Shown in pieces: positions 1 through 54,986 of a stretch of 54,986 nt of DNA (its first letter is position 1; every line of letters starts with the position of its first letter). The translations under genes and the position numbers were made by a program. The notes below the pieces were generated by a model. That model saw only the letters and a list, made by a program, of their open reading frames with translations, searched no databases and was not told where the DNA came from. Where the stretch lies: positions 1-54,986 of the forward strand of contig VXRC01000020.1 of the NCBI GenBank assembly GCA_009838645.1, in the 5' to 3' direction. This stretch comes from Gemmatimonadota bacterium (lineage in GTDB: Bacteria > JAAXHH01).

Positions 1-394
1 AGAATGTAATGTCGGACGTGACCGTGACGTGGTCGAGCGGCGACGAGTCCGTGGCAACCGTGGACGACCAGGGACTGGTCACCGCGGTGGGCAATGGCAT
101 GGCGGAGATCACGGCCCAGGCCGGCAGCCTGTCTGCCAGTGCGTCGATTACCGTCGCGACTCCCGTAGCGACAAGTATCACGATCGAGCCTTCGTCGCAT
201 ACCCTGGCGATGATCGGCGCGACGGTACAACTGACGGCAACGGTACGTGATCAGAACGAGAATGTAATGTCGGACGTGACCGTGACGTGGTCGAGCGGCG
301 ACGAGTCCGTGGCAACCGTGGACGACCAGGGACTGGTGACGGCGGTGAGCAATGGCATGGCGGAGATCACGGCCCAGGCCGGCGACGTCATGGG
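1..394 (+). repeat. Near-identical Big_2 coding repeat, 258-bp period
   Basis: Bases 1-136 recur at 259-394 with only a few substitutions, offset 258 bp (86 codons). A third, more diverged copy follows at about 520-660. The near identity between the first two copies points to recent duplication or gene conversion inside the gene. Confidence 0.85.
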
Positions 395-1343
395 GACCGC
401 GGCGATCACCGTAACCGTATTCGAGCCTGTGGCGACCAGCATCCTGGTCGAGCCGGATGCGCACACGCTCGAAGCAATTGATGCGACCGTGCAATTAACT
501 GCCACAGTGCTGGACCAGCGTGAAAACGCCATGATGGACGCGACGGTGACCTGGTCGAGCGGCGACGAGTCCGTGGCGACCGTGGACGCGAACGGCCTGG
601 TCACCGCGGTGGGCAATGGCACGGCGGAGATCACAGCCCAGGCCGGTGATGCCATGGGTAGCGCGGCGATCACCGTCTCCCAGGTTCCGGCGAACATCAG
701 CATCGAGGTCGACGCCGAAGCCACCACGCTGACCGAGATAGGTCAGACCTTGCAGCTCATGGCATCGGTCAGCGACTCGAACGACGTGCCCATTGCCGAA
801 CCGGACGTAAAGTGGATGAGCAGTGACGAAGCCGTAGCGACCGTGGCCGAGGACGGATTGGTAGAAGCGGTGGGCGACGGCATGGCCGAAGTCACGGCCA
901 CTTCCGGTGAAGTGTCGGACAAGGTGAGCATTACGGTGATGGTGCCGGTTCCTGAGATTGAATACGTCGAGTGGGAAGGTGTGAGGGTCGAGCGCAATAA
1001 GTTGATATTCAGTACTTCAACAGGTTTTGAGATTGTACTAGAAGGCTCTGTCTGTTTCACGAAGAACAGTTTAATCGCAATTGTTGCACCCTTTCCCCCC
1101 GAGGGCATTATAGACTGGCATAATTCCGTGACTGGAGACACCCTTACCGTCCATTACTCCGTATGGCAGCGAAGCGATGATATGGGCAGTACATGGACGG
1201 ACATTGAAGCCACACGGGTGATGTATGATGCATGCCCATACGATTCCGAAGTCGCGGGTGAGTATCGACTGGTCGGTGAGATTACGCTCAATGGTGAAAG
1301 AAGTCACCGCCGCAGCGAAAACACGTTTACCGTTGATCCCTGA
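1..1343 (+). CDS. Big_2 (bacterial Ig-like) repeat surface protein, 3' part
   Basis: The reading frame is open from the left edge, so the gene starts outside the window; the first internal ATG lies at 9 but repeats seen downstream show that coding continues upstream. About 3.5 Ig-like domains of about 86 residues follow each other, each with the Big_2 pattern (TVTWSSGDESVATVD, then GLVTAVGNGMAEITAQAG). The last domain (from about nt 690) is more diverged. A unique C-terminal part (about nt 950-1343) has two cysteines and no recognisable anchor or sorting motif. Big_2 domains are structural or adhesive modules of extracellular proteins; export is inferred because any signal peptide lies outside the window. 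The terminal region could be a ligand-binding beta domain, but I do not recognise it. It is followed by a permease gene on the same strand after about 180 nt. Confidence 0.85.
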   Translation, partial: NVMSDVTVTWSSGDESVATVDDQGLVTAVGNGMAEITAQAGSLSASASITVATPVATSITIEPSSHTLAMIGATVQLTATVRDQNENVMSDVTVTWSSGDESVATVDDQGLVTAVSNGMAEITAQAGDVMGTAAITVTVFEPVATSILVEPDAHTLEAIDATVQLTATVLDQRENAMMDATVTWSSGDESVATVDANGLVTAVGNGTAEITAQAGDAMGSAAITVSQVPANISIEVDAEATTLTEIGQTLQLMASVSDSNDVPIAEPDVKWMSSDEAVATVAEDGLVEAVGDGMAEVTATSGEVSDKVSITVMVPVPEIEYVEWEGVRVERNKLIFSTSTGFEIVLEGSVCFTKNSLIAIVAPFPPEGIIDWHNSVTGDTLTVHYSVWQRSDDMGSTWTDIEATRVMYDACPYDSEVAGEYRLVGEITLNGERSHRRSENTFTVDP

Positions 1344-1522
1344 TCGACCAGGACGCGTATCAGCGTATCGGAAGTTTTGAATCTTAACAGTTTCCAACAT
1401 GCAACCTTCAAGGGGATCGGCGGGTCGAAACCGTAGATCCCCTTTTGCATCCCACCGGGAATGCGGTTCCCCCGGTGAGTGCTTACTTTGTGCCACCGTG
1501 AGACCCAGGAGTGGGTGTGGCC

Positions 1523-3901
1523 ATGTTCAAAAACCAACTCGTCATCGCGCTTCGGCACCTCTTCGGCAACAAGGGTTACTTCCTCATCAACACGCTGGGT
1601 CTTTCGACCGGCATCGCTTGCAGCCTGCTCGTATTCCTCTTCGTGCGCCAGGAGTGGACCTTCGATACCTTCCACGAGAAAGCGGACCGGATTTTCCGTG
1701 TGAACGTATCGGGGCAGGGCTTCGACGGTACCCCGTTCCGCACCGCGATTACACCGATTCCGCTTGCGCCGGCGCTGAAACGCCAGTTCCCCGGGGTGGT
1801 CGAAACGGTCAGGATCCGGTCGTTCGGTAGTGGATTGGTGGTGCGTGTCGGGGACGACACGTTCAGGGAAGATCGCATGCTCACCTGCGATCCCTCGTTC
1901 TTCCTGGTGTTTTCGTTTCCGCTTATCGAAGGAGATCCCGAGACGGTATTCGCCGATTTCAACGCTTTAGTGATCAGTCGGTCCATTGCGGAGAAGTACT
2001 TTGGCCAGGAAAGCGCACTGGGCCGGCGCCTCACGATCATGGATGAACCGTTTACCGTGACCGGCGTGACGGAGGAAACCCCGGGAAATTCCAGCATTCA
2101 ATTCGATTTCCTGCTTCCCTTCGAGCGGACGATTGGCATGGCAGCCTGGCTCGCCGATGCCGTTGACAGCTGGAACTACTCGGTCACGTCCACGTACGCG
2201 GAACTGTCGGATCCGCAACAGGCCGATCTGCTCACGGAACAGTTCCCCGATTTCTCACGCGCCCATTTTTCGGGACAGATGTCCAGTGTGCTGGAAATCC
2301 AGGCGCTCACGGACACCCACCTGGACCCGGGCGTAGGGAACGGTCTGGGTACCGCCAGCGATCCGAACCGGTCCTACCTGCTGATCAGCATCGCGCTGCT
2401 CGTCCTTTTCATAGCGTGCGTCAACTTCATGAACCTGGCCATATGCCGTTCCTCGACCCGCGCGAAGGAGGTCGGTCTCCGCAAGGTGTTCGGCGCGCAG
2501 CAGTCGCAGATCGCGGGACAGCACCTGGGAGAATCGCTGGTGCTGAGTTGCTTCGCCCTCGTGCTCGGGGTGATCCTGGCCCATCTCTTCCTGCCCGTCT
2601 TCAATTCGCTGGCGGGGAGTTCACTCGTCCTCGACTACCTTTCCAGCGGTTTCACGCTGGCCGCACTCCTGGCGTTCACCTTGCTGGTCGCCCTTGTATC
2701 CGGCAGCTACCCGTCCCTGGTCCTTTCCCGGTTCAATCCGGTTGCCATCTTCCAGCGGCGGATCCAGGTCGGCGGGCCGAACCTGCTCATCCGGGGCCTC
2801 ATGGTCGTGCAGTTCGGGCTGTCCGCGGCGCTCGTCGTCTCCATTCTGGTCATGACGCGGCAGCTGGATTTCGCCCGGACCGGGGACCTCGGTTTCAATG
2901 CCGAGAACATCGTCGTGATCGAGAAAGACCAGGGTTCCGGCAGCCTGGATGTTTTCAGGAATCGGGTGATATCCTACGAAGGCGTACTGGACGTGACCGG
3001 TGTATCAAACTCCTTCGGTCCGAACCGGGGACTGGCCCAGGCCGCGTACGCCGACACGGCCGGCAACCGGTTGGAAGCGTTCATGTATACCGTGGACTAC
3101 GACTACGTGAAGACCCTGGAACTGAACCTCGTCTCGGGTCGCGATTTCTCGAGGGAGTTCGGGGGAGACGAATCGGGGTCATGCATCATCAACGAGGCCG
3201 CGGCCAGGTCGATGGGATGGGAAGATCCTGTTGGCCGCACGCTGCCGCACGGCGTCACGGTCGTCGGCGTGGTGGAAGACTATCATTACCGGTCCATGCA
3301 CCACGAGATCGAACCCGTCATACTCACCCTGAATCCCGTGGTATTCGGGGATGAAATGGACCAGATCCGTTATTTCCTGGTGCGCGTCAGCGAGCGGGGC
3401 CTGCCCGCCACGCTGGATCTGCTGAGAGAAGTGTGGACCGAAGTGGCGCCGGGATCGCCCTTCGGGTACTTCTTCCTGGATGACGACCTTGCCCGCTTCT
3501 ACGTGGAAGAGACCAACCTGGCGCGGATCTTCACCTATTCGGCGGTCTTCGCCCTGCTGATCGCCTGCCTGGGTGTATACGGCCTGGTTTCTTTGGAGGT
3601 CGTACGACGCACACGGGAGGTCGGCATCCGCAAGGTGATGGGCGCCGCCGTATCGGACATTATGGGCTTGCTGTCGAAACAGTTCGTCTACCTCGTCCTC
3701 ATCGCGAACGTCCTGGCCTGGCCGGCGGCCTGGTGGCTCATGAATGAATGGCTGGCCGACTTCGCCTACCGCGCCGAACTCGGCGTGGGGCCATTTATCC
3801 TGGCAGGTATCGTGGTCCTTGCCATAACCCTGGTCACCGTCAGCCTGCAGACCTTCCGAAGCGCCCTGATCAATCCGGCGGATACCCTGCGGCGCGAGTA
3901 G
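1523..3901 (+). CDS. MacB/FtsX-family ABC transporter permease
   Basis: This is a 792-residue permease with two FtsX units and MacB-like periplasmic domains. An N-terminal membrane segment (about residues 16-40) is followed by an extracytoplasmic domain, a first FtsX block with the coupling motif EVGLRKVFGA (about residue 320), a further membrane pair, a second extracytoplasmic domain and a second FtsX block with EVGIRKVMGA (about residue 700). The ending PADTLRRE is typical of the family. The length fits the long MacB-type permeases common in Bacteroidota, Gemmatimonadota and relatives, which move lipoproteins, peptides or drugs or act mechanically with an ATPase. I chose ATG 1523 because AGGAG at 1507-1511 lies 11 nt upstream; a GTG at 1511 has no ribosome site. 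No ATPase gene is adjacent, so the substrate and partner are unknown. Confidence 0.9.
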   Translation: MFKNQLVIALRHLFGNKGYFLINTLGLSTGIACSLLVFLFVRQEWTFDTFHEKADRIFRVNVSGQGFDGTPFRTAITPIPLAPALKRQFPGVVETVRIRSFGSGLVVRVGDDTFREDRMLTCDPSFFLVFSFPLIEGDPETVFADFNALVISRSIAEKYFGQESALGRRLTIMDEPFTVTGVTEETPGNSSIQFDFLLPFERTIGMAAWLADAVDSWNYSVTSTYAELSDPQQADLLTEQFPDFSRAHFSGQMSSVLEIQALTDTHLDPGVGNGLGTASDPNRSYLLISIALLVLFIACVNFMNLAICRSSTRAKEVGLRKVFGAQQSQIAGQHLGESLVLSCFALVLGVILAHLFLPVFNSLAGSSLVLDYLSSGFTLAALLAFTLLVALVSGSYPSLVLSRFNPVAIFQRRIQVGGPNLLIRGLMVVQFGLSAALVVSILVMTRQLDFARTGDLGFNAENIVVIEKDQGSGSLDVFRNRVISYEGVLDVTGVSNSFGPNRGLAQAAYADTAGNRLEAFMYTVDYDYVKTLELNLVSGRDFSREFGGDESGSCIINEAAARSMGWEDPVGRTLPHGVTVVGVVEDYHYRSMHHEIEPVILTLNPVVFGDEMDQIRYFLVRVSERGLPATLDLLREVWTEVAPGSPFGYFFLDDDLARFYVEETNLARIFTYSAVFALLIACLGVYGLVSLEVVRRTREVGIRKVMGAAVSDIMGLLSKQFVYLVLIANVLAWPAAWWLMNEWLADFAYRAELGVGPFILAGIVVLAITLVTVSLQTFRSALINPADTLRRE

Positions 3902-3997
3902 GCGAATTAAGATTGACCACTGAATCGCTTTATTGTAGTTTTTTTAAGATATACCACTCCTTTCGCGTCCAAGCACGCCAACAGTTCTGTTTAAATC

Positions 3998-6487
3998 ATG
4001 TCCAGATTCTGCGTACTGCTTGTTGCGGCCCTGGTGTTTTGCGCTTCACAGCGTCCTGCCCAGGCCCTGCTCGCACCCGCGCCCGTACCCGCGTCTGAGC
4101 ATTCTGTACCTGAGAATCTCCATGATTCTTCCCTGGAAGCGGGCAAGGCGCATTACGAAGCAGAACGGTTCCGGGAAGCGCTGGCGCAGTTTCAGCAGGC
4201 GATAGAGGAGGACGGGGGTTCCGCTCCGGCGCACTACTGGCGGGGCATGGCTCACTACAAACTTGCAGCATATCGGAAGGCGGCGAGTTCGTTCAAGCGT
4301 ACGGTCAAACTGGACGAGAAGTGGGCATCGGGCTACTTGGGGCTGGGCAAGTCCTACCTGCGGATCAAATACCGGATACTGGACGCACGCAACGCCTTGC
4401 GCATGGCGGCCAGGCTGGCGCCGACCGACCCGGAAATCCAGTACCACCTGGGCATCGCCCATATGAACCCGCGACTGACCGACCAGATTGTCGGCGGCGC
4501 CAGGGACGGACGGTCTTTTTTCCTCAAGGCGACGGTTTTGGATCCTGCCCATCCCGATGCTTTTTACCAGATCGGCCGTTGTTACGAACGGCCCGAATCG
4601 CCCGAATTCGACAAGGCGATGGCGGCCTATCTCTCGCAGTTCAAAGTTAATCCTTTTCATAACGACGCACTCGGCCGTTTCGTCTACCTGGCCCTGCTAA
4701 CCGACTGGTACGGTCTGGCTGTGGAGCTGCTCGAAGGGGCCGAAGACGACCTGGGCGCAGCCGACGACCTGGGCGCAACAGACAACCCGGGAACAGCCGA
4801 CGACCTGGGCGCATTGGGACCGGCTATAATCGGGGCCCTGCGGAAGCAATTCAGCACGCTTTCCGAAGACGCAAAACCACGGCCCGACGTGTTGCATGAG
4901 GTTATTGAGACCTACTTTTCCCTTATAGAACCTGACGAAAAGGAAGTCTACCGGGACCTGGCGCACGTAGCCCCGCCTGACGAACTGGCGTCCTGGCAGG
5001 AAGCCGGCGGCAGCGGACGCGATGCGCGCTGGCATGCATTCTGGAACGCCAGGGATTCGAATCCCGCCACGGTGGTGAACGAACGCCTTGTGGAGCATTA
5101 CCGGCGGGTGATGTACGCCCGGTACCATTACTCGCAGGGTCAGCATCCCTATGACCGCCGCGGCGAAATACACGTCCGCTTCGGAGCACCGGAAGACCGC
5201 CGCGGCGACGTCCATATAGCGGATCGAAACGCCTACGGGTCGGCCGCGATTGCCGATGATCCGGCCGTGGACGCTGTCCGGGAGCGGAATAACCGGTACG
5301 GTTATCGATTGCGTGTCGACCGGGGCCGCATGACGATCGTCACGCCCGAGGGAATGACTGAAGAAATGTACGAGGCCGGCGGTATACTGGCCGACGGGAT
5401 CGTCGCATCAACCGGACAACTGGCCATGCAGGATGAGAGAAAGTTGATGGGGCACGGATACGCCACCGAAAGCTGGGTATATGCCCGATACGGCCTGGAG
5501 CTGTTCTTCGTCGACCAGTTCGGCGGGGGCAGGTTCGATTACCCATGGGGAAACCTGCTAACGTCCCCGCAGGAGACGGTCCGGCAGGAACTGTACAGTC
5601 CCCGGCGGCTCGCCGGGGAACTGATCAAGCGCAGTCCCGAGGAATACCGGCATGACTTTGGCGGAGAGCCGCTCGAGTACGCCTTCGACGCCGTAAGCTT
5701 CAGGGCGGACAACGGTGCGACGGAACTGGACCTGTCCTACAGCATACCTGTATGGCAGTTCGGGGATGTTTCGGACGGCAAGGGGAACAGCACCAGGCTG
5801 GAGCACCTGGTCACCCTGCGCGATTCGGCCATGAGCCCGAGGTTCAGCCACGCGTTCGGATTCGGTCCCTTCGACCGGCCGAAGCGGCAACTGGCCGAGA
5901 GCCACGTGAAAGTCCCGGTGTATACCTTGCCCGAGCGCGTCGTGGCGCCGTCGGGAGATTACACGCTAGCGGTCCAGGTGCGGGACGAAACGTCGCAGAA
6001 AATCGGGGTGTATCGAAGGCCGGTCAGGCTGTCGGATTACAGCGGGGAAGAACTGCTCATCAGCGACCTCAAGCTGGCCACCCTGATCACGCCGTCCGGC
6101 GTACAGGGCCCCTTCGTGCGCAACGGACTGAACATCACGCCCAATCCGGGACGACTCTACATCCGGGAAAACCCCGTTTATGTCTACTACGAGGTTTACA
6201 ATCTCAACCTGGACGGGGAGGGGAAGACGGCGTACGAAATCCTCTACGAGATCAGTCCCCGGAACGGTAATGAGCGGCGTGGCTGGTCAGCCCGCGGGCA
6301 GGGGGACATGCAGACGGTGATGATGGTTTTCTCCGGAGCAGGATACGCGGCCGAGGACCGGGAGTACACGTCGCTGGATACCTCCAGTTTGCCGGCGGGT
6401 GAATACGTGCTCACCGTCACGTTCACCGATTTGAACGCGGGAAGCAGTGTGACCAAATCGGCCAACTTCCTGGTCATGGAACGGTAG
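3998..6487 (+). CDS. Exported TPR-GWxTD domain protein (first paralogue)
   Basis: 829 residues beginning with a signal peptide (MSRFCVLLVAALVFCASQ, cleavage after PAQA is likely). Residues about 45-230 are TPR-like repeats (AHYEAERFREALAQFQQAIEE and following). A low-complexity ADDLGA insert sits near residues 250-273. A GWxTD-type core follows with YDRRGEIHVRFGAPEDRR near residue 385, equivalent to the family pattern TDRGxVxIxxGxPD. The C-terminal half is beta-rich. GWxTD proteins are exported proteins of unknown function, mainly in Acidobacteriota, Gemmatimonadota and Latescibacterota. An in-frame stop lies 6 nt before the ATG and no Shine-Dalgarno is visible, so initiation may be weak. It is 17 nt upstream of a paralogue and clearly co-transcribed with it. 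Confidence 0.85.
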   Translation: MSRFCVLLVAALVFCASQRPAQALLAPAPVPASEHSVPENLHDSSLEAGKAHYEAERFREALAQFQQAIEEDGGSAPAHYWRGMAHYKLAAYRKAASSFKRTVKLDEKWASGYLGLGKSYLRIKYRILDARNALRMAARLAPTDPEIQYHLGIAHMNPRLTDQIVGGARDGRSFFLKATVLDPAHPDAFYQIGRCYERPESPEFDKAMAAYLSQFKVNPFHNDALGRFVYLALLTDWYGLAVELLEGAEDDLGAADDLGATDNPGTADDLGALGPAIIGALRKQFSTLSEDAKPRPDVLHEVIETYFSLIEPDEKEVYRDLAHVAPPDELASWQEAGGSGRDARWHAFWNARDSNPATVVNERLVEHYRRVMYARYHYSQGQHPYDRRGEIHVRFGAPEDRRGDVHIADRNAYGSAAIADDPAVDAVRERNNRYGYRLRVDRGRMTIVTPEGMTEEMYEAGGILADGIVASTGQLAMQDERKLMGHGYATESWVYARYGLELFFVDQFGGGRFDYPWGNLLTSPQETVRQELYSPRRLAGELIKRSPEEYRHDFGGEPLEYAFDAVSFRADNGATELDLSYSIPVWQFGDVSDGKGNSTRLEHLVTLRDSAMSPRFSHAFGFGPFDRPKRQLAESHVKVPVYTLPERVVAPSGDYTLAVQVRDETSQKIGVYRRPVRLSDYSGEELLISDLKLATLITPSGVQGPFVRNGLNITPNPGRLYIRENPVYVYYEVYNLNLDGEGKTAYEILYEISPRNGNERRGWSARGQGDMQTVMMVFSGAGYAAEDREYTSLDTSSLPAGEYVLTVTFTDLNAGSSVTKSANFLVMER
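4745..4816 (+). repeat. 18-bp coding tandem repeat, 4 copies
   Basis: Four consecutive 18-bp units, the first being GACGACCTGGGCGCAGCC, encode a hexapeptide of the type DDLGAA inside the GWxTD gene. The third unit is the most diverged. The paralogue downstream lacks this insert, so it is a lineage-specific expansion. Confidence 0.85.
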
Positions 6488-6504
6488 GAAAGTTCAAGGA
6501 GACC

Positions 6505-9015
6505 ATGACTACACTCCTTTTTGTTGCGACGGCCGCCCGTTTCATTCCGGCTGCAGCGTTGATACTGTTCATTGGCGCGCCGTGCGGCCAGTCGCTTGCC
6601 CAGTCCGGTTCGTCCGGGTCGACACCGACAGGCTCACCAGGGACAGGCCCGCTGGAGACTACGCCGGCCGGCCTGTCCCCGCTCGAAGAGGGCAGGCGCC
6701 TCTACGGTCTGGGCGCGTACAGCGATGCGCTGTCTCACCTGGAGCAGGCGGTCCTCGATGACGAAAAGGCGGCGCCTGCCCACTACTGGCTGGGGATGGC
6801 TCTGTACGCCCTGTCCAGGGACGAGGAAGCGCTCGAGTCCTTCAAGACGGCTGTACGGCGGGACAAGTACTGGGCGCCGGGTCACGTTGGCATGGGACTC
6901 GTATACGCGCGCATGCCCCGCCGGAGGCTCGATGCGCGGAAGGCGCTTCGTAAGGCGTTAAGACTCGACCCGGGAAGCGCGGAATACCGGTACATCATGG
7001 GGCTGACCTTCATGGACCAGGGCGACAAGGGCTGGCTGATCGGCAGTGACCCGGATGGACGGGACTACTTCCAGCGGGCCGTGGAGTTGGATCCCACGCA
7101 TCCGGACGCCTGGTTTCAACTGGGACGATGCTACGAGGAACTGAATCTGGCTGACCGCGAAAATCTGGTCAGGGACCGCTACAACGACTACATCCAGGCG
7201 TTGAACGCCTATCTGAAACAGTACCAGGTCAATCCGGAACATCCCGAGGCGCTTCGGCGATTCGCGGGAATCTGCCACCGGTTCGAATACTACGAACGGG
7301 GCGCGGAGCGGCTGCGGCAGATGGCGGAGGAGATGGAGGGCATCGTGCCGGATGTGATCAGGGCCATGCTCACGCAGTTCGAAGCGTTGACCATGAGCAA
7401 CGAGCAACAGTACGATCTGCTCCAGCGGTCGCTGGAGACGTACATCAAGACGCTTGACCCGCCGGAACAGGAAGTGTATGCGGATCTGGTCCACGTGGCG
7501 CCCCCGGACGTATTGGAAGCCTGGCGATCCTCGGAAGGCGCGGACCGGGAAAAGGTGTGGCGGGACTTCTGGAACGCCCGGGATTCCAATCCGGCCACGG
7601 TCGAGAATGAACGCCTGGTCGAACATTACAAGCGGGTGATGTACTCCAGGCTTCTGTATTCCAGTGGACAACATCCCTATGATCGCCGCGGAGAGGTGTA
7701 TGTCCGTTATGGGGCGCCCGACGACCGCCGCCGTTTCGTGTTCAGCCCCTACCAGGATCCAGACATCAACCACCAACTCACCGGGAATCCCGCCGTGGAT
7801 GCGATCCGTGAAAGGAACCTGCTTGCGGGTTATCAGTTGAGGCTGCAGGGAGGTCCGGGACAGGGGTTTCTTTTCGGAGGCTACGGCACCGCACCTCCAC
7901 CCGCCGTGGATTTAATCGCGATGCGGGCGAAAAGGGAACTGAACTACGGTTACACGGTCGAAAGCTGGGTGTACGTAAAACACGATATGGAACTTTTCTT
8001 CGTGGATCTGCTGAGTAACGGCAATTTCGACTATCCATTATGGACCGCCGATGCGAACCGGGGTACCATGGTCCGTCAGCACCGGTACCATCCCACTCGG
8101 GTTGCCGAGGAACTGATAGAGAAAACTCCCGAGGACTATGCGCACGATTTCGGCGGCGAGTCTCTGGACTATGCCTTCGACGTCACCACCTTCCGGGGGG
8201 CAGGCGACTGGACGGTGATGGAACTGGCCTACAGCATTCCGGTCTGGCAGTTCGGCGACGTCACCGACGGCCGGGGGGCCGAATCCTTCCTGAGCAACCA
8301 GGCCGCGCTGCGCGACTCGGTCTTCAGCCCTGTGTTCAATCAGAGGTTCCGCTTCGGGCCCATCGAACGGCCGAAGCGTAAGATAAGTTCCGATCAGGCC
8401 AGGGTGTCGGCTTACGCACTGGCAGTCGACGTACAGGTGCCTCCGGGCCAATTTACGGCGGCGGTGGAGATGAGAGATGAAGCCTCACGGCGCATCGGCA
8501 TATACAAGAAACCGGTTACCGTTCCCGACTACGGGGGGCGCCATCTGATGATCAGCGATCTCAAGCTGTCCACGGGCATCACGCCGGCCGACCAGCCCGG
8601 ACCTTTCGTCAGGCAGGGACTGAACATCTTACCTCATCCCCTGCGCGCCTACGGACGGGGACAGTTGGTTTACGTGTACTACGAAGTATACAACCTGGGC
8701 CAGGATGAAGCGGGCAGTACCTCCTACGCGACCCACTTCGAGATCAACCCCGAGGGCATGCCGGATTCACGCGGTCGATTCGGTGGCCAGCCTGGTCGGC
8801 CAGGTCAGCCTGGACGGCGTGATGGGCCCGGAGACCAGCAGACCGTCGTCCTGACCTACGAGGGCGAGGGCGATGCGTCCGAGGAAGCAGAATATACGGC
8901 GATCGACACCGCGGACCTGACGCCCGGGGTGTACGTGCTCAATGTGACGGTGGAGGACCGGCAAACCGGGGAGCGCGTAACCCGATCGACCAGCTTCATT
9001 CTATTGGAGCAGTAG
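6505..9015 (+). CDS. Exported TPR-GWxTD domain protein (second paralogue)
   Basis: 836 residues, collinear with the preceding gene from the TPR region to the C-terminus and sharing blocks such as FWNARDSNPATV, VEHYKRVMY and SIPVWQFGDV. An N-terminal hydrophobic segment (about residues 5-30, AALILFIGAPCGQSLAQ) is a signal peptide. TPR-like repeats cover about residues 55-260 and the GWxTD-type motif (YDRRGEVYVRYGAPDDRR) lies near residue 392. Near residues 755-775 there is a Gly/Pro/Arg-rich insert (GGQPGRPGQPGRRDG). AAGGAG just upstream of ATG 6505 supports the start. It forms a two-gene operon with its paralogue. Function is unknown; the two may form a heteromeric envelope complex (inference). 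It ends 17 nt from a convergent gene. Confidence 0.87.
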   Translation: MTTLLFVATAARFIPAAALILFIGAPCGQSLAQSGSSGSTPTGSPGTGPLETTPAGLSPLEEGRRLYGLGAYSDALSHLEQAVLDDEKAAPAHYWLGMALYALSRDEEALESFKTAVRRDKYWAPGHVGMGLVYARMPRRRLDARKALRKALRLDPGSAEYRYIMGLTFMDQGDKGWLIGSDPDGRDYFQRAVELDPTHPDAWFQLGRCYEELNLADRENLVRDRYNDYIQALNAYLKQYQVNPEHPEALRRFAGICHRFEYYERGAERLRQMAEEMEGIVPDVIRAMLTQFEALTMSNEQQYDLLQRSLETYIKTLDPPEQEVYADLVHVAPPDVLEAWRSSEGADREKVWRDFWNARDSNPATVENERLVEHYKRVMYSRLLYSSGQHPYDRRGEVYVRYGAPDDRRRFVFSPYQDPDINHQLTGNPAVDAIRERNLLAGYQLRLQGGPGQGFLFGGYGTAPPPAVDLIAMRAKRELNYGYTVESWVYVKHDMELFFVDLLSNGNFDYPLWTADANRGTMVRQHRYHPTRVAEELIEKTPEDYAHDFGGESLDYAFDVTTFRGAGDWTVMELAYSIPVWQFGDVTDGRGAESFLSNQAALRDSVFSPVFNQRFRFGPIERPKRKISSDQARVSAYALAVDVQVPPGQFTAAVEMRDEASRRIGIYKKPVTVPDYGGRHLMISDLKLSTGITPADQPGPFVRQGLNILPHPLRAYGRGQLVYVYYEVYNLGQDEAGSTSYATHFEINPEGMPDSRGRFGGQPGRPGQPGRRDGPGDQQTVVLTYEGEGDASEEAEYTAIDTADLTPGVYVLNVTVEDRQTGERVTRSTSFILLEQ

Positions 9016-9032
9016 AAAGTCCCGCCGGTCCG

Positions 9033-10148
9033 TCACTTCAGCCGTTCCGGGTTCAGGCCCCCCAGTTCCGGAACGACGAACCTCCCTTCCCTCCGGATCA
9101 CTTCCCCGTCGAACTCGATGGTCCCGCCGCCGAATTCCGGCGTCTGGATCATGACCATGTCCCAGTGGACGGCGGACCGGTTGCCGTTGTCGGCCTCCTC
9201 GTAGGCCTGACCCGGCGTGAAGTGGAAGGACCCGGCGATCTTCTCGTCGAAGAGGATGTCCAGCATGGGCGCGGTGATGTGGGGGTTGAAGCCGATGGCG
9301 AATTCGCCGATGTAGCGCGCCCCCTCGTCCGTGTCGAAGATCTCGTTGAGCTTCTCCGTCCGGTTGCCCGTCGCCTCGATAATCCTGCCTTCCTCAAATC
9401 TCAGTTGCACGTCCGTAAACGTCACGCCGTGGTACAGTGTCGGCGTGTTGAACCGGATGACGCCGTTGACCGAGTCGCGCACCGGCGCGGTAAAGCACTC
9501 GCCGTCGGGGATGTTGCGGTCGCCCGAGCATCCCACGGTGGGAATGCCGCGGATGCTGAAGGCCAGGTCGGTGCCCGGACCCGTGATCCAGACGCGGTCC
9601 GTGCGGTCCATGCGCTCCTTCAGCGGCGCCAGCGCCCGTTCCATCTTCCCGTAATCCAGCGTGCACACGTCGAAGAAGAAATCCTCGAAGGCCTCGGTGC
9701 TCATGCCGGCCTGCTGCGCCATGGACGGAGTCGGCCAGCGCAGCACAACCCACCGGGTCTTCGGCACCCGGATTTCGAAGTGCACGGGCTTGAGCCAGCG
9801 TTGCTCGTAGAGCCGCATGGCTTCGCCCGGGACGTCCGACATCTCCATCACGTTACGGCTGCCGCGCAGGGCCATGTAGGCCTGCACCCGCTCCATGCGA
9901 TGGGATTCATGGGCGCCTGCGGCTTCCATGGCGTCCTCGTCCCCGGCGCGGACCAGTTCCCGCATCACGCGCTGGTGCTTGATGGAGACCAGCGGCACGC
10001 CGCCCGCCTCCCGGATCGCGCGGATCAGCGAGATCACCATGTCGTCGGGCACGTCGAAGGCCTCGACGAGCACCCGGTCCCCGGCCTTTAATTTCGTCGA
10101 ATGTCCGGTGAGCACTTTCGCCAGGTCGCCGTATCGTGGGTCGCGCAT
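9033..10148 (-). CDS. M29-family metallo-aminopeptidase
   Basis: 371 residues, cytoplasmic (no signal peptide). The C-terminal half carries the dimetal ligand set of the M29 family (AmpS/AmpT/PepS): E217 in PDGECFTAPV, E282 in IGEFAIGFNP, H309 and Y316 in FHFTPGQAY, and H328 and D330 in VHWDMV. The spacing agrees with the Thermus enzyme family. M29 enzymes remove N-terminal residues from short peptides with Co, Zn or Mg. The length is slightly below the usual 400-410. GGAG lies about 10 nt upstream of the ATG. It converges with the GWxTD pair and is separated by about 160 nt from the GH106-like gene upstream on the same strand. Confidence 0.9.
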   Translation of the reverse strand: MRDPRYGDLAKVLTGHSTKLKAGDRVLVEAFDVPDDMVISLIRAIREAGGVPLVSIKHQRVMRELVRAGDEDAMEAAGAHESHRMERVQAYMALRGSRNVMEMSDVPGEAMRLYEQRWLKPVHFEIRVPKTRWVVLRWPTPSMAQQAGMSTEAFEDFFFDVCTLDYGKMERALAPLKERMDRTDRVWITGPGTDLAFSIRGIPTVGCSGDRNIPDGECFTAPVRDSVNGVIRFNTPTLYHGVTFTDVQLRFEEGRIIEATGNRTEKLNEIFDTDEGARYIGEFAIGFNPHITAPMLDILFDEKIAGSFHFTPGQAYEEADNGNRSAVHWDMVMIQTPEFGGGTIEFDGEVIRREGRFVVPELGGLNPERLK

Positions 10149-10310
10149 GGGGTTCTGTCTCCGTTGGATTTCAGTATTGTGATCTTATAGTTGGATCGGC
10201 CTTTCACGCGGTCACTCGGGAAATCGCCGGGCATGCTCAGATCGCGTCCGCATGCGCTGGTCCTCCGCCCGCACCAGCCCGTGTCCGCGCCCGCCGCCCA
10301 CGCCTGCGTT

Positions 10311-12155
10311 TCACACCTCGATCCGCCCCGGTTTCACGTCCACCGCGCCCGACGCCGATATCCTGACCAGCATGGCGTCTTCGGGTTCGAAGGCCAGGTA
10401 CACCGTCCGCTCCCTGCCGTTGACGTGGAGAACCACCTCTCGCTCGACCCGATCCGTAGAACGCCAGCCCTCGTAAGCCATGGGGTACCGGATCCGCTTC
10501 GTGTCGGGATGGGCGAAGAATACATGGTAGTCGCCGTCGACCTCCCGGCACCAGAACTCCGGCGCGTCCCGGCCGCTCACGAGGGGAGGATGGCGTAGCG
10601 CGGCGACCGGATCCGCCGTGACCGAGGGCTGGCTCATCAGTTCCGTCAGGCGATCCCCGTAATCCGCTGGCGGACGGTGGCCCGGTGCGGCGATCCGGCG
10701 CGGAACGCAGATCCGGGCGCCCTCCCGGGCGAGGCGAAGCAGGGCCGAAAGGCCGTCGCCGTCCAGCCACTCCGCGTCCACGTAGATCATGGAAAACGCA
10801 GCCTCGCCGTACCGGACGCGCCTGTCCTCCACAACCGCCTCCTCCAGAAAAGGCGTCGAGATCCACAGGGGGTGATAACCGAGAAGGCCGGCCGGCCGTT
10901 CAACGGTCTGCAGTTCCCAGTAGTAGTTGGCGGCCGGACCGCGCCGCTCCTCGGGCAGCAGGTGGCGCATCCAGTGGTCTTCCAGCGGAAGGTATACCGC
11001 CACGTCCGTGCAGGTCCTGCCCTGCTTGACGAAATCGGCGGCCTCCGCCAGATAGGCGTTAAAGGCCGGAAGCTGGCCGGCGAACCCGCTGTCCGGACCG
11101 ACGTGCGTGGTCGCGTAGAAGGTGTTGGACCCGCCCGGCGCATTGTAGGGCATGCCGTGCCAGACGATGTGGTTGACGCCGTTGGCGAACACCGCGTCCG
11201 CCATGAGCTTCAGGTCCTCCACCTTCTCCTCGCCGTGATGGGGCGACGGCGCGGGCCACGGCTCGTAGCCGTAGATGCAGGTGAAGGTCTCGCAGGTCAC
11301 GACGGGCCGCGCACCCAGGGCCGCCGCCGAACCCGGGATGGCCGAGAAGAAGGTCTCGAACAGCAGGGCCTCGGATTCAGGGACGTCCGCGAGCGCGAAG
11401 GCGGCCAGCAGGTCGGCCGGCGCTCCGTGACACTGCACGCGGCTCACGGAACCGAGACGGCGGCAGATTTCGGCATAGGGCCTGAAGAAGCCCTCGATCG
11501 CCGCGTCCGACAGGAGCTTCCGGTAGTCGTAACGCACATCGGGATGCTCGTCGATCGATGCCTTGAAGGGTTCCAGGTCGTACCCGAATCGGTCCCGGAA
11601 GACCGGATCCAGGTGCGCGCTCCAGAGCCCCTCCGGGTACACCTCCCACGAATCGGAGAACAGCGCCGAGGTGGTGCCCCGCAGGGCCGGTTCCAACGCG
11701 CCGCCGACGTGGCCGGCGTACCGCTCCAGCGCGTCCGGATCCAGGTGGTTCAGGATCCGGCCCCGGCCGTAGTAGGACAGCTCCCACGACTTCTCCAGCC
11801 GCTGGTCCGAAGGCCCGCCGAATACCTGTCCCCCGTCCTCCTCCGGTACGATCGACCCGCCGAAGGGCCATGAGGTGCTGAAGGTGAAGTCGCATCCGAT
11901 ACCCAGCCGGTCCGCCTCCGCCTTGGCGCCGGCGACCAGGCCGGACCACGCCTCGCTCAGCCAGCGGGGTCCTTCCCCGGCCCCGGGCTGCGGATACATG
12001 AAAGCGATCTCCACCCCGCCGAACCCCTGGTCCCACACCCATTTAAGCTGAGACCTGACGTCTTCTTCCCGGATGTCGTCGTGGAACCACCACCAGCGCG
12101 TGTAGGGACGGGAGTCCGAAAAGGGGCGGTAGGTCCTGGTCAGTTCGTTCGACAT
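10311..12155 (-). CDS. GH106-like (alpha-L-rhamnosidase-related) protein
   Basis: 614 residues without signal peptide. The N-terminus RPYTRWWWFHDDI (residues 16-28) followed by an alternating helix and GGVEIAFMYPQ (46-56) matches the TIM-barrel start of GH106 and related glycoside hydrolases. FSDSWEV (166-172) followed by DRFGYDLEPF (188-197) is the segment of the family that carries an acidic residue after the barrel strand. It is about half the length of secreted GH106 rhamnosidases and lacks their extra beta domains, so it acts in the cytoplasm if active. Substrate is not predictable; rhamnose- or uronate-containing oligosaccharides are possible. The start region is tandemly repeated (12153-12199), giving three ATGs 17 nt apart; the one at 12155 is the only one in frame with the conserved N-terminus. 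Confidence 0.7.
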   Translation of the reverse strand: MSNELTRTYRPFSDSRPYTRWWWFHDDIREEDVRSQLKWVWDQGFGGVEIAFMYPQPGAGEGPRWLSEAWSGLVAGAKAEADRLGIGCDFTFSTSWPFGGSIVPEEDGGQVFGGPSDQRLEKSWELSYYGRGRILNHLDPDALERYAGHVGGALEPALRGTTSALFSDSWEVYPEGLWSAHLDPVFRDRFGYDLEPFKASIDEHPDVRYDYRKLLSDAAIEGFFRPYAEICRRLGSVSRVQCHGAPADLLAAFALADVPESEALLFETFFSAIPGSAAALGARPVVTCETFTCIYGYEPWPAPSPHHGEEKVEDLKLMADAVFANGVNHIVWHGMPYNAPGGSNTFYATTHVGPDSGFAGQLPAFNAYLAEAADFVKQGRTCTDVAVYLPLEDHWMRHLLPEERRGPAANYYWELQTVERPAGLLGYHPLWISTPFLEEAVVEDRRVRYGEAAFSMIYVDAEWLDGDGLSALLRLAREGARICVPRRIAAPGHRPPADYGDRLTELMSQPSVTADPVAALRHPPLVSGRDAPEFWCREVDGDYHVFFAHPDTKRIRYPMAYEGWRSTDRVEREVVLHVNGRERTVYLAFEPEDAMLVRISASGAVDVKPGRIEV

Positions 12156-12199
12156 GACGGCCCTTTCGCCATGACGGCTCTTTCGCCATGACGGCTTTG
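12153..12199. repeat. 17-bp tandem repeat over a start codon
   Basis: CATGACGGCCCTTTCGC (12153-12169) is repeated at 12170-12186 with one change, and a partial third copy follows from 12187. Read on the minus strand, each copy supplies an ATG with the same upstream purine-rich context. Confidence 0.85.
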
Positions 12200-12304
12200 A
12201 TCACTGGTCGTTTCGCCTTGCATAATCTATACCGGAATCCCGCTGGGAACACTATATTATGCGGAGCCCGGACACACCGTGTTCCGTTCATTTCCGGAGG
12301 ACCC

Positions 12305-13087
12305 ATGCAGACCATTGATTTCGCGCGTTCAACCTTTACTTTCCGGGTGGATTCCGAGAAGAAGCCGCCGAAGACCGTGACCCGGAAGGTGCCGTACTCC
12401 CTGAACAACGCCCGCATACCCATCGAGGCCGCCCTGACCGTGGCCGCGAAGGACGGTGGATTCCGGGAAGAGTACGTCCTGGGGGTGAGTTGCAAGACCG
12501 AACAGGTCGGTGTGGAACGGGATATCTGGCACATCCCCAACGCGGACTTCAAGCCCATCTTCTCGTCGGACACCTTCATGGCCATCAAGACCTACGAAGT
12601 GGCCGACCGGGGCGCCACGCTCTACCCGCCTACGCTGGGCGAGCAGCCCGAACGGCAGGTCGTCGCCATCGAGGAGACCTTCGAAGACGTCCGAATCGAC
12701 CTGTCCCGCGTCGAAGGCCGCGTCCTGGAGACGCCGCGGGCCATCGTGGAGGCCGTCCTCGATAACGTCCCCCTGAACGCCCGGACGACCATCGGGAACG
12801 ACCGGTACGCTGCGGTGCTCGAATACCCGGTCAAGACGATCAATGCCAACGAGCGGGACTGGATCTACCAGCCGGACACGGGTCCGGTGCTGCTGCCGGA
12901 CCTGTCCCACGACCCGGAAGACATGATGAAAGGGATCGAACTGGCCTTTGCCGCGTTCAATACACCGGACTGGGTGGAGTTCATAGTCCGGGTTCCCACT
13001 CCGGTCGCAGAAGGCGTCAACGTGTACCACTATGCGGAACCCGTCCGGATGGACTGTGTTAACGAAGTGGTGGTGCCGCGGCACTGA
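12305..13087 (+). CDS. Conserved-looking protein of unknown function
   Basis: 260 residues, no signal peptide and no membrane segment. I do not recognise a family. It is rich in beta-prone and acidic stretches (VLGVSCKTEQVGVERDIWHI, and FAAFNTPDWVEFIVRVPTPV near the end). I chose ATG 12305 because GGAGGA lies just upstream at about 12296-12301; a longer in-frame extension to 12188 has no ribosome site and reads as non-coding. It is divergent from the GH106-like gene, with the intervening region only about 150 nt, so the two may share a regulatory region. No catalytic motif can be named. Confidence 0.75.
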   Translation: MQTIDFARSTFTFRVDSEKKPPKTVTRKVPYSLNNARIPIEAALTVAAKDGGFREEYVLGVSCKTEQVGVERDIWHIPNADFKPIFSSDTFMAIKTYEVADRGATLYPPTLGEQPERQVVAIEETFEDVRIDLSRVEGRVLETPRAIVEAVLDNVPLNARTTIGNDRYAAVLEYPVKTINANERDWIYQPDTGPVLLPDLSHDPEDMMKGIELAFAAFNTPDWVEFIVRVPTPVAEGVNVYHYAEPVRMDCVNEVVVPRH

Positions 13088-13113
13088 GCGCGCTGCCTGT
13101 ACTGAGCGCGCTG
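13083..13113. repeat. Short direct repeat at a stop codon
   Basis: ACTGAGCGCGCTG occurs at 13083-13095 and again at 13101-13113 (period 18). The first copy contains the TGA stop of the preceding gene. More degenerate copies follow up to about 13140. Confidence 0.7.
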
Positions 13114-13174
13114 AATACGCTGCGTAGTCTGAACGCGTTGGGCACATCAAGCATACTGGGAGAAGGTCGGCGTC

Positions 13175-14899
13175 ATGCGGTTTTCGCTGAACTGTTTTCT
13201 CACATGGTTGTGTGGTGCAGGCATCCTGTTTTCGCTCACCGTGTCGACGGTTGCGTTAACACCGGGCACGGCGTTCGCACCAGGAACGGCGCACGCACAG
13301 GGTACGCGGGGCAATTTGACCGGCAGCGCGGGAAGTCCCGGTGCGGAAGAGGCCGAGGAAGAGGATCCCGTGCAGCGCGTGCTGCGGGAACGCGTCGACG
13401 ATTACGGCCAGACGGTGGGCGTCGTCGCCGGGATCATTCGCGGCATCAACCGGTACGTCTATGCCCACGGCACGCTCAACCGCGGCACGATCCGGCGCGT
13501 GAGCGGCATGACGGTCTTCGAGATCGGGCAGCTCAGCAGCCTGTACACGACGGCCATGCTGTCCCTCATGGTCCAGCGGGGCGACGTGAGCCTGACCGAC
13601 GAGGTGTCCGCCTATCTCCCGGAGACGGTGAACGTACCGGCCGCGCGCGCAGGAAACCCCATCCTGATCGAGCACCTCGCCACCCATACCTCCGGACTGC
13701 CCCGCCTGCCGGACAACCTGGTTTCTTCAGCACCGGATGATCCGCTGAAGGGGTACTCGGTGGAGTTGATGTACGCTTTCCTCGACCGGTACGCGGAGGC
13801 GCAGCGCGAAGGGCTCGAGATCCCGTTCGATTTCGAAGAACCGGACAGCAGATTTTCGGATGGCGAAGGTCCCCAAGATCGGGACGGCGTAGATCCGGTT
13901 GGCGAAGGTCCTCTGGCTCGTGAAGGCGAAGACCGTTCGGATACGCCGGGCCGTGTTGATCCGGAGGGCCGCTACGAAATGGAAGGCCGCTACGGGGCGG
14001 ACGATCCTTTCGAGTTGGAAGACCGGTACGCCTATTCCGATCTCGGCATGGGGCTTCTGGGACACGTACTCGAGCGCGCGGCCGATCAGTCCTATGACGA
14101 CCTGGTCCGGGAGTTGCTCGGCAATCCCCTCAAGCTGGCCAACACGGCCAACGCGCCTACGCCGTCCATGCAGACGTACCTGGCGACAGGACACGACGAC
14201 GGCCGCCGGCCCGTGCCCGCCTGGTCCGACACGACCCTCGTGGGCGGCACGGGGCTGCGGTCCAATCTCCTGGACATGATGACCCTGGTGTCGGCCAGCA
14301 TGGGAATCATCTACGCCCTGCCGGAAGACTTCACCGAAGACGATTCGACCCGCTATCACGCATCCTTCGACAGCCTCATCGTGGCCCGGAATCCCACGGA
14401 CGAGGAGGGCGTCCGGACCGCCCTGGGCTGGAAGGTGCGCCAGGACGGGCGAGGCCGCGACATCCACTGGCTCACCGGCCGGACCAACGGGTTCTACGCC
14501 TTCGCCGCCTTCCTCAAGGAATGGCGAAAGGGTGTCGTGGTGCTGTCCAACAGCTCGGCCAGCGTCGAGGACATCGGGTTCCACCTCTTAAGTGCCCGAA
14601 ACCCCCTGGCGCCGCCCCCGAGGAATGTAGTGCAAATGACCGAGACCGCCTACGTGGCCTGCACGGGCACCTATGCCTTCTCCCCCGAATTCACCGTCGA
14701 CATCACCTTCAGCGACGGCAAGCTCTATGGCCAGCCGCCCGGCCAGCCCCGGAGCGAACTGATCCTCGAATCGTCCGGGGACTTCTACCTGGAAGACGAG
14801 GACGCCCGGATTACCTTCGTCCCGGACGAAGAGGGAAACGTCGACCACTTCCTCTTTCTCCAGGACGGACAGACTCACCGGGCTGAAAGGGTGAGGTAG
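13175..14899 (+). CDS. Exported serine beta-lactamase-fold protein, active site degenerate
   Basis: 574 residues with an N-terminal signal peptide (about residues 1-42, ending AHAQ). Residues about 65-480 align with the class C beta-lactamase / PBP4* family: FEIG (115-118), MVQRGDVSLTDEV (131-143) and HLATHTSGLP (167-176) are conserved. The catalytic SxxK tetrad expected directly after FEIG reads QLSS: Gln119 replaces the nucleophilic Ser and Ser122 replaces the Lys. YxN reads YSD (287-289). The third motif region is HWLTGRTNG instead of the usual HxGGTGG-type pattern. An acidic, Arg/Gly-rich insert (residues about 222-285) precedes YSD. A C-terminal beta domain of about 100 residues follows. 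It is most likely a non-catalytic, ligand- or cell-wall-binding homologue. GAAGG precedes the ATG. Confidence 0.85.
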   Translation: MRFSLNCFLTWLCGAGILFSLTVSTVALTPGTAFAPGTAHAQGTRGNLTGSAGSPGAEEAEEEDPVQRVLRERVDDYGQTVGVVAGIIRGINRYVYAHGTLNRGTIRRVSGMTVFEIGQLSSLYTTAMLSLMVQRGDVSLTDEVSAYLPETVNVPAARAGNPILIEHLATHTSGLPRLPDNLVSSAPDDPLKGYSVELMYAFLDRYAEAQREGLEIPFDFEEPDSRFSDGEGPQDRDGVDPVGEGPLAREGEDRSDTPGRVDPEGRYEMEGRYGADDPFELEDRYAYSDLGMGLLGHVLERAADQSYDDLVRELLGNPLKLANTANAPTPSMQTYLATGHDDGRRPVPAWSDTTLVGGTGLRSNLLDMMTLVSASMGIIYALPEDFTEDDSTRYHASFDSLIVARNPTDEEGVRTALGWKVRQDGRGRDIHWLTGRTNGFYAFAAFLKEWRKGVVVLSNSSASVEDIGFHLLSARNPLAPPPRNVVQMTETAYVACTGTYAFSPEFTVDITFSDGKLYGQPPGQPRSELILESSGDFYLEDEDARITFVPDEEGNVDHFLFLQDGQTHRAERVR

Positions 14900-14949
14900 G
14901 ATTTGAATCGCCGCCATACCCCGCACAATACGACATGAGAGGCGCGATC

Positions 14950-16212
14950 ATGATGCAAAGATGGCTTGGCGTACTGGCGATGGTACTCGTGACGGCGGTA
15001 GCGATGGCAATGGCGGTGGCCGCGTGCGGCAACGATGATCCGACGGGGCCTGATCCGGCGCCGATGGCGGAACCGAAACCCATCGTGCTTGGGACGGCCG
15101 TTGCGGAGACCGGTCGCCTCAGCACGCCCGGATCGGAGGTCAGCCGCGGATACAGACTAGCCGTTGAAATGCTGAATGAGATGGGCGGCATCGGCGGGCG
15201 GGAGGTGCAGTTGGTGATTCACGACGATGGAAGCGACGCGGACGCGAGCGTTCGCCTTTACCAGGAGATGATCGCATCGGATTCCATCACCGCTTTTCTG
15301 GGCCCATACGGCAGCGGGATCACCGAACCCGTAATCAACGTGACGGAATCGGCCGGGATCCCGCTCGTCTCTTCGGCAGCAGCGGCTCCCGTGATCTGGG
15401 AGAATCGAGGTCGGCAGTGGAGCGTGCAGATGTCGAATCCGGGCCCGACTTATCTCGAGGGTTCCGTGGAACTGGCTGCGCAGGCCGGTGCGCGCACGGT
15501 GGCGCTGGTGTGGGAGGATACGGCCTTTCCCACGGCGGTGGCCCAGGGTATTCGCGATGCGGCTCGGACCTGGGAACTCGACCTCGTGATGGAGCAAGCC
15601 TACGCGGCGGGAAGCGCGGACCACGAGGCACTGGCGGCCATGGCCCGGGATGCGGGCGCCGATCTGTTCATCGGTGGAGGGTATTCTGACGACGCGATCG
15701 CGTTCGCGAAAGCCGTGGCCGTTGTGGATTACAAGCCGCTCCTGACATCCCTCCTCCTGGCGAGCGGAGCATCCTTCATAGGCGAGGTGGGCGCGGCCGG
15801 GCGATGCGTCATCGGCAACGCTGCCTGGGATCCATCGATCCGTACGGAAGGGTACATCGCCACGAACGAGACATTCGTACGACGCTACGAAGCGGCCTAC
15901 AACAAAATGCCGGACTACCAGGCCGCATCGGGTTTCGGCGCCGTCGAACTCCTCGCGGAGGGCATCAACCGGGCCGCTACGCCCACAGGGGGAATCGACC
16001 GCGCGTCCATACGCGACTTTTTGTTTGCGACCTCCAAACAGACCGTACTTGGACCCTTTGGCGTCTATCCGCTGGGCGACGCCCAGGCCGGCGCTCAGCG
16101 CGATCTGAAGGGCATACAGGTCCAGTGGCAGGACGACGGGGCGGGCGGCCTGGTCAGTCGCATCGTACATCCGCCGGAGGTCAGTCAGGCGTCTTTGTGC
16201 TTCGCGCGCTGA
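14950..16212 (+). CDS. LivJ-like periplasmic binding lipoprotein (Peripla_BP_6)
   Basis: About 420 residues. A hydrophobic leader ends in AVAAC, a lipobox, so the mature protein is a lipoprotein with an acidic linker. The remainder follows the branched-chain amino-acid / amide binding-protein fold: GLA-type opening PIVLGTAVAETGRL, GYRLAVEMLNEMGGIGGREV, then FLGPYGSGITEPV and PLVSSAAAAPV. Such proteins deliver substrates to LivHMGF transporters or act as receptors. No permease or ATPase gene is nearby, so it may be an orphan receptor. ATG 14950 (or 14953) is preferred because AGAGG lies 8 nt upstream; an in-frame ATG at 14935 is possible. Confidence 0.85.
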   Translation: MMQRWLGVLAMVLVTAVAMAMAVAACGNDDPTGPDPAPMAEPKPIVLGTAVAETGRLSTPGSEVSRGYRLAVEMLNEMGGIGGREVQLVIHDDGSDADASVRLYQEMIASDSITAFLGPYGSGITEPVINVTESAGIPLVSSAAAAPVIWENRGRQWSVQMSNPGPTYLEGSVELAAQAGARTVALVWEDTAFPTAVAQGIRDAARTWELDLVMEQAYAAGSADHEALAAMARDAGADLFIGGGYSDDAIAFAKAVAVVDYKPLLTSLLLASGASFIGEVGAAGRCVIGNAAWDPSIRTEGYIATNETFVRRYEAAYNKMPDYQAASGFGAVELLAEGINRAATPTGGIDRASIRDFLFATSKQTVLGPFGVYPLGDAQAGAQRDLKGIQVQWQDDGAGGLVSRIVHPPEVSQASLCFAR

Positions 16213-16259
16213 ATTCATCGTTTACCAGGAATCGCCAACCAGACTGGGGAGCATCTACA

Positions 16260-16580
16260 ATGCCTGCTTATGTCATCTCCATGATGTCCGTCCATGACCC
16301 CGAGACCTACCGGAAGTACACCGACCGGACCCCAACCATCGTCAAGAAGCACGGGGGCAGGTTCCTGACACGGGGCGAGGAAATCGCCTGTGTCGAGGGC
16401 AAGAACTACGACGGGCGGATGGTGATCCTGGAGTTTCCAAGCAGGGCGCATGCAGAGGCGTGGTACAACGATCCGGCGTACCAGGAGGCGATGAAGTTTC
16501 GCCAGGCCGCTTCGACGATGAACTATCTGCTGATTCAGGAAGGTGGCGAGAATACCCGGGATCCGGACCCGAAGTTGTGA
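16260..16580 (+). CDS. DUF1330 family protein
   Basis: 106 residues. The pattern PAYVISMMSVHDPETYRKY, HGGRFLTRGEE and FPSRAHAEAWYNDPAYQ is the DUF1330 dimeric alpha/beta-barrel (ferredoxin-like) fold. The molecular function of this family is unknown. GGGGAGC about 10 nt upstream supports ATG 16260; earlier in-frame codons overlap the binding-protein gene in another frame and are not used. It is the last high-GC gene before the defence island. Confidence 0.88.
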   Translation: MPAYVISMMSVHDPETYRKYTDRTPTIVKKHGGRFLTRGEEIACVEGKNYDGRMVILEFPSRAHAEAWYNDPAYQEAMKFRQAASTMNYLLIQEGGENTRDPDPKL

Positions 16581-16626
16581 CGGGGACCGTCATAACCACT
16601 AAGTGTTAGAATAGGAAAGCCTAACT

Positions 16627-17535
16627 ATGCTTGAGAGATTCACTGGCCAGGATGGACGAACCTTCGTGATTGATGCGCTAAGGGATCAGTCTGTCACAAG
16701 CGGGGATGCCAGACTCGCTGAGACTGTCTGCAACCATGCAGAGGTCGTGGGATTCTCTCAAGGGTCTACCATAATTAAAGAGTCAGCACCAGACAACGAC
16801 ATCTACTTCATTTTGGCCGGCGTGGTCTCGATCCGAGTAGGTGGCAGAGAGATCGCGGTTAGGACAGCGGGACAGCACATCGGTGAGATGGCAGTGGTGG
16901 ATCCTGGACAGCCACGGTCCGCATCAGCGGTCGCTGATGGTGAGGTAGTTGTCGCCCGAGTTTCTGCAAGGACTTTCATAAACCTGGCAGAAGCCAATGC
17001 GCGACTATGGCGGAACATCGCTCGTACATTGGCCGAACGTCTTAGGCAGCGAAACCGATTCGTCTCATCAATGAATCCACGGCCCGTCTTATTCGTTGGC
17101 TGTTCAACAGAGTCGCTCCCGGTCGCTCAAGCTATCCAATCGGCTCTCGCCCACGACCCAATTGAAGTCAAAGTCTGGACCGATGACATCTTCGAGGCAT
17201 CCGACTTCCCAATCCTATCATTGGAGCGCGAGTTGTCTATAGTCGATTTTGCCGTCCTTCTCCTGTCTCCTGACGATACGGTGATCAGCCGTGAAACCAC
17301 CAGTGACGCGCCGAGGGACAACATAGTGTTCGAACTGGGACTCTTCATGGGAGCCTTGGGACATTCGCGCACGTTCCTGGTCTATCCATATAGCATCGAC
17401 ATTAAGATTCCAACGGACCTCGCAGGAATCACACCCTTGACATACGAGCAAAGGCCACAGTGCGAGCTTCCATCTGCGATTGCTCCAATGTGTATCCAAC
17501 TGAGAAACCGAATACTGAAGGTCGGTCCGCGCTGA
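16627..17535 (+). CDS. pycTIR: Pycsar-type effector: cyclic-nucleotide-binding domain + TIR-like domain
   Basis: 302 residues. Residues about 35-145 form a cNMP-binding domain: IYFILAGVVSIRVGGREI, then the phosphate-binding cassette with G86-E87 and R97 in GQPRSASA. Residues about 152-300 form a TIR-like domain of the PF10137 type, starting PVLFVGCS, with VWTDDIFEAS, FAVLLLSPDD and the signature RDNIVFELGLFMGALG (E236 in FELG is the expected catalytic Glu). In Pycsar immunity the sensor binds cCMP or cUMP and the TIR part depletes NAD+, stopping growth of infected cells (established knowledge). AGGAAAG lies about 8 nt before the ATG. A class III cyclase gene follows after 23 nt, giving the diagnostic two-gene layout. 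Soluble and cytoplasmic. Assignment to Pycsar rather than another cNMP-gated system rests on this pairing. Confidence 0.88.
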   Translation: MLERFTGQDGRTFVIDALRDQSVTSGDARLAETVCNHAEVVGFSQGSTIIKESAPDNDIYFILAGVVSIRVGGREIAVRTAGQHIGEMAVVDPGQPRSASAVADGEVVVARVSARTFINLAEANARLWRNIARTLAERLRQRNRFVSSMNPRPVLFVGCSTESLPVAQAIQSALAHDPIEVKVWTDDIFEASDFPILSLERELSIVDFAVLLLSPDDTVISRETTSDAPRDNIVFELGLFMGALGHSRTFLVYPYSIDIKIPTDLAGITPLTYEQRPQCELPSAIAPMCIQLRNRILKVGPR

Positions 17536-17558
17536 AGCTGGTTAAAGGAGTAGAGAGT

Positions 17559-18251
17559 ATGGGACTTGGTGACGACCTCAATTCAGAAGTGAGAAAGATC
17601 CTCCAAGAGACCTGGAGCAAACGCACTGGCCAGGTTATTCCAGAAGCAGATGACCTGAAACTCGGTAATGATGCGGTTATTCTAGATGGCACGGTACTAT
17701 ATGCAGATCTTGACGATTCTACCAGGTTGGTAGACACGAAGAAGCCGTTCTTCGCGGCAGAGATTTACAAATGCTACTTGGTATGCGCTGCCAGGATTAT
17801 CCGCTCAGAGGGTGGAGAAATCACATCCTACGACGGTGATCGCGTAATGGCGGTCTTTATCGGTAATTCAAAGAATAGTAGTGCTGCACGCACAGCTCTC
17901 AAAATCAACTATGCCGTGAAAAACATCGTCAATCCTGCAATAAAAAAACAATATCCCAAGACTAACTATTCGGTTAAACATGTAGTAGGAATCGACACCA
18001 GCGAACTCTTTGTGGCACGAACGGGTATCCGGGGAGCTAATGACCTCGTGTGGGTTGGCCGAGCGGCCAACTATGCTGCCAAATTATCTGCGCGGTCTGG
18101 GCCACCTACACAGATAACCAGTGACGTATACGACATGCTTCATAAGAACTCAAAGTTCGGCCAGAATGGAAAGAACATGTGGACTTCAACAACAGCTCCA
18201 GAAATCGGGAATAAGAGGATATATACTTCAACCTGGTGGTGGAGTGTGTAG
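17559..18251 (+). CDS. pycC: Class III nucleotide cyclase, probable pyrimidine cyclase of Pycsar
   Basis: 230 residues, a single stand-alone cyclase domain without membrane or receptor part. The two metal-binding Asp residues are present: D50 in VLYADLDDST and D94 in TSYDGDRVMAVF. Downstream, VWVGRAANYAAKLSARSG supplies N171 and a basic residue (K175) where purine cyclases have the Asn-xxx-Arg pair. The general shape (short, soluble, with YADLDDST and WVGRAANYAAKL) matches PycC enzymes, which convert CTP or UTP to cCMP or cUMP during phage infection. Which pyrimidine is used cannot be read here. AAAGGAG 8 nt upstream fixes ATG 17559, although the frame is open further back into the effector gene. 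It converges with a HicB-like gene. Confidence 0.87.
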   Translation: MGLGDDLNSEVRKILQETWSKRTGQVIPEADDLKLGNDAVILDGTVLYADLDDSTRLVDTKKPFFAAEIYKCYLVCAARIIRSEGGEITSYDGDRVMAVFIGNSKNSSAARTALKINYAVKNIVNPAIKKQYPKTNYSVKHVVGIDTSELFVARTGIRGANDLVWVGRAANYAAKLSARSGPPTQITSDVYDMLHKNSKFGQNGKNMWTSTTAPEIGNKRIYTSTWWWSV

Positions 18252-18356
18252 TCGCTCGACCAGCGAAAGCACGGAGTAATCGAACTACAGTATCGGCGTG
18301 CGCAGATCAACTATGATCTTATAAAGTATGCTTTCAGGAATTGTTCCTCGTAGTTC

Positions 18357-18518
18357 CTACTTCCGGCGATCTTCCAGCACTAGCGTGATAGCTTTGTCCA
18401 GATTATCGAGGGCCTCATCTACGGTCCGACCCTGACCGTTTGCTCCGGGTATTTCATCACAATATGCGATGTACCAACCGTCGTCCCACTCGATAATCGC
18501 CTTAAACTCGTTTTTCAT
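18357..18518 (-). CDS. HicB-like antitoxin, orphan and short
   Basis: 53 residues from the internal ATG at 18518 (MKNEFKAIIEWDDGWYIAYC). The pattern IPGANGQGRTVDEALDNLDKAI is that of the HicB_like partial RNase-H fold. It lacks the C-terminal DNA-binding helix-turn-helix or ribbon part of full HicB antitoxins. The gaps on both sides (about 105 and 127 nt) are too short for a HicA toxin, so it has no partner here. No strong ribosome site is visible. It may be a remnant or a stand-alone regulator of the genes upstream on the same strand. Confidence 0.8.
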   Translation of the reverse strand: MKNEFKAIIEWDDGWYIAYCDEIPGANGQGRTVDEALDNLDKAITLVLEDRRK

Positions 18519-18645
18519 CGTACACTGATTCTGCTGAGTCGTTCGGGGTGTCTTACTCCATTTGTAAAGCACGGGTTGTTTGTGTCAGGCCGTCCTGAGT
18601 TTTTGAGTCCTTTGCACTGCTTACTGGTTGTTTTGCCGCCACTGA

Positions 18646-21600
18646 TCAATCGTCTAAATCCAAGAAACCAAATTGTCCACCCCGTAGTATAGTTTCCCGG
18701 GCTTCTTCGGCGGTCCTACGTACGTTTTCGTCTTCGTTATTAAGACCTGCCTTCAAAATGGCCTTAGTGTCGTCAGGAGGGACGTATATCAAACCTTCTG
18801 TCGGCATGTTTTGGATCAACTTAGCGAAACAAAAGACAACTTTCGCGGTATGTTCCGGAATCATCTTTCGTAGCGCCATTATATGAAGAGAAGCGTAACG
18901 TGGTTCACCAATCTTAGTATCCAATATACCAGGAACATTTAGAATCTTTGTATAGGCGTCCAATCTCCAATCGGCTTCCAAACACTCGGACTTCATCCAG
19001 AATGTGTATTCACGAAGTTCCTTCGGTTCACCGGTTTTAAGTCTCCAATCAAAGAAGGCGGATATCTTCTGCCACAGCGTTTCGTCAACTTGCCGCTTAC
19101 CTGTACTATTCAGTTGACGACCTACGTAGTCGAACAAAATCGCCCACCGTTCTCGTTCGCCGTTCAATCGTTGGTAGAAACGCTCCAGTAAACTACCGCA
19201 TCCCGAAAGCGGAAACACTCCTCGTACATAGAAAACAAACAGATGTTCACCTAGAACGTCAATTGCCTCCCGACCGGGATGACTCTGTTTTTTAAGATCA
19301 TCCATATGGTCCAGAGCAAATTTGTAGTCATCATGAATAACCTCGAAGATTGGCATGTAGGGGTTATTCCATATGAGTAAACTTCCAAAACCTGCAAGCC
19401 AGACGGGCATGTTGTCCCTAGGAAAGAATTTAGGCTTGTGATTTTCAGCCCATGGCTTGGAAAGGTGATGAAGGTGTGGAAAGTATCTACCAAGTAGAGC
19501 GTATTCCGGTATAGTCAGAGGGCATCGCGCGTCGTGTTTAAATCGTTGTTCTAGAATTAAAGTGATCTCACTGACATCGGTCTCGGTGTTATACCTGCGC
19601 ACCCAAAGGCCGAAATCGACAAGATGTTCCAAAGCACGACCTCTTGTCGTGTTTATTGCGTACGTAAACGGATCGTCAGGATTTCGCAACACGGTCTGGT
19701 CACGATCAAGACTGTAGTCAAACTGAGTGCAGAGAATCTCAAGCAAACTGGCAAGCGCCACCCTGTTAGAAATCGGAACGTTGTTTTCCTCTTTGAGACA
19801 CATCCCAACTAAGTCTCCAACAGCCCGTCTGGAAGAACGCCAACTTACATCTTCCCCTAATCTATCGTGGTAACGAATAGTTGCCTCGCGATCTTCATCG
19901 AGATGGGATAAAACCCATTTGCAGAAGTCAAACCATCGGTTGAGTTGATCAAAGTTTCCCGCTTCCACTCGCGTTTGCATGGCCTGTATCATGTATTCTA
20001 CATAGATCGGCCGATTTATAAGATCGCAGTTTTGCTCTAACCAGAATGAAAGCCTATTATCATCCGGGATGATCGACTTGATGAATACGGACTGAAACGC
20101 ACCGGCCAATGCCGGGATGTTTACCTTGATCAACCAGTTGTCTTTGTCCGAATGTTCATCCTGCCATGCGTTGATGTACTCGAGTATTTCCTCGTCTGAG
20201 TAAGTGGATAGTTCTTCGGAGGTTTTTGGACTTCGATAAGAAAAAAAACCGCCTGTTGGTACTCGGACGGACAAATAGGTATCATCAGAAACTTCGTCCG
20301 CATCGTCATCACTGGCGAGTGATTGGTAATAACTGGCGTAATCACCAAAAAGTACTGAAGCAAATGGCCTGAGCTGCAATCGATGGTACTCGCGTTTCCA
20401 TTGTTCGAAATCCCTTTCACTAAACTGATCGCCAAACCATTCACGATACGTCGCCAGTTCAGGTCCCTTAACGATCAAATCAAAAATCCGGATTCGGTCA
20501 CTTTCCTTGAGAAAGGCGGCTCCATAATGTTCGCAGGCAGTCCTAATCATCCTTTGAAATTCATAGGGATACCTAGATCCTTCCGCATAATCGTTGTAGC
20601 CAAGGATCAATTCCTGAACCCAAGGTTTTGTCTGTTCATTCGGATACAAAGTGTAAAGGTGTTGACGGAGCCGCACGAATATTTGCCAGCGTTGGTTTCT
20701 TAGAACACGATCTAAGGACGCGATTGTTGCTCTAGATAACTGGGCAAAGACTTCCTTACAGGCATATGTTAATGTGTTTACGAGTGTTTCCTTGGATTCT
20801 GCGTTTTCTCGTCGTTGCTCTTCAAGTTTTGGGCACCATACTTCCGATGAATCATAGCTTATACTTTGTTCGATCTCGTCCTGATGCTTTCCTAGGCGAA
20901 TCAAGTTCGCTGTCGCATCTATGAGCATACGGGCGACCTTGAAGGGTTCTTTCAATACCAGCGGGCGAACTCCTTTTTCCATGACTTGCTGATAGTTCCA
21001 ATCGTCTAAAAGCGGGGCAGTTTCAAGCATCGTATCCATTGATACAGATACATCATCCTGACTGTACTCCGCTTTCCGCTGGTATTTGTCCTCAGCTTGG
21101 GGATCGGGCTGAAACTGAATAAGTACATCTGTAAGATCCAAGGCAGCTTGCGTCTGATCCTCGGTAGTCCAATGGGCTAATATCTCAGCGAATCTGTGTG
21201 GTATGAGATAGCGACTCAGGCTGGCGTACTCCAGAATCTTAGGCTGTAGGCTGACGGCTTGGCCACCATCAAGTGACAGTGCGATTTCCAGAACATATTC
21301 ATAGATTCTTGGGTTATCGACTTTCGGGAGTTCCAATACGATATCTATGACATCATCTGGTACGTGCTGGCATATCTTTTGAAGATAGAAAAGTTCGGGC
21401 CAAGATGGATATTGAACAGTACCGTCAGGGAGAACGATTTTACTGGGGGGATTTTGAAAGTAGTCGTTTTTGAGACGACTTAACCAATCTGGATCGCTAC
21501 AGTTTAAAAAAAAGTAGGTGTAGTTTGTACCGTGAGTTCGCAGTAACATTATCACACGGTCAATTTCAATCTGTGTAACGGAACTGCCCCTTCCTAGTAC

Positions 21601-22272
21601 CTCCTTGAGTACGGTGAGGTCCTCAGTGACTATAGGGCTAGACAGATCTACAGGTTCGATTTTGGATGTGTCTGGTTTGAATTCAGGCTCAAATGCTCTA
21701 ATGTAATCGGCCAATTTAGAATAGTGGTTTATATATGGTCTTGGTTGACATGCCTCTTTAAACACTTGATCTGCTGTCACGATGGCTATGCTCGCACCAT
21801 GCTGATGGTGGTATTGATCCAAAGCACTCAGTATTAATGCATCGGGAAATTCCTTTTGTTTTTTACCCGAAGCAAACGGCGGTTTGACCGCAAAGTACCA
21901 ATTTACAACCTCTTCTAAGCTCCCCACGAGGGGCAGCATTTCAACAATAAAGTGTTCCTTGAAAACCTCCCATTGTTGTTGCAGTTCGGCAAGGCATTGC
22001 TCCTCCAGTTCTTCTCCTGACGGGAGATCCTCAAATCCAAGAGAACTGACAGGGTGTATTTTGACAGCGTTTTCGAACGTCTTTCGCGCTTCACTTGCTC
22101 TTTCTCTGTATTTTCTCGCAAGTTCCCTTTCCATCATTGCAGGAATCAATAATCTCAGTCCTCCTTTTACAAAGGTCTCATTGAGGATTCTGAAATGCGT
22201 AGTGTCCAGGTTAAGGTCGTTCCTGCAAAACACTTCTGTATCAATGTACAGATTCGTAGGAGGGTGTCGCAT
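18646..22272 (-). CDS. Giant PIN-domain protein (DUF4935-like nuclease plus long helical region)
   Basis: 1208 residues. The first about 180 residues look like a PIN nuclease of the DUF4935 type: D11 in NLYIDTEVF, E48 in PAMMERELARKY, D144 in EFPDALILSAL and D168 in IVTADQVFKEA are the expected acidic metal ligands. The remaining about 1000 residues have no motif I recognise; they read as helical, Trp- and Leu-rich repeats and could be a HEAT-like scaffold. PIN domains cut RNA. The start has no clear Shine-Dalgarno. It lies 91 nt after the methylase gene on the same strand and probably shares its transcript, so it is likely part of the same defence module. Codon use is AT-rich like its neighbours. 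Confidence 0.75.
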   Translation of the reverse strand: MRHPPTNLYIDTEVFCRNDLNLDTTHFRILNETFVKGGLRLLIPAMMERELARKYRERASEARKTFENAVKIHPVSSLGFEDLPSGEELEEQCLAELQQQWEVFKEHFIVEMLPLVGSLEEVVNWYFAVKPPFASGKKQKEFPDALILSALDQYHHQHGASIAIVTADQVFKEACQPRPYINHYSKLADYIRAFEPEFKPDTSKIEPVDLSSPIVTEDLTVLKEVLGRGSSVTQIEIDRVIMLLRTHGTNYTYFFLNCSDPDWLSRLKNDYFQNPPSKIVLPDGTVQYPSWPELFYLQKICQHVPDDVIDIVLELPKVDNPRIYEYVLEIALSLDGGQAVSLQPKILEYASLSRYLIPHRFAEILAHWTTEDQTQAALDLTDVLIQFQPDPQAEDKYQRKAEYSQDDVSVSMDTMLETAPLLDDWNYQQVMEKGVRPLVLKEPFKVARMLIDATANLIRLGKHQDEIEQSISYDSSEVWCPKLEEQRRENAESKETLVNTLTYACKEVFAQLSRATIASLDRVLRNQRWQIFVRLRQHLYTLYPNEQTKPWVQELILGYNDYAEGSRYPYEFQRMIRTACEHYGAAFLKESDRIRIFDLIVKGPELATYREWFGDQFSERDFEQWKREYHRLQLRPFASVLFGDYASYYQSLASDDDADEVSDDTYLSVRVPTGGFFSYRSPKTSEELSTYSDEEILEYINAWQDEHSDKDNWLIKVNIPALAGAFQSVFIKSIIPDDNRLSFWLEQNCDLINRPIYVEYMIQAMQTRVEAGNFDQLNRWFDFCKWVLSHLDEDREATIRYHDRLGEDVSWRSSRRAVGDLVGMCLKEENNVPISNRVALASLLEILCTQFDYSLDRDQTVLRNPDDPFTYAINTTRGRALEHLVDFGLWVRRYNTETDVSEITLILEQRFKHDARCPLTIPEYALLGRYFPHLHHLSKPWAENHKPKFFPRDNMPVWLAGFGSLLIWNNPYMPIFEVIHDDYKFALDHMDDLKKQSHPGREAIDVLGEHLFVFYVRGVFPLSGCGSLLERFYQRLNGERERWAILFDYVGRQLNSTGKRQVDETLWQKISAFFDWRLKTGEPKELREYTFWMKSECLEADWRLDAYTKILNVPGILDTKIGEPRYASLHIMALRKMIPEHTAKVVFCFAKLIQNMPTEGLIYVPPDDTKAILKAGLNNEDENVRRTAEEARETILRGGQFGFLDLDD

Positions 22273-22363
22273 ACCAGGTTTACATTTATTGAGGGGATTG
22301 CAGGAACGTTTGTAGACTACGATTTGAGAAGGTGGACATCATCAGAATCTACGTCTGTGAACA

Positions 22364-25300
22364 TTACCGCCCCATGCGGTACTTGATGTCATAATTTACG
22401 ATGAAATCCAACTCTTCGTCTGTAAATCCGTAGTGTTCAGCAAGCACCCGGTCGATTTCGTCAACGATAGGTTTCGACGGCTTCTGATTGAACTCGTCGT
22501 AGATGACTTTTCCAGTTGTTTGGTACAGAGTTTCCTTGCGCGTCTTGTGTTTATTGAAGTTTGCCATTAGTCGGTCAGTTAGGTTGGCGAGGCGAGCTTT
22601 CATGTCCACCGTCATTCGATCAAGCCCAAGCGGAAAATACTCGATTTCTCGTAGATTCAGGTGTCTACAGTCTGACAGTATCAAGAACCACCAGTAGAAA
22701 AGCGAACTGTTAAGTGCCGCCACTGTCGCAGCAGCATCCGGTTTTTTATCTAAAACCAGCTTCTTAACCTGCGTAGAAATTTGCTCTCCGTCTCGTTCGT
22801 TCCAGAAATATGGAGCGTAATCCATCGCACGGATCCAGTATTGAGGGGCGTTATGGAAATAAACCAGACCAGATCCGTGTTGAAGTAGTCGGTTACCAAG
22901 CTTCTCGTGGTCTGAAATACGGTGGATTATCTTTGAACCTAACACTTGTCCAATTTTTGGAATTGACCCTTCAACGATGCTCAGATATTCCCCTATGGAA
23001 GTCAGTGCCAGAGAATGAAATAACTGCACCCGTGCAATTGATCTCCAGCGTGAATAGGAAGTGGAATACGTACGCTTGTTATTGGTTTTTTCCTTATGCG
23101 AAAGTATGATCGTGACTCGTATATGTTGCAATCCATCGAACAACTTGGCTGGACGGTCATCAAAATGGGAGAACCAAAGACCGACACTATCGTCGTGGAG
23201 TTTGGTTTGGACGGGTATCATCCTTTGAGTACAGGAAACCGATAGTTGTACGATCATTCCCATACGACCGCCTGAAGGTAGTGTGGCATATGAGCGCTCT
23301 AGTACATATGAATATAAGTTACCGCAGGATTCCGTAGAGTATCCTATTACGGTGTAGTCCGCTTTAACGTTGCTGTATTCCACATACGGTGGATTCCCAA
23401 CTATCACGTCAAACCCACCACTCTGCATTATCCCGAAGAACTCGACGAACCAGTGAAAGGGCTGATGGCTTTCTCTCCACTGTTCGTAAGCCAACGAGTC
23501 GTCGGTTTTTATGCCGTATTCGCCTGCCAGATAGCTATCTAATTCCACTCGAAGTTCGTCCAAACATCCCCGAAGGACAGCTTTCGCGTTGGCAACGCCA
23601 CCCGCATCAATTTCGTGCTGTGTCTGCATGCTTTTGAACTGTCGAAAAGCCTGATCGGCGTTTCCGGCTCGCGCTTCGATCTTGGGAAGTTCCGACAATT
23701 TGAACAGATCGCCGCCAAGTGCTCGTTCCACCTCGGCCAGCGACGCAAAGCCGACTAAGGTATTACCCCCTCGAACGTTGAAGTCGATATCAGGCAACGG
23801 CTCGATCTGATCGTAACTTTCCAGTTGGGCGACGAGTTTAAGGAAGAGCCGCAGCTTGCAGATTTCTACGGCTTCTTCCATGATGTCCACGCCATAGAGA
23901 TTGTTGATGATGATGGACTTGAGGATGAAGTAGATTTCGTTGTCGTGACTGGCCACCTCGTCGCGCACATTGCGGAAGTCTTTGAGGCTCTCCGGGTGAT
24001 GTTTCCGTTTCGAGACGTACTGGTCTTCAAGGAACTGTTGCATCGCGTCCAAACAGGCGGAATATACGGGCTCCAGGATATTTAGGGCGGCAAACAGGAA
24101 GGCTCCGGACCCGCAGGTCGGATCGAGGACCGATATGCTGGTGACGGCCTTCCAGAATGCGCGGACCAACTCCGGCCCTTCGCTTTTGCTGATCACGTCC
24201 TGCGCAAATTGCTCTATGTTTAGATTGTAGGTGATAAGGTCGTTTATGGCAGTGACTTCGCCGCTCGCGAGTTTGGCGTAGATTTCTTCGTAACGCTCGC
24301 GACGGGCGACATGCTCGCGCCAGGTCTCAGTTAGAAGTGCGTATTCGGCAGGGGCAGCCTCGTTCCAGTTGTCCCGTTTGGTCACGTCTTGCAGGCCAGC
24401 GGCAATATCCGGTGGCAATGAACGTTTCTCAACTAACGGCTTACCGTCATGGACGTCATACGTGATACCGTGACGCACCGAGTCGTAGAAGTACTTGTCA
24501 GGATCGTCTTGTAGCAATCGCCAGACACCGCCACCGGACGTAAAAGCGATGGGGCAGTGTTTCTTCGCTTCGTCGAAGAGATAGGGCAGTATGGTATTGC
24601 GGCTGATGTACCCGGTAATGTCCTCCTTGGTGTAGTAGGCGCCCATCTGCTTCTGGTTGATGTATTTCTCGAAGATGTAACCGAGCACATCGGGGTTGAT
24701 CTCGTTGTCATTGCGCAGAATTCGGTCGTCAAGGTGCCACTGGTAGGCGTCGAAGAAATCAAATATGCACTCGAAGGCTTCATCGGGGATTTCGATCTGC
24801 GGGTTGTCTCGTTCCAGGTCATGCACATCGAAGAGACCGCCGTTGAGATATGGGACGTTGCCGATCAGCGCCGTAAGTTCCGCTGACCGATCCGCTTCGG
24901 GTCGGCCAAGGCCTTCATGGAAGAGACGCATGAGAAACAGTCGATAGAAGCCGTGGAATTTGCCCTCCCCTTCTGCTTCTTGTACCGCGTTTAGTTTGTT
25001 TCGGAGATAGTCTATGTCGCTGTCGAGGAACCCGCGCTTCTGGATGAAGTAGATGAACATCATCCGGTTCAGCATGATCGAGGCGTACCACTCGCGGTCG
25101 GCCATTTCCAGGATGCCTTCGATGAATCCCAGAAAGGCCTGGTGTTCGGTCTTGAATCGATCGTAGAACCTTTTGGTGACCCTCTCCACGTCAAATGCAG
25201 CACGAACACGGCCGGATACGTCGACAATGGACAGATCTTCTTCCTCTTCAATGCTGACAACCAGACGCTCCAATTTCTGTATCAATGCTTCGCCCGATTG

Positions 25301-25672
25301 TTCTTGACTGTAGAAATGCGATCGAGGGCGGTCTGGTCGCCCCGGCTCACGTTTCACCCACTGCCAGTGTTGCGACGAACGGTCGTGAGGCGTGTAGACG
25401 ATGATATGTTCGCGTACGGCTTTGGTGACCGATTTCTCAATCTTCTGACGGGTGGGATAGTCCGGGAAGTCGCCATCTGATTGTGCCACTTGCTGATACG
25501 CGACCATTCCGCGCTTATGCGCTATGGCATCGAGACGATAAGCACGATCACCTACCGTTACCTCGAGGTTCTCTCCACCGTGATCCCAGCCTAGATCCTC
25601 AATGAAGAGTGGCTGTAGGTCGAAATCTTCCAGACGTTCTCGAACCTGTTCTTTGTTAATTGGAGTAGGCAT
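22364..25672 (-). CDS. Eco57I/DrmMI-like adenine-specific DNA methyltransferase
   Basis: 1102 residues from the preferred ATG at 25672 (MPTPINKEQV); an in-frame ATG at 25744 would add 24 residues. Residues about 345-355 (GAYYTKEDITG) are the pre-motif typical of N6-adenine methylases. Motif I is SVLDPTCGSGAF (DPTCGSG at 517-523) and motif IV is NPPY at 760-763. The N-terminal 150 residues resemble the nuclease-like start of type IIG enzymes (FIEDLGWDHGGENLEV, then RLDAIAHKRGMVAYQQ), but QQ stands where an E-x-K would be expected, so nuclease activity is doubtful. The C-terminus is probably the target-recognition region. It methylates adenine in DNA; the sequence cannot be predicted. It is in the same direction as the helicase but separated from it by an inverted AbiE pair. 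Confidence 0.87.
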   Translation of the reverse strand: MPTPINKEQVRERLEDFDLQPLFIEDLGWDHGGENLEVTVGDRAYRLDAIAHKRGMVAYQQVAQSDGDFPDYPTRQKIEKSVTKAVREHIIVYTPHDRSSQHWQWVKREPGRPDRPRSHFYSQEQSGEALIQKLERLVVSIEEEEDLSIVDVSGRVRAAFDVERVTKRFYDRFKTEHQAFLGFIEGILEMADREWYASIMLNRMMFIYFIQKRGFLDSDIDYLRNKLNAVQEAEGEGKFHGFYRLFLMRLFHEGLGRPEADRSAELTALIGNVPYLNGGLFDVHDLERDNPQIEIPDEAFECIFDFFDAYQWHLDDRILRNDNEINPDVLGYIFEKYINQKQMGAYYTKEDITGYISRNTILPYLFDEAKKHCPIAFTSGGGVWRLLQDDPDKYFYDSVRHGITYDVHDGKPLVEKRSLPPDIAAGLQDVTKRDNWNEAAPAEYALLTETWREHVARRERYEEIYAKLASGEVTAINDLITYNLNIEQFAQDVISKSEGPELVRAFWKAVTSISVLDPTCGSGAFLFAALNILEPVYSACLDAMQQFLEDQYVSKRKHHPESLKDFRNVRDEVASHDNEIYFILKSIIINNLYGVDIMEEAVEICKLRLFLKLVAQLESYDQIEPLPDIDFNVRGGNTLVGFASLAEVERALGGDLFKLSELPKIEARAGNADQAFRQFKSMQTQHEIDAGGVANAKAVLRGCLDELRVELDSYLAGEYGIKTDDSLAYEQWRESHQPFHWFVEFFGIMQSGGFDVIVGNPPYVEYSNVKADYTVIGYSTESCGNLYSYVLERSYATLPSGGRMGMIVQLSVSCTQRMIPVQTKLHDDSVGLWFSHFDDRPAKLFDGLQHIRVTIILSHKEKTNNKRTYSTSYSRWRSIARVQLFHSLALTSIGEYLSIVEGSIPKIGQVLGSKIIHRISDHEKLGNRLLQHGSGLVYFHNAPQYWIRAMDYAPYFWNERDGEQISTQVKKLVLDKKPDAAATVAALNSSLFYWWFLILSDCRHLNLREIEYFPLGLDRMTVDMKARLANLTDRLMANFNKHKTRKETLYQTTGKVIYDEFNQKPSKPIVDEIDRVLAEHYGFTDEELDFIVNYDIKYRMGR

Positions 25673-25821
25673 TTGTATTTCCAGATGAGTATGCTGCTTG
25701 TTGATCTGAGCCGATTTTAGTAAGGAACCCGTACTAGAAAACATTCAGGATTTACTAATCTACTGCGACTAAGGTTATAGTGTTATCGAGATACAAACGA
25801 TCTTTGAAACATAAAATGTTT

Positions 25822-25888
25822 TTGACAACGAAAGAATCAATCCGTATTTTCTGACTAGTATAACTCACTTACTTTAATTCACATTAAA
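25822..25888 (+). promoter_or_regulatory. Probable sigma-70 promoter and operator of the AbiE pair
   Basis: TTGACA (25822-25827) is followed after 17 nt by TATTTT (25845-25850), pointing toward the AbiEi gene. Between the promoter and the ATG (25901), TTTAAT-tcac-ATTAAA forms a perfect inverted repeat with 6-bp arms (25873-25888), framed by CTCA and TGAG. AbiEi proteins repress their own promoter through inverted repeats, so this is a candidate operator. Confidence 0.6.
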
Positions 25889-25900
25889 TGAGAAATAACG

Positions 25901-26704
25901 ATGATAAATACTAGTACCGATGACAAACGATCAAACCCAATTGGAAGATTAAGGCTTTCAACGGTATTGCAAGACGCGAACGAAGTCATCGAAACCGACG
26001 ATGTAGTCAAGACGCTATCTGTAACACGAATCGAAGCCTCGAAGCTATTATCCAGATGGGCCGGTCAAGGTTGGTTGCGACGAGTAGGGCGTGGGACTTA
26101 CATACCCGTTCCTTTGGATTTACTTGGCAGTCGCTATGTTTTGGACGATCACTGGGTACTAGTGCCATCACTTTACGGATCATCCTACATTGGTGGATGG
26201 ACCGCTGCGGAGTACTGGGACCTGACGGAACAACTGTTTAATGACACAGTCGTGATGACGTCGAATCCGGTTAGACAAAAGCAGCAGATCCGACATGGAG
26301 CAAGGTTCCTGGTGTTTCATGTTCACAAGCGCAAGGTGTTCGGCACTAAGACGGTTTGGCGAGGAAGCACAAGAGTGACCCTCTCGGACATTCACCGAAC
26401 CATTATCGACATGTTGCATAATCCAAAGCTAGGTGGTGGCATACAACATGTGTCGGATTGCCTGGATGAATACTTGAAGAAGCCGGAACGAAGTGATGAA
26501 TCGTTGATGGCATTTGCAGAGAAACTTGGTAATGGAGCAGTACTGAAGCGCTTGGGCTTCTTGATAGAACGGCTGTCCGGTCCATCAAAGCTCACGAAAT
26601 GGTGTAAAGAGCATATGACCACGGGTAACGCAAGGATTGATTCCGCACTTAAATGTACGCGCTTAGTAACTAAATGGCGGTTGTGGGTTCCACCGGGTTG
26701 GTAA
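25901..26704 (+). CDS. abiEi: AbiEi-family antitoxin / transcriptional repressor
   Basis: 267 residues. The N-terminal winged-helix region (VIETDDVVKTLSVTRIEASKL, then GWLRRVGRGTYIPV near residues 60-75) is followed by the alpha/beta part with YIGGWTAAEYWDLTEQ. This is the AbiEi_4 antitoxin type of type IV toxin-antitoxin systems. AbiEi represses the operon and counters the AbiEii nucleotidyltransferase without binding it directly (established knowledge). The ribosome site is weak (GAGAAATAACG). It is transcribed opposite to the methylase, with a shared intergenic region of about 230 nt. 14 nt separate it from the toxin gene. Confidence 0.87.
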   Translation: MINTSTDDKRSNPIGRLRLSTVLQDANEVIETDDVVKTLSVTRIEASKLLSRWAGQGWLRRVGRGTYIPVPLDLLGSRYVLDDHWVLVPSLYGSSYIGGWTAAEYWDLTEQLFNDTVVMTSNPVRQKQQIRHGARFLVFHVHKRKVFGTKTVWRGSTRVTLSDIHRTIIDMLHNPKLGGGIQHVSDCLDEYLKKPERSDESLMAFAEKLGNGAVLKRLGFLIERLSGPSKLTKWCKEHMTTGNARIDSALKCTRLVTKWRLWVPPGW

Positions 26705-26718
26705 TAGGATAAACATTA

Positions 26719-27945
26719 ATGATCGATAGAAGAGAGATTCTCGGCGCCGCGGAGATATCTAAAGTCCGTCCCCAAATCACCGAAAAAGACTACGTCTTGG
26801 GGTGGGTACTGTGGGGTATATTCGGAAACGAGGAACTCGCTGGAAACTGGGTGTTTAAGGGCGGAACTTGCCTAAAGAAGTGTTTCTTCGAGACCTATCG
26901 TTTCTCAGAAGATCTAGACTTTACAATAATGGATCCATCACATTTGAACGCCAAATTTCTCGAATCAGCATTCACCGAGGCATGCGAAAGGATCCACGAA
27001 GAAACAGGGATTGCACTGCCAGCTGAATTCAGGCAATTCGAAATCTATGAAAACCAACGTGGTGAGAATGCCTGTCAGGGGCGTGTCGGATATCGAGGAC
27101 CTGTATCGCCTCATGGGAACAACGCACCGAGGATCAAACTCGATCTAATATCAGACGAACGTATCGCCTTACCTCCGATTCAGACCCGTATATTTCATCC
27201 ATTCAGTGACGATCCTGAAAACGGAATCGTTGTGCAGTGTTATGCCTATGAGGAGGTCTTTGCCGAAAAAGTACGTGCCCTGGGTGAGAGAACCCGGCCG
27301 CGGGACTTATACGATGTAATCAACCTATACCGAAATGAGGGTATTCGTCCTTCAGCGAGAGTGCTACTCGATGTGCTACGTTCCAAATGCGAATTCAAGG
27401 GAATCGACGTACCAACTTTGGATATGCTGGAGCCGTTCAGACCGGAGCTGGAGGGCGCATGGGAGTCAATGTTGGGACATCAATTACCGGCACTACTCCC
27501 AGTGCAACACTTTTGGGATCAACTCGAAGAGTTCTTTCTCTGGTTGTTCGGTAAGCTAATACCTGAAAGACCTGCTCCATACACGGGTGAGGAAGGGGAG
27601 GAATTGATTCGGGACAGGTATATCGTTAATGCAGTTCCAAGGAGGGCGCGAGCACATCTCGAGGTTATTCGATTTGCTGCCGCCAATCGGATATGTGCTG
27701 AATTGCGTTACCAGGGTAGGACACGAAAAATCGAACCGTATTCGTTGCGACGATCCAGGGTGGGCAATGTTATACTTCACGCGCATAACGTAGACAAGAA
27801 CGCCCACAGGAGTTACAGGATTGATCGGATTGAAGATGCTCGATTGACCAGTACGGCCTTCGTGCCGCGGCACGAAATTGAGTTGACGCCTACCGGGCCT
27901 TACAAGATTAAACCTTCAGCAAAACGCTGGGGATCAAGATGGTAA
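26719..27945 (+). CDS. abiEii: AbiEii nucleotidyltransferase toxin with C-terminal WYL-like domain
   Basis: 408 residues. The nucleotidyltransferase signature is intact: KGGTCLKK (47-54), RFSEDLDF with D65 and D67, and FAEKVRALGERTRPRDLYDV (181-200). AbiEii toxins transfer nucleotides (GTP or others) to target RNA such as tRNA and stop translation. After the toxin fold and a linker, residues about 313-390 read as a WYL-like domain: ICAELRYQGRTRKIEPYSLR, VILHAHN and SYRIDRIEDARLTSTAFVPR. WYL domains are ligand sensors found on phage-defence regulators. A WYL tail on an AbiEii toxin is unusual and could let it respond to nucleic acid or nucleotides from infection (inference). AGGA lies about 9 nt before the ATG. 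It converges with the helicase gene. Confidence 0.85.
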   Translation: MIDRREILGAAEISKVRPQITEKDYVLGWVLWGIFGNEELAGNWVFKGGTCLKKCFFETYRFSEDLDFTIMDPSHLNAKFLESAFTEACERIHEETGIALPAEFRQFEIYENQRGENACQGRVGYRGPVSPHGNNAPRIKLDLISDERIALPPIQTRIFHPFSDDPENGIVVQCYAYEEVFAEKVRALGERTRPRDLYDVINLYRNEGIRPSARVLLDVLRSKCEFKGIDVPTLDMLEPFRPELEGAWESMLGHQLPALLPVQHFWDQLEEFFLWLFGKLIPERPAPYTGEEGEELIRDRYIVNAVPRRARAHLEVIRFAAANRICAELRYQGRTRKIEPYSLRRSRVGNVILHAHNVDKNAHRSYRIDRIEDARLTSTAFVPRHEIELTPTGPYKIKPSAKRWGSRW

Positions 27946-28016
27946 CGGCATTGGGTTGATATGGAATACTGAGGGGATTTATCGAGACCACTGGTGCTTG
28001 AACTCTGGACATCTGA

Positions 28017-31000
28017 TTAGTCTTCCGAAATCAACCCCATCGAGCAGATGATCCTTGGCTCCAGTTCTTCGTCATCTTCCTGCACGATACAGAGTCGGCC
28101 CTCGTCTCTGAGCGCAATTACCAGTTCGGCCAGGATTTCATCTGAAATTCCACTACGTAGTTGTCTGTTTAACGTATCCACCGCAGCTTGTCGTAAGGGA
28201 TGGCGATAGATTTCATCAATCGTTTTGTGTAAAGCGTCAGATTCGAACAAAGTGCCCTGAACGCTGTCGGCGTAGCTCTTAAGCCTTTCATAGGTTCTAA
28301 ACCTCGCGCCTGACGGCCGACCCAACTGCCCGCCAACGCGTTTTTCCGACCTTCGTATATGTTTCGCCGCCTGCGTCACGAGTTCGTGGTGTGTATCGTG
28401 ACGAACCATCGCCGGCGTATTCGGATCGCATTCGGCGGAACGAAGAATCTCGAACTGACTCTCCGAGATACTCTCACCGTTCCTGTTTACCCACGTCAGG
28501 GCGTCGTTCCCTTGACCAGTCCGCATATGAACGAGCACCCCATCCGGTCGTTTCGGGCGTACACTGTAGGATTTTGATGAATGAACACCCGAGGGAAGAT
28601 CCTCGATGGTTTTCTTGAGCGACGAATCTGCATCGGTTGCATTACGCCAAATTTGATAAGCATACGAAGAAAGGTCGACATCCGATTCGTCGTCATCGTC
28701 GAGAATACCGGATTTCTCATTGTAAAGGTCGAACACCGTTTTCGTATCCTCATCCTCGAAGAATGCCTCGTCTGTTCCTACGACCTCGGCATTCTCCTTC
28801 AGACGTGTACGCACCCGCGCTCTAAGGCGTATCAAGCGCTCCACACCCTCGACTGGAAGGAATGAATAACACAGGATTTCTGCTGCCTTCTGGCCAATAC
28901 GGTCTACTCGGCCTGCCCGTTGAATCAACCGTATGATAGCCCACGGTAGATCATAGTTTACCACGATGGCGCAGTCCTGCAGATTCTGTCCTTCACTGAG
29001 CACATCGGTGGAGACAAGGACCCGTATCTCGCCGTGGTCGGTCGCATACTGTTGTTTCTCGTTGCAAATCGGGCTGAAACGCCACGCCAGCGCGGTGGGA
29101 TCTACTGAATCGCCTGTGACCGGGGAAGACTCAGAAACGCCGCGGACCTTGAGCTGGTTGTCCAGGTATTGCACCGTATCAGCAAATTGTGAAAAAACAA
29201 CGACCTTCTGATTTTTGTGTTTCTCCTTCAGAACCTTCTCCAGCGCATCCAGTTTTGCATCCTGCGTCGGTTGCCATGGTCCGGATCTTTCGATGAGACT
29301 CGTCAGTGTTTTAGTGTCAGATGTGAGTACTTTTTTTAGCCCCGTGACGAATAGCTGTGACGGCAACCACCGAAACCGGTTCTTGAACCGACCGGAGTAA
29401 AGCTGGTAGATCTCGGCTGCTCTTGCTCTAAAATCCTCTTCGACCTTAAGACCGGTCTCGCTACTCGGGGCCTCGTTTTCATCTTCTTCGTCCATATCGA
29501 AGATGCTGCCTGTCGCCGAATCCGAATCTTCGTCGTAGGACTGTGTGTCCAGGATTCCAGTATCCGTCGTACCAATCGGTAACGGCAGTCCTTGTTCGAT
29601 GGCGTGAAGAAACACATAGTTGCGCAGAACATGACGTTCGACCGACAGCATGAAGGAATGGCCACTACTCTCGAGACGTTTGAACAGGTTGGTTCGGCAA
29701 AATCCCATGAGTCTCTTGCCAGCCCGTGACAGATCCTCGATGATCTTCTTTTCTTCCTGCGAAGGTGCTACGGCCGGTTCCTCCGCAACGTAGTTTCCTA
29801 GACCATAGCGAGGAAGTTCCAGGCTGTTGATAGCATCGACCACATCGTCCGAAAATAACCGGGCATACTGGTCGTCTATCTCGAACTCGACCGTCTTGGG
29901 TATACGCGTTGGGAAATAAGACCGACTTCCGTCCTCGAAGGTAAGGTACTTCCGGTCATCGTTCTCGTCAGTGGCAGCGTAGTTGTCCTGGATGAAACTG
30001 CGCGTTCTTCGTACTAGGTACAGCCGCATCAGTTCGCGCCAATCGTCCGCGAAGTCGGACTGTTCAAAAGCGGCCAGTGATCGGGCAGGAGCTTGATGAT
30101 GGCGTATAAACTCTGTTTCGCCCATTTCGCGAAGCATGCGCTCCGGTGCTATCCCAAGATCTTCATGCTCCGGAACGAAGAGTCGTAGCTGGTTGGACAG
30201 ATCGACGTACGTCTTATTGTACGGGGTTGCCGACAGCAGGATACACTTACTCTCGTTTTCACTGATGTATTCCCGAATAGCCCTGTAGCGCCTACCTTCG
30301 CGATTCCTGAGATTGTGACTTTCATCGATGATTACTACACGATACCGGCGCATCCCGGGCAGTTCGTTTATGGCACGACTGATCGATAACACCCGCGCGC
30401 GCATCCGAAATTGCTCCCGGTAATCTTTCCACATGGCCACCAGATTCTTGGGACAAATGATTAAGGTTTCGAGATTGTGATCGTCCTCGAAAATGCGCGC
30501 CAGCGCCGTGGCCATGAGCGTCTTGCCCAATCCAACAACGTCTCCAATGATAACACCGCCGCGCTTATTCAAATGATGCGCAGCGATCTTCACCGCTGCC
30601 GTTTGAAATTCCAGCAGCTTGTTTCCAAAATCGCGGGGAATGCGGAATTCGGCGAGCCCCGCCCTGGCTTCCTGCGAAAGGTGGTAAGCCATCTTTAGGT
30701 AGATTTGGTAGGGCGGTATCAGTTCTTCCCTTGCCCAGCTTGCCTCGATGATCTCAACAAGCTCTTTGGATATATCGATGCACCAGCGATCATCCCAGCG
30801 TGCTTCGAACCACTGAGCTAGTTTCTCGCAGGCATCGTGTTCCATAACATCGACGTTTAGTTCTCCCTGTTTGGAGAGACCGGACAGAGTGAGATTACTG
30901 CTTCCCAGGTACCCGACGATCGGGTTTATAGGATCAGGACGAAACAACAGGTAGAGTTTTGCGTGCAGCGTGTGTCTGAGGAACAACTTAACGACGACTT

Positions 31001-31379
31001 TCTTTTCTTTTATCTGTTTGGCAAGCCTTCGTAGTCCCTGTTCATCCGCGTTGCTTGGTGCCCCCGTTGCCAACTGATCTTTGAACTCTTCAGCTAGCTG
31101 TTTCTTTAGTTGAATTACCTTCCGGTTATCCAGGGCAGATCGGCTTTCGACCAGGCTGCTTGCCGCCCGGAATTCATCGTGGGGTAGTTGGTGCATTCCC
31201 ACCAGCAATCGGCAGCAGTGGCCTTCTCCACCACTCCATTTCTCCACGTATTGGTCGATGGATCTCCAGCCACGCAAGTTAAGGTATCCCACGCAGAAGT
31301 CTGCACTGTCAGACAACTTCATGGTTTGTGCAAGTGCCGGCAGAAGGGACTTTTCTATGTTATCGAAAATCTGTGGCAT
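28017..31379 (-). CDS. PLD-domain SNF2-type helicase of a DISARM-like module
   Basis: 1120 residues. Residues about 20-200 form a phospholipase-D-like domain (H139-x-K141 in LHAKLYLL, GSSNLT at 159-164). A SNF2/DEAH-type helicase core follows: Walker A DVVGLGKT (280-287), motif II DESH (352-355), LLSATPYN, FSQFADTVQYLD, STDVLSEGQNLQD and QRAGRVDRIGQ (about 818-830). Helicases of this shape accompany adenine methylases in phage defence, for example the SNF2-type DrmD with DrmMI in class 1 DISARM, where PLD is a separate protein DrmC. Here PLD and helicase are fused. It may translocate on DNA and nick it. The ribosome site is weak. It reads toward the methylase gene, and the AbrB-like gene lies just upstream on the same strand. 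Confidence 0.85.
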   Translation of the reverse strand: MPQIFDNIEKSLLPALAQTMKLSDSADFCVGYLNLRGWRSIDQYVEKWSGGEGHCCRLLVGMHQLPHDEFRAASSLVESRSALDNRKVIQLKKQLAEEFKDQLATGAPSNADEQGLRRLAKQIKEKKVVVKLFLRHTLHAKLYLLFRPDPINPIVGYLGSSNLTLSGLSKQGELNVDVMEHDACEKLAQWFEARWDDRWCIDISKELVEIIEASWAREELIPPYQIYLKMAYHLSQEARAGLAEFRIPRDFGNKLLEFQTAAVKIAAHHLNKRGGVIIGDVVGLGKTLMATALARIFEDDHNLETLIICPKNLVAMWKDYREQFRMRARVLSISRAINELPGMRRYRVVIIDESHNLRNREGRRYRAIREYISENESKCILLSATPYNKTYVDLSNQLRLFVPEHEDLGIAPERMLREMGETEFIRHHQAPARSLAAFEQSDFADDWRELMRLYLVRRTRSFIQDNYAATDENDDRKYLTFEDGSRSYFPTRIPKTVEFEIDDQYARLFSDDVVDAINSLELPRYGLGNYVAEEPAVAPSQEEKKIIEDLSRAGKRLMGFCRTNLFKRLESSGHSFMLSVERHVLRNYVFLHAIEQGLPLPIGTTDTGILDTQSYDEDSDSATGSIFDMDEEDENEAPSSETGLKVEEDFRARAAEIYQLYSGRFKNRFRWLPSQLFVTGLKKVLTSDTKTLTSLIERSGPWQPTQDAKLDALEKVLKEKHKNQKVVVFSQFADTVQYLDNQLKVRGVSESSPVTGDSVDPTALAWRFSPICNEKQQYATDHGEIRVLVSTDVLSEGQNLQDCAIVVNYDLPWAIIRLIQRAGRVDRIGQKAAEILCYSFLPVEGVERLIRLRARVRTRLKENAEVVGTDEAFFEDEDTKTVFDLYNEKSGILDDDDESDVDLSSYAYQIWRNATDADSSLKKTIEDLPSGVHSSKSYSVRPKRPDGVLVHMRTGQGNDALTWVNRNGESISESQFEILRSAECDPNTPAMVRHDTHHELVTQAAKHIRRSEKRVGGQLGRPSGARFRTYERLKSYADSVQGTLFESDALHKTIDEIYRHPLRQAAVDTLNRQLRSGISDEILAELVIALRDEGRLCIVQEDDEELEPRIICSMGLISED

Positions 31380-31465
31380 GTAGGCGTTCCCGAAGAACTG
31401 CTAAAGGCGATTCCCAACAGTCAAATTGGCCATATTTTGTTCAGCAGTCTGAGAGGATTAACACA

Positions 31466-31711
31466 TCAGTCTCTAAGCGACGGGTCATAAGGTTGCTCGC
31501 GGAAGACATGGATATCGAGCGGTTCATAATCGCCCCTGATTTTGTCCTTCAATGTCCCCAGACTGGAGTAGTCGATTTTCCTTGGTGGCCTGAGGATGAA
31601 CCCATCCGGCCCCTCTACGATTTCGATCCGGTCGCCGGGACCCACACCGAGGGCGTCCAGAACACTTGTCGGTAAGGTAACCTGTCCTGCAGGATCGATC
31701 TTAATCAACAT
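31466..31711 (-). CDS. AbrB/MazE/SpoVT-type DNA-binding protein
   Basis: 81 residues. IDPAGQVTLPTSVLDALGVG followed by PGDRIEIVEGPDGFILRP is the swapped-hairpin AbrB fold shared by MazE and VapB antitoxins. The C-terminal 40 residues (from RKIDYSSLG) would be the toxin-binding tail. No toxin gene lies beside it; downstream the next gene, after 87 nt, is the helicase. It may be an orphan antitoxin or act as repressor of the helicase operon (inference). No clear ribosome site is seen. Confidence 0.85.
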   Translation of the reverse strand: MLIKIDPAGQVTLPTSVLDALGVGPGDRIEIVEGPDGFILRPPRKIDYSSLGTLKDKIRGDYEPLDIHVFREQPYDPSLRD

Positions 31712-31827
31712 ATCGAAACTCTAACCGTTAGCTCGACCACGCTGTACGTTCTCGACCGGGATTCCTCATATGATATAGATCCGCCGGGAAACACGTAGAT
31801 GCACTAGTCGGAGAAGCCTTACGAAAC

Positions 31828-33063
31828 CTAGTACTCCCACCCGCACAACCCCGGCACGGGCAGGCGCAGGGTCCGGTCCAGCGCGGACAGCAGTTCAGGG
31901 GGACCGTCCAGGTCGTCGGTGACGGCCAGGCCGGTGGCGGGACGGACGCCGAGCCAGAGGCGGGTGAAGGCGCCCACCGAGGCGGTCAGCGTGGGCAGGG
32001 CGGGGTCGGCGCCGAGTCCGGCGCTTGATTCCGGACCGAGCGAAATCACGTACTCGCCGCTTATCCCGCGCCACGGCGCATCCGTATCCAGGTGCTTCTC
32101 GATCGGGTCGCGCAGCGCCAGGTTGAACCGCGCCGGCGGTCCGTCCAGATGGGTCTTGGCCATGCAGGCTTCCAGGTCGCAGATCCGGGCCTGCCAGTAT
32201 CCATCACCCCGGATCAGGGTGTTGAATGATCCCTTTTCGGAGACCATCCTGGCCCGGAAGGGCTGTTTGATCAGGTCCTGAAGCTGCACGTCAGGGGGTT
32301 CGACCATCTGGAAGAGCCGGATCTGGTCGCCGAGGGATCTCATGAGCGCGAGCAGTTCCAGGAACTGGTCGTGGTCCTGGTAGGCCATCATGTAGATATA
32401 GCTGGGACCGTGTTCTTCATGGTCGCTGGCCCAGAAGAAATGGGTCAGCTCGCCGCCGGGGCCATCGCAATACCCCAGGAGGAAGGATTTCTCCGCATGA
32501 TTCAGCTCGACCTGCAACAATTCCGCGGGATATAACCTGCAGCCGCCGTGCGTCAGCCTCCGGTTTATCATGGCGGCATGGATCATCTCCCAGTCGTCGG
32601 CTTTCAGGCGCCTGGGCACACGGAACGGACGGTCTACCGTGAGGTCGGCGGGATCGAAGCGTACCCTGTGGCCGTAGGGACCCGTGCCGAACCCCATCAG
32701 GTCGTAGAATCCCTGTTCGAACATGGTCAGCGTGCAGATCTCCACGCCGTTCGCCGCGTCCTGGGCGATGCGGTGCGCGGTTACCCGCTGGGCCAGGCGC
32801 TGTTTCCGGGCGATCCGGCTGGTCGTCACCCCCACGATGGCGGACATGGTGAGGTCTTCGTCCAGGTAACGGAACGTGCCGTCGGCCGACGAAGCCTGGC
32901 ATTCGGCTTCACCGTTCACTTCAGCCACATCGGTCCGGGCTTTCTCCATGAACTGAGGCGCCCACTTGGCCTGTTCATCGCTGGTGATCCAGTGGACTTC
33001 CCGCCAGACCCGGATGATCGCGTCCTGGTCGCGTTTCGGGTCATAGGCCCTGATGATCGCCAT
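31828..33063 (-). CDS. Eis-like GNAT N-acetyltransferase
   Basis: 411 residues. An N-terminal GNAT domain (DEDLTMSAIVGVTTSRIARKQRL, then AQRVTAHRIAQDAANGVE and YDLMGFGTGPY) is followed by a second GNAT-like region (from about residue 150) and a C-terminal SCP2-like part, the three-domain plan of Eis-type acetyltransferases. They acetylate amines on aminoglycosides or proteins with acetyl-CoA. The substrate here is unknown. It is high-GC and marks the right boundary of the defence island. It is followed 46 nt upstream (on the same strand) by a VOC gene, the gap being the 17-bp repeat. Confidence 0.78.
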   Translation of the reverse strand: MAIIRAYDPKRDQDAIIRVWREVHWITSDEQAKWAPQFMEKARTDVAEVNGEAECQASSADGTFRYLDEDLTMSAIVGVTTSRIARKQRLAQRVTAHRIAQDAANGVEICTLTMFEQGFYDLMGFGTGPYGHRVRFDPADLTVDRPFRVPRRLKADDWEMIHAAMINRRLTHGGCRLYPAELLQVELNHAEKSFLLGYCDGPGGELTHFFWASDHEEHGPSYIYMMAYQDHDQFLELLALMRSLGDQIRLFQMVEPPDVQLQDLIKQPFRARMVSEKGSFNTLIRGDGYWQARICDLEACMAKTHLDGPPARFNLALRDPIEKHLDTDAPWRGISGEYVISLGPESSAGLGADPALPTLTASVGAFTRLWLGVRPATGLAVTDDLDGPPELLSALDRTLRLPVPGLCGWEY

Positions 33064-33075
33064 TCCTTTTTCCTT

Positions 33076-33124
33076 CTACTCCTCGCCCCGGGCTACTCCT
33101 CGCCCCGGGCTACTCCTCGCCCCG
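33076..33124. repeat. 17-bp tandem repeat, 3 copies, over a stop codon
   Basis: CTACTCCTCGCCCCGGG occupies 33076-33092 and 33093-33109, with a third copy from 33110 whose last bases are the coding end of the VOC gene. On the minus strand the unit includes the stop codon TAG, so two extra copies of the gene's last codons follow the real stop. Confidence 0.9.
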
Positions 33125-34108
33125 CAGCATCCGGTGCAGGGTCTCGTTGTCCGGCGCGTCCTTGAAGACGTTCCACTCGAGGTAGTAGCCTTCCGGATCG
33201 TAGGCGACAAAGGCGCGGTAGCGGTCCGTTTCCTCGACCTTCTCCGAACGCATCTCAAAGGAACCATGGCTACTGACGTAGGCGTACCAGTCGTCGATGC
33301 GGTCCGTCCAGAAGGACATGGTGACGGCCTTCGTCTCCGTGAAGTTGTGCATGCCGCGTGTTTCGTCCACGAGGCCCATGTAGCCCGAGGGCGATATGCG
33401 GTAGATCTTGGTCCATCCCTGGTCCACGATCAGATCGAAGCCCATGACCTCTTCGTAGAACGCCTGGATCGCGGGCATGTCCTTGTAGTAGAACCACACC
33501 ACGGTCGCCTTGAAACCCAGTCCCGGAGGCACGTTTGACGCCCCTTCGGCGGGATAGATGGTCTCGGTCTCGTTCAGCACCGGGATCAGCATCTCGTTCT
33601 CGGCGTGTTCGTTGAACCGCTCGAACTCCAGAAGATAGCCCTCGGGGTCGATGGCCACGAATCCGTGGTGGGGGCGTCCCTCGACCGGGTTGTACGGGAA
33701 GCGCATCTCCACGTCCTGGTCCTTCATGTAGTCCCACCACTCGTCGAGCTGGTCCGTGATGAGGGCGATGGCGACGGTCTTGGGATCGCTGGCGCTGTGC
33801 ATGCCCATCTCTTCGTCGACGAGGGTGATGAAGGAACTCGGCCCCACGCGGAGGATCTTGGCGAACCCGTAGTCGGCCGCCACGGCGAAGCCCAGGGTCC
33901 GGGTGTAGAACGTCGTCGCCGCTTCCACGTCGGCGTAATACAGGAAAACGTTGCTGGCCGTCATGCCGTATTCGTTCATCGGATTCACGGGTGCGGACTC
34001 CTCTTCGGGCGGCGCGGGTGCTTCGGACGGTTCGGGCTCTGCGGACTGTCCGCACGCCACGGTTACGAGCGCCGCGCAGGCCAGCGCGGCAGTGAACTGG
34101 CGGATCAT
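33110..34108 (-). CDS. Two-domain VOC (glyoxalase/bleomycin-resistance fold) lipoprotein
   Basis: 332 residues. The N-terminus ends in VTVAC (C19), a lipobox, followed by a Pro/Glu-rich linker. Two tandem VOC domains follow: residues about 48-170 (NVFLYYADVEAATTFYTRTL) and about 195-325 (VVWFYYKDMPAIQAFYEEVM). Each ends in AYDPEGYYLEWN-type beta strands. VOC proteins bind metals and carry out dioxygenase, isomerase or ligand-binding roles; an anchored, periplasmic pair is unusual. AAGGAGG upstream of the ATG is a strong ribosome site. The gene is 19 nt after the cytochrome gene and forms an operon with it. Confidence 0.85.
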   Translation of the reverse strand: MIRQFTAALACAALVTVACGQSAEPEPSEAPAPPEEESAPVNPMNEYGMTASNVFLYYADVEAATTFYTRTLGFAVAADYGFAKILRVGPSSFITLVDEEMGMHSASDPKTVAIALITDQLDEWWDYMKDQDVEMRFPYNPVEGRPHHGFVAIDPEGYLLEFERFNEHAENEMLIPVLNETETIYPAEGASNVPPGLGFKATVVWFYYKDMPAIQAFYEEVMGFDLIVDQGWTKIYRISPSGYMGLVDETRGMHNFTETKAVTMSFWTDRIDDWYAYVSSHGSFEMRSEKVEETDRYRAFVAYDPEGYYLEWNVFKDAPDNETLHRMLRGEE

Positions 34109-34127
34109 GATTCCTCCTTGCCGGGGA

Positions 34128-34598
34128 TTACGGATCGGCCGGAAACTTGCAGTTGTAATGACAAACGCCGCAGGTGATGGTCAGGTCCTGCAGCGCCGAG
34201 TCGGCCTCGATGGCGGAACCGGTCTCCGCGGCGGCAATGAGCGTCTCGGCGCGTATCTGGAAGTCGGAGGCGTAGAACCCGTACCTGGAGGAGTCGTACC
34301 GCGGCGGCATCGTCGACACTTCCTCCATGATCTCCTTGAGATGGGTCACGTCGGACCCGATCGTCCCCAGCGAACCTTCTTCGACCGCCCTGGCGATGCC
34401 TTCGCAGAGCCGGGCGATCTCTCTCATATGCTCCTGGCGGGCCTCCATATTGGGATCGGGCGCTTCGATCTCGGCCGGTTCCGCTCCGTGGTCCTGGCTT
34501 TCACCGCCGTCTTCGCCGCCGCAACCCGCCACGGCCCATCCCGCGATCAGGAAGCAGGCCAGGGCGGAAGTCACGATCCGATTGAAAGGACGTTTCAT
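34128..34598 (-). CDS. Cytochrome c'-like lipoprotein
   Basis: 156 residues with a leader ending WAVAGC (C26), a lipobox. Helical body, with the haem-binding motif C143-G-V-C146-H147 near the C-terminus, the placement seen in cytochrome c' and c-556. GAGG is present just upstream of the ATG. Cytochrome c' proteins bind NO or act in electron transfer. Co-transcribed with the VOC lipoprotein, suggesting a shared periplasmic redox role (inference). Confidence 0.82.
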   Translation of the reverse strand: MKRPFNRIVTSALACFLIAGWAVAGCGGEDGGESQDHGAEPAEIEAPDPNMEARQEHMREIARLCEGIARAVEEGSLGTIGSDVTHLKEIMEEVSTMPPRYDSSRYGFYASDFQIRAETLIAAAETGSAIEADSALQDLTITCGVCHYNCKFPADP

Positions 34599-34745
34599 GG
34601 GTGTTCCTCTTCTGGAGAAAGGGAGTTTCCTGGACGATTCCCGCCGGGGCGATTCCCGCCGGGAACACGCATATATTGACGATGGAACAGGCCAAAAGAT
34701 CGTTCATTTAACGCACGGTCATCGCGCGGTATTGAAGACCTGCGC

Positions 34746-35252
34746 TCAATCGAAATTCAGGCTGAATACCACCCCAATCTGATCTCTGGCAATCATCGGT
34801 CTCATGGTCATAACCTGCTGATTGCGCTCGTTTATTCTAACGGCCGAAACTGGCGCATCGACCATGGACCACACGATGAAACCCAATGTCAAACCTATTC
34901 CTACATTACCCATACTATCGTTGTCTTTCCGATCGATATGCTTGAAGGATATCGAGTGCGTGAAGTTGTCTTCTCTTGAGAAGAAATACATGCCGATTCC
35001 TGTGGCAGCACCGACGAACATTGCGGAACCCTTGCTGTACTGTTGGTTATAGAACTGCCCGCTGCCCGTTATAGCAGTCGACAACAGAAACGCTATCCAG
35101 GGGTTCTTTTCGGTTACCCGCTCCTTTGGAGGAGTATAGAAATTTTCAGGCGATGTGATTTGGCCGTTATTAAGCATCATCACCTCTGTCTGTTGGGCAT
35201 AGACCGGTGAGATGACCGCGGCAATCAATACAAATCCAAGAATGCGATACAT
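34746..35252 (-). CDS. Small exported membrane protein, DUF5683-like
   Basis: 168 residues beginning MYRILGFVLIAAVISPVYA, a signal peptide. The internal segment AFLLSTAITGSGQFYNQQYSKG is the motif that identifies TM2/DUF5683-like inner-membrane proteins, and two further hydrophobic stretches follow. Function unknown. ATG 35252 was chosen because GGAGG lies 8 nt upstream; the frame is open further to 35531 but has no ribosome site. It is about 150 nt upstream of the cytochrome gene on the same strand. Confidence 0.75.
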   Translation of the reverse strand: MYRILGFVLIAAVISPVYAQQTEVMMLNNGQITSPENFYTPPKERVTEKNPWIAFLLSTAITGSGQFYNQQYSKGSAMFVGAATGIGMYFFSREDNFTHSISFKHIDRKDNDSMGNVGIGLTLGFIVWSMVDAPVSAVRINERNQQVMTMRPMIARDQIGVVFSLNFD

Positions 35253-35417
35253 GTGATCTTCCTCCATGGTGGGATTCAACAACAAGGTAGGAGAGTTGGC
35301 GATAAGGTCAATGAAAACTGCCCGGACGCAGATCGATTGCTTCGCAACACGCCGTGTACGCCTTATCCGGGAAACGCGTATCGTCCGATAAATGCATTTT
35401 GGACCGACAGTGTCCAT

Positions 35418-35468
35418 GATATGCCAATTTGTCAATTGTTGCCACCCGAACTGCCAATTTGGCATATC
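35418..35468. promoter_or_regulatory. Paired inverted-repeat operator, candidate upstream activating site
   Basis: GATATGCCAATTTG (35418-35431) faces CAATTTGGCATATC (35455-35468), forming an inverted repeat with 14-nt arms and one mismatch. Inside the right arm TGCCAATTTGGCA (35452-35464) is itself a 13-bp palindrome. The two TGCCAATTTG copies lie exactly 30 bp apart, about three helical turns. It is 105-155 bp upstream of the sigma-54 promoter, the usual distance for an enhancer-binding-protein site. Confidence 0.6.
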
Positions 35469-35571
35469 GCAGTGAGAGCCTATCGTGCGCGGGGCCGGAA
35501 TCGTCGTGCCGGCGCCCCAATTACATCCCACACAGGCTCGGAATCGCCGTTACACAGGCCTGAAATCGCCG

Positions 35572-35587
35572 TGGCATGATGTTTGCA
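35572..35587 (+). promoter_or_regulatory. Candidate sigma-54 (-24/-12) promoter of lon
   Basis: TGGCATGATGTTTGCA matches the sigma-54 consensus TGGCACG-N4-TTGCW with one mismatch and the required GG-to-GC spacing. It points at lon, whose ATG lies about 250 nt downstream. Confidence 0.6.
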
Positions 35588-35836
35588 CCCTCCATCTATG
35601 CAGTACAGCACGAACTTTCGGGCCAAATGAAGCGTACAGGCCGGTTCGTGCGTATAAAGAGGGTAAGCTTACCGCGAGTCGCGGCCGGTCGTCCGCCGAT
35701 TGGGTGCACCACAGGCAGGCACGCGCAAGCGTCCGACCGTCTTTCGAGCGGCCAGCCGTCTCCCGAGCGGCCGACAGTCTCTTGATGACGCGGTTCTTGA
35801 TGTCGCGGAGCAAAGGCAGGGAAAGCGAGGTAGCGC

Positions 35837-38335
35837 ATGGCCGAGGTCAAGGCACTCCAGGAAATCCAGACTAACCTTCAGGAAGATTCGGTAATCGAGT
35901 CTATCGCCGTGCTGCCCGTGCGCAACCTGGTCGTGTATCCCCACATGGCCGCCGCGCTGGTGGCCGACCGGCCGGGTTCCGTCAAGGCGCTGGACGAAGC
36001 GCTGCAGCAAGACAAGATGGTGCTGATCCTGGCGCAGCGGGACCCGGAGACGGACCAGCCGACGCCGGACGATCTCTACAAATTCGGAACGCTGGTCCGG
36101 ATCTATAAGATGATGAAGCTGCCCGGGGACAGCCTCCACGCGGTCGTCCACGGGGTCGCGCGCGCCCGGGTGCTGGAAGTGCTCGAAACCGAGCCCGTCA
36201 TGCGTGCCCGGGTGGAGCTTCAGGCTGAGCGGAAGAACGAGTCCATGGAGGGCAAGGCCCTGGCCCACAACCTGGCGGAGCAGTTCCAGCGCCTGATCGA
36301 ACTGGTCCCGACCATGTCCGAGGAGTTGCGGATACCCCTGCTCAACCTGGAGGACCAGCCCTCCAAGATGGCCGATTTCATCGCCTTCTACCTGAAGATC
36401 TCCCTCGAAGACCAGCAGGCTATGCTGGAATTGAGCGACGTCAAGGACCGGCTGAAGGCGCTGACCTTCCTGATCGCCCAGGAAGTCGAAGTGGCGGAAA
36501 CGGGCAGCCGCATCCAGTCGCAGGTCGAGGACAAGATGGGCAAGGCCCAGCGCGAGTACTATCTCCGCGAGCAGATGAAGGCCATCCGGCGGGAACTCGG
36601 CGAAGACGGCGAAGGTCAGGGCGAAGACCTGTCCGATCTGCGCGGGAAGATCGATGAGGCGGGCCTGCCGGACTTGGCCCGGGTGGAGGCGGAACGCGAG
36701 CTTCAGCGCCTGGAACGCATCCCGTCCATCTCCCCCGAGTATTCGACGCTGCGGACCTACCTCGAATGGCTGTCGGAACTGCCCTGGTCGGTCTCGTCGG
36801 AAGATCAGCTGGACATCGAGCGCGCCCGGGAGATCCTGGACGAAGACCACTACGGCCTCGAGAAGATCAAGGACCGCATCCTCGAACACCTGGCCGTGCG
36901 CAGCCTGAAGCCGGACCTGAAGGGTTCCATCCTGTGCTTCGTCGGACCGCCGGGGGTGGGCAAGACCTCGCTGGGCAAGTCCATCGCCCGCGCCCTGGAC
37001 CGCCAGTTCGTGCGCATTTCGCTGGGCGGCGTGCACGACGAGGCGGAGATCAGGGGGCACCGCAGGACCTACATCGGCGCGCTGCCCGGCCGCATCATCC
37101 AGAGCATCCGCAAGGCGGGCACCAACAACCCGGTCTTCATGCTGGACGAAATCGACAAGCTCGGACGGGACTTCCGGGGAGATCCCTCCTCGGCGCTGCT
37201 CGAAGTGCTCGACCCGGAACAGAACGACACCTTCACCGATCACTACATCGATCTGCCCTTCGACCTGTCCAACGTCATGTTCGTGACCACGGCCAACATG
37301 CTGGCCGGCATTCCGGAGCCGCTGCGCGACCGCATGGAGGTCATCGAGCTGTCGGGATACACGGAAGAGGAGAAGATCGAGATCGCCCGGCGCTACCTCG
37401 TCCCGCGGGAACTGGAGACGCACGGGCTGTCCACCGAGGACGTGGTCTTCGACGACCGGGCAATCGGCCGGATCATTGCCGACTACACCCGGGAGGCGGG
37501 CCTGCGCAACCTGGAACGCAAGATCCGCGCGGTGGCCCGCAAGTCGGCCCGTTCGGTCGCCGAAGGGCAGGCGCCCCCCTTCCCGGTGTCCGAAGACGAC
37601 CTTCACCGGTACCTGGGACCGCCCGAGTACTTCTCTGAGACCGCGGAGCGCACCGGCGAACCCGGCGTGGCCATCGGACTGGCGTGGACCCCCGCCGGCG
37701 GCGAGATCATGTTCGTGGAGGCCAGCAAGATGTCCGGCGGCAAGGGACTGACGCTCACGGGCCAACTGGGCGACGTGATGAAGGAATCCGCCCGGGCCGC
37801 GCTCACGTACGTGCGGGCGCACGCCGCGGACTGGCAGATCGACCCGGCGTTCTTCGGCGCGCACGACATCCATATCCATCTGCCCGTGGGCGCCATTCCC
37901 AAGGACGGACCCTCCGCTGGCGTGGCGCTCGTGACGGTGCTCACCTCTCTGTTCACGGGCCGGCCCGTACGGAACGACATGGCCATGACCGGCGAGGTCA
38001 CCCTCCGCGGCAAGGTCATGCCCGTCGGCGGCATCAAGGAGAAGGTCCTCGGGGCGATGCGGGCCGGCATCACCACTATCATACTGCCCCGCCGGAACGA
38101 GAAAGACCTGGACGACGTGCCCGCGGCCGTCAAGGAGAAGCTCGGTTTCTGCCTGGTCGACCACATCGACCAGGTCCTGGAACTGGCGCTCATGGACAAG
38201 CCCGTCGAGACTGAGCCCGTCAACGATGAACCCGTCGACGCTGAGCCCGTCGACGCACCGGAAAGCGACGAGGCGTGGGCGGAGAGCCTTGAAGGCGGCG
38301 TGGCGGTTGCGCCCCGCGACGCGAATCTGAACTGA
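35837..38335 (+). CDS. lon: Lon ATP-dependent protease
   Basis: 832 residues, standard LonA length plus a short acidic tail. N-terminal LAN domain (SIAVLPVRNLVVYPHMAA), coiled middle region, then AAA+ core with Walker A GPPGVGKTS (about residues 373-381) and Walker B FMLDEID. The proteolytic domain carries the dyad Ser693 in KDGPSAG and Lys736 in GGIKEK. It degrades misfolded and regulatory proteins in the cytoplasm. A GAGG about 8 nt upstream supports ATG 35837. The last 20 codons are a 15-bp tandem repeat that adds an acidic PVD/E tail not seen in other Lon proteins. The preceding region contains a candidate sigma-54 promoter. Confidence 0.97.
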   Translation: MAEVKALQEIQTNLQEDSVIESIAVLPVRNLVVYPHMAAALVADRPGSVKALDEALQQDKMVLILAQRDPETDQPTPDDLYKFGTLVRIYKMMKLPGDSLHAVVHGVARARVLEVLETEPVMRARVELQAERKNESMEGKALAHNLAEQFQRLIELVPTMSEELRIPLLNLEDQPSKMADFIAFYLKISLEDQQAMLELSDVKDRLKALTFLIAQEVEVAETGSRIQSQVEDKMGKAQREYYLREQMKAIRRELGEDGEGQGEDLSDLRGKIDEAGLPDLARVEAERELQRLERIPSISPEYSTLRTYLEWLSELPWSVSSEDQLDIERAREILDEDHYGLEKIKDRILEHLAVRSLKPDLKGSILCFVGPPGVGKTSLGKSIARALDRQFVRISLGGVHDEAEIRGHRRTYIGALPGRIIQSIRKAGTNNPVFMLDEIDKLGRDFRGDPSSALLEVLDPEQNDTFTDHYIDLPFDLSNVMFVTTANMLAGIPEPLRDRMEVIELSGYTEEEKIEIARRYLVPRELETHGLSTEDVVFDDRAIGRIIADYTREAGLRNLERKIRAVARKSARSVAEGQAPPFPVSEDDLHRYLGPPEYFSETAERTGEPGVAIGLAWTPAGGEIMFVEASKMSGGKGLTLTGQLGDVMKESARAALTYVRAHAADWQIDPAFFGAHDIHIHLPVGAIPKDGPSAGVALVTVLTSLFTGRPVRNDMAMTGEVTLRGKVMPVGGIKEKVLGAMRAGITTIILPRRNEKDLDDVPAAVKEKLGFCLVDHIDQVLELALMDKPVETEPVNDEPVDAEPVDAPESDEAWAESLEGGVAVAPRDANLN
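38201..38260 (+). repeat. 15-bp tandem repeat at the 3' end of lon, 4 copies
   Basis: CCCGTCGAGACTGAG and three variants (38201, 38216, 38231, 38246) follow each other and encode a PV(E/N/D)xE-type pentapeptide, extending Lon with an acidic tail. Confidence 0.85.
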
Positions 38336-38379
38336 ACGGGAAACTCGGTAAGACGTTATGTGAGGTATGGCGTAAACGA

Positions 38380-38408
38380 TTGACGCCGGGACGCGCGCCC
38401 GGTAATAT
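38380..38408 (+). promoter_or_regulatory. Sigma-70 promoter upstream of htrA
   Basis: TTGACG (38380-38385), 17-nt spacer, TAATAT (38403-38408). The predicted start is about 40 nt before the ribosome site of the protease gene. It separates that gene from lon transcription. Confidence 0.7.
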
Positions 38409-38457
38409 GCATTGTTGGATCAAGTTGGGTTCAGCCAGCAGAAAAGGGAGATCGAGC

Positions 38458-39948
38458 ATGAAGGAGAAAAGGAAGTTCGGTAGCCTGGCCGCCGCGGCGT
38501 TGCTCGTCACGGGCATGGTGCTCGGGGCACTGTTCATTTCCAACTGGGACGCATCCGTTGCAGAACGGGACGTATACCGGTCGATCACGCCGGTCGTGGC
38601 TGCTGACCAGCGATCGCTTCAGGATTTCAGTGAAACTTTCGCCACCATAGCCGAGCGGGTGAAGCCTTCGGTGGTGCTGATCGAGAGTAAACGGACGGTC
38701 AGGCAAGCGCAGGCGCGTCGGTTCTGGAGTCCCTTCGAGGAGTTCTTCGGCGGCCGGCAGCAGCCCGATGTCCAACCCAGGCCGTTCTCGGGGGTGGGAT
38801 CCGGGGTCATCGTGTCGGAAGACGGCTACATCCTGACGAACAACCACGTGGTGGAAGACGCGGAAAAACTGACCGTTCAACTGATCGACGAGCGCGAGGC
38901 GGAAGCGGAGATTGTCGGCCTGGATCCCCGAACCGATCTGGCTGTCATCAAAGTGGATCTCGATGAACTGTCCGTGCTGCCCTTCGGCGATTCAGACAAG
39001 CTGCGCGTGGGCGAATGGGTCATGGCCGTGGGCAATCCCCTGGGACGGAACCACACCGTCACGGCCGGAATCGTCAGCGCAAAAGGCAGGAACAGAGTGC
39101 TGCCGGTTGACGGCTCTTACGAAAACTTCATCCAGACGGACGCAGCCATCAACCCCGGGAACAGCGGCGGCGCCCTTGTCGACCTGGAAGGAAACCTCAT
39201 GGGCATTAACACGGCCATCGCAACCCGGACCGGCGGGTACCAGGGCATCGGTTTCGCGGTACCGGCCAATATGGCCCGTGACATCATGACCCGGCTGGTT
39301 GAGGATGGACGCATAAGCCGAGGGTACCTGGGTGTTGGGATCAGTGATTTAGATGATGTCGTGGCCGAATCCATGGGGCTCGATGGTACTGACGGAGCGG
39401 TGATCAGCACGATCACCAACGACGGGCCGGCGAGAGATTCCGACCTCCAGGTAGAGGACGTGATCGTCGGGGTTGATGGCGTAGACGTGGAGAACTCGGA
39501 CGACCTTCGCAAACGGATCGCGAGTATCGCACCGGGTACGGAAGTGGAACTCGAGGTTATCCGTGACGGCGAACCCGTGACGGTCGCGATCGAACTGGGC
39601 GAATTGCCCGACGGAGATCCCTCGCGTACCTCGTCGAGGGAGGATTCGCGAGAAAGAAGTCCCGCGAGCAACCTCGGCATCGATGTCATGGATGTTACCC
39701 GGGAATGGAGTCGTTTCTACGAATCGGGTTCGGGCGTGGTAATCACTCAGGTGCGATCGGGCAGCGTGGCCGAGGACAAGAACCTTCAGCGGGGCGACCT
39801 GATCCGCGAGGTGAACGGCGAATCCGTGTCCAGCGTACAGGAATTCCTCGGAATTGTCCGGCAGTTCGAAGCCGGCCAGGCGATCCGCTTCAGGATTCAG
39901 CGAGGCGACGCACAATTCCTGGTGGGGCTGCGGATTCCCGAAGAATAA
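38458..39948 (+). CDS. HtrA/DegP-type serine protease (Do family)
   Basis: 496 residues. N-terminal membrane anchor or signal segment (FGSLAAAALLVTGMVLGALF). The trypsin-like domain has a complete triad: H130 in LTNNHVV, D160 in RTDLAVIK and S236 in NPGNSGGAL. Two PDZ domains follow (about 290-390 and 405-490), the DegP/DegQ plan. It degrades misfolded periplasmic proteins. AGGGAG 8 nt before ATG 38458 fixes the start; the frame is open further to 38380 without ribosome site. It follows lon with its own promoter, so proteostasis genes cluster but are separately driven. A terminator lies downstream. Confidence 0.95.
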   Translation: MKEKRKFGSLAAAALLVTGMVLGALFISNWDASVAERDVYRSITPVVAADQRSLQDFSETFATIAERVKPSVVLIESKRTVRQAQARRFWSPFEEFFGGRQQPDVQPRPFSGVGSGVIVSEDGYILTNNHVVEDAEKLTVQLIDEREAEAEIVGLDPRTDLAVIKVDLDELSVLPFGDSDKLRVGEWVMAVGNPLGRNHTVTAGIVSAKGRNRVLPVDGSYENFIQTDAAINPGNSGGALVDLEGNLMGINTAIATRTGGYQGIGFAVPANMARDIMTRLVEDGRISRGYLGVGISDLDDVVAESMGLDGTDGAVISTITNDGPARDSDLQVEDVIVGVDGVDVENSDDLRKRIASIAPGTEVELEVIRDGEPVTVAIELGELPDGDPSRTSSREDSRERSPASNLGIDVMDVTREWSRFYESGSGVVITQVRSGSVAEDKNLQRGDLIREVNGESVSSVQEFLGIVRQFEAGQAIRFRIQRGDAQFLVGLRIPEE

Positions 39949-39990
39949 CATGTAGAATAACATATAGTCCGAACGGGAGACGCTGAAGCC

Positions 39991-40041
39991 GCGTCCGGCA
40001 CACCGTCGCGCGTCCGGCACACCGTCGCGCGTCCGGCTTCC
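39991..40041. repeat. 19-bp intergenic tandem repeat
   Basis: GCGTCCGGCACACCGTCGC occurs at 39991-40009 and 40010-40028, then a partial copy. It is in the gap between the protease gene and the terminator. Confidence 0.9.
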
Positions 40042-40063
40042 AGGAACATCATTTAACTCATCA

Positions 40064-40091
40064 GAAAACGCGGAGCGCCTTCCGCGTTTTC
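40064..40091. terminator. Rho-independent terminator, bidirectional in form
   Basis: GAAAACGCGGA (40064-40074) and TCCGCGTTTTC (40081-40091) form a perfect 11-bp stem with a 6-nt loop (GCGCCT). The right arm ends in a TTTTCTTC tract, and A's flank the left arm, so it can stop transcripts from either side. Confidence 0.8.
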
Positions 40092-40161
40092 TTCATAATG
40101 AGCCCTTAGGCCGAAGGGTATCGGGTACCCGCATCGATACGGCCGGAGTACGTACTTCCAG

Positions 40162-41802
40162 ATGAATGCTCCCGTCGCACTGGTCATCCTGGACGGCTGG
40201 GGCATCGCCCCCCGCGGCGATGCCAACGCCGTTCTGCTGGCGGAGACGCCGAACTTCGACAGGCTGTGGCAGCAGTATTCCCATACCATGCTGAGCGCAT
40301 CGGGCGAAGACGTCGGTCTTCCGCCCGGGATCATGGGCAACTCGGAAGTCGGCCACCTCAACCTGGGCGCCGGACGAGTGGTCCGCCAGGAAGTCAGCCG
40401 GATTAACGAGTCCATCGACGACGGCTCATTCTTCGAAAACGCCGCACTCGTCGAGGTCCTGGAACGGCTTCGGGGGACGGGAGGCCGGTTGCACCTGCTG
40501 GGACTCACGTCGGACGGACTGGTCCACAGCGCCGAGAAGCATTACCTGGCACTGCTCGAAATGGCCCGGCGGCGGGGTCTGACCGGCGATCGCGTCCTGG
40601 TTCACGCCATCCTGGACGGCCGCGACACGTCACCCCGGAGCGCGCCGGCCTATCTCGAAACGCTGCAGGAGGCCATCGAGCGACTCGGTGTGAGCCGCAT
40701 CGCCACCGTGACCGGGCGGTACTACGCCATGGATCGGGACAACCGGTGGGAGCGGGTGCGCAGGGCCTACGAGCTTTTTACCGTAGGAAAGGGGTACCGG
40801 GCCGGTACCGTGGCGGAAGCCGTACAGGCGGCTTACGACCGGGGCGAAACGGACGAGTTCGTATCGCCTACCGTGATCGGTGCGGCGCCGGACGGTCCCG
40901 CCAAATCAGCACCGGGACGACCCGCCAATGTAATCTCGGACGGCGACGCGGTGATCGTCTTCAATTTCCGGGCCGACCGGGGACGACAGCTCGTCCGGGC
41001 CTTCATCGAAACAAATTTCGACGGATTCGATCGCGGGGCCGTGCCGGACATACGCATCGCTACCATGACGCCCTACGATGCGCGTTTCGATGTGCCCTGC
41101 GCCTTTCGTCCCCCGGAACGCATGCGTAAAATCCTGGGAGAAACGATCAGCCTGGCCGGCCGGCGGCAACTGCGCGTGGCGGAAACGGAAAAGTACCCAC
41201 ACGTCACCTATTTCTTCAATGGCGGCGATGAGCGGCCCTTCGATGGCGAGGACCGGATCCTGGTCCCTTCTCCGCGGGACGTGGCCACCTACGACGAGAA
41301 GCCCGAAATGAGCGCGCCCGAGGTCGCGGCCCGGGTGGCCGATACCCTGCGCGGCGGGGAATACGACTTCGTGCTGGTGAATTTCGCCAATCCGGACATG
41401 GTGGGCCACACGGGTTCGCTCCCCGCGGCGGTCGCGGCCGTGGAAACGGTCGACCGGTGCCTGGGTGTGGTGATGGACGCGGTCCGCTCGGCCGGCGGTG
41501 GAGCGGTCGTGACGGCGGACCATGGCAACGCGGAGAGGATGGTCGACCCCGCCACCTCCGAACCCCACACCGCGCATACGACGAATCCCGTGCCGCTCAT
41601 CCTCGTGGACGACAAGCGTGAATACGGACTGTTGCGCACTGGCGGGCGCCTGGCGGACGTGGCGCCGACCGTGCTGTCCATGATGGGCATTTCCTGTCCG
41701 GAGTCGATGTCGGGCACGGACCTGGCGGTCCCGGACATTCCGGCCGATCGCGCCGGTTCAAATAACCGGGCCAATCCGGCCGGAAGCACGGAGCGGGCAT
41801 GA
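40162..41802 (+). CDS. gpmI: 2,3-bisphosphoglycerate-independent phosphoglycerate mutase
   Basis: 546 residues (usual 510-515), the excess being a C-terminal tail. Alkaline-phosphatase-superfamily fold with D11 in VILDGWGI and the phosphoserine Ser61 in GNSEVGHLN; VHAILDGRDTSP, TADHGNAERM and the later metal site are present. It interconverts 3- and 2-phosphoglycerate using Mn. The ribosome site is GGAG about 14 nt upstream. The TGA overlaps an ATG of a duplicated start sequence (see repeat at 41780). It is followed by a ROK kinase, a glycolytic pair. Confidence 0.95.
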   Translation: MNAPVALVILDGWGIAPRGDANAVLLAETPNFDRLWQQYSHTMLSASGEDVGLPPGIMGNSEVGHLNLGAGRVVRQEVSRINESIDDGSFFENAALVEVLERLRGTGGRLHLLGLTSDGLVHSAEKHYLALLEMARRRGLTGDRVLVHAILDGRDTSPRSAPAYLETLQEAIERLGVSRIATVTGRYYAMDRDNRWERVRRAYELFTVGKGYRAGTVAEAVQAAYDRGETDEFVSPTVIGAAPDGPAKSAPGRPANVISDGDAVIVFNFRADRGRQLVRAFIETNFDGFDRGAVPDIRIATMTPYDARFDVPCAFRPPERMRKILGETISLAGRRQLRVAETEKYPHVTYFFNGGDERPFDGEDRILVPSPRDVATYDEKPEMSAPEVAARVADTLRGGEYDFVLVNFANPDMVGHTGSLPAAVAAVETVDRCLGVVMDAVRSAGGGAVVTADHGNAERMVDPATSEPHTAHTTNPVPLILVDDKREYGLLRTGGRLADVAPTVLSMMGISCPESMSGTDLAVPDIPADRAGSNNRANPAGSTERA

Positions 41803-41859
41803 AGCGAGACCACGGCGGTCCGGCCACGTTTTCCGGAAGCACGGAGCGGGCATGAAGCG
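41780..41859 (+). repeat. 27-bp direct repeat with 53-bp period at the gpmI/ROK junction
   Basis: A 27-bp segment beginning CCGGAAGCACGGAGCGGG occurs at 41780-41806 and 41833-41859. Each copy contains GAGCGGGCATGAAGCG: the first ATG overlaps the gpmI TGA and the second is the real kinase start. Because 53 is not a multiple of 3, the first ATG opens an 18-codon frame that ends at TGA 41853-41855, overlapping the kinase ATG. Confidence 0.9.
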
Positions 41860-42817
41860 CGACCTGGTCATAGGCGTGGACCTGGGCGGAACCAACGTCA
41901 ACAGCGCCGTCGTGGATGACGGGGGCCGCATATCCCACCGGGCCTGGCAGTCCATATCGGGCAGCCGAACCGCCGGGGAGGTGATCGACCGGTTGGCGGC
42001 CTGCGTCGAGACGACCATGGATTCCTGCGGCAGGGACCGCGTGGCGGGCGTGGGCGTGGGAACGCCCGGGTTGATCCCGGCCGATTCAGGTACCGTGGTC
42101 TACGCTCCGAACGTGCCGGAATGGGTGGATCTCCCGCTCCAGTCGCTGCTCCGGGAACGCCTGGAGCTTCCGGTGGCGATCGAGAACGACGCCAATGCGG
42201 CCGCCATCGGGGAACACTGGGTCGGAGGCGCCGCCGGTTACGCCAACATCATATGCATCACCCTCGGGACGGGCGTCGGCGGCGCGATCATCATGAACAA
42301 CGAAGTCTGGCGCGGTTCAAACGGCGCGGGCGGCGAGATCGGCCATATGACCGTCGTGGAGAACGGCAGAATGTGCGGCTGCGGCGCGCCGGGGTGTCTG
42401 GAAGCCTATGCCTCGGCGACGGCCATCGCCGAACAGGCGCGGGAACTGTTGCGGGGCGGGCGGACGAGCGTATTGACGGAACTGGCCGGCAGCGACCCCG
42501 GCCGCATCGATGCCGCGATGATCGCCGAGGCGGCCGACCGGGGCGATGAGACGGCGCGCGAGGTGATGCACCGGTCCGCCACGCTGCTGGGCACGGCCGT
42601 CTCCAGTCTCACCAACCTGCTGAATCCTGAAATGATCGTTATAGGCGGGGGCGTCATCAAGGCGGGCGATCTGATCTTCGGCCCCGTCCGCGCGGAGGTG
42701 GCGCGGCGCGCCTACAAGTGGTCCGCGGGCATCCTCGAAATCGTGCCTGCCAGACTCGGCGACGACGCCGGCATCATCGGTGCCGCGCGTCACTTCATGT
42801 TGAGCCGTACCACGTAG
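41852..42817 (+). CDS. ROK-family glucokinase
   Basis: 321 residues. ATP/sugar site GVDLGGTNVNS, catalytic D113 in ENDANAAAIGEH, sugar-binding E162-x-x-H165 in GEIGH and zinc cysteines C175, C177 and C182 in CGCGAPGCLEAYAS: the full ROK signature. Most likely phosphorylates glucose at C6, with other hexoses possible. No HTH, so not a repressor. The ATG overlaps a short upstream frame (ATGA coupling) within the duplicated region. gpmI and this gene would both feed or use glycolysis. Confidence 0.93.
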   Translation: MKRDLVIGVDLGGTNVNSAVVDDGGRISHRAWQSISGSRTAGEVIDRLAACVETTMDSCGRDRVAGVGVGTPGLIPADSGTVVYAPNVPEWVDLPLQSLLRERLELPVAIENDANAAAIGEHWVGGAAGYANIICITLGTGVGGAIIMNNEVWRGSNGAGGEIGHMTVVENGRMCGCGAPGCLEAYASATAIAEQARELLRGGRTSVLTELAGSDPGRIDAAMIAEAADRGDETAREVMHRSATLLGTAVSSLTNLLNPEMIVIGGGVIKAGDLIFGPVRAEVARRAYKWSAGILEIVPARLGDDAGIIGAARHFMLSRTT

Positions 42818-42888
42818 CTTTGGATGTTCTGGAATGTTCGCTTAAGGCAGAACCAGGCGATCTGCGCTACCCGGTCGGCAGGCTGAGG

Positions 42889-43374
42889 CTACTCGTTGGC
42901 CCTGGACGAAACGCCGGACTGAACGATCTCCTTATGGGTCCGCAAGATCAGTTCCAGCGCCTTGACCACGGACTCCAACTGCTCCTGGTCCCACTTTCCG
43001 GCAACCCTCAATGCCGCCTCCCGGGCGACACGCCAGAACCGCTCCGTGGCTTTCTGTCCCTCTTCCGTCAATTCGCAGATGACCACTCTTCGGTCGTCGG
43101 GATCCTTGGTCCGAACTACCAGGCCTTTTTTCTCCAGGCGGTCTACGATCGATGTCGTGGCGGCCAGCGTGTTCTTCAGGTAGTAGGAGATCATCCCCAT
43201 CCGCATGGAACCCATCTGCTTCAGCATGACCAGGGTATTGAACTGGGAAATCGAGAGGTCCATCCCCTGCCATTCATGCAAACGGCCGCTGTACATGATC
43301 CGGTTGATTTCTTCCACGGAACTCAGGTAGCGGTCCGAGATATCCTGTCTGCGTTCGTTGTTCAAATCGGACAC
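42889..43374 (-). CDS. MarR-family transcriptional regulator (first)
   Basis: 161 residues. Winged-helix core with ISQFNTLVMLKQMG, then SYYLKNTLAATTSIVDRLEKKG as recognition region and DPDDRRVVICELTEEG as wing, the MarR pattern. It senses an unknown ligand (often phenolic or oxidative). A promoter with a possible self-operator lies upstream at 43590-43618. A second MarR is encoded 845 nt away in the same direction; the two share the wing signature. Confidence 0.93.
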   Translation of the reverse strand: MSDLNNERRQDISDRYLSSVEEINRIMYSGRLHEWQGMDLSISQFNTLVMLKQMGSMRMGMISYYLKNTLAATTSIVDRLEKKGLVVRTKDPDDRRVVICELTEEGQKATERFWRVAREAALRVAGKWDQEQLESVVKALELILRTHKEIVQSGVSSRANE

Positions 43375-43589
43375 CAGGGTTTAAGCGAGCGGTTCGTAAG
43401 GCAACTTTTCTGCGGGATCGAATGGTTCCGATTCTTAAGCAACAACCCCGGGAACGGTCGACCCAGCCCGGAAGGCGAATGCGGTACTTCCTTCGGTTCT
43501 TTCGGGTCGTACCTGCGTCAGTTAAAACCGAATGATCCGATGCAAGGAATGTACTGTGAAAAATCATACACTTCAACAAAACTGATAAG

Positions 43590-43618
43590 AAACTATCCAG
43601 CAAATTAACAATTGTCAA
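43590..43618 (-). promoter_or_regulatory. MarR promoter with possible self-operator
   Basis: On the minus strand TTGACA (43613-43618) is followed after 17 nt by TAGTTT (43590-43595). The palindrome ACAATTGT (43608-43615), in the wider near-palindrome TTAACAATTGTCAA, overlaps the -35. MarR proteins usually bind such repeats at their own promoter. Confidence 0.55.
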
Positions 43619-44094
43619 ATCAAACTTTAACTCGGCTAAGTTATTTCCCATGACCTTCGGTGTGCGCTGCCGCGATACGGCGCCGGAGCGATTTCACCGG
43701 GATTCAGCGGGGCACGCTGAATCCGTCCGATCTGGAACGGTCCGATAAAGCGGGCGACAAGATACGGTCCGAAGGGTACACGAAGGCGGATGGCGGCGAC
43801 GATTACCGGTGAGCAGGTAGGACGCCGATCACCAGGTGGGAAAAGGTGACGATTACTGGGGTTCTTTGGCGGTCATCGCCTTGAAGAGATCAAGGTCCGT
43901 CGATCGCCGGGTGTGGATATGGCGGCACCCGCCCTGGGGGAGCAGGAAACCGGCGGCCACCGGAGCGCGTCAGACGGCGATCACCGGATTTGAGCATATG
44001 TGTTGATTACGGGACGGAGAAGTACGGCGCCCCTTGCGGGTTGGCATCACGGCGCGGGGTTGGCTCCCGACCCGGTCGGGCCACCGGGAGGAGG

Positions 44095-44161
44095 TTGGCG
44101 TCCCGGCGTTGATTGGCGTCCCGGCGTTGATTGGCGTCCCGGCGTTGATTGGCGTCCCGGC
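44095..44161. repeat. 18-bp intergenic tandem repeat, 3.7 copies
   Basis: TTGGCGTCCCGGCGTTGA at 44095, 44113 and 44131, then 13 bp of a fourth copy. Copies are identical. There are no spacers, so it is not a CRISPR. Confidence 0.95.
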
Positions 44162-44218
44162 CTGGTCGGGAAGGACCGCTTCCATACGGCCAGCGGGACG
44201 CTTCCTGCTGGTCCGGCT

Positions 44219-44725
44219 TTACATCTTGTTGAACAGCCTGTCTTTGTTTGGATCCGAAACGATGCAGACAGACCTTTCCTCGTCGGTGCTCCATAACGAT
44301 TCCAGCGACTCGACCACGGACTCGAATTGCTTGAAATCCCATTTTTCGGCTACCTTTTTCGCGCGAATCCTCGTATGGTTTATGATCCGCTGCGTAGCCT
44401 TCCTGCCATCATCGGTAAACTCGCAGATGACCACTCTGCGATCGCTCGGATCCGAACTTCGCTGCAGGTAACCCTTGCCAACCAGGTGATCTACGATGAT
44501 GGACATATGCGGCAGCTTGCTGCCCAGGTAATTCGCCAGGGCACCCATCCGCGTGGGTCCGTGGTGGTACAACATCATCAGTGTGTTTGCCTGGTGCGCG
44601 TTCAATCCGAGTTTCTTCAGCTCGCCAAGACGTTCATTGTGCATCAACCGACTCAGATGTTGTATCGCACAGACAAACCGGTCCGTCAACTCTCCCCTGA
44701 CACCTTCTCCCATTGCACCGTTCAT
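44219..44725 (-). CDS. MarR-family transcriptional regulator (second)
   Basis: 168 residues from ATG 44725, chosen because GGGGAAGG lies about 6 nt upstream; the frame is open to 44779. Winged helix with LNAHQANTLMMLYHHGPTRM, LGSKLPHMSIIVDHLVGKG and SDPSDRRVVICEFTDDG (wing). It is about one-third identical by eye to the first MarR. A TATACT-type -10 (44846-44851 on the minus strand) lies upstream with a weak -35. Confidence 0.88.
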   Translation of the reverse strand: MNGAMGEGVRGELTDRFVCAIQHLSRLMHNERLGELKKLGLNAHQANTLMMLYHHGPTRMGALANYLGSKLPHMSIIVDHLVGKGYLQRSSDPSDRRVVICEFTDDGRKATQRIINHTRIRAKKVAEKWDFKQFESVVESLESLWSTDEERSVCIVSDPNKDRLFNKM

Positions 44726-45036
44726 GAGCGCCTTCCCCGAATACGTGATTAACGTGCGTATATACGGCCCGTGGTCCAATGTCTATAAGGTGACGATGAC
44801 TCAGGCTTTGGAAGTGCGTCGGTCCAAAACCGCCCATTCTACCTGAGTATAACGGTAAAAGTGTGACCAGTGTGTGAATAATTGACGCTGAAAGAGGATA
44901 ATTGTGAGAAAAATCACGAAATGACCACGTGGAACCCCCTTTAAACGGCGTCCCGCGTCTTTGAGGCCGGACTACGCTTAGTGATCCTTCCGGTAAACTA
45001 CATAGGCCCGGGTATACGGATCATTTGCGGTTTTCA

Positions 45037-45064
45037 TTGACATGATAATGTACAATTGTACAAT
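45037..45064 (+). promoter_or_regulatory. Promoter and palindromic operator of the PIN/Phd pair
   Basis: TTGACA (45037-45042), 16-nt spacer, TACAAT (45059-45064). The perfect palindrome TGTACAATTGTACA (45049-45062) overlaps the -10 region, as in autoregulated toxin-antitoxin operons. Confidence 0.75.
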
Positions 45065-45085
45065 ATCATAAAAGGAGGTTTCTGC

Positions 45086-45493
45086 ATGAATATGGTCATC
45101 GATACATCGGCGATTATCGCATCGGTCATGCGGGGTCCTGAACGGGATGCCCTTGCCGAAGCGGCTTCGGGTCATGTCCTCATCGCGCCGGGATTCGTAC
45201 GGTGGGAAGTCTGCCAGGCCTTGTCCGTCATGATTCGGCAGAAAGGTATAGACGTCGTGGAAGCGCGAAGAGGGATGGAGATCCTGGATAATATACCCTT
45301 GCGTTACGTGGACGTGGACATGGAGCAGGTTCTTTCGATCGCGTCTCGAATGAAGGGGGTGGCGGCAGACGCGTTTCTGCTGGAGACCGCCGTCAGGTAC
45401 AACGCGCCGCTGTTGACCCTGGACCGGTCGTTGGGCCGCGCCGCGGAGTCGCTCGGTATTGACGTGGTGCGAATGGGAAATCAGGGGGGCTGA
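45086..45493 (+). CDS. vapC: VapC-type PIN-domain toxin
   Basis: 135 residues with the PIN ligands D6 in MVIDTSAI, E41 in VRWEVCQAL, D95 in GVAADAFLL and D113 in LTLDRSL. It cuts RNA (often tRNA) when free. AAAGGAGG 7 nt upstream supports ATG 45086. The toxin precedes the antitoxin, the reverse of the common order, with 7 nt between them. Confidence 0.9.
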   Translation: MNMVIDTSAIIASVMRGPERDALAEAASGHVLIAPGFVRWEVCQALSVMIRQKGIDVVEARRGMEILDNIPLRYVDVDMEQVLSIASRMKGVAADAFLLETAVRYNAPLLTLDRSLGRAAESLGIDVVRMGNQGG

Positions 45494-45500
45494 CTACACC

Positions 45501-45740
45501 ATGGACGTATATACTTATTCCGAAGCGAGGCAGCATCTGTCGAGTTTGCTCGACGAAGCGGAATCGACCGGCAAGGTCATCATTCGCAGGAAAGATGGTC
45601 GGCGATACGCCGTCGTCCCCGAACTGCCACCCGTATCACCGCTGGATATGCCGACGGTCGAGACGAGCATCACGGTGAAGGAAATGGTCAAACTCGTGAG
45701 ACGCCAGCGCGTCAGGGGAAAAAAGAGGGGATCCGAGTGA
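45501..45740 (+). CDS. Phd/YefM-type antitoxin
   Basis: 79 residues from ATG 45501. VYTYSEARQHLSSLLDEAE followed by KVIIRRKDGRRYAVVPE is the Phd/YefM antitoxin fold, and a basic C-terminal tail follows. Autoregulation through the palindrome upstream of the toxin is expected. It is the cognate partner of the PIN toxin. The frame is open upstream to 45459 but that would overlap the toxin. Confidence 0.85.
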   Translation: MDVYTYSEARQHLSSLLDEAESTGKVIIRRKDGRRYAVVPELPPVSPLDMPTVETSITVKEMVKLVRRQRVRGKKRGSE

Positions 45741-45872
45741 GAAAAGCAGTCCGCGTTTGAGGCCGGCCCGGCCCCGTATGCGGCCCGATGGTTTGGTTTT
45801 CGTTTGCGATTTCACCCGGATGTGCGTAGATTCTACGTATTGATCGCCGTTGATTCCCCGGAGTATCCGTTC

Positions 45873-46358
45873 ATGAAAAGGCTGACCAGGCAAACCAGGC
45901 TGACCAGGCTGACCAGGCTGACCAGGCGATTCACTGTCCTCATGCTTGTTCTCTCGATGTCGTCACCGTCCCTGGCGGTTACGGCCGCGGTAGGCACGTC
46001 GTGCATCACGGCATTGGCCCCGACTCCCGCCGCGACTCCCACCGGCGGCGTGCACGCCTGTTGCGCGACGACCCCGGCACCGGTCTCATGCGCGACAGCC
46101 CATACGCCGGATACATGCGCCGAGGGGACGCTGGCCATGTCCTGCTGCAGCGTGGAGCCGGCCCCTTACCGGCAAGCCGGGACGGCCGCGCTTCCCGCAT
46201 CCGTTCCCTTTCAACCCGATCAATTGGACCTGACCACGCCGCTGCGGGGATTCCAGGTGGTTGAACCGGTGGTTCTTGTCACGCGATGGTCTTCCGACAT
46301 GGAAACCAACCGGTCTCCACCCCCATTGCGCACACTCTACTGCACCTACCTCATTTAA
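45873..46358 (+). CDS. Cys-rich exported protein upstream of the Cus operon
   Basis: 161 residues from ATG 45873 (CGGAG 9 nt upstream). A basic N-terminus with LTR repeats (TRLTRLTRLTR) precedes a signal sequence (FTVLMLVLSMSSPSLAVTA). The mature part has nine or so cysteines, in HACCATT, VSCAT, DTCAEG and MSCCSV, then a plain C-terminus. Family not recognised. Its place directly before a copper/silver efflux operon suggests periplasmic metal binding (inference). Confidence 0.65.
   Translation: MKRLTRQTRLTRLTRLTRRFTVLMLVLSMSSPSLAVTAAVGTSCITALAPTPAATPTGGVHACCATTPAPVSCATAHTPDTCAEGTLAMSCCSVEPAPYRQAGTAALPASVPFQPDQLDLTTPLRGFQVVEPVVLVTRWSSDMETNRSPPPLRTLYCTYLI
45882..45926 (+). repeat. 9-bp coding tandem repeat, 5 copies
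   Basis: CTGACCAGG at 45882, 45900, 45909 and 45918, with the variant CAAACCAGG at 45891. It encodes an LTR tripeptide repeat in the N-terminus of the Cys-rich protein. Confidence 0.9.
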
Positions 46359-46461
46359 TACTCCTTTCTCCATAGCGTAACAACAGGCCGTGCGCGTAAC
46401 CCGCGACGCGTAACCGGTATCGTGTACCTGGACTTTCGGATACGTTGCTGTCCGGCTTCCG

Positions 46462-46566
46462 GTGCGTCCCGGTCGCAATGCGGTGCGTTTCCGTCGCAAT
46501 GCGGTGCGGCCGGGCCGGAGTGCGGTACTTCTCGACCGCAATGCGACGCGTCCGGTCCGGAATCTG
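46462..46566. repeat. Degenerate 21-bp tandem repeat, 5 copies
   Basis: Five units of 21 bp start at 46462, 46483, 46504, 46525 and 46546. Units 1, 2 and 4 end in CGCAATGCG. The period, a multiple of three, makes both strands read as Arg-rich heptapeptide repeats, but no ribosome site supports translation. Confidence 0.75.
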
Positions 46567-46655
46567 GCGCGGTATCCCTTCAGGGGCCGCCCATTCGCTC
46601 GCCCGGCCGTTTCAACTGGCAACCATTCATCTGTATTTAACCGAGGAACAGGCCC

Positions 46656-47936
46656 ATGTCCGTATTCCCACGATACGCGGGCGTTCTGATCGCATTACTG
46701 GCTACGTCTCTCGCCCTGGCTTCCGCCGTTCAGCCGGCCCGGTCGCAGACGCCGCGCCTCGAGGCGCTGGTCGCCGAGGCCCTGGACCGCAGCCCGGCCC
46801 TGCAGGCGGCGCGTCAGCGCAGGGCAGCGGCGGAGCACCGTCGGCCGCAGGCAGCATCCTACCCGGACCCGACATTGTCGTACACGCGGTGGCTGTCCGC
46901 CCCGGAAACGCGCGTCGGGCCTCAGCGTAACGTGCTGGCCTTCGGTCAGACGATCCCCTATCCGGGCAAACGGAGCCTGCGCGGCGACATGTCCGGAGAA
47001 GAGGCGGCGGTCGAAACCGCAGTCATCCAGTCCATCGCCCGCGATATCGCCTATGAAGTAAAGTCCGTCTACTACGATCTCTACCGGGTCGACCGGTCCC
47101 TGCGCATCCTCGAGGACTACCTGGTATTGCTGGAGACCTTCACCGCCGCCGCGGAGGAGAAGTACGCCACCGGAAGCGGTTCGCAGGCCGACGTGCTCAA
47201 GTCCCACGTGGAAGCGTCGGAGATTGTGAAGCAGCGCATTACGCTGGAAGGCGAGCGCAGCGCCCTCGCGGCCCGGCTCAACGGCGTGCTGAGCCGCCCG
47301 TCCGATTCGCCGGTCGATCCGGTGGCGTCCATTGACACCACGAGATACGCGCAGCCCGAGTCCATGGTGGTCGAACAGGCGCTGGCCGTCCGTCAGGAGC
47401 TGGATGCGGCCGACGCCCGGATCCGTCGAAACGAACTGGGCGTCCGCCTCGCCCACCTCGCCAGCCGGCCGGATTTCATGGTGCAGGGTTCCTATATCAC
47501 CGTTCCGAAAATCGGAGACCATCCGGCTTCGGACGCGGGAAAAGACGCATTCGGCGTCATGCTGAGCGTGAATATGCCTGTGTTCAGGAGTCGCACCCGG
47601 GCCGAAGTGCAGGAGGCCATGGCGCGGGTGGAAGAAAGCCGGCATGCCAGGCAGCGCATCCGGGATGCCGTCACGGCGGAAGTCGCGGGGGCCTACGGTC
47701 AGCTCAGCCATTCCGGGCGGGCCCTCGACGTCTACGAGCAGGGCCTGATCGTCCAGGCGGAAAGCAGCGTGCTGGCGACGCTGGCCGCCTACCAGACGGG
47801 GCAGATGGACTTTCTCAACCTGCTCGACGCGGAACGCATGGTGCTGCGTACCCGGCTCGGTTACGTGGCGGAAACGGCAAACTACCGCAAATACCTCAGC
47901 CAGCTGGAACGGGCCGCCGGAGGATCGCTCCCGTAG
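46656..47936 (+). CDS. cusC: CusC-like TolC-family outer-membrane efflux protein
   Basis: 426 residues. A signal peptide (VLIALLATSLALASA) precedes two repeats of the outer-membrane efflux protein family with long coiled-coil helices (ALQAARQRRAAAEHRR, then DAADARIRRNELGVRLA). It lacks a lipobox. It forms the outer channel of a tripartite RND pump with the two downstream genes. GAGGAAC lies upstream of the ATG. Spacing to the next gene is 15 nt. Confidence 0.88.
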   Translation: MSVFPRYAGVLIALLATSLALASAVQPARSQTPRLEALVAEALDRSPALQAARQRRAAAEHRRPQAASYPDPTLSYTRWLSAPETRVGPQRNVLAFGQTIPYPGKRSLRGDMSGEEAAVETAVIQSIARDIAYEVKSVYYDLYRVDRSLRILEDYLVLLETFTAAAEEKYATGSGSQADVLKSHVEASEIVKQRITLEGERSALAARLNGVLSRPSDSPVDPVASIDTTRYAQPESMVVEQALAVRQELDAADARIRRNELGVRLAHLASRPDFMVQGSYITVPKIGDHPASDAGKDAFGVMLSVNMPVFRSRTRAEVQEAMARVEESRHARQRIRDAVTAEVAGAYGQLSHSGRALDVYEQGLIVQAESSVLATLAAYQTGQMDFLNLLDAERMVLRTRLGYVAETANYRKYLSQLERAAGGSLP

Positions 47937-47951
47937 CCACAGGAGGATGTC

Positions 47952-49382
47952 ATGGGATTCGTCAAACAAACAGGCCGCGGGGCGTCTCGGTTACTGGTCT
48001 TTCTGTGGCTGGCCGCCACGGTGGCCGTCGCGCCGGCCGCAATGCTCGCCGGTTGCGGCGACCCCGAGTCGACGGGCACGTCCGAGAGCGGCGAAACGGC
48101 GCAGGTCCAGTTGTGGACGTGCGGCATGCACCCGAACGTGATCGCGGAGGAGCCCGGCCAGTGTCCGATCTGCGGGATGAACCTGACGCCGTTGAAGCGT
48201 ACGGCCGAAGCGGATGAACTGGCCGCGGGGGACGAGGCCGCGGATGACCAGGCCCCGGCCGCCGACGCGGGGCGCGAGACTGAAATGGAACACGAGCATG
48301 CGGATGATGAAATGTCCGCGGCGTCCACGGACGAATCTACCGGTACATCCGGCGGCGCGGCCATCGTGATCGACCCGGTTACCATACAGAATATCGGCGT
48401 CCAGACCGCGACCGTCCAGGAACGGCGGCTGACCCGGTCCATACGGACGGTCGGCCACCTGGACTACAACGAGGAGATGTTCTCCCGGATCAACGTCAAG
48501 TACGCGGGGTGGATCGAGAAACTGTACGTGAACGAGACGGGCCAGCAGGTCGCCGGGGGCGATCCGATGCTGGACATCTACTCGCCGGAGCTCGTTGCGG
48601 CGCAGGAAGAATACCTGCTGGCATTCCAGAACGTGAAAAACCTGGAGAACAGCACGTTCGAGAACATCACGCGCGGCGCGGAGTCGCTGCTGGACGCATC
48701 GAAGCGCCGCCTGCTCTACTGGGACGTGACCGAGGCGCAGATCCGGGAACTCGAAGAACGGGGCACGATCGCCCGGACGATGACCATTCATGCGCCTTCG
48801 AAAGGCATCGTCGTGGAGCGGATGGCCGAACTGGGCATGCGGGTCACGCCCGGCATGGACATGTACCGCATGGCCGACCTGTCCACCATCTGGGCCTTCG
48901 CCCACGTGTACGACGCGGATGCTCCGTGGCTGAGTCCGGGGCTGGCGGCCGAAATGGAACTGCCCTACAATCCGGGGAAGGTCTATCGCGGCACGATCGA
49001 TTACATCTATCCCTACCTCGACCGCGCGTCGCGGGACATCAAGATCCGGCTGGTCTTCCCCAACCGGAGTCTCGAACTGAAACCCCAGATGTACGCCAAC
49101 ATCCGCCTGTCTACCCGCAGCGTGCGGCCCGTGCTCGTGATCCCGGGCAGCGCGGTCATTCACAGCGGCGAGCGCAACGTGGTCTTCATAGCCCTCGAAG
49201 GTGGCCGGTTCGAACCGCGCGAGGTGATCCTCGGCATGGAAGGGGAGGGCGGCTACGTGCAGGCCGCGAGCGGCGTCCGCGCCGGCGACCGGGTCGTGAC
49301 TTCGGCCCAGTTCCTGATCGATTCGGAAAGCCGGCTTCAGGAGGCGATCCAGAAGATGCTCGACCACCGGATGATGCATTGA
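47952..49382 (+). CDS. cusB: CusB-like RND adaptor lipoprotein with metal-binding domain
   Basis: 476 residues, with lipobox LAGC (C35). Residues 54-80 are a heavy-metal-binding HMBD motif (WTCGMHPNVIAEEPGQCPIC). A His/Glu-rich linker leads to the membrane-fusion domain with NIGVQTATVQERRLTRSI and GWIEKLYVNETGQQV. It bridges inner and outer membrane proteins and passes Cu(I) or Ag(I). AGGAGG 6 nt upstream. The HMBD is typical of the Bacteroidota/Gemmatimonadota branch of CusB proteins. Confidence 0.92.
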   Translation: MGFVKQTGRGASRLLVFLWLAATVAVAPAAMLAGCGDPESTGTSESGETAQVQLWTCGMHPNVIAEEPGQCPICGMNLTPLKRTAEADELAAGDEAADDQAPAADAGRETEMEHEHADDEMSAASTDESTGTSGGAAIVIDPVTIQNIGVQTATVQERRLTRSIRTVGHLDYNEEMFSRINVKYAGWIEKLYVNETGQQVAGGDPMLDIYSPELVAAQEEYLLAFQNVKNLENSTFENITRGAESLLDASKRRLLYWDVTEAQIRELEERGTIARTMTIHAPSKGIVVERMAELGMRVTPGMDMYRMADLSTIWAFAHVYDADAPWLSPGLAAEMELPYNPGKVYRGTIDYIYPYLDRASRDIKIRLVFPNRSLELKPQMYANIRLSTRSVRPVLVIPGSAVIHSGERNVVFIALEGGRFEPREVILGMEGEGGYVQAASGVRAGDRVVTSAQFLIDSESRLQEAIQKMLDHRMMH

Positions 49383-49467
49383 CCGGGGCGACCGGGTCGA
49401 CCGGCCTGCACGGCCCGTTTGGCCTGCCCGTCCCTTCCGGCCCGACCGGAACTTAAAGGAATCCATC

Positions 49468-52400
49468 ATGTTGCAACGCATTATCGAATACTCCGTCAGG
49501 AACCGGTTCCTGGTGATCCTGGTCACGTTGCTGCTGATCGCGGGCGGAACCGTGGCCCTGGTGGAGATCCCGCTCGACGCCATACCGGACCTCTCGGACG
49601 TGCAGGTGATCGTCCTGACCGAGTATCCCGGCCAGGCACCCGATGTGGTGGAGGACCAGGTGACCTACCCCCTGACCACGGCCATGCTCGCGGTGCCCTA
49701 CGCGGAGACAGTCCGCGGCTACAGTTTCTTCGGGCTCAGCTTCGTGTACATCATCTTCGAGGACGGCACGGACATCTACTGGGCCCGCAGCCGCGTACTG
49801 GAGTACCTGAGCTACGTGACCGACCGCCTGCCGCCGGGCGTGAACCCCGCGCTCGGGCCCGACGCCACGGGCGTGGGTTGGGTCTACCAGTACGTGCTCC
49901 GGAGCGACCGGCACAACCTGGCGGAACTGCGGAGCATCCAGGACTGGTTTCTCCGGTACGAACTCACCTCGGTCAACGGGGTGTCCGAGGTCGCCAGCAT
50001 CGGCGGCTTCGTCAAGCAGTACCAGGTGGAGGTCGACCCCAACAAGCTGCTGGTCTACGACATACCGCTCAACCGGATCAAGACGGCGATCCAGCGAAGC
50101 AACAACGACGTGGGCGGCCGGGTCGTGGAAATGGCGGAGACCGAGTACATGGTCCGCGGGCTGGGTTACATCCAGTCCGTGGAGGATCTGGAGAACGTTG
50201 CCCTGGGCGTCGACGGATTCGGGACGCCCGTCTTCCTTCACCAGGTCGCCCGGGTCACGACGGGACCGGAACTTCGGCGGGGACTGGCGGAATGGAACGG
50301 CGAGGGAGAGATCGTCGGCGGCATCGTCGTCATGCGGTACGGCGAGAACGCCATGGAGGTCATCCGGAATGTCGAGGAGAAGCTGGAGTCGCTCAAGTCG
50401 GGCCTGCCGGAGGGCGTGGAGATCATCACGGCCTACGACCGTTCGAACCTCATCGAACGAGCCATCGACAATCTGAGCGACAAGCTGCTGGTGGAAAGCC
50501 TCATCGTCGCCCTGGTCTGCATCATCTTCCTGGTCCACTTCCGTTCGGCCCTGGTGGTCATCCTCACCCTGCCGATCAGCGTGCTCGCCGCCTTCCTCGT
50601 CATGTCCTGGCAGGGGATCAACGCCAACATCATGTCCCTGGGCGGGATCGCCATCGCCATCGGCACGCTGGTGGACGCCGCCATCGTCATGATCGAGAAC
50701 ACGCACAAGCACATGGAGCGGGACCGCGGGAAGAAGGACCACTGGCGGATCGTGCTCGACGCCGCGAAGGAAGTGGGGCCGTCTCTCTTCTACTCGCTAC
50801 TGATCATCACGCTCTCCTTCGCGCCGATCTTCGCCCTGCAGGCCCAGGAGGGCCGGCTCTTCAAGCCGCTGGCCTTTACCAAGACCTACACGATGGCCGC
50901 GGCCGCCCTGCTGGCCATCACCTTCGTGCCGGTCGTGACGGGGTACCTGGTCCGGGGCCGCCTGCTGCCGGAGCGCAGGAACCCCCTGAGCCGGCTGCTC
51001 GTCTTCCTCTACCGGCCCGTGATCCGGGCGGCGATCCGCGTGAGGTGGCTGACGGTCGGGGTCGCGGTCGTCGCCCTTTCGGCCACGTGGTATCCCCTGC
51101 AGCGGATCGGCTCCGAGTTCATGCCGCCCCTCTACGAAGGCGACCTGCTCTACATGCCCACCACGGACCCGGGCATATCGGTCACCAAGGCGCGCCAGCT
51201 CCTGCAGCAGACCGACAGGATCATCGGTTCCTTCCCGGAAGTGGACCGGGTCTTCGGAAAAGTGGGAAGGGCGGACACGGCGACCGATCCCGCGCCGCTG
51301 TCCATGATCGAGACCACCATCATGCTCAGGCCCGAGGAGGACTGGCGGCCGGGCATGACCCGCGAGGGGCTCGTGGAAGCGCTCAACGACGCCATCCAGT
51401 TCCCGGGGCTGACCAACGCGTGGACCATGCCCATCCGAACCCGGATCGACATGCTGTCCACGGGGATCCGGACCCCGGTCGGCATCAAGATCATGGGGGA
51501 CGACCTGGCCGTGCTGTCGGACCTGGCCCAGCAGGTCGCCGTCGAGCTGCAGGACCTGTCGGGGACGCTCAGCGCCTTCCCCGAGAAGACCCTGGGCGGC
51601 AACTACCTCGACTTCGAGATCGACCGCGTCGAGGCGGCCCGCTACGGGATGACCGTGGGCGACGTGCAGGACATCATCATGTCGGCGGTGGGCGGCGTGG
51701 ACGTGACCTATACGGTGGAGGGACTGGCGCGCTACCCGGTAAACATCCGCTACGCCAGGGAGTTGCGTGACGAGGTCTCGGACCTGAGGCGCGTCCTGAT
51801 CCCCACGTCCTCGGGGGCGCAGATTCCCATCAGCCAGGTGGCCGACATCCGGATCCGCAAGGGACCGTCGGGGATCAAGTCGGAGAACGCCCGGCCCACG
51901 GCCTGGGTGTATGTGGATCTCCAGGATACGGACATCGGCGCCTACGTCGAATCGGCCCGCCGGCTCATCGCGGAGCGGGTCTCGATGCCCGTGGGATACA
52001 GCATGGTGTGGAGCGGACAGTACGAGTACCTGGAACGGGCGCAGCGGCGCCTGCAGATCGTCGTTCCGGTCACCCTGGCCATCATCCTCCTGCTCCTCTA
52101 CATGAACTTCCGCAACGTGGTGGACAGCCTGATCGTCATGCTGTCGCTGCCCTTCGCGCTGGTGGGCGGCGTGTGGCTGATGTACCTGCTGGACTACGAT
52201 TTCAGCATCGCGGTGGGGGTCGGCTTTATCGCCCTGGCCGGCGTGGCGGCGGAGACGGGGGTCGTCATGCTGCTCTATCTCAAGCAGGCCTACCGGGACC
52301 GCGTCAGCCGCAACGCGCTCAACACCCGGCGGGATCTATACGAGGTGGTCATGCACGGGGCCGTGGAACGCGTGCGGCCCAAGATGATGACGGTGGCGGC

Positions 52401-52572
52401 CACCATCGCCGGCCTGATGCCTATCATGTGGGGCACGGGCACCGGTTCGGAGGTCATGCAGCGCATCGCCGCGCCCATGGTCGGCGGCATGGTGACATCC
52501 ACGGTGCTGACCCTCGTGGTCATCCCGGTCATCTACTACATGGTCAGGTCGTGGGGGTTAAGGAAGGCTTAG
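49468..52572 (+). CDS. cusA: CusA-like copper/silver RND efflux pump
   Basis: 1034 residues, twelve-membrane-segment RND plan. The TM4 charged motif GIAIAIGTLVDAAIVMIEN is of the CusA, not the CzcA, type. The three Met residues of the CusA copper site are present with identical spacing: M563 (LLYMPTT), M613 (SMIETTI) and M662 (IDMLST), matching 573/623/672 in E. coli. AAAGGAA 7 nt upstream fixes ATG 49468. It is the driving unit of the operon. CusF and a CusRS sensor are not present. Confidence 0.95.
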   Translation: MLQRIIEYSVRNRFLVILVTLLLIAGGTVALVEIPLDAIPDLSDVQVIVLTEYPGQAPDVVEDQVTYPLTTAMLAVPYAETVRGYSFFGLSFVYIIFEDGTDIYWARSRVLEYLSYVTDRLPPGVNPALGPDATGVGWVYQYVLRSDRHNLAELRSIQDWFLRYELTSVNGVSEVASIGGFVKQYQVEVDPNKLLVYDIPLNRIKTAIQRSNNDVGGRVVEMAETEYMVRGLGYIQSVEDLENVALGVDGFGTPVFLHQVARVTTGPELRRGLAEWNGEGEIVGGIVVMRYGENAMEVIRNVEEKLESLKSGLPEGVEIITAYDRSNLIERAIDNLSDKLLVESLIVALVCIIFLVHFRSALVVILTLPISVLAAFLVMSWQGINANIMSLGGIAIAIGTLVDAAIVMIENTHKHMERDRGKKDHWRIVLDAAKEVGPSLFYSLLIITLSFAPIFALQAQEGRLFKPLAFTKTYTMAAAALLAITFVPVVTGYLVRGRLLPERRNPLSRLLVFLYRPVIRAAIRVRWLTVGVAVVALSATWYPLQRIGSEFMPPLYEGDLLYMPTTDPGISVTKARQLLQQTDRIIGSFPEVDRVFGKVGRADTATDPAPLSMIETTIMLRPEEDWRPGMTREGLVEALNDAIQFPGLTNAWTMPIRTRIDMLSTGIRTPVGIKIMGDDLAVLSDLAQQVAVELQDLSGTLSAFPEKTLGGNYLDFEIDRVEAARYGMTVGDVQDIIMSAVGGVDVTYTVEGLARYPVNIRYARELRDEVSDLRRVLIPTSSGAQIPISQVADIRIRKGPSGIKSENARPTAWVYVDLQDTDIGAYVESARRLIAERVSMPVGYSMVWSGQYEYLERAQRRLQIVVPVTLAIILLLLYMNFRNVVDSLIVMLSLPFALVGGVWLMYLLDYDFSIAVGVGFIALAGVAAETGVVMLLYLKQAYRDRVSRNALNTRRDLYEVVMHGAVERVRPKMMTVAATIAGLMPIMWGTGTGSEVMQRIAAPMVGGMVTSTVLTLVVIPVIYYMVRSWGLRKA

Positions 52573-52642
52573 GGAGGGTTTTGAGAAGAACCAGTGCTTA
52601 CGCATTCAGCCAGGGGAATCAAAGGGAGGTAGATACTGACTA

Positions 52643-53533
52643 CTACGCCTGGGATCCGACATCTGTCCGCGAGCGTACGTACTCTTGGAATTCCAGGTGT
52701 CGTAAATACACCTCTATGCACCGCCGGCCGGTGACACACAGATCCAGTTCGTTTAGCGCCCGTGCGGAGTCGATGTACCGAATAGCCTGACCTTCGCCCA
52801 GCACAAGGTCATCTATGGGGACGTCGATGGGGACGATATAGAGATTCCGTATGTCCGTGCCATCGAAGAAAGTTGCCAGTAGATCGTAGTCGGACAACCG
52901 ATATCCAATCTCCTCCTCCACCTCCCGTACCAGGCCTTCTTCCGGGCTTTCGTTCTCCTCTACGTGACCCCCGATGAGGCTCCACTGGTTCGGGAAGATG
53001 ATGCGGGGATCGTCGTCGCGCAGGTTGACGAGGATGTCGCCGGCGGGGTTGACCAGCATGGCGGAAGAAATAACGGACACGGTAGGTTTTCGTGAGCGGG
53101 CGTAATCCTGGAAATCCAGGTATCTCAGGTAAACCTCTATGAAACACCGGCTGGTGACACAGAGATCCAGTTCAGTGAGCGCTCTGGCGGGGTCGATGAA
53201 CCGAATGGCCTGTCCTTCGCCCAGGATAAGGTAATCGATGGGTACATTAATTGGCGCCAGATACAAGTGCCACACATCCGCTCTGTCAAAGAATGTCGCC
53301 AGCAGACTGCGGTCGGTTACCTCGTAACCAATCTCCTCCTTCACCTCACGGATCAGGCCCTGTTCGGGGTCTTCCTTTTCTTGTGCGTACCCCCCTATGA
53401 GACTCCACTTGTTCGGGAAGATGATGCGGGGATCGTCGTCGCGGAGGTTGATGAGGATGTCGCCGTCTGAGTTGACCAGCATTGCGGAGGAGATGACGGA
53501 CACGGCTGCATCCTTCTGAACAGAGCTAATCAC
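52643..53533 (-). CDS. Tandem-NUDIX hydrolase
   Basis: 296 residues made of two NUDIX domains of about 141 residues each (starting near 11 and 152) that are strikingly similar to each other. Both have full NUDIX boxes: [20 protein letters not shown] (48-67, then IG) and [20 protein letters not shown] (189-208). NUDIX enzymes cut nucleoside diphosphate derivatives, often oxidised nucleotides. A GTG start at 53533 overlaps the mutS 3' end by 8 bp, suggesting coupling; ATG at residue 18 is an alternative start. Substrate unknown. Confidence 0.85.
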
Positions 53534-54986
53534 CGTCGGGGCCGGCGGCTTTCTGCTGGAGCCGGTACAGGGCGTTCATGGCTTCGACCGGCGTCATGAG
53601 GTCCAGGTCGAGTTCCTTGATGTCCTCGACGACCGGATGGTCCGCCGGCAGGAACAGGCTGAGCTGGTATTCGGCGCCTTCCGCCTTCGGCCTTCCGTGG
53701 CGCACCGGGCTCGGTCCGCGGGGCGTGTCACCCGCACCATCCGGTCCTCCCGCCGCGCCCACTCCCTCCACGCCGTCCACGCCGTCCGCAGACAGATCCT
53801 CATCCTCCAGGTCGGCCAGGATGACCCGGGCCCGTTCGACCACGCTGCGCGGCAGACCGGCCATGCGCGCCACCTGGATCCCGTAGCTCCGGTCGCTCCC
53901 GCCGGGCATCACCTTTCGCAGGAACACGATCTGGTCTTCCTGTTCCCGGATGGCTACGTTGTAGTTGGCGATCCGGTCGAGGCTCGACGCCAGTTCGATC
54001 AGTTCGTGGTAGTGCGTGGCGAAGAGGGTCTTGGCCGCCCGTTCCGTCGTGTTGTGGAGGTATTCCGTGACCGCCCAGGCGATGCTCAGGCCGTCGAAGG
54101 TGCTCGTGCCCCGGCCGATCTCGTCGAGAAGGACGAGGCTTTGGGGTGTCGCGTTGTTGAGGATGTTCGCGGTCTCGTTCATCTCGACGAGGAAGGTACT
54201 CTCGCCCCGGGCCAGGTTGTCGGAGGCGCCCACGCGGGTGAAGATGCGGTCCACGATGCCGATCTTCGCGGAGCGCGCCGGGACGAAGGAACCGATCTGG
54301 GCCATGAGGACGATGAGGCCCACCTGGCGGAGATAGGTGCTCTTGCCGGCCATGTTCGGCCCTGTGATCAGGGCGATCTGTTTCGTCCGGTTGTCGAGCT
54401 GGGTATCGTTGGGCACGAAGGCCTCGCCCTGCAGCAGTTGCTCCACCACCGGGTGGCGGCCGTCGTCGATTTCCAGGACCGGGCCGTCCACGATCTCCGG
54501 GGCCACGTAGTCGTTCCGGACGGCCAGTTCCGCCAGCGCGGTCAGGAAGTCCAGCTGCGCGATCGCCCGGGCGTTGCCCTGGATCTCGCCCAGGCTCGCG
54601 GCCACTTCCTCCCGCAGTTCGAGGAAGAGCGTGTATTCCAGTTCGCCGATCTTCTCCTCGGCGCCCAGGATCTTCTCTTCGTACTCTTTCAGCTCCGGCG
54701 TGATGAACCGCTCCGCGTTGCGCATGGTCTGCTTGCGGATGTACTCGCCTTCCAGCCGGTCCAGGTTCGGTTTCGTGACCTCGATGTAGTAGCCGAAGAC
54801 GCGGTTGTAGTCCACTTTGAGGGACTGGATCCCGGTGCGTTCGCGCTCCTTTTGCTGCAGTTCGGCGATCCAGCGCTTTCCGCCCGAACTGATTACCCGC
54901 AGGTCGTCGAGTTCCTCGTTGTACCCCCCCCGGATGAGCCCGCCCGGCGGCCGCCAAAGGGGCCGATGGTCCAGCAGGGCCCGCGC
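53526..54986 (-). CDS. mutS: DNA mismatch repair protein MutS, C-terminal part
   Basis: The 5' end is outside the window; the frame is open through the right edge, covering 57 codons before the first GTG. Clamp and lever region [16 protein letters not shown] leads to the ATPase domain with [13 protein letters not shown] (Walker A) and [15 protein letters not shown] (Walker B). A low-complexity linker ([13 protein letters not shown]) precedes the C-terminal MutS/MutL-type tail. It recognises mismatches. An eight-G run at about nt 54923-54930 lies in frame. The stop overlaps the NUDIX start. Confidence 0.96.

Follow-up and report, generated by a model that had tools for sequence, protein, structure and literature searches.

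DSR1 is an anti-phage sirtuin in which a helical body controls a NAD-destroying SIR2 NADase, and DSR1 and DSR2 both deplete NAD+. Most PIN domains with a known function are RNases, and hydrolysis of NAD+ is not expected of a PIN domain. For DSR2 it was described that the helical C-terminal domain (CTD) senses a phage tail tube protein and gates the N-terminal SIR2, and the authors noted that their findings may shed light on DSR1 (PMC10973363). Moreover, restriction-modification (R-M) operons with suicide domains have been proposed, with PrrC as a second line of defence (PMC3506569). Here we describe a gene that combines features of these systems, located in a stretch of 54,986 nt which was analysed as a whole and is called the window in the following. 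No literature combining a PIN domain, DSR2, SIR2 and anti-phage defence was found, in a search with partial coverage that does not prove absence.

The PIN-scaffold gene and its PIN_12 domain

The gene of interest is a single intact ORF on the minus strand, with an ATG start and zero internal stops, encoding a protein of 1208 aa. The ORF of the initial annotation, for which no strand had been given, is thereby real, and the spacing of 91 nt to the end of the upstream methylase ORF was found to be exact. Only one copy is present in the genome. The coordinates of all features are summarized in Table 1.

Table 1. Features of the PIN-scaffold locus; ORF limits were set mechanically.
Feature	Position	Strand	Basis
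PIN-DSR1-scaffold fusion gene	18646..22272	-	intact ORF, 1208 aa
PIN_12 nuclease domain (predicted), residues 8-170	21763..22251	-	Pfam PF16289 E=1.7e-21, alignment
Linker region, residues 171-236	21565..21762	-	without counterpart in split relatives (alignment)
DSR1-type C-terminal scaffold, residues 237-1208	18649..21564	-	matches separate scaffold ORFs of G011 (60%) and G010 (50%); DSR1 CTD homology
Top stretch against PADLOC Dsr1, residues 676-992	19297..20247	-	model positions 729-1024 of 1227
Type IIG R-M enzyme/methyltransferase, 1126 aa, same operon, upstream	22364..25744	-	PADLOC PDLC03628, Pfam Eco57I
IIG variable stretch, residues 826-975	22820..23269	-	presumed target-recognition region
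AbiEi/AbiEii(+WYL) pair, divergent from IIG gene	25901..27945	+	profile matches, neighbourhood
PLD(HKD)-nuclease + SNF2 helicase	28017..31379	-	PADLOC C3a139 'HKD+Snf2' 3.8e-51

In Pfam, the N-terminus matched PIN_12 over almost the whole profile (positions 1-171 of 172, 77.8 bits, above the curated family cut-off of 32 bits), whereas nothing else, including a SIR2 domain, was recognised in the protein. The acidic tetrad is complete (D11, E50, D144 and D168). When the domain was aligned with six other PIN_12 stretches, one of which (L055) is probably the wrong ORF, D11 was present in 6/7 rows, D144 in 7/7 and D168 in 6/7. The PIN domain proposed in the initial annotation and three of its four acids were recovered; the fourth, E48, has to be corrected to E50, since it is E50 that stays invariant at the second motif of the alignment. 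The domain is a predicted nuclease and probably an RNase. The AlphaFold2 model of residues 1-245, calculated from single-sequence input, was of low confidence (pLDDT 37).

A PIN_12 search over 384 genomes gave matches in 15, of which 10 were above the family cut-off. Apart from the frame of the window (1230 aa), full-length PIN_12 frames in these genomes have 368-541 aa and partial matches are shorter, so the 1208-aa protein, already described as very large, is indeed unusual in size. The plasmid-borne PIN_12 proteins that were checked have about 370-390 aa.

Homology of the C-terminal region to DSR1

The C-terminal part of about 1000 residues had been recognised as a large fused scaffold that could not be assigned. 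Indeed, it has no Pfam or NCBIfam name and no Pfam repeat match, and the NCBIfam search of the complete protein gave no match. However, the PADLOC model Dsr1 (PDLC04166) matched residues 676-992 with E=1.1e-18 (1.3e-17 in the genome-wide search). By hhalign, the scaffold clade of the window aligned with SIR2-bearing DSR1-type proteins over 780 columns (probability 98.8%, E=1.4e-16), and this alignment begins behind the SIR2 domain of the latter. In addition, an HMM built from DSR1-type scaffolds alone (L038, L039 and L041 only) found the scaffold of the window with E=1.1e-19, compared to a best control value of E=0.43 among 500 shuffled sequences and 41 reversed scaffolds. From these results we assign the C-terminal part as a DSR1-type scaffold: judged by profile comparison, the last ~980 residues share homology with the helical region that forms the C-terminal part of DSR1, and the PIN domain occupies in the alignment the position where DSR1 has SIR2. 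As SIR2 is missing, the protein is not a member of DSR1 itself.

An AlphaFold model of the scaffold from two sequences was almost all helix but of low confidence (pLDDT 41.8), and a HEAT or ARM fold, as raised in the initial annotation, is a possibility only. Searches of the PDB with the full protein, the scaffold profile and the profile of the small helical protein described below yielded nothing significant, and the DSR2 structures in the PDB had no detectable sequence match to the protein.

The same chromosomal site in two related genomes

Relatives at the same position were found in two other genomes of the genus, G010 and G011, in which the scaffold has no PIN domain. The gene order there is IIG gene, a separate helical ORF of 209-210 aa and a scaffold of 979-990 aa. 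The genes at 14017-16585 of the window are 89-91% identical at the nucleotide level to their counterparts, which shows that the three genomes share one chromosomal site. A quick scaffold tree places the scaffold of the window next to that of G011 (99), with G010 joining them (99), and all three belong to a clade of split and helical-fused proteins. The simplest reading of these comparisons is that in the lineage of the window the PIN domain replaced the helical ORF, of which no clear relic was found in the window (tblastn E >= 1.6). This exchange at one site within a genus is a natural experiment, with one R-M core and two N-terminal modules.

The upstream IIG protein matches PADLOC PDLC03628 almost end to end (1182 bits) and Pfam Eco57I with 1.5e-24. 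Its core is mostly 76-97% identical to the relatives, whereas its variable stretch reaches only 23-44%. The neighbouring AbiEi gene adjoins the IIG gene in all three loci of the genus and is ~90% kept in both relatives. AbiEii is kept in G011 but was not found in G010, which has a DRT1a reverse transcriptase beside AbiEi. The AbiEi/AbiEii pair is possibly a regulator of the IIG-scaffold module. The PLD(HKD)-SNF2 helicase, which is also DrmD-like, has a 94%-identical fragment at the border of the locus in G011 and is absent from the stretch of G010 examined; whether it belongs to the same system as the PIN-scaffold protein is uncertain.

The island around these genes (16600-31800) has a G+C content of 48.9% compared to 62% in the background. 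It also carries a Pycsar pair at 16627-18251, consisting of a PycTIR-type effector with a cyclic-nucleotide-binding domain (16627-17535) and an overlapping cyclase (17460-18251). Since this pair is missing at the site in G010 and G011, it may have been inserted recently next to the R-M locus. Between the PIN-scaffold gene and the Pycsar pair no ORF of at least 80 aa is present, and the preceding gene is that of the IIG enzyme. Two genomes of the genus encode SIR2-bearing DSR1-like proteins at other loci (L049:7057-10590 and L050:3195-6860), in L049 with a DNA methylase gene (N6_N4_Mtase) 1.6 kb upstream.

Scaffold relatives, their N-terminal modules and R-M genes

The Dsr1 model matched in 25/384 genomes, in some of them on the SIR2 part only, and in one other phylum the scaffold was matched in 46/84 genomes. 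SIR2 is fused to the scaffold in L038 and L039 and encoded by a separate gene in L041. L045 combines a TIR-fused scaffold with a separate SIR2 and an IIG gene; this operon (L045:3630-11222) thus holds two NAD-targeting domains per DSR1-type scaffold. Among the phage records there was no match, and the viral contigs searched contained no relative, the wider alignment being too diverse for patterns. The plasmid search returned one distant scaffold (Streptomyces), and a scan of genome contigs for relatives found the G010 genome alone.

The helical module is a separate protein in L096-L104 and fused to the scaffold in L088-L093. When the separate proteins, the N-termini of the fused form and those of the PIN-downstream class (see below) were compared with each other by hhalign, values of 91.7% and 88.9% were obtained and one pair gave 36.5%; by this comparison they look like one family. 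At 13 loci across phyla (L042, L047, L096-L104, L004 and L007) the helical ORF and the scaffold ORF share exactly 29 nt in different reading frames (typically ATGAAATCTTGGAAGAAACCAAC...), and such a constant overlap is a sign of translational coupling. The ~210-aa protein was also considered as a proven nuclease, but this was dropped: the fused form matched pP_pnuc_1 over mostly ~35 residues, above the cut-off in 2/6, and the separate form had no convincing Pfam match. For this reason we use only the name helical N-domain for it.

A further link between PIN and scaffold was found in another phylum. In 7/7 loci (L107, L108, L110-L114) the gene for a DSR1-type scaffold of 1098-1139 aa (L112 is incomplete) precedes a PIN gene with a gap of 19-21 nt, and the PIN proteins of 163-168 aa have their acids in place. 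This arrangement is kept with constant spacing across several species; since the seven loci form a single clade, they count as one evolutionary event. In the quick scaffold tree this clade groups with DSR1 L038 (99), apart from the window, and judged by this tree the association is independent of the fusion in the window. The scaffolds of the clade also bear the helical N-domain, so PIN does not simply replace this domain everywhere. A PIN ORF beside L093, which may be an unrelated VapC, was left out of the count.

Within the scaffold clade of the window an R-M gene or remnant adjoins 13/20 members, although these are not independent events because the genomes are related. The neighbour is a IIG gene for the window, G010, G011 and L047, and a type III Mod and/or Res gene for L090, L091, L092, L093, L096, L101, L102, L104 and L105. 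At six loci (L090, L091, L093, L096, L102 and L104) the DSR1-type scaffold is encoded between the type III Mod and Res genes. Outside the clade, a scaffold follows a type I HsdR-HsdM-HsdS operon in L042 and an IIG/DrmMI-like gene in L043, and L045 was mentioned above with its IIG gene. At some scaffold loci, e.g., L097, L098, L099 and L103, no R-M gene is nearby. The defence setting suggested in the initial annotation agrees with the neighbourhoods of the homologues examined: as related scaffolds are encoded in R-M operons or occur with SIR2 or TIR effectors, the homologues are not far from defence genes.

Proposed function and alternative explanations

With a probability of roughly 55%, we favour an R-M-linked PIN nuclease that is gated by its scaffold and acts in a DSR-like mode with a different effector. 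Infection-triggered RNA cleavage would be its most likely action, because a DSR1-type body carries a nuclease in the effector position. We infer RNase activity, gating, trigger, abortive outcome and physical contact with the R-M enzyme. The DSR1-type platform of ~980 residues would keep the N-terminal PIN nuclease inactive until it binds an infection cue, which could be a phage structural protein, by analogy to DSR2, or a partner R-M enzyme that has failed or been inhibited. The PIN active site might then be released or multimerised and cut RNA of the cell or the phage; by analogy to VapC-type PIN RNases, the target would be tRNA or mRNA. Translation would stop, and the phage could not multiply when restriction fails.

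The chief rival sees the PIN-scaffold protein as a subunit or accessory of the R-M enzyme (restriction arm, adaptor or regulator) and not as an independent sensor; the scaffold would dock on the methyltransferase or restriction enzyme, and PIN would cut DNA or modulate restriction. It draws on the tight operon with the IIG gene, on the scaffold adjacent to HsdS in L042 and on the six loci between Mod and Res, and is also supported by the joint divergence of the IIG variable stretch and the effector/scaffold in a locus that is otherwise conserved. However, the scaffolds of DSR1 and of the PIN-downstream clade have no R-M neighbour in the stretches examined, and the predominance of RNases among PIN domains of known function fits poorly with a DNA-cutting arm. 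We regard this explanation as less probable, but still plausible.

Two further explanations appear improbable to a similar degree. In one of them the protein is a toxin with a built-in antitoxin, in which the fused helical domain neutralises PIN, as part of an addiction or stress module instead of a phage sensor. PIN domains are indeed the toxins of VapBC systems, and some conjugative plasmids encode PIN_12 proteins as well, but the C-terminal ~980 aa are a DSR1-type scaffold and not an antitoxin, related scaffolds bear SIR2 or TIR, and the gene belongs to a defence island that also contains R-M, AbiE, Pycsar and HKD-SNF2 genes. The other explanation is a chance or decaying fusion, either a PIN cassette recombined in for the helical ORF without an evolved function or an assembly artefact. 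The PIN_12-scaffold fusion was found in one genome only, a multi-contig assembly, and no clear ribosome-binding site precedes its ATG. Against this, the frame of 1208 codons is intact with its catalytic acids kept, the G+C content is even (PIN 0.448, scaffold 0.454), both flanks have homologous counterparts at this site in the relatives, and an independent link between PIN and scaffold exists elsewhere.

Beyond the window, the comparison suggests that bacteria swap different effectors onto one immune sensor body. More tentatively, as a possibility to which we give somewhat less than even odds, the DSR1-type scaffold may be a general NTPase-free, R-M-coupled immune sensor platform with interchangeable effectors (SIR2, TIR, PIN or the ~210-aa helical protein) that would provide a back-up RNase or NADase when restriction fails. 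If this is true, it would be the sensor rather than the sirtuin that is conserved in the 'DSR1' kind, and present annotation would miss systems that lack SIR2, as for the protein described here, with no NCBIfam match and only PIN in Pfam. The old idea of R-M-linked suicide, the PrrC model, would also become testable, since IIG, type I and type III operons share a partner protein.

Comparison with known systems

Like DSR1 (defense-associated sirtuin 1, PDLC04166), the system is a single large protein with an N-terminal effector and a homologous helical C-terminal region. However, the effector of DSR1 is SIR2, whereas here it is PIN, encoded together with a type IIG R-M enzyme in one operon, and the closest relatives of the scaffold have a separate 210-aa ORF instead. 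DSR2 has the same layout of an N-terminal enzyme and a large helical CTD, but with a SIR2 effector and no detectable sequence match. With the PIN_12 proteins it shares the domain family and the same acids; their full-length examples have 368-541 aa and no DSR1-type scaffold. VapBC likewise uses a PIN-fold nuclease as effector, whereas here the fused scaffold of ~1000 aa belongs to the DSR1 family and no separate small antitoxin gene was seen among ORFs of at least 80 aa. As in PrrC/EcoprrI and other R-M-linked suicide nucleases, a probable RNase is encoded in an R-M operon, here 91 nt behind the IIG gene, and could serve as a backup if restriction fails (PMC3506569). Searches with Pfam, PADLOC and NCBIfam detected no ABC NTPase or HEPN-type nuclease of the PrrC/RloC kind in the protein; PrrC combines an ABC NTPase with a HEPN-type ACNase, whereas the protein described here carries PIN on a DSR1-type scaffold.

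Follow-up and report, generated by a model that had tools for sequence, protein, structure and literature searches.

An AbiE-type toxin combining a nucleotidyltransferase with a WYL domain, and missing a C-terminal zinc finger, in a Gemmatimonadota genome

The window analysed here, a stretch of 54,986 nucleotides (positions 1 to 54,986) from contig VXRC01000020.1 of a Gemmatimonadota bacterium, contains an AbiE-type gene pair between a restriction enzyme–methyltransferase gene and a helicase gene. The features of this locus are as follows.

22364..25744, minus strand: type IIG restriction enzyme–methyltransferase (PADLOC REase_MTase_IIG, E 0)
25901..26704, plus strand: AbiEi antitoxin/autorepressor gene, 267 aa, winged-HTH plus AbiEi C-terminal domain (PADLOC, Pfam)
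26719..27945, plus strand: AbiEii–WYL toxin gene, 408 aa, cut short at the C-terminus by comparison with most of its family
26809..27519, plus strand: nucleotidyltransferase domain of the toxin, residues 31-267 (PF08843, E 1e-39)
27640..27894, plus strand: WYL domain of the toxin, residues 308-392 (PF13280, AlphaFold2 fold, Foldseek)
27932..27972, plus strand: scar of a lost zinc finger, comprising deletion junction, new stop, old C-terminus and old stop (alignment with the sister locus L096)
28017..31379, minus strand: HKD (PLD-like) and Snf2 helicase (Pfam PLDc_2, SNF2-rel_dom and Helicase_C; PADLOC C3a139, E 3.8e-51)

AbiEi lies directly upstream of AbiEii with a gap of 14 nt. Its product is matched by PADLOC profile PDLC02271 over residues 12-267 (E 1.9e-115) and, at or just under the cut-offs, by Pfam AbiEi_4 and AbiEi_1; no NCBIfam model matched AbiEi or AbiEii, and Rfam and tRNA scans found no RNA genes. 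The toxin reading frame carries KIEPYSLR (337-344), SYRIDRI (365-371) and TSTAFVPR (377-384), the motifs from which a preliminary description had read a WYL domain behind an intact nucleotidyltransferase, where that description had put them.

The nucleotidyltransferase is indeed intact. Pfam AbiEii (PF08843) covers residues 31-267 with 137.1 bits against a curated cut-off of 22.5, and the catalytic motifs KGGTCLKK, RFSEDLDF, D142, EK184 and RxRDLYD are complete. In an alignment of 56 family sequences, GGT..KK, RFSEDLDF, D142, EK184, R191 and RPRDLYD show little or no variation, with full invariance at G48, G49, D65, D67, D142, K184, R191, R195, D196 and D199, all present in the toxin. We take these residues to be the GG..D.D motif, the third aspartate, the Lys/Arg motif III and the R.RDLYD motif IV of pol-beta-like enzymes. 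An AlphaFold2 model of the 408-aa protein, computed from a 56-sequence alignment that left out two plasmid-record rows, has a mean pLDDT of 87, and its top match in a Foldseek comparison with the PDB is TglT/MenT3, over the front half (E 9.8e-8); the same fold matches are obtained with the AlphaFold model of a full-length relative (L002, 472 aa). A PDB sequence search using the single 408-aa protein returned nothing useful. The window pair shares gene order, antitoxin type, nucleotidyltransferase motifs and the MenT3/MenT4 fold with AbiE (AbiEi/AbiEii) and with MenAT of Mycobacterium tuberculosis. MenT toxins extend tRNA acceptor stems and bring translation to a halt (PMC10435456), and by analogy the window toxin is quite probably a tRNA-directed nucleotidyltransferase. 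For MenT3, neutralisation is reported to work through phosphorylation of an active-site serine, Ser78 (PMC10435456); judged by motif position, Ser63 within RFSEDLDF, invariant in the 56 sequences, may be the counterpart of that serine.

The back half of the toxin is a WYL domain. Over residues 313-375, PF13280 scores 27.2 bits (E 3.9e-6), above its cut-off of 21.8, and the WYL profile of PADLOC matches residues 306-389; with PF13280, near relatives score 24-37 bits and two distant plasmid proteins fall below the cut-off. Residues 308-380 are predicted to form a leading helix and five strands, an Sm-like barrel (pLDDT about 88-96), and Foldseek over the tail retrieves BrxR (72 columns, 2.0 Å), PafBC, DriD and CapW, the tail of L002 aligning with the DriD C-domain over 88 columns at 2.9 Å and 24% identity. 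Fold prediction therefore bears out the earlier reading of the tail. Profile, fold and family conservation together rule out a chance match, and we regard the assignment of the two domains, AbiEii nucleotidyltransferase and WYL, as nearly certain. Unlike PafBC, DriD, CapW and BrxR, which are transcription factors with an HTH and further C-terminal domains, the window protein carries an enzyme in place of the DNA-binding part.

How common is this combination? Scanning 84,980 species genomes turned up 80 relatives with identities of 41-65%, which belong to Alpha-, Beta-, Gamma- and deltaproteobacteria, Acidobacteria, Nitrospirae, Gemmatimonadota, Dadabacteria, Melainabacteria, Ignavibacteriota and others. 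WYL is retained by every full-length relative, the sole clear exception being a locus (L080) with a deletion and a stop. A tree built from the nucleotidyltransferase part unites the main WYL family in one clade of 75 rows (SH-aLRT 96). Outside that clade, where outgroup branches are long, lie three plasmid proteins whose WYL tail is distant, and either one or two origins of the fusion are possible on this tree. The combination is widespread, old and real. It is also a minority subfamily, since a sample of 240 genomes of the Alphaproteobacteria, the class of a Novosphingobium (G016), had some 80 AbiEii places, of which about 5 carried the tail. AbiEii relatives therefore do not all have a C-terminus unrelated to that of the window toxin. 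We also considered the possibility that the WYL–finger tail is a module common to other N-terminal enzymes and rejected it: in 385 genomes of the same class the strong matches to the tail were AbiEii proteins, and the weak matches that could be read were wHTH–WYL regulators, apart from two degenerate fragments. A search of phage records with the tail found none, and a phylum-wide search around the window's own genome (16 genomes) yielded nothing useful. A complete AbiEi/AbiEii–WYL–zinc-finger operon does occur on a viral or prophage contig of IMG/VR (L182, 5001-6440), and phage carriage of the module is therefore possible.

The fusion itself is not new, having been known since 2014 and lying inside a catalogued PADLOC AbiEii cluster. 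Makarova et al. 2014 mention WYL combined with an "AbiGII-like nucleotidyltransferase (DUF1814)", a family that is now PF08843, with ligand sensing in Abi systems as the suggested role (PMC4012209). The two domains and the proposed sensing of nucleotides or nucleic-acid fragments are those considered here, and the preliminary description was anticipated on both counts. The statement in that paper is a single clause that names no loci, and neither the C-terminal zinc finger nor the window locus figures in it. PADLOC profile PDLC02317 (396 positions) aligns with residues 1-397 of the toxin, tail included; it is named AbiEii only and ends before the finger of longer relatives. In the open-licence literature we found no paper describing the nucleotidyltransferase–WYL–zinc-finger architecture or an experiment on any of its members.

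Most relatives run to about 470 residues and finish in a CxxC-x15-H-x7-C motif, which is preceded by a variable linker rich in Arg and Ser. By pattern, 54 of the 80 relatives have this C2HC motif, and its putative ligands (C433, C436, H452 and C460 of L002) are invariant in 45 sequences. Pfam gives weak zinc-finger matches in the region; we do not claim a classical C2H2 fold, as the PDB matches to C2H2 fingers are mostly to repeated consensus fingers, and in the AlphaFold2 model the region shows strands only. The motif also ends two plasmid proteins that are 26% identical to the query, from Sphingomonas (L097, 5001-6398) and Sinorhizobium (L160, 3001-4395), distant nucleotidyltransferase–WYL–zinc-finger proteins with no AbiEi annotated alongside. 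In contrast to the window family, AbiE and MenAT toxins have neither a WYL domain nor a zinc finger.

What might the WYL domain bind? In PafBC of M. smegmatis, the substitutions R211A/R214A, R181A, R181A/R204A/R208A and Y196A abolish binding of single-stranded DNA (PMC11804915). PafB residues R181, R204, R208, R211 and R214 (M. smegmatis numbering, with the offsets of chain 7p5x_AY) align to R336, K360, R364, R367 and R370 of the window protein, in a sequence match that is weak (E about 0.6) and agrees with the fold match and the RxxRxxR spacing. Among the 56 sequences, R336 is conserved in 51, R364 in 52 (lysine in 3 more), R367 in 45 and R370 in 39 (lysine in 4 more), R370 being absent from about a quarter of the family. 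Because the arginines with which PafB binds single-stranded DNA are kept, sensing of nucleic acid is plausible. Of the eponymous W-Y-L residues, however, only the leucine is kept (V351-I352-L353), with I352 at the position of PafB Y196, and since both W and Y are absent and Y196A lost binding, affinity for single-stranded DNA cannot be assumed. A nucleic-acid ligand is our best guess from the arginine alignment, and by analogy with PafB we lean slightly towards the view that the WYL domain of the toxin binds nucleic acid.

Binding need not amount to sensing. It is conceivable that the WYL barrel and the finger form a substrate-binding arm that holds tRNA or other RNA for the nucleotidyltransferase, with no switch involved. 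The WYL fold is Sm/Hfq-like (PMC11804915), its basic residues are conserved, a zinc finger in the tail is typical of nucleic-acid binders, and RNA is the substrate of the enzyme family (PMC10435456). Close AbiEii and MenT enzymes nevertheless function tail-less (MenT3 and MenT4, about 290 aa; AbiEii relatives L154 and L161-L165), and the WYL domains of known proteins are ligand sensors; we therefore consider such an arm unlikely and prefer a WYL domain that senses nucleic acid.

The finger is deleted in the window copy and present in a 91%-identical sister locus from the same genus (L096, genome G011). Compared with the sister, about 144 nt are missing in-frame; the new stop TAA (27943-27945) follows the deletion junction, and the old C-terminus RHWVDMEY and the old stop (27970-27972) are still readable at 27946-27972. 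Across the family, the finger is lacking in 18 rows having enough downstream sequence, and parsimony gives at least 12 changes in its presence; in some of the rows the cause is a frameshift or a nonsense codon in a draft genome (L012, L023). Of the two parts of the tail, WYL is therefore the indispensable one, being kept in all full-length members against these repeated changes in the finger. A different deletion and stop in AbiEii occur in a Latescibacteria locus with the window's gene order (L080, 10001-10804), where WYL is gone and DNA coding for the zinc finger persists behind the stop.

The truncated C-terminus may be a sign of a decaying copy. Loss of the finger would then have inactivated the toxin, with AbiEi now kept mainly as a regulator, and the in-frame deletion and stop with their readable remnant, the differently deleted AbiEii in the same slot of L080, and a same-genus genome (G010) in which AbiEii is absent and AbiEi intact are all consistent with this. 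On the other hand, the nucleotidyltransferase and WYL frames are intact, and about 17 other finger-less relatives keep an open nucleotidyltransferase–WYL frame. Between the window and its sister in G011, dN/dS is 0.13 for AbiEi, 0.13 for the nucleotidyltransferase and 0.09 for the helicase, which indicates, as far as substitutions can tell, that AbiEi and the nucleotidyltransferase are under purifying selection; the WYL part, at 0.44, appears less constrained than the nucleotidyltransferase, a noisy value given that dS is only 0.13. Judging from these sequences, the toxin is not obviously dead, and we consider its decay improbable.

More improbable still is a role of the WYL domain in regulating the operon, by binding AbiEi, or DNA together with AbiEi, and so adjusting autorepression in the manner of WYL transcription factors: WYL is mostly found in such factors, the nearest non-AbiEii matches to the tail are wHTH–WYL proteins, and AbiEi accompanies AbiEii in 80 of 80 loci, adjacent or (L077) 2.4 kb away, but AbiE systems without WYL autoregulate as well (PMC7319586), and the plasmid proteins L097 and L160 do without an annotated AbiEi beside them.

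The preliminary description had also raised an association of AbiEii–WYL fusions with helicase–methylase loci, and this did not hold up. A tblastn search that used the helicase and methylase of the window as queries found both neighbours at only 2 of the 80 relatives: L080 has the same order as the window, and in L064 the helicase and methylase genes are adjacent, with AbiE beside them. The window's gene order is found in the same-genus genome G011 as well. Among 126 neighbour proteins of 14 loci, PADLOC detected scattered, unrelated defence matches (mads, Mko, Qat, type II/IIG methylases, DSR2). These two results rule out a special tie of the fusion to such loci.

The slot between helicase and methylase has had other occupants. 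Plasmids of Pelobacter and Rhodococcus have the two genes adjacent without any toxin–antitoxin system. On pSYSX of Synechocystis 6803 (L181, 10487-11117), a PIN/VapC-type toxin–antitoxin pair is flanked by homologues of the helicase and methyltransferase genes, and in G010 (L178, G010:C35:364000-381000, at 6711-11542) the slot has no AbiEii, and a gene for a 1276-aa DRT1a reverse transcriptase–nitrilase lies between helicase and an intact AbiEi. From G010, pSYSX and the toxin–antitoxin-less plasmid loci, we regard the slot as an exchange place for accessory modules, AbiE among them, and toxin–antitoxin or defence modules seem to enter it repeatedly. Since AbiEi is kept alone in G010, divergent from the methylase gene, it may regulate that gene too. 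The conserved start of the methyltransferase is probably at 25672 (MPTPINKEQ), to go by the sister loci. The window methylase is 69-80% identical to those of L167 and L178, far more divergent than the helicase (93-95%), and a comparison with L178 by eye shows the largest differences in the residues that follow the NPPY motif, as a recognition-sequence switch would give.

Other defence-like genes were seen elsewhere in the window. Positions 16627-18251 (plus strand) look like a Pycsar system, with a cNMP-binding plus TIR effector at 16627-17535 (PycTIR, PADLOC E 5e-102) and an open reading frame at 17460-18251 that by eye resembles a class III nucleotide cyclase and has no Pfam match. The 1208-aa product of the gene at 18646-22272 (minus strand) has a PIN_12 nuclease domain at its N-terminus, and its residues 676-992 align with the Dsr1 profile of PADLOC, in the C-terminal half of that profile (E 1e-18); it is perhaps a DSR1-like defence protein in which a PIN nuclease replaces the SIR2 domain.

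We propose the following model for the locus, in which the tRNA substrate, the identity of the ligand, the direction of gating and the anti-phage role are the parts that we infer, while the domains, their fold, the conserved motifs, the gene pair, the deletion and the independence from the neighbouring genes are shown by the analysis. Positions 25901-27945 would constitute a type IV toxin–antitoxin operon of a WYL-bearing AbiE subfamily, an independent cargo that landed between the helicase and methyltransferase genes. AbiEi would repress the operon and restrain the toxin, and free AbiEii, acting like MenT, would most likely add nucleotides to tRNA 3' ends, bringing translation to a stop. The WYL domain would bind nucleic acid, most likely single-stranded DNA or RNA fragments arising from attack on phage DNA or from its replication, and such binding would change the activity of the toxin or its sensitivity to the antitoxin, producing an abortive-infection response. 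In most relatives the C2HC finger may add affinity for nucleic acid; the window copy does without it. Taken as a whole, the statement that this is an AbiEi-restrained, tRNA-modifying toxin tuned by binding of nucleic acid to its WYL domain seems to us evenly poised between right and wrong. True gating of toxin activity by a WYL ligand, for which known WYL proteins provide the analogy, is a possibility that we lean somewhat against.

Should the model apply to the family at large, its members would form a widespread subfamily that unites sensor and effector in a single protein. This would be a nucleotidyltransferase modifying tRNA, which single-stranded nucleic acid switches by binding directly to its own WYL domain, and whose detachable C2HC finger, shed in the window copy, tunes or targets it; we put this forward as a tentative, speculative generalisation. 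For the release of AbiE toxins in infection, a toxin bearing its own WYL domain makes a direct sensing step testable in a single protein, with four point mutants and with PafBC and DriD as guides. The locus moreover offers natural variants, with the finger kept (G011), the finger gone (the window), the WYL region deleted (L080) and DRT1a replacing the toxin (G010).
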